Assembly: GCF_019721995.1 (NCBI RefSeq)
Contig: NZ_BLYC01000029.1
Location: forward strand, 1-41,741
Direction: 5' to 3'
DNA length: 41,741 nt
From: Bathymodiolus japonicus methanotrophic gill symbiont
GTDB lineage: Bacteria > Pseudomonadota > Gammaproteobacteria > Methylococcales > Methylomonadaceae
The notes under the pieces are model-generated. The model did not search any database. It saw only the letters and a list, made by a program, of their open reading frames with translations, and was not told where the DNA came from. The position numbers and the translations under genes are program-made. Positions 1 through 41,741 of this stretch are shown here, piece by piece (position 1 is the first letter of the stretch; each line of letters starts with the position of its first letter).

Positions 1-707
1 CACATCTTTTCATTACTTGTGTACACCCCTGCTACCTTAATAATACTAGGGTTAGTAAGGGCATCTTGATTTCTTGAACTAGGCCAGCCAGGAATAAATT
101 CGAGAGAACTTTCATTTATGATTACATTGTAAACATATTGAATACGTCCAGTATTTGCATCAGCCCAACATGGGGGGTGATCTAACCCATTACCTTCTTT
201 AATAAGTTTAGCCCTTAAATTTTTATTTTGGCCTCTGAAGTTGTTGTTGTTTCGTAATAATTCTTTCACTTTCTCTAATAGCTCTTTTTCTCCCTCTTCA
301 CCTCCAAGTAATTCGTTTATATCGATCAACTCGGTTAACTTTTTAGTAATATCTTCCGGTGAATATTTTAGTTTTTCCTCTAGTTCTTTCAGTGAGTTTA
401 AACGATCACTTAGTATTTTATTATCTGCTAAAGTCGTTTTAAGTTTTTCCTCAGCTTTCCGTCCTCTCGTTAACTCCTTAAATATTTCTTTAGGGTCAAA
501 GTCTTTATCTCCTGTAAATACTTCAGCTGCAGTATCTAAACTAGCTTGAAGAAGTTTAACCTCTTCTTCCAGTTCTTTTTTTTCAGAATGTGCTTTATCA
601 ACTGTAAAGACTGAAAAAATCAATAGAATAAAAAAAAGTGAGAATGCAAGTTCAGCTAGAGATGTTTCAATTATCGAGTTATTGGGCTCATCGATGAGGT
701 CACTCAT
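1..707 (-). CDS. MotB/ExbD/ZorB-like membrane protein (3' end beyond window)
   Basis: The reading frame opens with ATG at 707 and stays open to the left edge, giving at least 235 residues with no stop, so the C-terminus is not seen. A single hydrophobic segment lies near residues 13-35 (ETSLAELAFSLFFILLIF), followed by a Lys/Glu-rich coiled coil of about 100 residues. This is the layout of MotB, ExbD and ZorB, which anchor in the inner membrane and form an ion channel with a MotA-type partner. The start overlaps the stop of the MotA-like gene as TAATG, so the two are translationally coupled. The pairing supports a stator-like channel. A peptidoglycan-binding OmpA domain, expected in MotB and ZorB, would lie outside the window and cannot be checked. 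Confidence 0.7.
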   Translation of the reverse strand, partial: MSDLIDEPNNSIIETSLAELAFSLFFILLIFSVFTVDKAHSEKKELEEEVKLLQASLDTAAEVFTGDKDFDPKEIFKELTRGRKAEEKLKTTLADNKILSDRLNSLKELEEKLKYSPEDITKKLTELIDINELLGGEEGEKELLEKVKELLRNNNNFRGQNKNLRAKLIKEGNGLDHPPCWADANTGRIQYVYNVIINESSLEFIPGWPSSRNQDALTNPSIIKVAGVYTSNEKM

Positions 708-2104
708 TAAGAGTCATCTCTAATTTTTTGAATTTGGATAGTTAATTCCCCATAAACCTGCGTAATGTCCTTTGCAAGTTGCTTACTAGCTTCCTCTGTA
801 GACTTTGCAGAACCTTCCATGGAAAAACCAGCATTTTGGCTTTGAGTAATCGTTTGATTCAATACTTCATTTAACCTTGTCATAACTTTCACTAAGTCAA
901 CCGCAGTTTCATTCATAGAACCTAGGCCTGTCATATTTTGTTGTGAACTAGCTATAGTTTGAGAAAGTTCTTTCGAAAGCGATGAAAAACCAGAGATGTT
1001 TTTTTTCATTTTTTCATTACTATCGCCAAGTAATTTACTTGATTCTTGAAGTGGCATACATGCCCTAGATAAGAGGCTAGATATTTCACTTATTCGTTGC
1101 CTTAAACCTTCGAGTTCTACAGATAAATTCTGTTCAGAATCAACCTGAAGAACCTTAATAGTATCAAAACTAGCCACTATTTCTTTACTTGTAGATCCTA
1201 GCGACTTTTCATAGGCTATCATTTGGCGATCAACAGCTTCAATTAACGCTACTTCTACTTTATCAACATGCACCTGGATTTGTGATCCAGAATTTTCAAG
1301 TTGTTTTGAAAGTTTCGCATTGGTTTTGGTCATTGTTTTACTCAACTCTCCGTAGCTTTCATTGTGGCTTTTTAAGGTTTCTAAAATTTCATTAAATGAT
1401 TGTTTAATTGGATCTGAAACCATGTCAGGTGATACCTTAATTCCATCAATTCTCTCCGCTAACGATTTGATTGACTTTGATATGGTTTCCTCACCATTAC
1501 ACATTGATTTCCTGTAATTTTCTGACATTTCTTCATTAACATTCTCGTAAGTTTCAAGAACCTTTATTAATGTAGCTTCGGTATGTGTATGCACTTTAGT
1601 AAGTGATGAAATACTCATTGATGTGAGTGTTTCAAGTTGCTCTGAAAAGGTTGCTAACGATTTTTCTATACTGTCTTCTAAGCGCCTTCGTTGTCCAGTC
1701 GCTTTAAATGAAAATGATGTGGTAATTAAACGAGCTACTAGCCCTATCACTGTAGTAACCAAAGCTGCACCAAAACTTCCTACAATAGTATTTATATCAA
1801 CATTATCATTTATGGATAAATAAAAGAGTGCAGAACCTAATGAAACAAGAGTGAAAACAAACCCCATATAATAATAGCTGTCACCAATTATAGATTGCGA
1901 CAACTGAGTATCCTTATTTGCTACACCAATATAGAGCAGCATTACTGTTACAGGAGCTATTACAGCAAGTAATGTCGAGTTAAATAGTACTCCTACGCTT
2001 ATTAGTGTACTGCCGATAAATAGCGCAATAATGAAATGAGTCGTAATTGATGCATATTTATGTTGAACAGCCGTACGTCCGCTAACTAAACCTTCATTTT
2101 TCAT
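707..2104 (-). CDS. MotA/TolQ/ExbB-like (ZorA-like) channel protein with long coiled-coil tail
   Basis: I chose the start at 2104 (MKNEGLVSG) because a GAGGT Shine-Dalgarno sits just upstream, overlapping the stop of the preceding gene. An in-frame ATG at 2146 would add 14 residues and lacks this. The protein of 465 aa has about four membrane segments in the first 150 residues. The last carries GSFGAALVTTVIGLVARL, which matches the pore helix pattern of MotA, TolQ and ExbB. The remaining 300 residues are almost wholly coiled coil, as in ZorA, whose cytoplasmic tail is long and helical. With the MotB-like gene downstream it probably forms an ion-driven inner-membrane complex. Family membership is seen by pattern; a defence role is inferred from context. 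Confidence 0.7.
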   Translation of the reverse strand: MKNEGLVSGRTAVQHKYASITTHFIIALFIGSTLISVGVLFNSTLLAVIAPVTVMLLYIGVANKDTQLSQSIIGDSYYYMGFVFTLVSLGSALFYLSINDNVDINTIVGSFGAALVTTVIGLVARLITTSFSFKATGQRRRLEDSIEKSLATFSEQLETLTSMSISSLTKVHTHTEATLIKVLETYENVNEEMSENYRKSMCNGEETISKSIKSLAERIDGIKVSPDMVSDPIKQSFNEILETLKSHNESYGELSKTMTKTNAKLSKQLENSGSQIQVHVDKVEVALIEAVDRQMIAYEKSLGSTSKEIVASFDTIKVLQVDSEQNLSVELEGLRQRISEISSLLSRACMPLQESSKLLGDSNEKMKKNISGFSSLSKELSQTIASSQQNMTGLGSMNETAVDLVKVMTRLNEVLNQTITQSQNAGFSMEGSAKSTEEASKQLAKDITQVYGELTIQIQKIRDDS

Positions 2105-2111
2105 GTTTACC

Positions 2112-2909
2112 TCAGTTAACAGTTTTAACGGATGAAACGAATCCATTATTTACTAATATATGTTGGTTCCAAAATTCGATATGCCCTCGATTTTGAAGTG
2201 AAATATTTTTTTCTCTAATGAGATAAAAAATCTGAACATCAACCCCTTCAAGTAATGGTTGCATTGCCAGCGCATAAGATGTTTTTGAGAACTTTGTATA
2301 ATCCATACTGCCTAGATAATGCGAGTATTGTTGTGTATGGTGGAGCATATCTGAAACAATTATTAAACGTTTGTTAATTGCTGGGCTATCTAAAAAGGTA
2401 TTCACTGAAACAAACTTTATCATCTCAAGAATTGGGGATTGAATAGCTGTATGAGCCACCGTCAATTCATCGACAGCAGTTGTAAAGCGGTTATAAAACT
2501 GATTTTCCCAGTTCTTTTTTATTCTCCTCTTATTAGATGTTAGTTCACTTTTATTACTTCCATCTCCAGGATTACAAACACTAAATTTTTGGCTCCTCTG
2601 ACCAATGGTTTCATCAAGAACATAAAGTGAGAAACGTTCATCAGTAATAGCCGAAGATAACATGAGTTCTATTTGTTTTTTAATCCTTAATGCTTGTGTC
2701 TCATTAAAATTATCAGTTGCATCAATAATAACAACTGTCTCCCTGGGTACCTTTTTATCTATTCTGCATGCAGTTTCAGAGTCGCGTTTTACCGTAGGCT
2801 TAACATAAAAATAAAATACAGAAATTCCGACTACTAATAATAAAATAACAGACCCTAGTAAAATAATTCCTTTTCGGTCTGCTTCTTGCTGTCTCTTTCT
2901 ACGACTCAT
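2112..2909 (-). CDS. Membrane-anchored vWA-like protein of the channel operon
   Basis: This 265-aa protein has one N-terminal membrane helix (residues about 15-36) after a basic RRKRQQE start, so most of it is probably periplasmic or surface-facing. The soluble part begins with ETVVIIDATDNFNE, resembling the first strand and metal-site loop of a von Willebrand A domain, although the usual DxSxS is altered. A later LIIVSDMLHH looks like the fourth strand with its conserved Asp. The gene overlaps the upstream gene by ATGA, and its stop overlaps the ribosome-binding site of the MotA-like gene, so it belongs to the same operon. The function is unknown; a structural or sensing partner of the channel is plausible. 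Confidence 0.6.
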   Translation of the reverse strand: MSRRKRQQEADRKGIILLGSVILLLVVGISVFYFYVKPTVKRDSETACRIDKKVPRETVVIIDATDNFNETQALRIKKQIELMLSSAITDERFSLYVLDETIGQRSQKFSVCNPGDGSNKSELTSNKRRIKKNWENQFYNRFTTAVDELTVAHTAIQSPILEMIKFVSVNTFLDSPAINKRLIIVSDMLHHTQQYSHYLGSMDYTKFSKTSYALAMQPLLEGVDVQIFYLIREKNISLQNRGHIEFWNQHILVNNGFVSSVKTVN

Positions 2910-4288
2910 ACACTTGCCTTTTTATTTACGATGTCTTGGTATTGCTCTCTAATTACAAGTAATTTTTGCCTGATTCCACTCAAATCTTCGGCAAGTCTCT
3001 CTCTATCTTTATGTAGTTCATCACGCTTACATTTATAATCAAACTCTAACTCTTTATAATCCAAACTTGCATCAATCGGTTGTTTGAAAATTATAGGTTT
3101 ATCTGAACTTCTATTAGCCACATTTACATCTCTATAAAGTGTAATGATGTATTTTAGAGCCTTTTCTAAGTGCTTATGATATGACTTCAAAATTGTTTTT
3201 TGCTGTTCAAAACCACTAGCAAAATCGTTTACTTGCTTGCTTTTTAATTGGACTGATTTAAAACAACTAGCGAGATTTTCTACAAAATATTCATGCGCCT
3301 CTTGTATAGTGTCATCAGCACTACTCTTATCATCAGATAAATAACCATATTGCTTATCTCGCTTTCTTGCCAAAGAACCGTATCCAGGATAGACATCATC
3401 AGCCTTATAGCCTTTATATACAGCACCTAAGTAAAAAAGAATACCTAAAAGAAATAACAACCATGATTTCACATCCGAGATAGATAGTATTCCTTCTCTA
3501 AATGTTTCCACTGCCTGTAAAGCTGCGTTGTCAGGGTCAAGTATCATAGCTGTTCGATAATGCGAAACTAATAGATTAAGTATAACGGATATTATCATTC
3601 CAGAAGAAACTCCAATCCAGCCGACTACTACTTTCCAGTGTTGGTAATGGTTCTTATATCGTAATGCAAATGCTCCAACAGCCCCACCAAAAAAAACATT
3701 AAAAAGAGATATTATTAGTGCGGTACTAACACCGCCAATAAGTCCCGCATCACTACCTTCTGCAAAAAAAACTCCGTTTAAAATCGATTCTATGATGATT
3801 GCTATGATAAAAAAAGCATACGTTGAATATTGGCTATCGGGATAGTGATGCATTCGCCTAAGTTCATTTTTTTTCTTAAAAGAATGTAAATCATCACTTA
3901 CCGACTGATACCTTTCCTTTTCTGCGCTAATACCCTCCAGCTTAGTACTTAATTTAGAAGATAAATGTTTGTCAAATTCATTAGATAGCTCATAAGCTGC
4001 ATTTATTTCCTCTTTAGCGCTTAACATTAAAATAGCATCACGAAGGTGTCCCACAGATTCTTCTGCTCTATTTTGTGCTTGAAGCATGTCGTTTTCTAGT
4101 TTTGAACATAAATTCAATTCATTTGAATCCGGTTCACGGGCTGTTGAATCTGGAATATTTTGACGAGCGGCTTGTTTAGCAATGGCTTCTACATCTAGTT
4201 CGAGTGCTAATTCATCATTATTATTTATAGGTAATTCAACTGGCTTATAGATTGATAAAACCGTTTTATTTGCATTATTTTTGAACAC
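2906..4288 (-). CDS. Coiled-coil multi-pass membrane protein, first gene of the channel operon
   Basis: The 460-aa product has an N-terminal soluble region rich in Glu and Gln (residues 1-150, predicted helical), then four to five hydrophobic segments between about 155 and 295. A charged, probably coiled-coil C-terminal domain follows, ending KLLVIREQYQDIVNKKASV. I recognise no family. It overlaps the vWA-like gene by ATGA. The symmetric coil-membrane-coil design suggests a scaffold. It is separated by 140 bp from the helicase gene upstream on the same strand, so it could be the first gene of its own transcript or part of a longer one. Confidence 0.55.
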   Translation of the reverse strand: MFKNNANKTVLSIYKPVELPINNNDELALELDVEAIAKQAARQNIPDSTAREPDSNELNLCSKLENDMLQAQNRAEESVGHLRDAILMLSAKEEINAAYELSNEFDKHLSSKLSTKLEGISAEKERYQSVSDDLHSFKKKNELRRMHHYPDSQYSTYAFFIIAIIIESILNGVFFAEGSDAGLIGGVSTALIISLFNVFFGGAVGAFALRYKNHYQHWKVVVGWIGVSSGMIISVILNLLVSHYRTAMILDPDNAALQAVETFREGILSISDVKSWLLFLLGILFYLGAVYKGYKADDVYPGYGSLARKRDKQYGYLSDDKSSADDTIQEAHEYFVENLASCFKSVQLKSKQVNDFASGFEQQKTILKSYHKHLEKALKYIITLYRDVNVANRSSDKPIIFKQPIDASLDYKELEFDYKCKRDELHKDRERLAEDLSGIRQKLLVIREQYQDIVNKKASV

Positions 4289-4410
4289 TAATAAAGTCTC
4301 AATTTATTAAAATTTAGAGTAAATATTACACAGCATAAAATATTTCTTGAAGATAAACCCTCATTACTTAATTGTGTAAACCCTAGTATACCTATGTAGC
4401 AGACTATGTA

Positions 4411-4437
4411 AGTAGCTAATTAATTGAATTAGCTACT
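4411..4437. terminator. Palindrome at the 3' end of the helicase gene
   Basis: Two perfect 11-bp arms (AGTAGCTAATT and its complement) are separated by 5 bp and overlap the stop codon at 4429-4431. This could be a weak or bidirectional transcription terminator between the helicase gene and the membrane operon. No clear T-tract follows on the minus strand, so it may only attenuate or protect mRNA. Confidence 0.35.
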
Positions 4438-7400
4438 CTCAGTATACCTACACCCATTTTTTGAGTAGTTACTACACCCATAAAAATCACCGTTTTTCCC
4501 TTTTTTCAAATTCATAAACCCACCACATCGAACACATATCCGAGGGGAAAAATCACATAAGTGACATGAGTGATCACCTGTCGTTTTATTTGTCTGAATA
4601 ATACCTACGAAACACTCAGGACAAGAATTAACAGGCTTAGTATAAGTACACCCTGATTTAAAATTAGAGCAACCGTAAAAGAGGCCATAGTTTCCTTGCC
4701 TGATACTGACCAACCCACTGGAACAATTAGGGCAATGCTCAGGAAGAATTTTATTAGACGTTACATGTAAAACCTCTTCTTCATATTCATCACTTAGAAT
4801 TTCTTTGCTAAAAGGGGAGACGTTTGATTGGTCACCTAAAATGAAAATAGTCTTTTTTGCCCTGGTTAGCGCAACATAAAATAGCCGTCTCTCTTCTGCT
4901 TGCTCAAACTCTTCGCCATCAGATAACACTAAATCAATAACGGGGTCATCTTCTATATTTGATGGAAATCCATATTTACCACCTTCTAATCCTAATATAA
5001 CAACAAAATCAGCTTCAAGGCCTTTTGATCCATGTACTGTCATTTGTCTTAGCGTTAGGTTGGTATGCTTATCTTGTAGTGTTTTAAAGTTTTCTAATAA
5101 CTTAAATCTATACCTGGCTAGAATTAATACACTAGCATCGTCTTGTTTCTCTGTAATTCGCCGTAAAATATTATCGACAGTGTTATGAATATCATTTACA
5201 TCCCAAAACAGTAAAACAGGCTTTTCTACAGCCTTTGTTAGTGTCTTAATTTCCTTTTTTATTTGATATGGATTTGTTTCTACAAACTTCTGAGATACGT
5301 TAGATATTTTATCGCTATATCGAAAAGAGTAATCCAGCTTTACGACCTCTGAAAATCCAAAGAACTCAGAAAAGTCTCTAAAAATTGATATATCACTACC
5401 TGAAAATCTATTGATAGATTGCCAGTCATCACCTACTGCAGTTAAAACACAGTCCTCTTTTTGCTTTAACAATGACTGTATTAGTTCTGCTCTTGCCACT
5501 GAAATATCTTGAAACTCATCAGCTAAAATAAACTTATAAGGCGACTTGTACTTACCTGACTTTACATAGTTTGTTGCAAGCTCAATCATGTCATTAAAAT
5601 CTATAACGCCCTTTTCTTTTTTAATCTGTTCGTATCGTTCTAGTGTTGGTTCAGCAATATCTATAAATAATTGTGACCGCTCATCATGCAAAGCCCTTTC
5701 GCGTAAAGTAGCAAAGCTATGCTTGTTAGACCTCACATGATTAATAAAGGTTGCCATAATCTTAGCAAATGTTGAAACTCGCCCTGAATCCTTTAACTGC
5801 TTAAGTGCCTCTTCATAAGGCATTGGGTTAAGCGCTATATCATTTTCTTTTAATATTCTCTCTAGACTTTCAAGTAAGTGACCTTCACTTCTCATCCAGC
5901 TAAATGTTTCGATTAACGTCGTATCATTTTCTTGGTGTAAATTACGTTTCCACTTAATTCCTTCATTATATTTTTCTCTATCAATGAATGGAGCGGTATT
6001 TCCTTTCTTATCTATTCCAAAATGCTCTAAATATATTTCATACTCTGGCAAGTAAAAATCAGGGTGATATTGGCCATACTGCTCAGTCGCGGTATCAAAC
6101 TCATAAGCACGCTCGTACTCATAGTCGATTCCATTTATAAATAAGAAATTTGCTATTTCAAGTTCTTCAAAACTTTTTACTCTTTCCGCATTCTTCAGCG
6201 TAATTAAAGTTTCTCTTATGGGCAGTAGATTACTATCATAAATATAATTATTGTATTCGACTTCATTCTCAAAATCGAAGTCACTTTTATACGTTGAAAC
6301 ATGATAAACAAAGAATTTAAGTAACTTTGCATACAACTCAACATCTGTTACTTGTTCTTCAATAATGCCCCAAATCAACTTTTCTAGTGCTAAGGAGCTT
6401 TGTTCCCAAGGTGCTAATGATGGCTTTTTATTCGTTGATTTAGCAATGATTTCTAAGCCTAAAGAATGAAATGTTTTAGCCTTAATATCCTCTAGTTGTA
6501 ATTTCTCATATACTCGCTCTTTTATCTCAGTGGCGGCTGATTTGTTAAAGGCAACTAATAATATTTCATCCTCAAAAGCTAAGCCTTTTTTGACTAAATA
6601 CCCTGCTCTGGCAACCATGACACTTGTTTTTCCTGACCCCGCACCAGCAATAACTAAATTAGCCGTTTCATTAATAATTGAAGCCTCAACCTGACGTTCT
6701 GTTAGAGGGTTCTTTTCAACCTCGGAAAAAAAAGAATGGTACTTATTTTTCTCATCTTGCATAAAAAGATGATTGTGCTTACCTCTAACAAGCTCTCCTT
6801 TACTTTCAAGCAAGACTACAAAATCAAAAACATTACTACAAACTTGATCTTCTGGTGGTCTGTCGAGATAAGTAAATGAATGACCAAAACTAGAAATGTC
6901 TATGAGTACCTTATCTAGCGTTATTTTTTTGAAATACTGATCTTTTTTAGGGTAGTTATGAAAAGCTTCACAAGCCTCTAAGAGTTTTTCATAGTAATAA
7001 ATTTCAAATAAGGATCGTGATAATAGCTCATGAAATTTCCGTGAATGCTTTTTCGGAATCCCTGTGAAGTTTAGATTTTCACCCGTATTGAGAGTTATTT
7101 GTAACCTACTCCAAATGATCCCTTCGGATAAAGAAACATCATCTATTGCACTCAATCCAATTAAATTATTTTCCCCATTTTTTGTATGGCTGGATAATTT
7201 TGTTTTATCGAGATTGATCTCTTTATGTTTAGTGACATTAAATAATTTCGAAAAATACCCTGGAAACAATGATTTCTCATACCGTCCAATAAACTTAACT
7301 TTTGCTAAAGATTTAAAATTTGGGGTTTCCGGTAATTTTTCATATTCTTTAAGTAAGATCCGTTTGTCTTCTTTAGAGATGATTTGCTTACTTATATTGG

Positions 7401-7626
7401 GTATTCCATCACCCTGCTTAGTCACCGTAAAATTATCTTTATTTAACCAAGTTCCTATTACTACGGTTATAAGTAATACGTGTGGCATTGCTGCAATTAA
7501 ACAGATAGGGTTTAAGCAAAAACCAAAAAACAAAAACTGATTTAATACCATAACAACAACAAAAGTACCCGTATACATTGAAGCCACTTCTTTTGTTTTT
7601 TCTGATAGTTTTTTAAACCACTCCAT
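4429..7626 (-). CDS. UvrD/helicase IV (HelD)-like helicase with inserted PD-(D/E)xK-like domain and zinc ribbons
   Basis: The 1065-aa protein is an SF1A 3'-5' DNA helicase related to helicase IV but much longer than the roughly 684 aa of the E. coli enzyme. Two hydrophobic segments near residues 15-60 suggest membrane attachment. Walker A is AGAGSGKTS near 326, followed by FNKSAATEI and KTFHSLG. Walker B is LADEFQDIS near 700, motif III VGDDWQSINRFSG near 733, and motif VI RLFYVALTRAKK near 915. Between motifs lies an insertion (about 480-575) with FEELEIANFL, YHPDFYL, YLEHFG and a later Lys, the pattern of an embedded PD-(D/E)xK nuclease. The last 100 residues hold repeated CxxC pairs (CPNC, CPEC, CHLC, CVRC) with YGCSN, as in topoisomerase IA zinc ribbons. 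It starts 6 bp after the small secreted-protein gene. Confidence 0.85.
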   Translation of the reverse strand: MEWFKKLSEKTKEVASMYTGTFVVVMVLNQFLFFGFCLNPICLIAAMPHVLLITVVIGTWLNKDNFTVTKQGDGIPNISKQIISKEDKRILLKEYEKLPETPNFKSLAKVKFIGRYEKSLFPGYFSKLFNVTKHKEINLDKTKLSSHTKNGENNLIGLSAIDDVSLSEGIIWSRLQITLNTGENLNFTGIPKKHSRKFHELLSRSLFEIYYYEKLLEACEAFHNYPKKDQYFKKITLDKVLIDISSFGHSFTYLDRPPEDQVCSNVFDFVVLLESKGELVRGKHNHLFMQDEKNKYHSFFSEVEKNPLTERQVEASIINETANLVIAGAGSGKTSVMVARAGYLVKKGLAFEDEILLVAFNKSAATEIKERVYEKLQLEDIKAKTFHSLGLEIIAKSTNKKPSLAPWEQSSLALEKLIWGIIEEQVTDVELYAKLLKFFVYHVSTYKSDFDFENEVEYNNYIYDSNLLPIRETLITLKNAERVKSFEELEIANFLFINGIDYEYERAYEFDTATEQYGQYHPDFYLPEYEIYLEHFGIDKKGNTAPFIDREKYNEGIKWKRNLHQENDTTLIETFSWMRSEGHLLESLERILKENDIALNPMPYEEALKQLKDSGRVSTFAKIMATFINHVRSNKHSFATLRERALHDERSQLFIDIAEPTLERYEQIKKEKGVIDFNDMIELATNYVKSGKYKSPYKFILADEFQDISVARAELIQSLLKQKEDCVLTAVGDDWQSINRFSGSDISIFRDFSEFFGFSEVVKLDYSFRYSDKISNVSQKFVETNPYQIKKEIKTLTKAVEKPVLLFWDVNDIHNTVDNILRRITEKQDDASVLILARYRFKLLENFKTLQDKHTNLTLRQMTVHGSKGLEADFVVILGLEGGKYGFPSNIEDDPVIDLVLSDGEEFEQAEERRLFYVALTRAKKTIFILGDQSNVSPFSKEILSDEYEEEVLHVTSNKILPEHCPNCSSGLVSIRQGNYGLFYGCSNFKSGCTYTKPVNSCPECFVGIIQTNKTTGDHSCHLCDFSPRICVRCGGFMNLKKGKNGDFYGCSNYSKNGCRYTESS

Positions 7627-7632
7627 TACAAA

Positions 7633-7938
7633 CTACAATTCGCAATTTGGTTTGTATTCATTACCAAGATAAGTACATTTACCGTTGTATTTAGCATTAC
7701 ATCTAGCCCATGCAGCCTTATATTGATTTGCACAATCTGAATTTCTTTTACCTTCTATATTTAGATCGCAAGTAGGCTTATATTTTTTACCTAAAAACTT
7801 ACATTTTCCATAATAATCAGCATTGCATTCAGACCATGCATCTTTATACTGTTGTTCACAACTTTTCCCAAAATAAGATGTGTCTGCATTTGCATTGCTA
7901 GCTATTCCTATCAGAATAACCATAATTAATTTGTTCAT
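7633..7938 (-). CDS. Small secreted Cys-rich protein with two tandem repeats
   Basis: The 101-aa product begins with a typical signal peptide (MNKLIMVILIGIASNANA, cleavage likely before DTSYFG). The mature part has two similar units of about 30 residues, each following QYKxAWxxCNAxYxGKCxxLGxxYKPxC and each contributing several cysteines that could pair as disulfides in the periplasm. No family was recognised. It lies directly upstream of the helicase gene on the same strand, 6 bp away, and may share its promoter. Its link to that gene's function is unclear. Confidence 0.65.
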   Translation of the reverse strand: MNKLIMVILIGIASNANADTSYFGKSCEQQYKDAWSECNADYYGKCKFLGKKYKPTCDLNIEGKRNSDCANQYKAAWARCNAKYNGKCTYLGNEYKPNCEL

Positions 7939-8099
7939 TACTTATTGCCTTTTATATCTAGATAGCTGACTCAGTATTTTAACTTAATTTGTACCAATAA
8001 ACCTTAGAAATGGTACTAATACCAATCCCAGAATATTCATGCTGTAATTAGATTATAATTAATCTCCCCCTTACTATTTAGATAAAGAGAGCCAAGAAA

Positions 8100-9449
8100 A
8101 TAGCACGTCCAAGAAAGTTACCAATAGAACTGCAAGATTATGATTTTCATGATTTTGCACGAAAAGAAAAACATTCCCGTACTCGTATTCGCTGGTTAGG
8201 AATGGCACACCTACAAGAGGGGCGAGAATACTACGAGGTTGCACAATTTTTATGTGTCAGTACCGAAACAGTTCAAAAATGGGTCAAACGATTTAAAGTC
8301 TCTGGACTTGATGGGCTTAGAGAATCACCCCGAAGCGGGGCAAAGCGAAAGCTTAAGGAGAATCAAGAAATTGATTTTAAAAATGCAGTGATTGCACTTC
8401 AAGAAAATCGTTCCGGTGGTCGAATAACGGGACATGATATACAGCAGTTACTTGCAGACCAGTTTGAAGTTAAGTGTTGTCTCAATAGTGTATACAACCT
8501 TCGGGGAGTCGCTATTTTTGCGAAAGCTTGTTTTGGGCATCCCAGCCCAAGCAAGCAGCAAAAACTTAACGCGACCACTTATGCCTCCGGCGGCCCCGAT
8601 TCGTCCTCGTCACCTCGTCCCGACCCAACAAGGGGTCGGAACATAGGCTCCAAATGACTTGACGCCGTGTCGGATGGCCTTTTATTTTGTCTCCACCTTC
8701 GCTAACGCTCAGACTCCGACAAAACAACGGCCCTACGGCTATCGCGGACTAAAAATCATCACTTCGCTTAGGCTACGTTTCCCTGATTTTCAGCGAATGA
8801 ATCGATTAGATTTAGTTTGGATAACCGTTCGATCAAAACACCCGCAGCAAAGCCAAGAAAAACAAGATGATTTTAAAAAAAATTTAGAGACAGTGCAATA
8901 GACTTATTACCAAACGATATTGATTTAACTCAGATCGAGGTATGGTTTCAAGATGAAGCGCGAGTCGGACAGCGCGGTACAGTCAGTCGTATTTGGGCAG
9001 AAAAAGGCACACGTCCGCGTATTGTTCAGCAACAACAATTTACAGCCGCTTATATTTTTGGTGCCGTCTGTCCAGAGAATAGCAAAACGGCGGGGTTAAT
9101 TATGCCAAAAGCGAATACTGAAGGTATGCAGCACCACCTTAATATTATTTCAACGACGGTAACATCAAGTAAACATGCTCTACTTATTGTTGACCGCGCT
9201 GCTTGGCACCTCACTGAAAAACTTGATATGCCTACTAATATAACGATAATGCCGTTACCTCCTTATTCACCAGAGCTCAACCCAGTCGAGCAAATTTGGC
9301 AACAATTACGACGGTCAGACTTTTCAAATCGGTGTTTTGAAGATTATGATGAAATTGTATCGGTATGTTGCCAAGCATGGAATAAGTTTGCGAAATGTGC
9401 TGAGGCTGTTCATAGTTTATGCTCACGTAAATGGGCATTGTTGGAGTAG
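8100..9449 (+). pseudogene. IS630-family transposase, interrupted and frameshifted
   Basis: The frame can be read from 8100, where the codon expected to be ATG is ATA, through an HTH region (VAQFLCVSTETVQKWVKRF) to VYNL at 8501. A 295-bp structured element then intervenes, and the gene resumes as NRLDLVWITVRS. A one-base loss in a poly-A tract near 8885 shifts the frame. The rest reads EVWFQDEAR, LLIVDRAAWH and PELNPVEQIW, the three acidic positions of the IS630 DDE domain, and stops at 9449. Removing the inserted element would rejoin the reading frame at that point, but the start-codon change and the frameshift would remain. Confidence 0.8.
8501..8795 (+). repeat. Structured element copy A (type A, 295 bp), sense in IS630 transposase
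   Basis: The element begins TCGGGGAGTCGC and ends GATTTTCAGCG. It has no credible gene. A long stem-loop occupies the first 75 nt: GTCGC and TTTTTGC pair with GCAAAAA and GCGAC around an inner stem in which GCTTG pairs with CAAGC and GGGC with GCCC. A second stem pairs GGCCTTTTATTTTGTC with GACAAAACAACGGCC. A third closes the 3' end (TCGC with GCGA, the last base being the flank A; AAAATCA with TGATTTT). There is no target duplication. Confidence 0.8.
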
Positions 9450-9593
9450 GAATTTATTGGGATTGGTATAACCTACCGTCTCTCTTTTATTCTTTTTATT
9501 AGCTTCTAACTGAGTTGACCTTGGTTAACGCTTACAAAATCACTATCACAACCATTATGGTATTTTTAACAAATTATTTATTTAAAAAACATT

Positions 9594-10180
9594 CTATTTT
9601 ATTCCCTCTAAAATCTCTGCAACCCACGTTACAACGGACTCTTCCGTGTGTCGGTCTGCATCATAATTTACGCGATAAGTATGATTTTTACCAGGTATTT
9701 TAATGTCTTTTAACGCTTTAATCTCTGGAAATAAATGCTGATTAAAGTTAATCTCTTCCCCTGGTTTACTTGCATCACTCAATGCTTTGCAGCATTGAAT
9801 ATCCCACTCACTCATCGGTAAAATGTATTGCTTGTTATCGTTCTTGATTCGATTGGCCCAGCCATCCTGAGAACAGCTGTCATCTAATTCAGATAGCACC
9901 TTAGCCGCCCGTAAAAATCTGCCATCATGTTGTGTGTAACAATTAATCACATCTGTTTGCTGATTTTTTACATCCAGTTCTTGCCAGGTAACAACACGAT
10001 CTATTTTTAAATCAATAGCAAGTGATCCTAAAATAAGTACTTGTTTATGATGCGGTGATCTAACATCTCTTATCCGTGCAATGGCTTGTGTTATTTCATG
10101 CTCTCGTGTCTGAGCTAAAATAGCATCTGTATATGGGTTATTAAAATATCGACCCTTTCCTCTCGATCTTTCTCTATCTA
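9594..10180 (-). pseudogene. C-terminal fragment of a helicase-like protein, cut by IS3
   Basis: On the minus strand an open frame comes straight out of the IS3 left end and runs about 195 residues to the stop at 9594. It has no start of its own; the first ATG inside it is at 9950. Near its beginning it reads EITQAIARIRDVRSP, which resembles helicase motif VI (QxxGRxxR), followed by LGSLAIDLKIDRVVTWQEL. This suggests the C-terminal end of a plasmid- or phage-type helicase or primase-helicase. The remainder of the gene is not present on the other side of the IS3, so a rearrangement accompanied or followed the insertion. Confidence 0.5.
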
Positions 10181-11482
10181 TAATCCCCCAGCAAATCCAG
10201 ACAAGAAATCAAAGCAATCTTATTCCAAATTAGTTACTATTTGTAAAAAATTGGAGTATTAAAATGAGCAGAAAAAGAACGGTCTACAGTGCTGAATTTA
10301 AAAGCAAGTTGGTATTAGAAGTTTTAAAGAATGAAAAAACACTGCAAGAAATTGCCAGTGCAAATAACATCACACCTAAGAACCTACAAAACTGGAAAAA
10401 AATATTCTTAGACAATGCAGAAATAGCAATGGAGCCCTCCAAAGCCGTTAAAGATTACAAAGAGGATCTATTAGCAGCTCAAGAACAAAATGAGATGCTC
10501 ACAAAAATCGTAGGAAAAATGACGGTTGAAAAGGAGTGGCTCGAAAAAAAGCTAAAAAGCTTGGACTCATCTGATAGAAAACAGTTGATTGAGCCCAAGC
10601 TTAACACTCTACCTCTAACACAGCAGTGTGCATTATTAGGATTAAATAGAAGCAATCTCTATTACAAAAAAAGAGAGAATAAAAAGAAAGAAGAGATCAA
10701 AACTCAGATTAATCACATTTTTAAAGACATCCCTATTTATGGTGCGGCTAAAGTACACCAGCAGTTGCTTGAGGATGGTTTTAAAGTCAGTTTAAACACG
10801 GTGGCGAGTTATCGGCAGCAGATGGGCTTGAAAGCCGTATTAGCGGTAAAACAAGTCAATACAACGATCCCCATAAAAGAACATAAAAAATATACTTATA
10901 AGCTTAGAGATCTTGATATATCACACGCTAACCAAGTTTGGAGCACAGATATAACCTATATTAAAACCAAAGAAGGGATGGTTTATTTAGCGGCGATTAT
11001 TGATTGGCACTCAAAAGCAGTGCTCGCCCATAAAATATCAAACACAATGGATTCTTTTTTAGTTATGGATGTATTAGATGAAGCGCTTTCTCTCTACGGA
11101 ACACCTGAAATTTTTAATACGGATCAAGGTAGTCAATACACCAGTGAAATTCATACCCAACGACTAAAAAACAAAGGCATCACTATTTCTATGGGTGGAA
11201 AAGGACGAGCAACGGATAATATTTGTATTGAACGGTTTTGGCGAAGTGCAAAATGTGAGCGTATTTATTTAAATGAATATGGTTCAATTAGAGCGTTAAT
11301 AGAAGATGTTGATGACTATATTGAGTTTTATAATCATCAACGGTTTCATGAAACCCTGGACTATAAAAAACCAATGAATGTATATAGAGAAAGTATTTTA
11401 GCTAATGAACAGCAGAATGAAGCGGCTTAGGAATATGGAATAAGGATTGTTGAAAAATCTGTCTTGACTCTTTGGGGTGCTA
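10181..11482 (+). mobile_element. IS3-family element, complete copy 1 (1302 bp)
   Basis: The imperfect inverted ends read TAATCCCCCAGCAAATCCAG on the left and TAGCACCCCAAAGAGTCAAG (reverse complement of the right end). The same 1302 bp occurs at 38327-39628 in inverted orientation. TA flanks both ends; a longer target duplication is not visible. The left flank is a helicase-like fragment and the right flank an ImmA/IrrE-like gene. Confidence 0.85.
10264..11430 (+). CDS. IS3-family transposase, single-frame OrfAB
   Basis: The 388-aa protein has an N-terminal HTH (YSAEFKSKLVLEVLKNEKT, LQEIASANNITPKNLQNWKK), a coiled segment, an HTH_21-like region (IPIYGAAKVHQQL) and an rve integrase core. The core acidic residues appear in WSTDITYIKTKEG, FNTDQGSQYTS and the ERFWRSAKCE segment. 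Most IS3 elements make the transposase by frameshifting between orfA and orfB; here both halves are in one frame. A GGAG ribosome site precedes the ATG. It differs from the copy at 38379-39545 at very few positions (for example SMGGKGR against SMDGKGR) and looks intact. Confidence 0.9.
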   Translation: MSRKRTVYSAEFKSKLVLEVLKNEKTLQEIASANNITPKNLQNWKKIFLDNAEIAMEPSKAVKDYKEDLLAAQEQNEMLTKIVGKMTVEKEWLEKKLKSLDSSDRKQLIEPKLNTLPLTQQCALLGLNRSNLYYKKRENKKKEEIKTQINHIFKDIPIYGAAKVHQQLLEDGFKVSLNTVASYRQQMGLKAVLAVKQVNTTIPIKEHKKYTYKLRDLDISHANQVWSTDITYIKTKEGMVYLAAIIDWHSKAVLAHKISNTMDSFLVMDVLDEALSLYGTPEIFNTDQGSQYTSEIHTQRLKNKGITISMGGKGRATDNICIERFWRSAKCERIYLNEYGSIRALIEDVDDYIEFYNHQRFHETLDYKKPMNVYRESILANEQQNEAA

Positions 11483-12402
11483 TACAACGTACTTTACCCG
11501 ACCTTAGACAAGTTCCAGATCATGTACCATTAAGTTCTGATTTCTTTGCCGTGCTTGATGATGTGCTTCGTAAGCAGGATTGGTATCTTGAATACCTGCA
11601 GGAACAAGGTGCTGAAAAACTGGCTTTTGTCGGCAAATATCCCTTTAGTCGTCAACTAGAGGTAGAAGCCATTGCGACTAATATTGTAGAAACTTTAGAT
11701 TTAACAGAGCAGGAGAGGAAGCAGTGCAAAGATTCTAAAGACTTCTTTTCCTTACTCAGCAGAAAGGCGGAAAAAATCGGTATTCTGGTTTTTAAAAGTA
11801 GCATTGTACAAAGTAATACTGGAAGAAGTTTATCTGTCAATGAATTTCGGGGTTTTGCTATTGCTGATCCTTTAGCACCTTTAATTTTTATTAATGGTAA
11901 AGACAGTGAGGCCGCCTGGATATTTACCTTGGCGCATGAAATTGCCCATATCTGGTTAGGTGAAAGTGGTGTGTCTGATATACCTGTAAAAAAGCAGCCT
12001 GACAATAATAAAGTAGAAGTATTGTGTAACCGTATAGCTGCTGAGATACTCACTCCTCGTAAACAGTTTTTAAAATCCTGGAATGAAACCAAGATGCCGG
12101 ATTTTACGCAACTGAGTAAATATTTTAATGTCAGTCAGTTAGTGATTGCCCGTCGCGCATTTGATTTGGGAAAAATTAACTGGCAAACATACCAGGATAT
12201 TGCCGAAAAGAGCAAAGCACGCAAGACTGCAGGTGGTGGTGACGCTTATAGGAATTATCCTATCAGAAACAGTAAGCGTTTTACTAAAGCAATTGTCACC
12301 CAGGAGATGAGTGGTCATACCATGCTACGAGAAGTCGCTAGTTTATTAAATGTTAAGCCGGATACTGTGATGGAACTCAGCAAACGTTTAAGTTTACAAT
12401 GA
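11464..12402 (+). pseudogene. ImmA/IrrE-family metallopeptidase, N-terminus replaced by IS3 end
   Basis: The open frame (312 aa) starts with a TTG that lies inside the IS3 right inverted repeat; native sequence probably begins around QRTLPDLRQVP. The protease motif HEIAHIWLGE is near residues 158-167 and, with a downstream conserved NRIAAEILTP, defines the ImmA/IrrE (DUF955) Zn-peptidase fold. Such proteins often carry an N-terminal XRE helix-turn-helix and act as the antitoxin or regulator beside a DUF4411 PIN-like toxin. Here the HTH is missing, cut off by the transposon. The C-terminal region is otherwise undisturbed to its stop, which overlaps the start of the DUF4411-like remnant (ATGA). 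Confidence 0.75.
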
Positions 12403-12557
12403 TTGAAAAGACTGGCTACACCCATGAACTAAGTAATCCACAATCCAAAAAACGCATTTTAATACCGGATGCCGCTAATGCTATGCAGGTTGATAGTATT
12501 CAGATATACGATTTACTCAGCCAACACGCAAAAGACAACTTCACTTTTAGCTTATAA
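12399..12557 (+). pseudogene. Remnant of a DUF4411-like (PIN-fold) toxin
   Basis: A 52-codon frame starts at an ATG overlapping the ImmA/IrrE stop (ATGA). It reads MIEKTGYTHELSNPQSKKRI followed by LIPDAANAMQ and IQIYDLLSQH. The THE...S..SKK..IPDA pattern resembles the extreme C-terminus of DUF4411 proteins, the usual partner of XRE-ImmA proteins. If so, the N-terminal catalytic part has been deleted and the toxin is dead. The match is from memory of the family and is moderate. Confidence 0.4.
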
Positions 12558-13281
12558 ACAACCAATATCAGGGAAGATGATGTCAGATAAAAAAGTCACT
12601 GCCTACCAAGGACAGACAGAGAAAATAAGGTTCTGTCGCAATAACTATCCTGCTAAAGCGATAAACTGCTTATAAGCAGGCGTATTTTCCTTAGACAATT
12701 TGATAACTCTACAATTTGACACTCACTAGATAGGGAATATCTACGCTGTTTAGAGATGTAAAAAAACAAGTGTATTATTAACTCCGTCATAATCACCAAT
12801 AATCTTCTTCAAATTGCCATGATTCTACGTAAATAGAGTTAATAAACGCTGTAAAAAAACTAAAGGGCTGAAATTGTTAATAAATCCCCTGTTAAAGAAT
12901 GGCTTTAAAGATCAGGGTACGGACTACGGCAGATTTTAGAGGTAATATTTAGTTTCCATTTTGCCACCGCTTACCTCCGGCAATGAAAAAGGTTCTGTCG
13001 CAATAAGGTATATACCAAAACTACTTGAAGGTGCAGGAATTACCCCGACCGTCATTCCCGAGGGTTTTCCCGGGAATCCATGTATATTCAATAGATCCCT
13101 GCTAAAAGCATGCAGGGATGACGAGATAAAATAACCTGCATCTTGATTTCGTTTGGGTATAGGTACAAAAATAGTTTCTAACCAGTTTTTTTTAAAAAGG
13201 GTTACAATATTTTAAAATTTAATATCACAATAGTGTAATTACATAATTACACTTGTTATTTTAAGCCTGGGTTAATACAGA
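12558..13281. other. Gene-free stretch with IS6 end fragments
   Basis: No credible gene was found. It holds IS6-type end sequences (GGTTCTGTCGCA at 12629 and 12991), a short stretch after 12645 matching the 3' end of the IS6 transposase (compare 16084-16142), and the small MITE-like repeat at 13046-13130. The rest is AT-rich with no recognised signal. Confidence 0.5.
13046..13130. repeat. Small MITE-like inverted repeat
   Basis: About 85 bp bounded by CGTCATTCCCG and CAGGGATGACGAG, which are inverted relative to one another. It includes an internal hairpin ATTCCCG...CCGGGAAT and a second one around CCCTGC...GCAGGG. This is the form of the widespread short repeats with CGTCATTCCC ends in Proteobacteria. 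Confidence 0.55.
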
Positions 13282-13578
13282 CTAATGATCTAAGTGGTTT
13301 GGTACGTCCATTTTTTTATGCAAAATACGAACAACGGTAATAGAATCTTCATTGCTTAAATAAATAATCAAATGCTGCTTATGACCGTTAATTCTAATAG
13401 GCGGTGTAAGTTCTCTTCTCTCATGAGAAAGTTTGGGGTTAGTCGCTAAGAACTGACACTTTTCTTTTAAGCTCTGAAGGTATTGTTCTGCTTGATGTTT
13501 ACCATGCGCTAGAAAACCAGAGCGATAAATATCAATAAGATCTTTCTCAGCTTCTTTAGAAAAGAAATACTGACTCAT
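13282..13578 (-). CDS. ParE/RelE-family toxin
   Basis: The 98-aa protein opens YFFSKEAEKDLIDIYRSGFLAHG and continues with a helical stretch, then PPIRINGHKQHLIIYLSNEDSITVVRILHKKMD. This is the usual order of the ParE/RelE superfamily. The C-terminal VRILHKKMD is the common ParE ending. ParE toxins act on DNA gyrase and RelE toxins on ribosome-bound mRNA; the sequence and the ParD-type partner favour ParE. Its start overlaps the antitoxin stop as ATGA, so the pair is translationally coupled. Confidence 0.8.
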   Translation of the reverse strand: MSQYFFSKEAEKDLIDIYRSGFLAHGKHQAEQYLQSLKEKCQFLATNPKLSHERRELTPPIRINGHKQHLIIYLSNEDSITVVRILHKKMDVPNHLDH

Positions 13579-13823
13579 AACGCATGAGACTTAAGACTCT
13601 TACGCGCTACCTCAATAATTTCATCAAATGACTTCTCACTTATTCCACTATCTAATCCTTTAGTAATGGCAGCCTGTAACGCCAGTGTCTTATCGTTTTT
13701 GATTTGATCTTGTCGAATTAAATCACGAACATAATCACTGGTGTTTGCATAAACTCCAGTACTCACTTGAGATTGAACCCAGTTTTTCATTAGATCGGGA
13801 ACCGAAATATTCATCGTAGCCAT
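13575..13823 (-). CDS. ParD-like antitoxin (CopG/RHH family)
   Basis: The 82-aa product starts with NISVPDLMKNWVQSQVSTGVYANTSDYVRDLIRQDQ, the ribbon-helix-helix plus helix pattern of ParD antitoxins, which bind their promoter as dimers and neutralise ParE. It precedes the toxin gene, as is usual for parDE. A 7-bp inverted repeat lies about 35 bp upstream of its start and may be its operator. Confidence 0.8.
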   Translation of the reverse strand: MATMNISVPDLMKNWVQSQVSTGVYANTSDYVRDLIRQDQIKNDKTLALQAAITKGLDSGISEKSFDEIIEVARKSLKSHAL

Positions 13824-13857
13824 TTCATTACCTGCTTTAAAATAAGATAGTGCTATT

Positions 13858-13886
13858 TATGACATACTTTGGCAATCTTTGTCATA
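13858..13886. promoter_or_regulatory. Candidate ParD operator
   Basis: Inverted arms TATGACA and TGTCATA, separated by 15 bp, lie just upstream of the antitoxin gene. A ribbon-helix-helix dimer would bind such a site for autoregulation. Position supports the call; the short arms limit confidence. Confidence 0.4.
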
Positions 13887-14061
13887 ATTTTTTTAAAAAT
13901 AACTAATTTGCAACTAAGCCTATTAAATGGTTCTGTCGCATAACCCAGCCCTGACGCATGAAATAAAACCCGCATACAATACCAAGGTATTGGCATAAAA
14001 AGCCATTTTATATTTGCTATATAATGCTTTCCTATCCTAAATACTACCCCCAATAGAAATC

Positions 14062-14119
14062 ATGAGTAAAGTTAGCAAACGGCCTAACCGAGAAGCGCGC
14101 AAAGCGCATAAAAAAAGAG
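14062..14119 (+). pseudogene. N-terminal stub of a transposase-like gene, cut at the structured element
   Basis: A frame opening MSKVSKRPNREARKAHKKR is preceded by a plausible leader and is interrupted after about 19 codons by structured element copy B. Basic starts of this form are common in transposases, but I cannot name the family. What follows the element is an unrelated IS200 transposase end, so this stub was joined to foreign sequence at the element. Confidence 0.4.
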
Positions 14120-14420
14120 ACGGGGAGTCGCTATTTTTGCGAAAGCTTGTTTTGGGCATCCCAGCCCAAGCAAGCGGCAAAAACTTAACGCGACCACTAA
14201 TGCCTTCGGCGCCCCAGACGTCCTGCGTACGTGCCACTTCGCCATTACCATCATAAACTCGGTGCTGGCTTCGTAACACTCCCTCAAATGACTGGACGGC
14301 GTTTCGGAATGCCTTTTATTTTGTCTACACCTACGCTAGCGCTACGATTCCGACAAAACAACGGCCCTACGCCTTCTGGGGACTACCAGCCCTCGCGTTC
14401 GCTCTCCATGGCTGGCAGCG
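14120..14420 (+). repeat. Structured element copy B (type B, 301 bp)
   Basis: It shares the 5' stem-loop domain (GGGGAGTCGC, then GCTTG...CAAGC) and the ACAAAACAACGG stem with type A copies but has a different middle (after GGCGCCCCAGACG) and 3' domain. The latter contains CCAGCC...GGCTGG and ends GGCAGCG. The same type is at 16386-16685. The left flank is a transposase-like stub and the right flank an IS200 transposase, both reading in the element's sense direction. Confidence 0.75.
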
Positions 14421-14421
14421 A

Positions 14422-14619
14422 GGGCGAAGTGCAAGAAAGCTTTTTGAAGAATTTCCAGAATTAAAAAAGCGGTACTGGGGGAAGCACTTTTGGGCTAGGG
14501 GTTACTTTTGTGTCACGGTAGGGCAAATGACTGAGGAAATGATAAATAATTATCTTGAGCATCATTTTGAAGCTAACCCGAATGACAATTTTAAAACAGA
14601 GTATGGAGAGCTGAAATAA
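14422..14619 (+). pseudogene. IS200-type transposase, C-terminal fragment
   Basis: After the structured element the frame reads ARKLFEEFPELKKRYWGKHF, then WARGYFCVTVGQMTEEMI, and ends at TAA 14617-14619. RYWG.HFWARGYF and the C-terminal helix are typical of the IS200/IS605 TnpA (Y1 HUH) family. The catalytic HUH part is absent. Confidence 0.75.
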
Positions 14620-14700
14620 CAGGGCTATTTGCCCTGTATCCCGACTTTCAGTCGCCAGTCTCTCTAACCCACCCGCTTTTAGCGGGTGGGTGTTTAGTTT
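14620..14700 (+). terminator. IS200 right-end hairpins, first copy
   Basis: Three small stem-loops follow the stop: CAGGGC/GCCCTG, CGACTTTCAGTCG and the strong CCCACCCGCT/AGCGGGTGGG at 14668-14690, followed by a T-rich run. They fit the subterminal imperfect palindromes of IS200-type right ends, and the last would also work as a terminator. A near-identical set is at 15790-15870. Confidence 0.55.
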
Positions 14701-14742
14701 TATCATAGATGTTATATTAAATTAAAATATATAAATTCTATT

Positions 14743-15036
14743 CTAAATATCTAAAAAACTAGAATTTTTAAGTAAATGCTCAAAGGTTTTGTAGACCGTT
14801 TCTCTTTTCTCAATAATTGCAATTAGTAAGATTTCTTCTTGGAGAGTGTAAATCAGCCTAAATTTACCGACACGGATTTTTTTGAATTTACTGTATCCTT
14901 GTAAGCTTTCACCACTGATTAAATCTTTTCTTAATTGAATTATGACATCTTTGAGCTTTTTTGCTGTTTTGATTTCATTTTTTGCAAGCAATTTTAACTG
15001 TTTTAAAGCTTGCCTGGTTAATTTGTAATCTCTCAT
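14743..15036 (-). CDS. RelE/YafQ-like mRNA interferase toxin
   Basis: The 97-aa protein has the RelE-type order: YKLTRQALKQLKLLAKNEIKTA, then LQGYSKFKKIRVGKFRLIYTL, then ILLIAIIEKRETVYKTFEHLL. The G-K-F-RLIY strand and the closing IEKRETVYK match the RelE/ParE superfamily, many members of which cleave mRNA at the ribosome. It lies 2 bp after the antitoxin gene, in the same operon. Confidence 0.8.
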   Translation of the reverse strand: MRDYKLTRQALKQLKLLAKNEIKTAKKLKDVIIQLRKDLISGESLQGYSKFKKIRVGKFRLIYTLQEEILLIAIIEKRETVYKTFEHLLKNSSFLDI

Positions 15037-15038
15037 TT

Positions 15039-15287
15039 TTAGATGCTATCAAGTAAATCCTCTGTTTCTTTTTGAGAAGCGAACCCCTCTTTTATAGCTA
15101 ATTCCGCCGCTTTTCCATATAAAATATCTTCTAGTTTTTTAAGTTCTTTATATCTAGCAAAAGAAATAACAACAGCAACTTCCTTATCTTGTTTAGAAAT
15201 ACTAACTGGCTCATGGGATACAGTAGAAAGCATAGTGCTAAAGCCCTGCCTAGCTTCTGATGATGTCATTGTTTTCATTGTCTGCAT
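15039..15287 (-). CDS. Phd/YefM-family antitoxin
   Basis: The 82-aa product contains TMTSSEARQGFSTMLSTVSHEPVSISKQDKEVAVVIS, the N-terminal DNA-binding fold of Phd/YefM antitoxins, then FARYKELKKLED and a disordered toxin-binding tail. It is first in a two-gene operon with the RelE-like toxin. A perfect 19-bp inverted repeat lies just upstream and is the likely operator, as Phd/YefM proteins repress their own promoters. Confidence 0.85.
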   Translation of the reverse strand: MQTMKTMTSSEARQGFSTMLSTVSHEPVSISKQDKEVAVVISFARYKELKKLEDILYGKAAELAIKEGFASQKETEDLLDSI

Positions 15288-15299
15288 ACTCTTTTAAAT

Positions 15300-15348
15300 A
15301 ATAGACTAAATGTACAAAATACCTATCGGTTTGTACATTTAGTCTATT
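15300..15348. promoter_or_regulatory. Operator of the Phd/RelE-type operon, 19-bp perfect inverted repeat
   Basis: Arms at 15300-15318 (AATAGACTAAATGTACAAA) and 15330-15348 are exact reverse complements with an 11-bp spacer. The site sits 13 bp upstream of the antitoxin start and must overlap its promoter. Phd/YefM antitoxins bind palindromes centred on TGTACA-like cores, and TGTACA occurs in each arm. Confidence 0.75.
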
Positions 15349-15380
15349 CTATTTCTTGTTTATGTCAATTTAATTTTCTG

Positions 15381-15418
15381 AAATTCAACTGTCTTGCTAC
15401 AAGGAGCCAGTTGAATTT
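15381..15418. repeat. 11-bp perfect inverted repeat
   Basis: AAATTCAACTG at 15381-15391 and its complement at 15408-15418, with a 16-bp spacer, lie upstream of the IS200 fragment. Role unknown; possibly the boundary of the IS200 left end or a weak terminator. Confidence 0.35.
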
Positions 15419-15436
15419 ATTTTCCATTCGCAAGGT

Positions 15437-15870
15437 TAAAACCTTCGCCTTTCAGGCGAACAGATTTATCTCAAATATTACAATCTAAAGATGGATTATC
15501 ATTATGGCAGTCATACAGTCTACAATATTGAATATCATTTTGTTTGGGTAACAAAATACAGATACCAAGTTTTAAAAGGTGATATCAGCTTGGGTGTAAG
15601 AGAGTTGGTAAGGAAAACTTGCGAAGCATTTGAAATCAATAGGTACTAGGGGAAGCACTTTTGGGCTAGGGGTTACTTTTGTGTCACGGTAGGGCAAATG
15701 ACTGAGGAAATGATAAAGAATTATCTTGATCACCATTTTGACGCCAACCCGAATGACAATTTTAAAACAGAGTATGGAGAGCTGAAATAACAGGGCTATT
15801 TGCCCTGTATCCCGACTTTCAGTCGCCAGTCTCTCTAACCCACCCGCTTTTAGCGGGTGGTTGTTTAGTT
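15437..15870 (+). mobile_element. Internally deleted IS200-type element
   Basis: The left end has the TTCGCCTTTCAGGCGAA hairpin (about 15448-15465) typical of IS200 subterminal structures. The transposase starts at 15491 (MDYHYGSHTVYNIEYHFVWV) and the right end repeats the hairpins seen at 14620-14700. The middle of the gene is missing. Confidence 0.65.
15491..15790 (+). pseudogene. IS200-type transposase with internal deletion
   Basis: The N-terminal strand YNIEYHFVWVTKYRYQVL and the helix VRELVRKTCEAFEI are present. The sequence then jumps to a stop and the C-terminal GKHFWARGYFCVTVGQM block, ending at 15790. The HUH histidines and the catalytic Tyr region between them are lost. From about 15643 it is almost identical to 14467-14700. 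Confidence 0.75.
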
Positions 15871-16086
15871 GAAAATAGTTACAATGTAAGTAACTACTCA
15901 GCGTAAATAATTAAAAAAGTTCTTGACAGAGTTTTAGCCTTATTTTTGTGGTTTTTAGTCTCCTGCAGAATAGCCCTCAAATAGGCCATTTATTGGTCCT
16001 GTCTTAATAGTCAGCCGCATGATGCTTTTAAATGGTTCTGTCGCAATAATCATCAAAAGCGCAGACCTCCTAGTATTCAGGCATAA

Positions 16087-17069
16087 CTATCCTGCTAAAG
16101 CCATAAACTGCTTATAAGCAAGAATATTTTCCTCAGACAATTGTCCCTTTCGGATCATATGTGCCGTTTCAATTCCATCAATGTTGCTTGAGCGGAGTGA
16201 AACGCTTTAAAGCCCATCATTGGCTTTGTTATTTTTTTGATAAATCGATGATCCTGTTCGATGATGTTATTCAAATATTTAACCTGTATTATGTCGATCA
16301 TAGTGGCAAACCCAGCGAGGATTAACAAGAGGTTAATATTGGCTAATCCTGCATAGTTAGCGCCACTTTTATCCATAACGACCTTCGCTGCCAGCCATGG
16401 AGAGCGTTAGCGAGGGCTGGTAGTCCCCAGTAGGCGTAGGGCCGTTGTTTTGTCGGAATCTAAGCGTTAGCGCAGGTGGAGACAAAATAAAAGGTTTCCC
16501 GAAACGCCGTCTAGTCATTTGAGGGAGTGCTACGTAGCCTGCGCCGAGTTTACGATGGTGTGGCGAAGTGGCACGTACGCAGGACGGCTGGGGCGCCGAA
16601 GGCAATAGTGGTCGCGTTAAGTTTTTGCCGCTTGCTTGGGCTGGGATGCCCAAAACAAGCTTTCGCAAAAATAGCGACTCCCCTAATCAGGAAAGCCATT
16701 ATTGTTAATCGTTTGTTTGAAAAATGCGGTTGCAGCCTCTTCATCACGGTGCTCAGAAAGCATGAAATCAAGCGTATCACCGTGACTATCAACAGCTCGG
16801 TATAAATAGGTCCACTGTCCCTTAACTTTGATATACGTTTCATCCATGCGCCACGATTTATTGGTTTCTCGTTTCTGAGATTTAGCGTTTACAGCAATGT
16901 CAGGAGAATAACGGATAACCCAACGATTGAGCGTAGCATGATCCACTTCAACACCTCTTTCTTCCATAATTTCTTCAAGGTCGCGATACGAAACACCATA
17001 CCTGACATAAAAGAAAACAGCATAAAGAATGACATCTTTTGGAAAGTGAGTGCCTTTGAAGCTGAGCAT
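16087..17069 (-). pseudogene. IS6-family transposase, interrupted and frameshifted
   Basis: The gene starts at 17069 (MLSFKGTHFPKDVILYAVFF) and shows the family's YRDLEEIMEERGVEVDHATLNRWV and the first catalytic Asp in WRMDETYIKVKG. Structured element copy C splits it between NNNGFPD and KVVMDKSGAN, which carries the second Asp. A one-base change near 16180 shifts the last 30 codons compared with copy 2 (24685-25603). The original stop would be at 16087-16089. Confidence 0.85.
16386..16685 (-). repeat. Structured element copy C (type B, 300 bp), sense in IS6 transposase
   Basis: Read on the minus strand it begins TAGGGGAGTCGC and ends GGCTGGCAGCG. Removing exactly this interval gives GATAAGGTCGTTATGG, identical to the uninterrupted second IS6 copy near 25302. 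No bases are duplicated or lost. Confidence 0.85.
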
Positions 17070-17146
17070 ATGATCCACCTTTATATTGAAATTGAGAATT
17101 ATGATAGCAGATAACGTCGGGAAGGTGGGAGTTATGCGACAGAACC

Positions 17147-17402
17147 CCATTGGCTGGTTTGTTGAGCTGACGAACAGGACGAACTGAATTTCTTTTTGTA
17201 ATAACTAAAGATATGCGGCTTGATATCATGCGCTTTGCAATACTCGGACTGCGTTAAACGGCTGGCTCGCCATTGCGGTATGTGCTCTTGCATAGCTGCC
17301 ATATTTTGAGATGGACTCATAAATACCTCTGGAGTTAATTGGAGGTATTATCTTGCCCTTTTTTAAAGGGGTTTAGAATGTGTGGTTTAATTGACGCTTA
17401 CA
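17147..17402 (-). pseudogene. IS66-family TnpA-like gene and left end, truncated by IS6
   Basis: The minus-strand frame from 17320 reads MSPSQNMAAMQEHIPQWRAS and then QSEYCKAHDIKPHIFSYYKKKF, the usual start of the IS66 accessory protein TnpA. Its last codons (GSVA, stop) are supplied by the IS6 end. Upstream, the terminal sequence GTAAGCGTCAATTAAACCAC (reverse complement near 17383-17402) has the GTAAGCG start of IS66 inverted repeats. The main IS66 genes are not present. Confidence 0.65.
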
Positions 17403-17438
17403 GACATAAAACATTGTAGGTTTTTAAAACCATATTGA

Positions 17439-20400
17439 ATGACAAATAGTATTAAACACACGCAATTACCCAGAGTTGGATACACATACCAAGATTTTAT
17501 GTGTATCCAACTATTAGTGGAATGGTTTCATAATCCGGATAAATATCAGTGGGTCTGTATTGAAGGAACAAAAACTGAGGGCAATTTCAAAGGTCTTGAC
17601 GATATTATTGCTCTCAATAAAGAGGGGTATTACGAACTTTTTCAAGTAAAGTTTACAATAGATTCTAAACGGGAGGACTTGAAACTTAGTTTTGACTGGT
17701 TATTAGATAAAACTAAGCGGGGCACATCATTTTTACAAAAGTGGGAAAGTGATACTGCAAAATATAATGCAGAAAATCTTTTATCTATTGCAGCCTTAAA
17801 AACTAATCGTATTCCTGACAATGAAGTTGCCAAGTCCCTCCATAACAACAAAATTAATATTGATCTAATCCCAGAAAGGTATTTAGAAAAGATAAAAGAA
17901 CAGCTCGAAGGGTACCAAAAAGCCAAGAAATTTTTTGATATCTTTACATTTGATCATAGTCAGCCAGAAATAGAGGATCTTGAAAACAAATTAAAAGATG
18001 AGCTGATACCAGATCACTGCCCTACTGAAGAAGGATGGCTCCGCTTTTTAAAAGCTGTTGAAAGATGGGCTACACGAAAAAATGAACCTGCCCCTGTTGG
18101 AAAAATTAAAATTGACCATATACGAGAGCTTCTAACAGCAGGTGTTTCTCGTTCAATATCTCAGTTTTTTGAAATCCCAGAAGGCTATACGCCTCCTTCG
18201 GAAGAATTTCATTTGGATATTCTTGAGAAAATAAAATCAACTGGTTGTTGGGTTATTTCAGGACTCCCTGGTATGGGGAAAAGCACTTACCTCTCCTATT
18301 TGACTGAAAAAATAATAGAACAAGACATTCCTGTAATTAGACATCATTATTCACTATCTGCGCAAAGCGTGATTGATAGAGTTTCTTATCCTAATGCAGC
18401 ACGCTCTTTGCAAAACCAATTACAGCTATTGTTCTCTTCACTGTTCATTTCTCGTGATTATGATCTGGAAAATCTCGACGAATGGATAAGAATGGCTTCA
18501 GATGAAGCTAACCAACAAAGCAAAAAATTAATTGTAATTATTGACGGGCTGGACCATGTAGGAAGAGAGCGTCCAAACATTAGTCAACTTGGACATTTGA
18601 TAAATAGACTCATACCATTACGTGACAAAATTTGCCTAATTTTAGGAACACAGCCGGTCAGTGACACGCATCTTCCCTCCTCACTGACCTCTAATGTGCC
18701 TAGAGATCAATACTGGCTAAATTTACCACTAATGGATCTGAGTGCAATTAAATGCTGGATAGAGGGCCTATCAAATAGCAAAAAAGTCACCTTAATCGGA
18801 ACGGAGGATTATAAAGCAAGAGAACTGGTCGAAATATCTGAGGCATTTCTTAAAGTTTCGGGTGGGTATCCTTTGCATTTAATTTACTCAATAAAAAGCC
18901 TCACATCATATAAGAAACATTTAAATAAATACGACATAGAAAGACTTCCAACTTGTCCAGATGGAGACATTCATAACTATTACGCAACTTTGTGGTCTAA
19001 CTTATCCGCAAGCGCAAGAGAAATACTTTTATTAATTGCCTGTGTCGAATTTCCTTGGCCTAACGAGAATAGTATTGGTTCCTGCTTTCAAGATAGTCTG
19101 CTTTTTAAAGAAGCTTTTCACGAGATACAGCACCTAGTTGAAAAAAGGCGCAGTGGAATTATTCCTTTTCATGGAAGCATCTTGGTTTTTCTTAAAAACA
19201 AGCAGGAATACCAAGATTCCCTCAATGAACTATTACTAAAAGTACAAAAATGGTTGGCAGAGTCCGCACCTGAGTATTGGCGATGGGGTTGGGAATGGAT
19301 AGTTGAAGCAAACTTGGAAGAAGTAAAGCCTCTGATCAACGGGATTAACCGTGAATGGTTAGTAGAATCTTTTTGTAAAGGTTATCCCTTACAGCATATT
19401 GAACATATTATCTCAATGGCTGAAAAAGTTGCGCTTGAATATAATATGTTTCCGGAATTGGTTGGCCTACGCCTTATTAAGATCAGGCTAATAAATGGTC
19501 CAGAATACCAGCTACAAGAATATGATGAATTTTTAAAATGTGCGCTTAAATGGAATCCTGAAAGCTATGGGCTTTTATGGAGAGCAGATAACTTACGGCT
19601 ACTTGATGATAAAGAAATTCCAGTTGTATCTCTTCTCTTTAAAGACAGAGATAACTTAGTAGCTGAAGATTGCCTAGAAGAAGTTTTGAGACGGTTAAAA
19701 TTTTACGCCCGGATCAGGGATTCATCACAAAGTGACAAAATTGATACATTAACCAATGCCGTTATTGACATTCTGGTTAATATTTCTAGTCTGGATATAA
19801 GAAGGATACTCGCCTTTCTAAACCAGCTGAGAGACAAAGAAACTTTCTTTAAAAAAACACTCAATCAGTTAGTTGTAGCTGGAAATGGCCATTTAATATT
19901 GGAGATTCCATCATCCGTAGTACCTGATGGATTTAAATATCTGTATTGGGATTATTTCGTATTGGCATGCTGTAACGAAGGGATAGAGCTTACCAATCGT
20001 CCTGAAAAAAATCAGATTGGATCAAGCGCACTGGGAGTTATCGCTCTATTGTTAGAAAAGCAGTCTATAGATACCAAGCTTCTGGAAAAACCTTCGCTTC
20101 CAGATAAGCATGAAAATGCCACTGATGACTACTTTTATAACCTTTTCTTTATCTCTTTAGCTAAACAGTTAGAGAAAAAGGTCAATATAGAGAACCCCGT
20201 CAATGTGTCAGTTGATAGCGTAGAATTATTTATCAGTAAGGCCTCATCCGCTTTCAAATATGCGGCACACTATATTGCCACAAAAGTAGAAAAAGAAGAT
20301 GGCATAGATATTTTTGAAATATATAAATTAATCAAGCAGGCAAAATTACCTGCTCGTAAGGAATGCGATTTTGATAGCACAAGAATTTGGCATTTTATTT

Positions 20401-22736
20401 CCAAAACACTTACCCGCATATCCTTGGATATGTACCTCTTGCTAAGCAATACCAGAAGCCTTAAAAAGCTAAATTCGGAATCTTTTGAAACATTGAAAGA
20501 TAATAGCTGGTGGCATTCTCAATCTTGGCTGGAGCAGGCAAACTACAAATCCATACATATTATTCCAAAAGAGGTTTCAGAACAGGAAATCCGAACCTCT
20601 TTATCTTCTTTAGTTGCCAAACAGGACAACACCTCAAGGTTGGCAAACGATAGCCTTGACCTTGCAAAGTTATCCTGCTTACTAAGTTTAAACAAAGAAA
20701 CGCAACAGTGCCTAAAGTGGGCAGCTCAACATACATTAGGATATGGGTGGAGAAAAGATACTACTTTCAGTGAACTATACGAAGCCATGGAGGCATGCTC
20801 TGAATATGGTGTAGGCAATATCCCTGATTGGTTACGCCGTGTAGCCCCCTTTACAAACGATATATTTGATTATACAGAGAAGGAAATCAGGCATATTCCT
20901 GGCTGGTATATAGACTTATTGGCAAAGCACTCTCCTGAAAGATTAGTTGATGAGTTTGACTATCACTTAAGCAACCAAAACTGGTCTATAGCACACGATA
21001 TTTTAGAAAAATTTGTTGAACATTTCCCCCTAAACACTCCTGCCGAACATGCTTTTTTACGATGCCTTACTTCTTATGAAGCTCTATCAAAATTAAGAGA
21101 TAGAGCGGAGAAAAACCCTTCGTTGTCGCCACTCTATAAATCACAATGCGATTTTCTTGGAGGGTTTCCTCCCGCACCAAAAGAACATTCTTCAAATTCT
21201 TTTGAAGAAAAGAATATCGATATAAAACCAGAAACTTACCCGCCAGAGCAGTTAGATGATCTAGATGAAGAACTTAATGATAGAGGTCTCTACTTGGCAG
21301 ATGAGTTTCTTGAGTCTTGGATATCCTATTGGGTAGAACAAGATCGTGGCCTCGATGTCATTAAAGCGTTTGAAAAAGTTTGGAATGACGAACATAGCGA
21401 CTCAATACGTTTGGGACGCAGCCTGCATGTCATATTCTCAATAAGCCAGAAGCTTCAAGGAACAAAAAAAGCCTATCAATGGGCTATTCGGGATATACGT
21501 ACAAATAACCATTGGGGACGATGGTCGGGGTCAAGGGCCGAAGAATGCTTAAATAAATATGCAAAGATTTATAAATCCGATTGGAAAACTCTTTTAATTG
21601 ATACAACAAAGGGAGAGCTCATAACACTCAGAAGAAACGAATGGGTTGTTGTTCCTACGAGCCAATTAGTGAGCTATTTGCTATCCGCCGAACAACCTGA
21701 TTTAGCTTGCCGCATAACTGAGGTGATGTTAGAAAGCCTGGAAAATGAAATTGCACACCTTCCTATCTCATCCCTTCATTGGTATGAACAGCCAGTGCTA
21801 TCAGATCAAGTCGCTTCCCGTTTGCTGCTTCTGTATTCTAAATGGCCCGACCGCTTAGCGCGTTTAAGGACAGCAAATGAATTTTCTCTTCTGCTTAATA
21901 GTAGTCCTGACTTTAGAAAGCTGTATTTGGAACATCTAGGAAAGCAAAATTACGAGATTGAAATAACAGACTTACTATCAATTCTTCTTTTAACAGAAGG
22001 GCAGATATTTTCAGATGAGGAGTTACTGGATTTCATTAAATACCCTTCCATTCTTTCTGATGAAATATTACGCAGGCTTGGATATAAAGATGACGATCAA
22101 AGAGAAATAGCTTGTTATCACTCTAAGTTAACTTCTGATAGTTACGTTGAGTCAGACAGGTTTGAAAAATCAAAAGACGGAATGGCTCCAGTTTACTTTG
22201 GTATTATAAATGAATTGGGTGACCGCTTGGGTTATCCTCTCTACCAGCATATGTCATCTGAGTGGGATATAATTTCTACTAGACAAGATTTCTTTTATTT
22301 TAATCCTTACGATTTTTGTGGTGATCAGTTTTATCGGCAAGACAGGATTTCATGCAGTTTTTCTACTCAGATAGAAAGTGTTGTACTATCAGCTTATCTA
22401 AGAACACTTTCTTTTGCCTATACTAACTTAAAAGCATCGTATGATGAGGTTTCCGCCTTAGGACTTCAGGTGGCTCCTTTTGGTGGGCTTTGTAGCTCAT
22501 TATTACCGTCATCTAAACCTGATAATTGGCCTATTATATCAAAGTTAAGTAAAGAAGATGAGCTTCCAACTAACTCGGACCTCTCAAACTACCTAGATGG
22601 CTTGATAAATTGTGAACCAATCATTCTAAGAGCAAATGGCCCAGTTTTACACGATCTTTCAGGAGTTTGTTATGATCTTGAGGTTAGTTTTGTTTTTGAT
22701 GTAGATACCCCAGTGGCACAATCGGTGTTATCTTGA
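17439..22736 (+). CDS. Avs-like STAND NTPase with N-terminal PD-(D/E)xK-type nuclease domain
   Basis: The 1765-aa protein has three parts. Residues 1-150 look like a restriction-type nuclease: YTYQDFMCIQLLVEWF, then GLDDIIALNKEGYYELFQVKF, where D, E and the QxK form a PD-(D/E)xK-like site as in Cap4/Mrr-type effectors. A STAND NTPase core follows with Walker A GLPGMGKST near 275-283 and Walker B LIVIIDGLDH near 364-373. The remaining 1200 residues are helical and repetitive, the usual sensor part. This is the layout of Avs anti-phage proteins, which bind a phage protein, oligomerise and activate the effector domain. The gene stands alone, 37 bp from an IS66 end, with no clear Shine-Dalgarno; no frameshift was seen. 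Assignment to a named Avs subtype is not possible by eye. Confidence 0.75.
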   Translation: MTNSIKHTQLPRVGYTYQDFMCIQLLVEWFHNPDKYQWVCIEGTKTEGNFKGLDDIIALNKEGYYELFQVKFTIDSKREDLKLSFDWLLDKTKRGTSFLQKWESDTAKYNAENLLSIAALKTNRIPDNEVAKSLHNNKINIDLIPERYLEKIKEQLEGYQKAKKFFDIFTFDHSQPEIEDLENKLKDELIPDHCPTEEGWLRFLKAVERWATRKNEPAPVGKIKIDHIRELLTAGVSRSISQFFEIPEGYTPPSEEFHLDILEKIKSTGCWVISGLPGMGKSTYLSYLTEKIIEQDIPVIRHHYSLSAQSVIDRVSYPNAARSLQNQLQLLFSSLFISRDYDLENLDEWIRMASDEANQQSKKLIVIIDGLDHVGRERPNISQLGHLINRLIPLRDKICLILGTQPVSDTHLPSSLTSNVPRDQYWLNLPLMDLSAIKCWIEGLSNSKKVTLIGTEDYKARELVEISEAFLKVSGGYPLHLIYSIKSLTSYKKHLNKYDIERLPTCPDGDIHNYYATLWSNLSASAREILLLIACVEFPWPNENSIGSCFQDSLLFKEAFHEIQHLVEKRRSGIIPFHGSILVFLKNKQEYQDSLNELLLKVQKWLAESAPEYWRWGWEWIVEANLEEVKPLINGINREWLVESFCKGYPLQHIEHIISMAEKVALEYNMFPELVGLRLIKIRLINGPEYQLQEYDEFLKCALKWNPESYGLLWRADNLRLLDDKEIPVVSLLFKDRDNLVAEDCLEEVLRRLKFYARIRDSSQSDKIDTLTNAVIDILVNISSLDIRRILAFLNQLRDKETFFKKTLNQLVVAGNGHLILEIPSSVVPDGFKYLYWDYFVLACCNEGIELTNRPEKNQIGSSALGVIALLLEKQSIDTKLLEKPSLPDKHENATDDYFYNLFFISLAKQLEKKVNIENPVNVSVDSVELFISKASSAFKYAAHYIATKVEKEDGIDIFEIYKLIKQAKLPARKECDFDSTRIWHFISKTLTRISLDMYLLLSNTRSLKKLNSESFETLKDNSWWHSQSWLEQANYKSIHIIPKEVSEQEIRTSLSSLVAKQDNTSRLANDSLDLAKLSCLLSLNKETQQCLKWAAQHTLGYGWRKDTTFSELYEAMEACSEYGVGNIPDWLRRVAPFTNDIFDYTEKEIRHIPGWYIDLLAKHSPERLVDEFDYHLSNQNWSIAHDILEKFVEHFPLNTPAEHAFLRCLTSYEALSKLRDRAEKNPSLSPLYKSQCDFLGGFPPAPKEHSSNSFEEKNIDIKPETYPPEQLDDLDEELNDRGLYLADEFLESWISYWVEQDRGLDVIKAFEKVWNDEHSDSIRLGRSLHVIFSISQKLQGTKKAYQWAIRDIRTNNHWGRWSGSRAEECLNKYAKIYKSDWKTLLIDTTKGELITLRRNEWVVVPTSQLVSYLLSAEQPDLACRITEVMLESLENEIAHLPISSLHWYEQPVLSDQVASRLLLLYSKWPDRLARLRTANEFSLLLNSSPDFRKLYLEHLGKQNYEIEITDLLSILLLTEGQIFSDEELLDFIKYPSILSDEILRRLGYKDDDQREIACYHSKLTSDSYVESDRFEKSKDGMAPVYFGIINELGDRLGYPLYQHMSSEWDIISTRQDFFYFNPYDFCGDQFYRQDRISCSFSTQIESVVLSAYLRTLSFAYTNLKASYDEVSALGLQVAPFGGLCSSLLPSSKPDNWPIISKLSKEDELPTNSDLSNYLDGLINCEPIILRANGPVLHDLSGVCYDLEVSFVFDVDTPVAQSVLS

Positions 22737-22932
22737 ATGGGGGTGTTTTTATGTAGTTTATTCATACTTTTTAGCAGAACAACTAGACTTTCTTGAAATA
22801 CATGATATAATGCACTTGTAGTATTGGAAAATCTTGTTAGATGCTCTGTGTTGTCCTCATAGTTGTCTAGCAATTAAAGCCCTATAAAGAATCTCCCGGC
22901 TAAAGGTTTCATCTTTATAGTGCGTAGTAAAA

Positions 22933-22980
22933 ATAAGTCCTGCTCCCCATTAATTTATTTTGATGGGGAGCAGGACTTAT
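22933..22980. terminator. 18-bp perfect inverted repeat downstream of the STAND gene
   Basis: Arms ATAAGTCCTGCTCCCCAT and its complement are separated by 12 bp. It lies about 200 bp after the stop of the STAND gene and could terminate transcription from either side. The T-run expected of an intrinsic terminator is weak, so a repeat-element origin is also possible. Confidence 0.5.
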
Positions 22981-23247
22981 TCCATATATCTATCTGTTTC
23001 TCACAGCTATTATATAATATAATAGCTACTTTATTTTGGATTGCAAGTCTTTTTCAAGATATTTTAACACTTATCCCAAAACCAAGCCTCCTGCCCCACT
23101 TATATAAAAACAGACACCGGTCTAACCCATGCCGGCTTTGCGGTTCTGATGTATTGAATTAATAATCCCCCGATTAGATCTCTTCACCTGCTCTACCCAC
23201 TCAAAAAATATAGTGAAGCCTGGAGTCCCCTCGTGTTTGCTGGAAAG

Positions 23248-23294
23248 GGGGACAGATGAATAAGTTGTGTTATATAAACAGTTTATCTGTCCCC
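23248..23294. repeat. GGGGACAGAT inverted repeat
   Basis: GGGGACAGAT at 23248-23257 faces ATCTGTCCCC at 23285-23294. Paired GGGGACAGAT-type sites are often found around REP-associated (RAYT) transposases and their short repeats. No such transposase is seen here, so this may be a stray repeat. Confidence 0.4.
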
Positions 23295-23565
23295 TGTTTT
23301 TATAAATACGTGGGGTATAGGCTCTTGCTCTGTAATAAACTCACAGATGAACCTTACGGCATAATTAAGTCTGTACGACAAAGCCACCAAGGACACCTGT
23401 TGGGATGTAAAGCTAGAGTGAGATATGCTCGGATAGCGGGGGAGAGTAGGTCTTGCTTTATGACTCGAGTGAGCGGCATACCTAAGGGAGGGATAAATAA
23501 AGTATGCTTCAAAGATTCGGGGACTGCTCTCGATAGAGTGGCAGAGGTTATCGAGATAGCTACAT
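23295..23565. other. Unidentified stretch, open on both strands
   Basis: Both strands carry an open frame of roughly 70-90 codons here, ended on the right by structured element copy D. On the plus strand it reads RVRYARIAGESRSC and RVSGIPKGGINKVCFKDSG. I recognise neither and cannot tell whether it is coding, a structured RNA or part of a transposon. It is more GC-rich than its surroundings. Confidence 0.3.
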
Positions 23566-23566
23566 T

Positions 23567-23862
23567 CGCTGAAAATCCTGGAAACGGAGCTTTAGCGAAG
23601 TGAAGATTTTTAGTCCGCGATAGCCGTAGGGCCGTTATTTTGTCGGAGTCTGAGCGTTAGCGAAGGTGGAGACAAAATAAAAGGCCATCCGACACGGCGT
23701 CAAGTCATTTGGAGCCTATGTTCCGACCCCTTGTTGGGTCGGGACGAGGTGACGAGGACGAATCGGGGCCGCCGGAGGCATAAGTGGTCGCGTTAATGTT
23801 TTTGCTGCTTGCTTGGGCTGGGATGCCCAAAACAAGCTTTCGCAAAAATAGCGACTCCCCGA
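23567..23862 (-). repeat. Structured element copy D (type A, 296 bp)
   Basis: The minus strand begins TCGGGGAGTCGC and ends GATTTTCAGCG, with the same stems as copy A. The host sequence is unidentified: AAATAGTCTT on one side and ATGTAGCTATCTCGATAACC on the other. A partial 3' end of another copy follows at 23880-23934. Confidence 0.75.
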
Positions 23863-23879
23863 AAGACTATTTATTTCCT

Positions 23880-23934
23880 TCGCTGAAAATCAGGGAAACG
23901 TAGCCTAAGCGAAGTGATGATTTCTAGTCCCCGA
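23880..23934 (-). repeat. 3'-end fragment of a type A structured element
   Basis: About 55 bp match only the 3' domain of type A (TCGCTGAAAATCAGGGAAACG and following, read on the plus strand). The 5' domains are missing. It lies 17 bp from copy D in the same orientation. Confidence 0.65.
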
Positions 23935-24035
23935 TTATCATTCAACAATACTCTTCGCTGTTGATACGTACCATTTGCCACCGCACCTAGTTTATTCATT
24001 CTTTAACTACGCATCCCCTTGGCAGCCCTAACAAT

Positions 24036-24295
24036 CGCTGTCAGCCCCGGACGGGCTGATAGTCTCCAGAAGGCGCAGGGAAATTTGCCAATCCGAAGTG
24101 CGCGATAGCGCGCGAGGGAGGCTAAAATTTTATCCCGAATAGTTGTAGAGCCATTTGTGGTAGCCATGACTGAGCTGCTTTGTGCTCAGTCTGTGGCGGA
24201 CGCAGGGCGGCTGGAGCATCTCCTATTCGCTGCGTAGGTGAACGAATTACGGCGACAGGAGTCCCGGAATTTCGTGAGGTAGCATGGCGCGCCTG
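24036..24295 (-). repeat. Second structured repeat family, copy 1 (260 bp)
   Basis: Read on the minus strand it begins CAGGCGCGCCATGCTACC and ends CCGGGGCTGACAGCG. The end shares the GACTAYCAGCC...GGCTG-CAGCG form of type B structured elements, so the two families appear modular. It is nearly identical to 24425-24684. Open frames within it differ between copies in what they continue into and are not credible genes. Confidence 0.65.
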
Positions 24296-24424
24296 TTGTT
24301 GGGTCGGGACGAGGTGACGAGGACGAATCGGGGCCGCCGGAGGCATAAGTGGTCGCGTTAAGTTTTTGCTGCTTGCTTGGGCTGGGATGCCCAAAACAAG
24401 CTTTCGCAAAAATAGCGACTCCCC
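24296..24424 (-). repeat. 5'-half fragment of a type A structured element
   Basis: Carries the first 130 bp or so of type A (up to CCCGACCCAACAA, read on the minus strand), with the 5' stem-loop complete and the 3' half missing. It sits exactly between two copies of the second repeat family. Confidence 0.7.
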
Positions 24425-24684
24425 CGCTGTCAGCCCCGGACGGGCTGATAGTCTCCAGAAGGCGCAGGGAAATTTGCCAATCCGAAGTGCGCGATAGCGC
24501 GCGAGGGAGGCTAAAATTTTATCCCGAATAGCCGTAGAGCCATTTGTGGTAGCCATGACTGAGCTGCTTTGTGCTCAGTCTGTGGCGGACGCAGGGCGGC
24601 TGGAGCATCTCCTATTCGCTGCGTAGGTGAACGAATTACGGCGACAGGAGTCCCGGAATTTCGTGAGGTAGCATGGCGCGCCTG
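24425..24684 (-). repeat. Second structured repeat family, copy 2 (260 bp)
   Basis: Almost base-for-base the same as 24036-24295. Its right edge falls inside the IS6 transposase (after the codons for VFF and before YVRYGVSY), so it has replaced the first 20 or so codons of that gene. Confidence 0.65.
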
Positions 24685-25603
24685 TATGTCAGGTATGGCG
24701 TTTCGTATCGCGACCTTGAAGAAATTATGGAAGAAAGAGGTGTTGAAGTGGATCATGCTACGCTCAATCGTTGGGTTATCCGTTATTCTCCTGCCATTGC
24801 TGTGAAAGCTAAATCTCAGAAACGAGGAACCAATAAATCGTGGCGCATGGATGAAACGTATATCAAAGTTATCGGGGAGTCGCTATTTTTGCGAAAGCTT
24901 GTTTTGGGCATCCCAGCCCAAGCAAGCAGCAAAAACTTAACGCGACCACTTATGCCTCCGGCGGCCCCGATTCGTCCTCGTCACCTCGTCCCGACCCAAC
25001 AAGGGGTCGGAACATAGGCTCCAAATGACTTGACGCCGTGTCGGATGGCCTTTTATTTTGTCTCCACCTTCGCTAACGCTCAGACTCCGACAAAACAACG
25101 GCCCTACGGCTATCGCGGACTAAAAATCTTCACTTCGCTAAAGCTCCGTTTCCAGGATTTTCAGCGAGGGTCAGTGGACCTATTTATACCGAGCTGTTGA
25201 TAGTCACGGGGATACGCTTGATTTCATGCTTTCTGAGTACCGTGATGAAGAGGTTGCAACCGAATTTTTCAAACAAACGATTAACAATAATGGCTTTCTT
25301 GATAAGGTCGTTATGGATAAAAGTGGCGCTAACTATGCAGGATTAGCCAATATTAACCTCTTGTTAATCCTCGCTGGATTTGCCACTATGATCGACATAT
25401 TACAGGTTAAATATTTGAATAACATCATCGAACAGGATCATCGATTTATCAAAAAAATAACAAAGCCAATGATGTGCTTTAAAGCGTTTCACTCCGCTCA
25501 AGCAACCATTGATGGAATTGAAACAGCACATATGATCCGAAAGGGGCAATTGTCTGAGGAAAATATTCCTGCTTATAAGCAGTTTATGGCTTTAGCAGGA
25601 TAG
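24685..25603 (+). pseudogene. IS6-family transposase (copy 2), 5'-truncated and interrupted
   Basis: The frame begins inside the gene at YVRYGVSYRDLEEIMEERGVEVD, runs to DETYIKV, is split by structured element copy F, and resumes QWTYLYRAVDSHGDTLDFML. It ends FMALAG with stop at 25601-25603. Unlike copy 1, its C-terminus is in frame and the site used by element copy C is empty here. The right inverted repeat TTATTGCGACAGAACC follows at 25631-25646. Confidence 0.85.
24872..25166 (+). repeat. Structured element copy F (type A, 295 bp), sense in IS6 transposase
   Basis: It begins TCGGGGAGTCGC and ends AGGATTTTCAGCG. Exact removal gives GTTAAGGGTCAGTGG, which matches the uninterrupted IS6 copy 1 (GTTAAGGGACAGTGG) with one substitution, and restores the codons for VKGQW. 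There is no target duplication. Confidence 0.85.
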
Positions 25604-25649
25604 TTATGCCTGAAGACCAGGAGGTCTGTGCTTTTGATAATTATTGCGA

Positions 25650-25868
25650 CAGAACCAGGTATATTAATCACCATCGCAGGAGAAAACCATTCTCACCACA
25701 TTGTTAAAATTACGATAACCTAGTGTTAAAGCCAAGTACCATGTGGTATTTAGAAAAGCAATGGCTTGAAAAATAGAACCATTTTTAGATGAACATGCGA
25801 ACCTTATTTGGCTTAAATTTAATCTTATGATCGTAGGTAATATGGTGATTTGTTTTTTGCGACAGAAC
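25650..25868 (-). pseudogene. Possible ISL3-type transposase debris bounded by an IS6 end
   Basis: Minus-strand frames include LGYRNFNNVVRMVF, similar to the ARGYRNINNFINMIYF end of the ISL3-like fragment at 40569-40959. It lies between two IS6-type ends in the same orientation (ending 25646 and 25868). Several stops interrupt it. Confidence 0.35.
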
Positions 25869-25899
25869 CAAAAACGTGCTAAATTATAATTTTATTGGT

Positions 25900-26480
25900 C
25901 CCAGATAGCTAGTCAAAACTATGCACTTTAGTGCAAAGTGCTTTAGCTGCTACACACTTATGTTAAACCTTGTTCTATGAATGAGCAAAGGCGAAGTGGT
26001 GATACAGTTACGCGATTCACGGCTCACGCCTCACTTGGTATGGGTAACAAAGTATCGATATCCGATATTAAAGGGCGATATTAAAAAGCGTTGTCGTGAA
26101 TTGATAATTCAGGTATGTGATGCAGAGGATGTCCAGATCTTAAAAGGAGGGTAAGTAAAGATCATGTCCACATGCATATAGAATATCCTCCAAAATTATG
26201 TATCAGTTATTTAGTAAAGCGGTTGAAAGGTTGTACTTCTCGCATGTTGCAGTAGGAATATCCTGCCTTAAAGAAACGCTATTGGGGGCGGCACTTTTGG
26301 GCGATAGGTTATGGAGGTTGGTCGACAGGAAACATTACTGAAGAAATGGTTCAGGAATATCTTGAGCACCACCGCGATCCTTCAAACAAAGATAGTGGAA
26401 GCATGATTCTTGAATAGTTAGTTTTGGACTTTCAGTCCAGTCGCAACCTATGCACTTTCAGTGCATAGTGGTTGAGTAAA
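25900..26480 (+). mobile_element. Decayed IS200-type element
   Basis: Hairpins of the type GCACTTTAGTGC (near 25921) and TATGCACTTTCAGTGCATA (near 26450-26468) flank a broken Y1 transposase. They match the subterminal palindromes of IS200-type ends. Confidence 0.65.
25981..26417 (+). pseudogene. IS200-type TnpA pseudogene
   Basis: The frame starts at 25981 (MSKGEVVIQLRDSRLTPHLV) with WVTKYRYPILKGDIKKRC. A lost base near 26148 shifts the frame just before the HUH motif DHVHMHIEYPP, and a CAG-to-TAG change gives MLQ-stop-EYPALKKRYWG. The end EEMVQEYLEHH is intact. It cannot make active Y1 transposase. Confidence 0.75.
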
Positions 26481-26575
26481 ATATTTGTAGAGTAACGTCA
26501 AAAGAGTTTCTGTACATAGGAAATTGTAGAAACACGTAGAAGTAAAATCACGATAAAACATTTGACGAGAATAGT

Positions 26576-28006
26576 ATGAAAGCAACCTTTATTGGCCATC
26601 AGTCATGGCTTATATCATCTAAAAAAACATATATTTTGATTGATCCCCTACTAAAATCCGTTTTTGGTGCGAGCGAAAGATCATTCTGTTCAATTTTTCC
26701 ATTCAGGAATATAGATATTGCGGAAATGCCGAAAATTGATGCTATTTTTTTAAGCCACGAACACGCTGATCATTTTTGCATCGAATCACTAAACGAAATT
26801 TCCCCAAAGCCTCCAGTCTATGTTGGAGCATTAATGCTAAACAATGTTAAGTATGCATGCAAGAAGATGGGGTATGATGTCAAAATTGTTAATGAGTTAA
26901 CACCAATTACTATCGGATCTATCAAAATAACACTATTTCATGCGGATCAGAGCACGCCTTACTGGGAAAACAGAGTTTATCAGCTATTATTTGAAGATTT
27001 GAATTCAGAGGCTAGCTTCTTTTTAGCAGTAGATGCAGCTATGTCGTCGAACTATGAAGGAATGATCGAACGAAACGACAAAAAAAAACCAGATATTGTT
27101 GCAGTTTCTAATAATGCACAAATAACAGACTATGGTCGAAGATCAGCATTTGAGAATGCTTTGTCCTTAGAATCCGAAGTTCCTGCTAAAAATGGCCCGG
27201 CTTTGTTGAATGTTTATGACCAGTTATTAGTTTCTTACTTGAAAGGTCTCCCAGAGATTGAAAATATTGCGATTTGTGGTGGTGGATTTATAAAAGGTAC
27301 AGAGGACTTGAGTCCCCCACCTTTTTCGGACGGTGCTTTGATTGTGGAAAAATTGAACCACGTATTCAGTTCAGGAAAAATCTGGAATTTAATACCAGGC
27401 CAGGTGATATCAATAAAAAACCACATTGTCTCTACGGCGCAGAGAGTATCTTGGATCACTCTAACGACGAAAGATAAAATCATCGAAGATTTTGGATTGC
27501 CTAAACCAGTATCCACTGAAAAATTATTTTATCCTTATATTCAAGAAGAAATAACCGAATGTGAATTAAGCGATGCAAAAATCAGGATACGCCAATGTAT
27601 TGAAGATATGCTCCCAGGGATATTATTGTCTGAACCTGGAAAATTTGCTTTCAATCGATACATTATTTCTAATAACTTTTCACCGCAGATTGATTTCATT
27701 TTTTCCACACCTGATTTAAATATATCTTTTAAACTTAGTGTCGACCTATGTACTGGCTCTATTAGCGAAAGCCACTCATCTTGTACGGCACCGAGTAAAG
27801 TAACAATGTTTATTTCTGATTTCATCGCGGTTTTGGATGGTGCCGTAGAAATATGGGACCTTACAGGTTCTTCAGTTAAGATTGAATATGAAAATGAAAA
27901 CTGCAACCCAATCCCTTTTTTCTACGCATATTTCGGTGAGCACAATCAACAAAACCTTGCAATTAAGATGGTAGATAAAAAAATTTCGATGGGAGGTCGA
28001 AAATGA
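26576..28006 (+). CDS. MBL-fold metallohydrolase with intact metal site
   Basis: The 476-aa protein opens KATFIGHQSWLISSKKTYILIDPLL and carries LSHEHADHF near residues 60-68, the HxHxDH metal-binding signature. These features match UlaG-like MBL-fold hydrolases. The C-terminal 250 residues are extra and may form a substrate-binding domain. The substrate is unknown. The gene leads a cluster of two MBL-fold genes, a kinase-like gene and an ABC exporter. Its stop overlaps the next start as ATGA, and the Shine-Dalgarno GGAGGT of the next gene lies in its last codons. Confidence 0.75.
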   Translation: MKATFIGHQSWLISSKKTYILIDPLLKSVFGASERSFCSIFPFRNIDIAEMPKIDAIFLSHEHADHFCIESLNEISPKPPVYVGALMLNNVKYACKKMGYDVKIVNELTPITIGSIKITLFHADQSTPYWENRVYQLLFEDLNSEASFFLAVDAAMSSNYEGMIERNDKKKPDIVAVSNNAQITDYGRRSAFENALSLESEVPAKNGPALLNVYDQLLVSYLKGLPEIENIAICGGGFIKGTEDLSPPPFSDGALIVEKLNHVFSSGKIWNLIPGQVISIKNHIVSTAQRVSWITLTTKDKIIEDFGLPKPVSTEKLFYPYIQEEITECELSDAKIRIRQCIEDMLPGILLSEPGKFAFNRYIISNNFSPQIDFIFSTPDLNISFKLSVDLCTGSISESHSSCTAPSKVTMFISDFIAVLDGAVEIWDLTGSSVKIEYENENCNPIPFFYAYFGEHNQQNLAIKMVDKKISMGGRK

Positions 28007-29415
28007 AACTAACCCATCTAGGACATGAGAGTTGGATCATTGAGTTAAATGGAAAAAATTATTTACTAGATCCTTTGTTACGTGAAACATTTGGAACGTG
28101 CGACGAACTACCTTTTTATGTAACTCCTGGCAGATCGATTGAACACAAATTATATGAATCAATCGACGGTGTATTTTTAACAACTGAGTATTTCCAGCAT
28201 TTCGATTTAAAATCCCTAGAACTGCTTCCTAAAAGGGTAAATTATTTTTTTCCTAATACTTTTTCAAAGGAAGCACAGAAGGCACTTTGCCGAATCGCAG
28301 GCTGTGAGAAAAGACTGAAAGCTCTAAGAATCGCTGAAGAGTTCAAGAGCGAATCCATGGGGTTGAAGTTCGTTCCGCCAAGCTCAGATACTGTTTTTTG
28401 GGATAGTCGGGTGTGCAGCCTGATGGTTAGTGAGTCTAACGTTTTGACAGATTCACAAGACTGGATATATATCCAGTCAGACACAGCTATTCCAGATAGT
28501 ATTCTAGAATTCATACCTAAATCTTGGAACTCTATTCCGGCAGGAATAATTGTAGTGAACCATTTCCAGAAATGGGAGGAAGTAGGATATTCGGCGAATG
28601 ATAACTTTATTGGTGATCAATTACAGCACTGGACACCACAATCATATTTCCGGTTCATGTCAAATGTCTTTCCTCTGCATATCAACCCATTGAATGCAAC
28701 CAAAGCTTATTTCTTAACTGGCGGTCAATACGACTTAGTAAATGTTCAGAGACCTAGATCGACATTCAGTAATTTACTCCTAGCTAAGGATGTGGAATCG
28801 ATGAGTTTGAATGTACTTGTAGATGCCCCAGAAGCTGGACACTTCTACTCTTGGAATGGAATTAGGTGGTTAAGAGAGGTTGATTCAGAATTCGTCATAA
28901 AATGTGATGCACCATCAGGGGATGTTAGAAAACCATTTAGCATTACACAGCAGATTAGTGCCAATCGGGAAGAATCGGATGATACAGATTTAAAGATCAC
29001 ACAGTGGCTTGCGTATTTGAAACAAATTCTTCTATTTTCTAGCTGTGGGCACCGACTTATATTTACTGACTCGTACATTAATGGTGCATTAGGCCCCAGA
29101 AGATTTTGTGTTCAGCTAGTAAACGGATCTCAATCGTGTCAATACGTATTCGATTTCTCAAAATCTGAATTTGAATACGAAGAATTCACTGATCAACTAG
29201 CTTTGATTCAATATCCATCTGGATTCAAGATTCACACACATGATTTAGTAGCAGCTATAAATGGCAAAGCTACAATCGCTGAGATAGCCCATGCTGGAAT
29301 CTTTCAATGGTACGTGGGAACGCCAATAGATTCTGTTATCGGAATGCTCTACACCGCTTTTGCTGAATTTATGCCGAATGGAATAGCAGCTAAGAAATAT
29401 GATACATATTTATGA
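28003..29415 (+). CDS. MBL-fold paralogue lacking the metal-binding motif
   Basis: At 470 aa it has the same length and start pattern (KLTHLGHESWIIELNGKNYLLDPLL) as the upstream enzyme. The place of HEHADHF is taken by TTEYFQHFD, which loses three of the four metal ligands. It is therefore probably a pseudoenzyme that binds substrate or the active paralogue. The C-terminal region, with FKIHTHDLVAAINGKATIAEI, resembles helical small-molecule-binding domains only loosely. GGAGGT lies 6 bp before its ATG. Its stop abuts the start of the kinase gene. Confidence 0.7.
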   Translation: MKLTHLGHESWIIELNGKNYLLDPLLRETFGTCDELPFYVTPGRSIEHKLYESIDGVFLTTEYFQHFDLKSLELLPKRVNYFFPNTFSKEAQKALCRIAGCEKRLKALRIAEEFKSESMGLKFVPPSSDTVFWDSRVCSLMVSESNVLTDSQDWIYIQSDTAIPDSILEFIPKSWNSIPAGIIVVNHFQKWEEVGYSANDNFIGDQLQHWTPQSYFRFMSNVFPLHINPLNATKAYFLTGGQYDLVNVQRPRSTFSNLLLAKDVESMSLNVLVDAPEAGHFYSWNGIRWLREVDSEFVIKCDAPSGDVRKPFSITQQISANREESDDTDLKITQWLAYLKQILLFSSCGHRLIFTDSYINGALGPRRFCVQLVNGSQSCQYVFDFSKSEFEYEEFTDQLALIQYPSGFKIHTHDLVAAINGKATIAEIAHAGIFQWYVGTPIDSVIGMLYTAFAEFMPNGIAAKKYDTYL

Positions 29416-30258
29416 ATGTCGACTAAAAAAATAGATAATAGTATTTTTTGTACTCTGCTAAAAGGGCGCTTTATCGAGGGACTAAATAATTTACCTTCTA
29501 AATGGAAAATCGAAAAATTTAAAACCATTGCTGATCGCTATCTAGGAACCAAGAGCGAATCACTCACCGCGATTAAATTCAGTAATGAAAGCGGTATTTT
29601 CAGAATCGGAAATAGTGCAGTGATCAAAATTTTCTCATCACGAAAAGAATATGAGCGAGAACTTCTTGCAAATTTGATCCTGTCAGGTGAGGGTATTTGT
29701 CAAATGTTAGATTCGTCGGATGATCTGTTAGTTATTAAGTTCGAGTTTCTCGAGACGGAAAAAATAAAAGCCAATGATATAGAAAATGCTTTCTCCTTAC
29801 TGGGGAGATTACATTTTCGAGGGATATCCGCACTGGTTGAAAGTGCTAATGTCATCCCCCCTGATTTTGATGAAGCAGGTCTCCCATTAATAAAGGCTGC
29901 CCTTGATGATTGGAATATAGAGCCATCATTTTCTATAAATGACCATAAAGCCGAAAATTATAGAATGTCTAACGGTGTGCTAACAAGGATTGATTTGGGC
30001 ACTATAAATTTTCGATACCCCCGATGGATTGACCTATTTACAATTGTTGATTTTGTATCAGATACTTCTTCTTTATCTATAGATATAAAAGAATTATGTG
30101 GTGTATATTTCGATTCCTGTAAAATTTCCTGCTCAAAAAGGAAATATGCAGTAGAAATATTGGATGCATTAGCGAGCGACTTAGGGTTTGAGTCACTTGA
30201 ACACTTTTGGAGCAAGGGAATTGAATTGATTGAAATTAATGGTTCTGTCGGACAGTGA
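29416..30258 (+). CDS. APH-like (aminoglycoside phosphotransferase-fold) kinase, C-terminus altered by IS6 end
   Basis: The 280-aa frame shows the APH/choline-kinase pattern: nucleotide-binding Lys in AVIKIF near residue 71, helix Glu in KEYERELLAN, catalytic loop INDHKAENY near 174 (D...N spacing of five, as in HGDxxxxN), and RIDLGTINF near 191 for the second metal-binding Asp. It starts with ATG immediately after the previous stop, with no Shine-Dalgarno, so it depends on coupling. The last five codons (GSVGQ) are read from an IS6-type end GGTTCTGTCGGACAG, so the native C-terminus has been cut or changed. It may phosphorylate a small molecule handled by the cluster. Confidence 0.7.
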   Translation: MSTKKIDNSIFCTLLKGRFIEGLNNLPSKWKIEKFKTIADRYLGTKSESLTAIKFSNESGIFRIGNSAVIKIFSSRKEYERELLANLILSGEGICQMLDSSDDLLVIKFEFLETEKIKANDIENAFSLLGRLHFRGISALVESANVIPPDFDEAGLPLIKAALDDWNIEPSFSINDHKAENYRMSNGVLTRIDLGTINFRYPRWIDLFTIVDFVSDTSSLSIDIKELCGVYFDSCKISCSKRKYAVEILDALASDLGFESLEHFWSKGIELIEINGSVGQ

Positions 30259-30597
30259 TTGAATTTGTCGATTCTGTTGCATAAAGTTAACTTCTCCACG
30301 TTATCTGCTATCATAATTCTCAATTTCACTAAACAACCACCCGCTAAACAGGCGCGCCATGCTACCTCACGAAATTACGGGACTCCTGTCGCCATAATTC
30401 GTTCACCTACGCAGCGGATGGGAGATGCCCTGAACGCCCTGCGTCCGCAACGACTACGCACAAAAGCCGCTTCGTCATTACTACCTCACTGGCTGTTTAC
30501 TTTACACCTATGTCTTGTCTTAATTCAACTGGTATATTGCTAGCTACTACTTCCAGAGGGTTATGCACTTATTATACGAATTCAGGGGTATTGATAA
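30241..30597. mobile_element. IS6 end fragment and second-family repeat between kinase and exporter genes
   Basis: From 30241 the sequence holds an IS6 terminal motif, then at 30273-30330 TTCTGTTGCATAAAG and TTATCTGCTATCATAATTCT, matching the IS6 left region. A truncated, divergent copy of the 260-bp second-family repeat follows from 30349 to about 30500 in plus orientation. The rest is AT-rich without a gene. This debris interrupts what was probably one operon. Confidence 0.6.
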
Positions 30598-33342
30598 TTG
30601 AAAAATTTTAAAATAACGACTTTAAAAATTCTTCAACGTCAGGCTGACCTATGGGTCCTTTTGCTTTTTATAGCTAGTATTGCCTCATCTTCAATTCCTG
30701 TTGCAATGGGTTTTAGTTTTTCCAGGTTGGTTACTGAAGAAACTTTTAACACGCAGGATATATATTTTGTAGCATTTCTTACATTTTTAGAAGTTCCGAT
30801 TACCCTAGCTAGACTTTTCGCATCAAGAAAAATACTAAATCGATCTGGAGAAATTTTCAGAAAACGATTTACATACAGGAATATATCAACCCCTGGGTCA
30901 GGAAAAATTATATATCGGAATTACAATCTTTACACCGACCACCTTATTGAAAGTTACCAGTTTATTTTTGATTGTTTTTTTATTGTTGTCCTAAGCATTT
31001 TATCCACTATTGAATTCGGCTTCTTACCAACTTTGGTAATACTGGGGTTAGTTCCTTTTGTTCCATTTATAAACCAATTGGTGAAAAAATCTAATTTCTA
31101 CTACCGCCACGTTCAAAAACTGACAGACCTAAGAACAGGAAAACTTAATTCGTTTACGAAATTTCGCACCAGCTATCAAGGCGTCAATAAACGTTCGGGC
31201 GCACAGTTTCGCCAACTATCAAAAATATTTAAATTTGAAATGTTTTGTCGTAATGCCGATTCTTTTCTCAAGTCACTTGAAATATACGTTAACGCATTTT
31301 CTAGATTTGCTCCATTTATAGTGGTTTCGATCATCCACTCTTATGTAGCCCCGGACGAGCTTCTCAATTCCAAGCAACTCTTCTGGGTCGGTCTTCCCAT
31401 AGTATCGAGTTTTTTTCGGCTTCCAAGGGGAATTGTGGCTCTAAAGATGCTAAAAAGAATCAAATTGGAGATGGATAACCGGTTGGGTTCTTTAATCAAC
31501 TCGAAACTTGACCAACCTGTGATAATAGGTGATAGTCAGGAGCTTTGGGAAGGAACTCTTACTGATAATGTGATTTTCCCAAATGCCGATGCAAGAAATG
31601 TAATTAATCACATGGGGCTTTGCGTTGAACTTGAGTTGGACGACCCTTTTTCAAATGATTACATAATACACAAAAAGGGAGGCAATATATCTGCTGGTCA
31701 AAGAACGCGGTTAATATTTGCTAGGGCAGTAGCAATTGCTGGTGAATCAAATATTCGGGTTGAATTAGATATCAGTTTTGATTCGCTAGACAACAATAAC
31801 AAGTTATTGATAAAAAAATGGCTTGATTCAAATTTGGTTGCTAGATTTATTTATTTAACAAGACGTAGTGCCGACACACTCAGAACTGACTCCGAATCAG
31901 AAGCGACTTACTCGGATTTACAAAAAGATAAATACTATACAGAAGGAGAAAGTTCCGTTTCGGAAAAAGAAGTATTTGGTGGATTCAACAAATTTATATT
32001 TTTCGCGAAATTAGTAAAATATACTTTTTTTCCAGCCATTTTGGCGGCAACCCTCAATGCTTTTATTTATATGCAAGCTGGCTCAACCGATAACCTTTCA
32101 GCTAAATGGATTACAGCTATTACTGCAATGTTTTTTGGTATACTTCTGATTTTAATTTCAGGGTGTTTAGTTGAGATGAAAATACGGAAAATTTCCGTTG
32201 CAAATATATTTTCTGGACTAACATCGACAAGCACTACCGAGCAGGATTGGAACACATCATTGTTTGTTGAACTCAATTATGTCGTAGAAGCATTCGCCTT
32301 CTATTGCCATGATTTAGTTTGGATAATTTCTTTATTTTCTGTGGCAGCCATAATGATGTACTGGAATATCGGAATTATAGGTCTTTTTTTTGCCACCGCC
32401 TTGCTTATTTTCTTTACTATGATTTATTTGTTTATATACCCTGACTTATCAAAAGCAAGGCAGCTTCTCGTCACCTCTTCCTCTAAATTCATCGAAGACC
32501 TTGATAACGTAACGTTGATTCAATCTGCTCCAAATACCACACCTATTCATTTAGTAACACTGGCTTTAAGAGAACAAATTTTATTAAAGGGAATTGTCTC
32601 TTGGACAGAGGCTAAATTCCACCTAATTTCAGTGAAGGAAAAAATAGGCTTATATGGAAATATAGGTTTAGGAATCATATATGTTTGTGTTTTTATTTCA
32701 TTTGGCATCGTTGAAGTTAGCAGCCCTATCCGGGCACTAATTTTAGGTTCTCTACTGGCAATTGATTCTGAGTGTATTCGCCTGTTTGCCGCAACTTCTG
32801 GATTCTCGGTTCAATTTGACGCATACAAAAAAATTGAATTATTTAGCAAAGATAGTGAATCTAATCATAAAATTAGTACATTTTCCCAAAAAGATTCAAT
32901 TCAAATAGAATCAATGCTTATTGAAAATATTCAATGCCAATCAAAAGAATTTTCTCTTAATCAAGGACTAAACAAACTTGATGCCCAGTCTGGAGCTGGA
33001 AAAAGTAGCCTAATGAAACAAATATTCTTAAATAAAAACAATGGGGTATTGTATTCGGCACAATATTATGATTGCGAATTTTTACAAGCCATCAAATGGA
33101 TCGAGTGCCAACAGTTTGGAACTAGTGTTGATGATGTTTTTGAAATCATTCGTGAAGAATCGGGAAATACCAAGCTTCTTTTATTGGACGAATGCTTTTT
33201 GCAGTTTGATAGGTATAGCAGTTCAGAATTATACGACAAATTGGAAAAATGGGCCATGGTTACAGGCAAGTCAGTGCTTTATGTCGATCATCGCATGACC
33301 AAAGGAATTGTTTTGAAGCTTACTGATCTTCTGTTAATCTGA
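30598..33342 (+). CDS. Single-chain double ABC exporter with motifs of one ATP site split between halves
   Basis: The 914-aa protein has two membrane domains (about 1-290 and 460-730) and two nucleotide-binding regions. The first region (about 300-430) lacks a Walker A but has an ABC signature-like ISAGQRTRLIFARAV near 363. The second (about 770-910) has Walker A AQSGAGKSS near 796, Walker B LLLLDECF near 860 and a switch-like DHR, but no LSGGQ. In ABC dimers Walker A of one half pairs with the signature of the other, so this chain would form exactly one catalytic site. The start is TTG at 30598, with AGGGG about 9 bp upstream and an in-frame stop just before it. Cargo is unknown; the MBL and kinase genes upstream suggest a small molecule or peptide. 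Confidence 0.8.
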   Translation: MKNFKITTLKILQRQADLWVLLLFIASIASSSIPVAMGFSFSRLVTEETFNTQDIYFVAFLTFLEVPITLARLFASRKILNRSGEIFRKRFTYRNISTPGSGKIIYRNYNLYTDHLIESYQFIFDCFFIVVLSILSTIEFGFLPTLVILGLVPFVPFINQLVKKSNFYYRHVQKLTDLRTGKLNSFTKFRTSYQGVNKRSGAQFRQLSKIFKFEMFCRNADSFLKSLEIYVNAFSRFAPFIVVSIIHSYVAPDELLNSKQLFWVGLPIVSSFFRLPRGIVALKMLKRIKLEMDNRLGSLINSKLDQPVIIGDSQELWEGTLTDNVIFPNADARNVINHMGLCVELELDDPFSNDYIIHKKGGNISAGQRTRLIFARAVAIAGESNIRVELDISFDSLDNNNKLLIKKWLDSNLVARFIYLTRRSADTLRTDSESEATYSDLQKDKYYTEGESSVSEKEVFGGFNKFIFFAKLVKYTFFPAILAATLNAFIYMQAGSTDNLSAKWITAITAMFFGILLILISGCLVEMKIRKISVANIFSGLTSTSTTEQDWNTSLFVELNYVVEAFAFYCHDLVWIISLFSVAAIMMYWNIGIIGLFFATALLIFFTMIYLFIYPDLSKARQLLVTSSSKFIEDLDNVTLIQSAPNTTPIHLVTLALREQILLKGIVSWTEAKFHLISVKEKIGLYGNIGLGIIYVCVFISFGIVEVSSPIRALILGSLLAIDSECIRLFAATSGFSVQFDAYKKIELFSKDSESNHKISTFSQKDSIQIESMLIENIQCQSKEFSLNQGLNKLDAQSGAGKSSLMKQIFLNKNNGVLYSAQYYDCEFLQAIKWIECQQFGTSVDDVFEIIREESGNTKLLLLDECFLQFDRYSSSELYDKLEKWAMVTGKSVLYVDHRMTKGIVLKLTDLLLI

Positions 33343-33362
33343 ATCAGATAACTAAAAAAATA

Positions 33363-33392
33363 TGGCTCTATGTGAATCCTAGTGGGTAGTGC
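33363..33392. repeat. ISL3-type terminal sequence, solo
   Basis: GGCTCTATGTGAATCCTAGT and GGGTAGT closely match 40565-40591, which borders an ISL3-like transposase fragment. Only the end is present here, after the exporter gene. Confidence 0.45.
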
Positions 33393-33440
33393 GATAATAA
33401 TACCATGAATAATGAATCTTTATTTAGTATGGCTTTAGGC

Positions 33441-34862
33441 TCATCTCCTTACACACAAGTCTGATATAAGAGTGTAAAATCTCATTATTTTAGTAACGAT
33501 GACTGAGACTTGGGCAGAAATGGAATTTTGTAATTTAGATTTAGGTGATTCACGGCTTAATAAAAGAGCAGTTAAATTGATAGAAACTTTTGTAAAAGCG
33601 CCTAAACTAAGCATTCCTCAGGCTTGCCAAGGCTGGGCTGAAACACAAGCGACTTATCGATTTTATGCAAATGAAAATGTGACATGGGAAAAGTTGTTAG
33701 TCGCCCATACAGATCAAGTTGAACAGCGCATTATAGTCAGTGAAGAGCCCGTTATTTTATGCTTACAAGATACGACAGAATTAGATTTTAATGGACAAGA
33801 AACTGAGGATTTAGGTCGCTTATCTTACGATGCCCAAAGAGGCATGTACTTGCATCCGACACTCTGCATTACACCAGACCGGCTCCCTTTAGGGGTTAGT
33901 GATGCGTGGATGTGGGCAAGAGGAAAAAGCAAAGCAGAAGATCAAAATAATCCCACGATAAAAGAAAGTGATCGCTGGATAGAAGGTTATGAACGTGTCG
34001 CTGAAATGGCCGAACGTTGCCCTAAAAGTCGGCTCGTTTATGTGGCCGATAGAGAAGGTGATATTTTAAGTCTTATGCAGAGAAGTAAGGCGTTAAATAC
34101 GCCTGCTGACTGGCTAGTAAGAGCCAGGCATAACCGTAAATTATCAGCGGATGAAACACTGTGGGATAGCGTCGATAAGCAAGAGGTTATGAGTCGCGTT
34201 AGTTTTATTAAGCCACGAAAAAAAGGCGAAAAATCGCGACAAGTTCAGCAAGAAATTAAAGTGTTACGCTGCACTTTCCCCGTAAAAGGGAAAGAAGGTA
34301 TTGAAGTAACTTTGGTTCAGGCAAAAGAAATCAACCCGCCTAAAGGGAAGTCACCGCTCATATGGCGCTTATTAAGCAATCGAAGGGTAGAAAGTGAAGA
34401 TCAAGCCTGTGAGTTGATTGACTGGTATCGCTGTCGCTGGGAAATAGAAATGTTTTTTGATATTTTGAAAGTGGGCTGCAAGGTTGAAAAGCTTCAATTA
34501 TCCAGTAAAGAGCGCATTGAAAAAGCCTTAGTCATGGCCATGGTTATTGCTTGGCGGGTGATGTATCTTATGCGCTTAGGTCGCATCTGTCCTGACTTGC
34601 CTGCTGAATTAATCTTTGATCCTTTAGAATGGAAATCATCTTATGGTTTATTGGACAAAAAGATACCCAAAAAAGTGCCTACACTGAATGCCGTGTTAAG
34701 AAATTTAGCGACATTGGGTGGTTTTTTAGGGCGTAAATCAGATGGTGACCCTGGTGCGAAAAGTATTTGGATCGGTTTTCAGAGGATTCAGGACTGCGTA
34801 TATGGTATTCAAATGGCCAGAAAGCTAAAAGGCGTATTTTAGGACTTGTGTGTAAGGAGGTG
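33441..34862 (+). mobile_element. IS4-family element, complete (about 1422 bp)
   Basis: The inverted ends are TCATCTCCTTACACACAAGTC on the left and its near complement at 34842-34862. The flanks CTTTAGGC (33433-33440 and 34863-34870) form a direct target duplication of 8 bp, possibly 9. This is the cleanest recent insertion in the window. Confidence 0.85.
33499..34842 (+). CDS. IS4-family transposase
   Basis: The 447-aa protein begins MTETWAEMEFCNLDLGDSRL, with an N-terminal Tnp_DNA_bind-like region (PQACQGWAETQATYRFYAN). The DDE core follows: LCLQDTTELDF for the first Asp, YVADREGD for the second and the YxREK-like block WYRCRWEIEMFFDILKVGC containing the Glu. The frame is intact and the element has a target duplication, so it may be active. 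Confidence 0.85.
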   Translation: MTETWAEMEFCNLDLGDSRLNKRAVKLIETFVKAPKLSIPQACQGWAETQATYRFYANENVTWEKLLVAHTDQVEQRIIVSEEPVILCLQDTTELDFNGQETEDLGRLSYDAQRGMYLHPTLCITPDRLPLGVSDAWMWARGKSKAEDQNNPTIKESDRWIEGYERVAEMAERCPKSRLVYVADREGDILSLMQRSKALNTPADWLVRARHNRKLSADETLWDSVDKQEVMSRVSFIKPRKKGEKSRQVQQEIKVLRCTFPVKGKEGIEVTLVQAKEINPPKGKSPLIWRLLSNRRVESEDQACELIDWYRCRWEIEMFFDILKVGCKVEKLQLSSKERIEKALVMAMVIAWRVMYLMRLGRICPDLPAELIFDPLEWKSSYGLLDKKIPKKVPTLNAVLRNLATLGGFLGRKSDGDPGAKSIWIGFQRIQDCVYGIQMARKLKGVF

Positions 34863-34872
34863 CTTTAGGCTA

Positions 34873-35129
34873 TAGCACCCCAAAGAGTCAAGACAGATTT
34901 TTCAACAATCCTTATTCCATATTCCTAAGCCGCTTCATTCTGCTGTTCATTAGCTAAAATACTTTCTCTCTATACATTCATTGGTTTTTTATAGTCCAGG
35001 GTTTCATGAAACCGTTGATGATTATAAAACTCAATATAGTCATCAACATCTTCTATTAACGCTCTAATTGAACCATATTCATTTAAATAAATACGCTCAC
35101 ATTTTGCACTTCGCCAAAACCGTTCAATA
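34873..35129 (-). mobile_element. IS3-family right-end fragment
   Basis: About 257 bp of the IS3 right end (C-terminal transposase codons and inverted repeat), cut where a second IS3 copy begins at 35130. The sequence CGTTCAATA just before the junction is the IS3 transposase interior, so one copy inserted in or recombined with another. Confidence 0.75.
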
Positions 35130-36236
35130 TAGCACCCCAAAGAGTCAAGACAGATTTTTCAACAATCCTTATTCCATATTCCTAAGCCGCTTCATTCTGC
35201 TGTTCATTAGCTAAAATACTTTCTCTATATACATTCATTGGTTTTTTATAGTCCAGGGTTTCATGAAACCGTTGATGATTATAAAACTCAATATAGTCAT
35301 CAACATCTTCTATTAACGCTCTAATTGAACCATATTCATTTAAATAAATACGCTCACATTTTGCACTTCGCCAAAACCGTTCAATACAAATATTATCCGT
35401 TGCTCGTCCTTTTCCATCCATAGAAATAGTAATGCCTTTGTTTTTTAGTCGTTGGGTATGAATTTCACTGGTGTATTGACTGCCTTGATCCGTATTAAAA
35501 ATTTCAGGTGTTCCGTAGAGAGAAAGCGCTTCATCTAATACATCCATAACTAAAAAAGAATCCATTGTGTTTGATATTTTATGGGCGAGCACTGCTTTTG
35601 AGTGCCAATCAATAATCGCCGCTAAATAAACCATCCCTTCTTTGGTTTTAATATAGGTTATATCTGTGCTCCAAACTTGGTTAGCGTGTGATATATCAAG
35701 ATCTCTAAGCTTATAAGTATATTTTTTATGTTCTTTTATGGGGATCGTTGTATTGACTTGTTTTACCGCTAATACGGCTTTCAAGCCCATCTGCTGCCGA
35801 TAACTCGCCACCGTGTTTAAACTGACTTTAAAACCACCTTCAAGCAACTGCTGGTGTACTTTAGCCGCACCATAAATAGGGATGTCTTTAAAAATGTGAT
35901 TAATCTGAGTTTTGATCTCTTCTTTCTTTTTATTCTCTCTTTTTTTGTAATAGAGATTGCTTCTATTTAATCCTAATAATGCACACTGCTGTGTTAGAGG
36001 TAGAGTGTTAAGCTTGGGCTCAATCAACTGTTTTCTATCAGATGAGTCCAAGCTTTTTAGCTTTTTTTCGAGCCACTCCTTTTCAACCGTCATTTTTCCT
36101 ACGATTTTTGTGAGCATCTCATTTTGTTCTTGAGCTGCTAATAGATCCTCTTTGTAATCTTTAACGGCTTTGGAGGGCTCCATTGCTATTTCTGCATTGT
36201 CTAAGAATATTTTTTTCCAGTTTTGTAGGTTCTTAG
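35130..36236 (-). mobile_element. IS3-family copy 2, truncated at its 5' end
   Basis: It contains the right inverted repeat and most of the transposase, and stops matching the complete copies after GTAGGTTCTTAG at 36236. The left end and the N-terminal HTH codons are gone. Confidence 0.8.
35182..36234 (-). pseudogene. IS3-family transposase, N-terminally truncated
   Basis: The frame matches the complete 388-aa transposase from KNLQNWKK onward. The first Met available is MEPSKAVKDY at 36183, giving 333 aa. The integrase core is intact but the first HTH is missing, so the product probably cannot recognise the ends. Confidence 0.75.
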
Positions 36237-36291
36237 CCTATCTTCGTGACATATACAGTCAATTTCCCATTATTTCAATGAGTTGAATTTT

Positions 36292-38175
36292 TCAATCGGC
36301 CCCAGTTGGCACTACAGGTTTCATATCAACGATCGTTTTAACTTTTCCAATCGGGTCGGGGTTAATATTCAACGCAGTGTATATTTGTTTTTGTCTGGTT
36401 TCTGCTTTGCTTGTGGTTCGCAGGTGAATGATTGTATCGTTATCCGTGGGTAAAGTAATGGTCATGCGTTGCTGGGTCGACATCCTGTTGCGAATGCTTT
36501 CCCAGCTTAGATGGATGTCCTGCAATCTAAGTTGATAACGCAGTACATGTACCAGGTGGTAAGCTAATAATGTGATGAATAGGTGTCCGGTAACCCGCTC
36601 TTCTTTTTTGTGATAGACAGGGCGCAAGCCTAGCTCGGTTTTCAGGCTTCTAAAGGTCGCTTCAATCTCAGTCAGCATGGTATAGGTTAGCCATAACTGT
36701 TCTTCCGACCAGTCAGGGATATTCGTTCTTAGGCAGTAAACACCACAGTGCTTATCTTTTTGGTCACTTTCAGGTTTACGTTGCCATTCTATACCGATGG
36801 CTTTGTTTTTTTTGTCATCCGCGATAACGTTAATGGTGTAATCTGCAGCAACACGGCTATGTTTTTCACGTAGTCGTCCGATACGTTCCAGTATTTTGTC
36901 GTATTTTTTAAGGGTGCCTTTTTTGCTCAGACCTGTGTGCAGTTTTTCCAGGGCCTCTTCCAGACGAGCATGGAAGCGATTACGGATACCTTGTTCTTTT
37001 TTTGCTTTTTGTTCTGAATGACAATAGAGTCGGGTTTCCCCGGTTTCTTGATCAACTTCACGATAAACAACAACATTGCTGTCCCGGGTATCCCTGACCG
37101 CTACCGGAGTTTTCTGATCTCTTGGGTTTTTTACATGTTGTTCTCGACTGACAACGAGATAATGATAATCTTGTTCGATTAACCAGGCAATATTGTCAGC
37201 GCTGGCAATGCCGGCATCCATGATAACCACCGGCTTTATTTGATGAAAGGGATCCTTGTCTCGCAGTTCGTCAAGCATCAGTTTCAAGGTCGCGGGCTCA
37301 CTGGCGTTGCCGGGAAAAACCTGACTACTCAATGGAAAGCCGTCACCATCCAGAACCAGCCCCAGAGTAACCAACGGGCAATCAGTGCGTTTCTCTTTAG
37401 AGCGACCGAATTTCGCTTTCGGGTTTCGGGCGCACTGGCCTTCAAAATAAGTATTGGTCAGATCGTACAATACAATCTTGCGGTTTAAATTGAACAACGT
37501 CTGCTCTCGGTCAGCCAGAAAATATTCAAGAGTTGCCTGATGTTTGAGTAGCTTGTCACTGACTGTATATAATCGCGTCAGGCTGGTGTTACCGTAGTCA
37601 TGACCCAGTAATTCGCCCAGGCCTGTTCGATTTTGCAACCAGTCATGTGTTTGCAGTTCACTGCCGGGTGAAACCATACGTCCTATGATAGTGCCCAGGG
37701 CCGTCGCCGTATCTACTTTATTAAAGCCCAGCGCCATGAGTTTTTCGTCTAGCTGTAACTGCTGTGCGGCATGCAGTGCCAGGGTTTCAACACCAATACT
37801 ACGGGCATTAATGGCTTCGACATGATTAATATCGACATGATGAAAATCTCGCGTTGTTGTTTTTGAATCTAGCGGTTGTGACAGTTTTGCAGTCATCAGT
37901 GAGCTATAGCGCTGGGCTGTTGCTTCCAGAAGTTGATTTAAATCATCGGCTAAATTGAATAGCTCTTCCTGATGTGGTTCCAAACCTTGCTGTAATTGTT
38001 CGATTCTGGCCGTCAGCAAGGGCCAGTACTTTTTATCAATCGTAAAGTCCGCACCTATATTGAGCAATGTACGTTGCTTGACTTGTTTTCCTATACGCAC
38101 AGATTCTACAATGCGGTAAGTGAAATAAGCTGAGCCGTCTTCAAGGCTTTTTGTTTTGGTTCTTCGAATATACAT
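36292..38175 (-). CDS. IS1634-family transposase
   Basis: The 627-aa protein starts MYIRRTKTKSLEDGSAYFTY and has the IS1634-type core: KIVLYDLTNTYFEGQ for the first Asp, PVVIMDAGIASADNIAWL for the second, and TEIEATFRSLKTELGLRPVYH for the Glu block. The reading frame runs through the terminal inverted repeat (CCAGTTGGCACTACAG at 36302-36317), and its stop codon lies about 10 bp outside the element, provided by host sequence (GCCGATTGA). No frameshift is seen, so it may be functional. Confidence 0.85.
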   Translation of the reverse strand: MYIRRTKTKSLEDGSAYFTYRIVESVRIGKQVKQRTLLNIGADFTIDKKYWPLLTARIEQLQQGLEPHQEELFNLADDLNQLLEATAQRYSSLMTAKLSQPLDSKTTTRDFHHVDINHVEAINARSIGVETLALHAAQQLQLDEKLMALGFNKVDTATALGTIIGRMVSPGSELQTHDWLQNRTGLGELLGHDYGNTSLTRLYTVSDKLLKHQATLEYFLADREQTLFNLNRKIVLYDLTNTYFEGQCARNPKAKFGRSKEKRTDCPLVTLGLVLDGDGFPLSSQVFPGNASEPATLKLMLDELRDKDPFHQIKPVVIMDAGIASADNIAWLIEQDYHYLVVSREQHVKNPRDQKTPVAVRDTRDSNVVVYREVDQETGETRLYCHSEQKAKKEQGIRNRFHARLEEALEKLHTGLSKKGTLKKYDKILERIGRLREKHSRVAADYTINVIADDKKNKAIGIEWQRKPESDQKDKHCGVYCLRTNIPDWSEEQLWLTYTMLTEIEATFRSLKTELGLRPVYHKKEERVTGHLFITLLAYHLVHVLRYQLRLQDIHLSWESIRNRMSTQQRMTITLPTDNDTIIHLRTTSKAETRQKQIYTALNINPDPIGKVKTIVDMKPVVPTGAD

Positions 38176-38326
38176 ACCACTAGCATCGGTGAAAAATCAG
38201 GGAAAATCAAGGGTCAGAGCAAGTTAAGATGGCACTACAGAGACCCTCAAAAAAACACCATTGATTCTAAAGGGATTTTTACGATGAATTTTTAATGCGA
38301 ATTATAAATCAATGACTTGAAGGGTA

Positions 38327-39628
38327 TAGCACCCCAAAGAGTCAAGACAGATTTTTCAACAATCCTTATTCCATATTCCTAAGCCGCTTCATTCTGCTGT
38401 TCATTAGCTAAAATACTTTCTCTATATACATTCATTGGTTTTTTATAGTCCAGGGTTTCATGAAACCGTTGATGATTATAAAACTCAATATAGTCATCAA
38501 CATCTTCTATTAACGCTCTAATTGAACCATATTCATTTAAATAAATACGCTCACATTTTGCACTTCGCCAAAACCGTTCAATACAAATATTATCCGTTGC
38601 TCGTCCTTTTCCATCCATAGAAATAGTAATGCCTTTGTTTTTTAGTCGTTGGGTATGAATTTCACTGGTGTATTGACTGCCTTGATCCGTATTAAAAATT
38701 TCAGGTGTTCCGTAGAGAGAAAGCGCTTCATCTAATACATCCATAACTAAAAAAGAATCCATTGTGTTTGATATTTTATGGGCGAGCACTGCTTTTGAGT
38801 GCCAATCAATAATCGCCGCTAAATAAACCATCCCTTCTTTGGTTTTAATATAGGTTATATCTGTACTCCAAACTTGGTTAGCGTGTGATATATCAAGATC
38901 TCTAAGCTTATAAGTATATTTTTTATGTTCTTTTATGGGGATCGTTGTATTGACTTGTTTTACCGCTAATACGGCTTTCAAGCCCATCTGCTGCCGATAA
39001 CTCGCCACCGTGTTTAAACTGACTTTAAAACCACCTTCAAGCAACTGCTGGTGTACTTTAGCCGCACCATAAATAGGGATGTCTTTAAAAATGTGATTAA
39101 TCTGAGTTTTGATCTCTTCTTTCTTTTTATTCTCTCTTTTTTTGTAATAGAGATTGCTTCTATTTAATCCTAATAATGCACACTGCTGTGTTAGAGGTAG
39201 AGTGTTAAGCTTGGGCTCAATCAACTGTTTTCTATCAGATGAGTCCAAGCTTTTTAGCTTTTTTTCGAGCCACTCCTTTTCAACCGTCATTTTTCCTACG
39301 ATTTTTGTGAGCATCTCATTTTGTTCTTGAGCTGCTAATAGATCCTCTTTGTAATCTTTAACGGCTTTGGAGGGCTCCATTGCTATTTCTGCATTGTCTA
39401 AGAATATTTTTTTCCAGTTTTGTAGGTTCTTAGGTGTGATGTTATTTGCACTGGCAATTTCTTGCAGTGTTTTTTCATTCTTTAAAACTTCTAATACCAA
39501 CTTGCTTTTAAATTCAGCACTGTAGACCGTTCTTTTTCTGCTCATTTTAATACTCCAATTTTTTACAAATAGTAACTAATTTGGAATAAGATTGCTTTGA
39601 TTTCTTGTCTGGATTTGCTGGGGGATTA
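38327..39628 (-). mobile_element. IS3-family element, complete copy 3 (1302 bp), nested in IS1634
   Basis: It has the same ends and length as copy 1 (TAGCACCCC at 38327 and GGGGGATTA ending at 39628). It is inserted upstream of the IS1634 transposase gene, between the arms of an inverted repeat. Confidence 0.85.
38379..39545 (-). CDS. IS3-family transposase, single-frame OrfAB
   Basis: A 388-aa protein almost identical to that at 10264-11430, with the same HTH and the same rve core acidic positions (TDITYIK, TDQGSQY, ERFWRS...E). The GGAG ribosome site before the ATG is retained. It looks intact, and near-identity among copies suggests recent activity. Confidence 0.9.
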   Translation of the reverse strand: MSRKRTVYSAEFKSKLVLEVLKNEKTLQEIASANNITPKNLQNWKKIFLDNAEIAMEPSKAVKDYKEDLLAAQEQNEMLTKIVGKMTVEKEWLEKKLKSLDSSDRKQLIEPKLNTLPLTQQCALLGLNRSNLYYKKRENKKKEEIKTQINHIFKDIPIYGAAKVHQQLLEGGFKVSLNTVASYRQQMGLKAVLAVKQVNTTIPIKEHKKYTYKLRDLDISHANQVWSTDITYIKTKEGMVYLAAIIDWHSKAVLAHKISNTMDSFLVMDVLDEALSLYGTPEIFNTDQGSQYTSEIHTQRLKNKGITISMDGKGRATDNICIERFWRSAKCERIYLNEYGSIRALIEDVDDYIEFYNHQRFHETLDYKKPMNVYRESILANEQQNEAA

Positions 39629-39871
39629 TACTTTATCTTTCTAAGCTATTGATTCATCGGTTTAAGCGATTTTTTGTCGAAAAATTCTCTTTAAAATCAA
39701 TGGTGTTTTTTTTGAAAGTTTTATAGTGCCATTTATATTATTTTTGTCGATAAATTCATTGACTTTTGTCAAAAAAATCATCATTATTTGAGTGTAATTT
39801 ACATTCGACAAAAATACTCTAAAAAATTCAACATTTTATACAAAAAACACAAAATCTGTAGTGCCAACTGG

Positions 39872-40520
39872 CTATTTTTAAAATTTCAACCAATTGATTT
39901 ATAACAACTACATCATCAATAGTGACGAAGATGGGTTAGGGCCAACAGCATCATTAAAGTATTGTTCTGCTGGGTGAAGGTAAGAGTTTGATGGCAATGG
40001 GATGGAAAAACTTGAACATCGAGTGTTAATTTATATAGGCGTAAGATTGTCATTTTTGGCTTAAATTTAACTTTGCGAAGGTATTGTGCTATAGTAAAAT
40101 AGAATTTTTTTAAAATTCTATTTATAGTGAGTGAATCTATTCCCTCTTAAATCTTAGACAATTTTTTTGTAAGGAAAAGAAAATGAAAACTGAAATAAAT
40201 TTTCAAAAAAAGACTTAGAGAAAATTCGTGGCCTTGTAAAAAACATACAGGCGAAAGAACGTAAAAATGGCATTGGACCAATGTCATATACACGCTAATT
40301 ATTTCCAATAACTGAAGTTTCCCAATTATTGAGTAGCTGAAATACACAATGCTGGTGTATCGAGGTTTATTTTAGGTGGTTTTGCCATGTTTATAGCAAA
40401 CCCCTACTTAATTCCCCTTAGGCAATAGCATTTGAAACGAATGAAAAGACTATTTTTTTCATATAGTTGTAGCATAGCTTCAATTTTACCATAAATAATT
40501 ATTGGGAAACTTCAGTTTCC
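39872..40520. other. Gene-poor stretch with a possible small gene remnant
   Basis: No convincing gene. Around 40182-40300 the plus strand reads MKTEINFQKK and, in the next frame, KDLEKIRGLVKNIQAKERKN to a stop, which could be one small frameshifted gene of about 45 codons. Nothing else was recognised apart from short palindromes. Confidence 0.3.
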
Positions 40521-40564
40521 AATAATATACGTGATGAAATACAAATTTCATCACGTATATTATT
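40521..40564. repeat. 20-bp perfect inverted repeat beside ISL3 end
   Basis: Arms AATAATATACGTGATGAAAT and the exact complement with a 4-bp loop. A second palindrome, ATTGGGAAACTTCAGTTTCCAAT, abuts it at 40501-40523. They lie against the ISL3-type end at 40565 and could be a terminator or a target hairpin. Confidence 0.5.
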
Positions 40565-40568
40565 GGCT

Positions 40569-40959
40569 CTATGTGAAATACAGTGGGTAGTCGAATTTTA
40601 ACTTACCACAAAGAAAGTAAATCATATTGATAAAATTATTAATATTACGATAACCTCTTGCTCGCCGTTTGGCCAGTTGGACCTTGCTATTAATTCCCCA
40701 AGAATTCCATTTGTAATCTTCGTTTCAACGAAATGAATAATGCCAGACCAATGGCTCGAACGGTCTTTACAAACTTCATAAATGCTGAGATTTTAGGTTT
40801 TTCTACTTCTTCACACCACTGCTTTAGAAAGGCTTCAGCCGATACTTTATCGGGCATTGACCATAAATCATTAAAAAGCTCTTTCAATCGATATGCCTGC
40901 CCTAACGTAGGATATATACTCAAAATTATTGAAGGTGCTTGAAAAATTAATGAAATCAA
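40569..40959 (-). pseudogene. ISL3-family transposase, C-terminal fragment with frameshift
   Basis: The first part reads YPTLGQAYRLKELFNDLWSM and FLKQWCEEVEKPKISAFMKF. After a shift near 40715 the frame gives KVQLAKRRARGYRNINNFIN, ending at TAG 40569-40571. The KRRARGYRN block is the hallmark end of ISL3 (DDE_Tnp_ISL3) transposases. The terminal sequence GGCTCTATGTGA follows at 40565. Confidence 0.7.
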
Positions 40960-40974
40960 TGCAAGCTACAGATC

Positions 40975-41741
40975 ATGAAAATTACACTGAGTTCAAAGGA
41001 TAAAAAAGCGTTAGAGTTACATCACAGTAAAGTGCGTGATGTGCGCGAGAGCGACCGAATTAAAGCGGTCTTATTAAGCTCAGAAAACTGGTCAGTTTCT
41101 CAGATTTCTCAAGCATTACGCAAACATGAAACAACGATTCTTCGTCATCTCCGTGACTTCCAAAAAACACAAAAATTGAAACCTGAAAATGGTGTTTCAA
41201 AGAGTTATTTGTCATCAGAGCAAACCGATGAATTAACAGGTTATTTATTAGGTATTACCTATGTCCATGTACACCATATTGTTTGATTATGTCGTCAAGA
41301 CGTTTGGGGAGTCGCTATTTTTGCGAAAGCTTGTTTTGGGCATCCCAGCCCAAGCAAGCAGCAAAAACTTAACGCGACCACTTATGCCTCCGGCGGCCCC
41401 GATTCGTCCTCGTCCCTCGTCCCGACCCAACAAGGGGTCGGAACATAGGCTCCAAATGACTTGACGCCGTGTCGGATGGCCTTTTATTTTGTCTCCACCT
41501 TCGCTAACGCTCAGACTCCGACAAAACAACGGCCCTACGGCTATCGCGGACTAAAAATCATCACTTCGCTTAGGCTACGTTTCCCTGATTTTCAGCGATA
41601 GCGTTCAATACAGTGTCTCTGGCATGACTCAATGGTTACATCAGAATGGATTTAGTTATAAACAGCCTAAAGGAGTTCCACGCAAATTTAATCCTGAGAA
41701 ACAGGCTCAATTTATCCATGACTATAAAAAGCTCAGGCTGA
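40975..41741 (+). pseudogene. Second IS630-type transposase, frameshifted, interrupted, running off the window
   Basis: The gene starts at 40975 (MKITLSSKDKKALELHHSKV) with an HTH (WSVSQISQALRKHETTILRHL). An extra base near 41283 stops the frame at HHIV; the next frame continues DYVVKTF. Structured element copy G splits it at 41304, after which it reads VQYSVSGMTQWLHQNGFSYK and KGVPRKFNPEKQAQFIHDYK to the window edge. It is distinct from the IS630 at 8020-9468. The catalytic domain lies outside the window. Confidence 0.75.
41304..41597 (+). repeat. Structured element copy G (type A, 294 bp), sense in IS630-type transposase
   Basis: It begins TTGGGGAGTCGC and ends GATTTTCAGCG, and is nearly identical to copy A apart from a few changes (for example a missing CA in CGTCACCTCGTC). 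Exact removal keeps the downstream reading frame of the transposase (KT-x-SVQYSVSG). Confidence 0.8.

Follow-up and report, generated by a model that had tools for sequence, protein, structure and literature searches.

The methanotrophic gill symbiont of Bathymodiolus japonicus carries a gene for an APH-like kinase, closely followed by the end of an IS6-family element, and the locus raises the question of whether the element cut the kinase short or whether the kinase is complete and only its connection with the next gene was broken. The stretch of DNA analysed, hereafter the window, is a whole contig (C29, 41,741 bp) of a 4.97-Mb genome assembled in 109 contigs. Four genes of the window, encoding two MBL-fold proteins (MBL1 and MBL2), the kinase and an exporter, were found in this order as an operon, with all four reading frames open. 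The features of the locus are listed in Table 1.

Table 1. Features of the kinase locus; positions are counted from the first base of the window.
Feature	Position	Strand	Remarks
Broken IS200-type (Y1) transposase remnant	25981..26417	+	Pfam Y1_Tnp on 2 of 3 pieces
MBL-fold protein 1	26576..28006	+	476 aa; ORF, Pfam Lactamase_B_2 E 9.7e-10
MBL-fold protein 2	28003..29415	+	470 aa; start overlaps MBL1 by 4 bp
APH-like kinase gene	29416..30258	+	280 aa; start abuts MBL2; full-length by homologue comparison
29-bp near-tandem repeat	30227..30284	+	spans kinase tail, stop codon and IS6 tip; 20/29 identical
GGTTCTGTCG, decamer equal to the first 10 nt of the genome's IS6 tip	30241..30250	+	possible IS6 scar; encodes start of GSVGQ
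Kinase stop TGA	30256..30258	+	beyond IS6 homology
IS6-family left-end remnant	30270..30333	+	64 bp; ends before transposase start
Dispersed repeat copy, ~150 bp	30346..30495	+	at least 42 other places in genome
Fused ABC exporter	30598..33342	+	914 aa; TTG start 9 nt after AGGGG; no kinase overlap

The kinase reading frame did end in GSVGQ codons, as a preliminary description of this DNA had noted (GGT TCT GTC GGA CAG TGA, positions 30241-30258), and the IS6-derived DNA reported downstream of it was recovered as the 64-bp remnant, the left end of which started 11 nt after the kinase stop. When the symbiont genome was searched with positions 30190-30346, all of the 39 non-self matches listed began at 30268-30280 and ended at 30333 (the best 40 of 110 candidates were scored, including the query itself). 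The remnant could be assigned to the IS6 family by a terminal sequence that it has in common with IS6 copies of this genome that bear a transposase; a DDE_Tnp_IS240 match was found in transposases of the window, and the IS6 body of the remnant was 92% identical to its nearest copy. Moreover, we compared 17 other IS6 left ends from the fetched loci, after merging identical copies and dropping matches that began after query position 8. All 17 started with G(G/A)TTCTGT(C/T)GCATAAA and none read GGTTCTGTCGGACAG, the 15 nt preceding the kinase stop; 13 of them continued into a transposase start, as counted by eye. In a part of the literature on the IS6/IS26 family (PMC7986276), these elements are characterized by a tip with GG and an inner CTGT, and by a transposase start near the left end. 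The remnant likewise exhibited a GG tip and an inner CTGT, but corresponded to 64 bp of the left end only, without a second end.

IS6 homology begins at 30270 and extends to 30333, so that the TGA (30256-30258) is not part of it. The stop codon had been thought to be supplied by the transposon; however, the IS6 tip reads GCATAA at the corresponding place, and the TGA falls outside any recognised IS6 sequence. The related claim that the gene ends inside the IS6 terminus was not confirmed as such: only the initial 10 nt of GGTTCTGTCGGACAG agree with the tip, and the actual IS6 end begins at 30270.

The kinase had no match in Pfam, NCBIfam or PADLOC, and a sequence search of the PDB gave one chance-level match. 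As a query, it matched its own genome alone among 200 related genomes and had no homologue in the genome-contig collection or among plasmids; the MBL genes were therefore used as search queries instead. This search gave full-length matches on four Streptomyces/Kitasatospora plasmids and 27 loci in the genome-contig collection, four of them weak. A kinase was present downstream in 22 of the 23 loci examined, giving 26 homologues together with the four plasmids, about 16-25% identical. Isolated weak curated matches were seen among these kinases (to two Pfam models and one from NCBIfam, each seen in a single kinase out of 23).

A profile built from the 26 homologues matched the window kinase in two stretches, the second extending to position 290 of 295, which corresponds to residue 261; with the 5 non-actinobacterial homologues, a single match was obtained, of residues 37-252 to positions 27-246 of 264 (59.5 bits). 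In the alignment, the Leu261 column was followed by 3-13 residues in all 26 homologues, with 5-6 in the 21 actinobacterial ones, and by 19 in the window kinase, of which the tail (residues 262-280) was not confidently alignable. Residues K71, E82, D176 and D193, which we take to be the catalytic Lys, the Glu, the catalytic-loop Asp and the metal-binding Asp, respectively, were invariant in 23 out of 23 aligned kinases. An AlphaFold2 model computed from the homologue alignment (pTM 0.75, mean pLDDT 73) placed the last predicted helix at residues 261-275, directly ahead of GSVGQ; the model computed from the single sequence was unusable (pLDDT 38). The top Foldseek matches to the former model were APH(2'')-IIa and APH(2'')-Ib (E 2.8e-7, probability 1.00), both with a TM-score of only ~0.46 and an rmsd above 10 A, and the amicoumacin kinase was among the first ten. 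The window kinase thus has the invariant K71, E82, D176 and D193 and a fold similarity in common with APH/protein-kinase-like enzymes. It differs from APH enzymes in lacking a Pfam or NCBIfam match and in being located in a peptide-type cluster rather than in an antibiotic resistance context, and such an APH-like gene should not be read as antibiotic resistance.

These observations bear directly on the proposal that the IS6 insertion truncated the kinase, removing functional C-terminal residues and supplying the stop. The decamer could be an IS6 tip, and a standard tip placed at 30241 would read GSVA and then TAA, which makes an ancestral IS-supplied stop conceivable. Nevertheless, the kinase profile was covered to its end, 19 residues followed Leu261 as against 3-13 in 26 out of 26 homologues, the last predicted helix was complete, and the present stop was located outside IS6 homology. 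Truncation of this kind is highly unlikely and appears largely refuted by the homologue comparison, and the suspicion that the original C-terminus is missing found no support. Judged from the aligned sequences and the predicted structure, the kinase is essentially complete, without a missing conserved part, so that only its non-conserved tail could have changed; some loss of this tail is possible.

The preliminary description had also stated that the operon is split from its exporter at this point, and here comparison with relatives bore it out: the kinase and exporter are separated by a 339-bp gap in the window, whereas they overlap in all four relatives in which both genes were located. The order MBL1-MBL2-kinase-exporter was observed in Pseudomonas khavaziana (L057), P. 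chlororaphis (L059) and P. fluorescens (L060), and the order MBL-kinase-exporter in a Chlamydiales bacterium (L058), with overlaps of 4, 4, 17 and 20 bp, respectively. These values refer to the exporter starts chosen (GTG 9640 in L057, GTG 9637 in L059, ATG 9657 in L060 and ATG 8407 in L058); other in-frame starts exist in the relatives, and with a later one the overlap would be smaller or absent. From the kinase stop onwards, the gap consisted of 11 nt, the 64-bp IS6 remnant, 12 nt, the ~150-bp dispersed repeat and a 102-nt leader. At the window kinase stop, a GTGA was found that would permit a start-stop overlap as in L057 and L059. We did not retain this GTGA as proof of a native end, because 3 of the 4 bases that may precede TGA yield a start codon, which makes it weak evidence.

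Whether the last codons themselves bear a trace of the element depends on the decamer. GGTTCTGTCGGACAG and the IS6 tip were identical over the first 10 nt and alike at 12 of 15 positions overall; beyond the decamer, the window reads GACAG and the tip CATAA (2 of 5 alike), so that the agreement with the tip does not extend over the whole of 30241-30255. Even with one mismatch allowed, the 15-mer occurred nowhere else in the genome. For the 71 nt that separate the end of the conserved kinase part from the IS6 end, on one strand and under a Markov model of the operon, 2e-5 occurrences of the exact decamer and 7e-4 of a 12/15 match are expected, both values being post hoc and uncorrected. One other 12/15 match to the IS6 tip, apparently a chance one, was present in the window at 8250. 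Moreover, the decamer lies inside a near-tandem repeat, the units of which (30227-30255 and 30256-30284) were identical at 20 of 29 positions; two null models reached this in 3 and 5 of 20,000 simulations, again post hoc and uncorrected. With 9 mismatches in 29 positions, the two units have diverged further from each other than the IS6 body has from its nearest copy, which argues against a simple recent duplication.

It is possible, though rather unlikely, that the kinase end is native and the decamer a product of chance, with the TGA coming from an ancestral GTGA overlap and the IS6 element lying wholly downstream. The departure of the bases after the decamer from the IS6 tip, the uniqueness of the 15-mer in the genome, the exactly matching GTGA overlap in L057 and L059 and the existence of the apparently chance match at 8250 all agree with such an end; however, the expectation for an exact decamer in 71 nt is very low, the 29-bp repeat was rare in simulation, and the GTGA carries little weight given the number of start codons that can precede a TGA. 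From these figures we infer that the decamer was most likely left behind by IS6 activity at the junction, as a scar that stems either from an older IS6 end or from a duplication of flank and tip that has since diverged, and that the event most likely altered at most a non-conserved kinase tail. The decamer statistics thus lend weak support to the earlier suggestion that the GSVGQ codons came from IS6, and these codons may be IS6-derived.

The dispersed repeat of ~150 bp, which contains GGCGCGCC, occurred in at least 42 other places in the genome (45 matches; the best 40 of 948 candidates were scored). The link between kinase and exporter therefore crosses a repeat with many copies in a 109-contig assembly, and a chimera, in which a kinase side and an exporter side from different loci were joined through the repeat, had to be considered. 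Besides the number of repeat copies, the same repeat-exporter join was found on another contig (C21 58807-60230, L013 12808-14231), where the repeat and the first 391 codons of the exporter extended up to the contig end, with DNA to the left of them that differs from the window. Against a chimera, the order MBL1-MBL2-kinase-exporter equals that of the Pseudomonas operons, so that a random join is hardly likely, and the C21 and C29 copies differ at 2 of 1424 bases, so that both look real; we consider such an artefact extremely unlikely. Two inverted copies of the repeat were also seen in the window, at 24149-24296 and 24538-24685, and contig C45 carried a junction between the repeat and an IS6 left end that nearly coincides in place with that of the window.

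Overall, it is probable that the kinase is complete and is the third gene of an MBL1-MBL2-kinase-exporter operon, which in relatives lies beside a gene for a peptide ending in Tyr-His-x, and that IS6 activity split this operon. Starting from the observed coordinates, IS6 homology, full-length kinase alignment and overlap in relatives, we infer the following order of events at the junction. In the ancestral operon, kinase stop and exporter start probably overlapped, and an IS6-family element would have landed at or just after this overlap. The element would later have been cut down to its left 64 bp, with the dispersed repeat now behind it; the kinase and exporter would thereby have come to lie 339 bp apart, with the exporter starting from its own TTG. 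Taken narrowly, this is ordinary genome wear, in which an IS6 end and a repeat came between two operon genes.

The exporter itself seemed to consist of two fused half-transporters, the first nucleotide-binding domain (NBD1) having a signature-like SAGQ and lacking Walker A, and the second (NBD2) having Walker A and B, as judged by eye. Such complementary losses suggest a single composite ATPase site, common to most of the relatives aligned (L056-L060, among which the L060 ORF ends early). With the starts chosen, the window exporter aligned ~24-34 residues short of those of L057-L060, but not of that of L056, and an N-terminal stretch of it may have been lost. A promoter of the IS6 transposase was also considered as a driver of the exporter; one promoter-like site was present at 30287-30314, but shuffled sequences averaged 1.4 and the candidate was rejected. 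In an Enterobacteriaceae MAG (L056, 4819-7847), the MBL gene abutted the exporter without an APH-like kinase, and a 177-aa protein with GVFGVGKT near its start was encoded after the exporter.

Among the MBL-fold proteins, MBL1 retained an HxHxDH-type motif (SHEHADH) and was 30-36% identical to full-length proteins from Pseudomonas, the Chlamydiales bacterium and the Enterobacteriaceae MAG. In 369 genomes of the class, it had only partial N-terminal MBL matches outside its own genome, and a search of a phage collection gave one partial match only. The metal motif of MBL2 was altered, reading TTEYFQH in the window and TTEHLQH in the second MBL protein of Pseudomonas. The first His and the Asp of HxHxDH were absent from MBL2 in all four two-MBL operons (the window, L057, L059 and L060). 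By its motif, MBL2 would be a conserved, inactive-looking partner. As in UlaG-like/Lactamase_B_3 hydrolases, the proteins of the family have an N-terminal MBL fold, and 11 out of 15 members matched the metal-dependent hydrolase model PRK00685 (E up to 0.001), with the window protein far below the cut-off. Unlike these hydrolases, the operon MBL proteins are ~470-500 aa long and occur with a second copy with an altered metal motif; MBL family matches in the window covered the N-terminal part only, and the C-terminal half was conserved in the operon family.

In 26 out of 29 loci, the 1500 bp preceding the MBL gene contained a small ORF with Tyr-His-x at its end; these loci are partly close relatives and do not represent 26 independent cases (L072, L079 and L080 were the exceptions; L055, L081 and L082 were left out). 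The end of this ORF was located 57-170 bp from the MBL gene. Within a stricter frame of 400 bp, such an ORF was found upstream in 18 of the 29 loci and on the opposite strand in none; downstream, the controls gave 0 out of 29 in 400 bp, a space with only 13 small ORFs, and 1 out of 29 in 1500 bp. The next commonest terminal dipeptide upstream scored 2. The Tyr and His were invariant across 14 aligned peptides, and a profile of the precursor found the peptide in 6 out of 6 control genomes, five of which were not in the alignment, although two of these five are close to a member. Curated models gave isolated weak matches among the 14 precursors, one of them to XyeA, a RiPP precursor model, with an E of 0.0011, and further ones with an E above 0.03. 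The operon family thus exhibits the conserved small precursor ORF beside enzymes that is expected of a RiPP. In Caenimonas (L072), the pair adjoined a C39-peptidase ABC exporter and an HlyD protein, a combination typical of peptide export; no ORF ending in Tyr-His-x was found within 1500 bp upstream in this locus.

The operon family is best read as a RiPP-like cassette, in which the kinase would act on a ribosomally made peptide. A comparable arrangement exists in class V lanthipeptide clusters (CaoK, LxmK), in which an APH-like kinase is likewise encoded in a peptide cluster; in the part of the literature concerning CaoK (PMC9486802), this kinase phosphorylates Ser/Thr of the precursor. In the operon family, however, the kinase is accompanied by an MBL-fold protein and by a precursor with a Tyr-His-x end, and a HopA1-like lyase was absent from the annotations of the four plasmid neighbourhoods. 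The kinase and precursor of the cassette are without a convincing Pfam or NCBIfam model, and no description of a precursor-MBL-kinase cluster was found among the papers listed in the literature searched, a coverage outside which most subscription journals lie.

We lean slightly towards an undescribed RiPP class distributed over Pseudomonadota, Chlamydiota and Actinomycetota. This class would comprise a precursor of ~37-54 aa ending in Tyr-His-(Arg/His/Tyr), the terminal Tyr-His of which is the putative modified core; an MBL-fold protein of ~480 aa, sometimes with an inactive-looking copy; and a kinase encoded by an overlapping or abutting gene. Several Gram-negative members would also have a fused exporter, apparently with a single composite ATPase site. 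In the genome of the window, mobile elements would have struck the cassette on either side, so that the precursor was lost and the exporter uncoupled. The homologue search reveals that an unnamed precursor-MBL-kinase cassette is conserved across several phyla; its enzymes carry fold names only, and the invariant near-terminal Tyr-His makes its chemistry easy to test.

Near MBL1 of the window, no ORF ending in Tyr-His was found, leaving the window's own operon without a recognised RiPP precursor, and no match to the precursor profile was obtained in this genome up to an E of 10. The cassette could be an orphan, or its precursor may escape the profile; since no precursor was found, the operon may no longer work. 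The last piece of the IS200-type remnant reached up to 159 bp from MBL1, where it bordered on the precursor site of relatives (its pieces were searched apart, and one of the two Y1_Tnp matches was below the curated cut-off).

Elsewhere in the window, a 1765-aa protein encoded at 17439-22736 had weak Cap4-type nuclease and NACHT/STAND-like matches and is probably a defence protein. Possible defence genes were also seen with PADLOC in the region 707-7626, which contained a weak ZorA-like match at 707-2146 and a strong UvrD-helicase-like match at 4429-7626.
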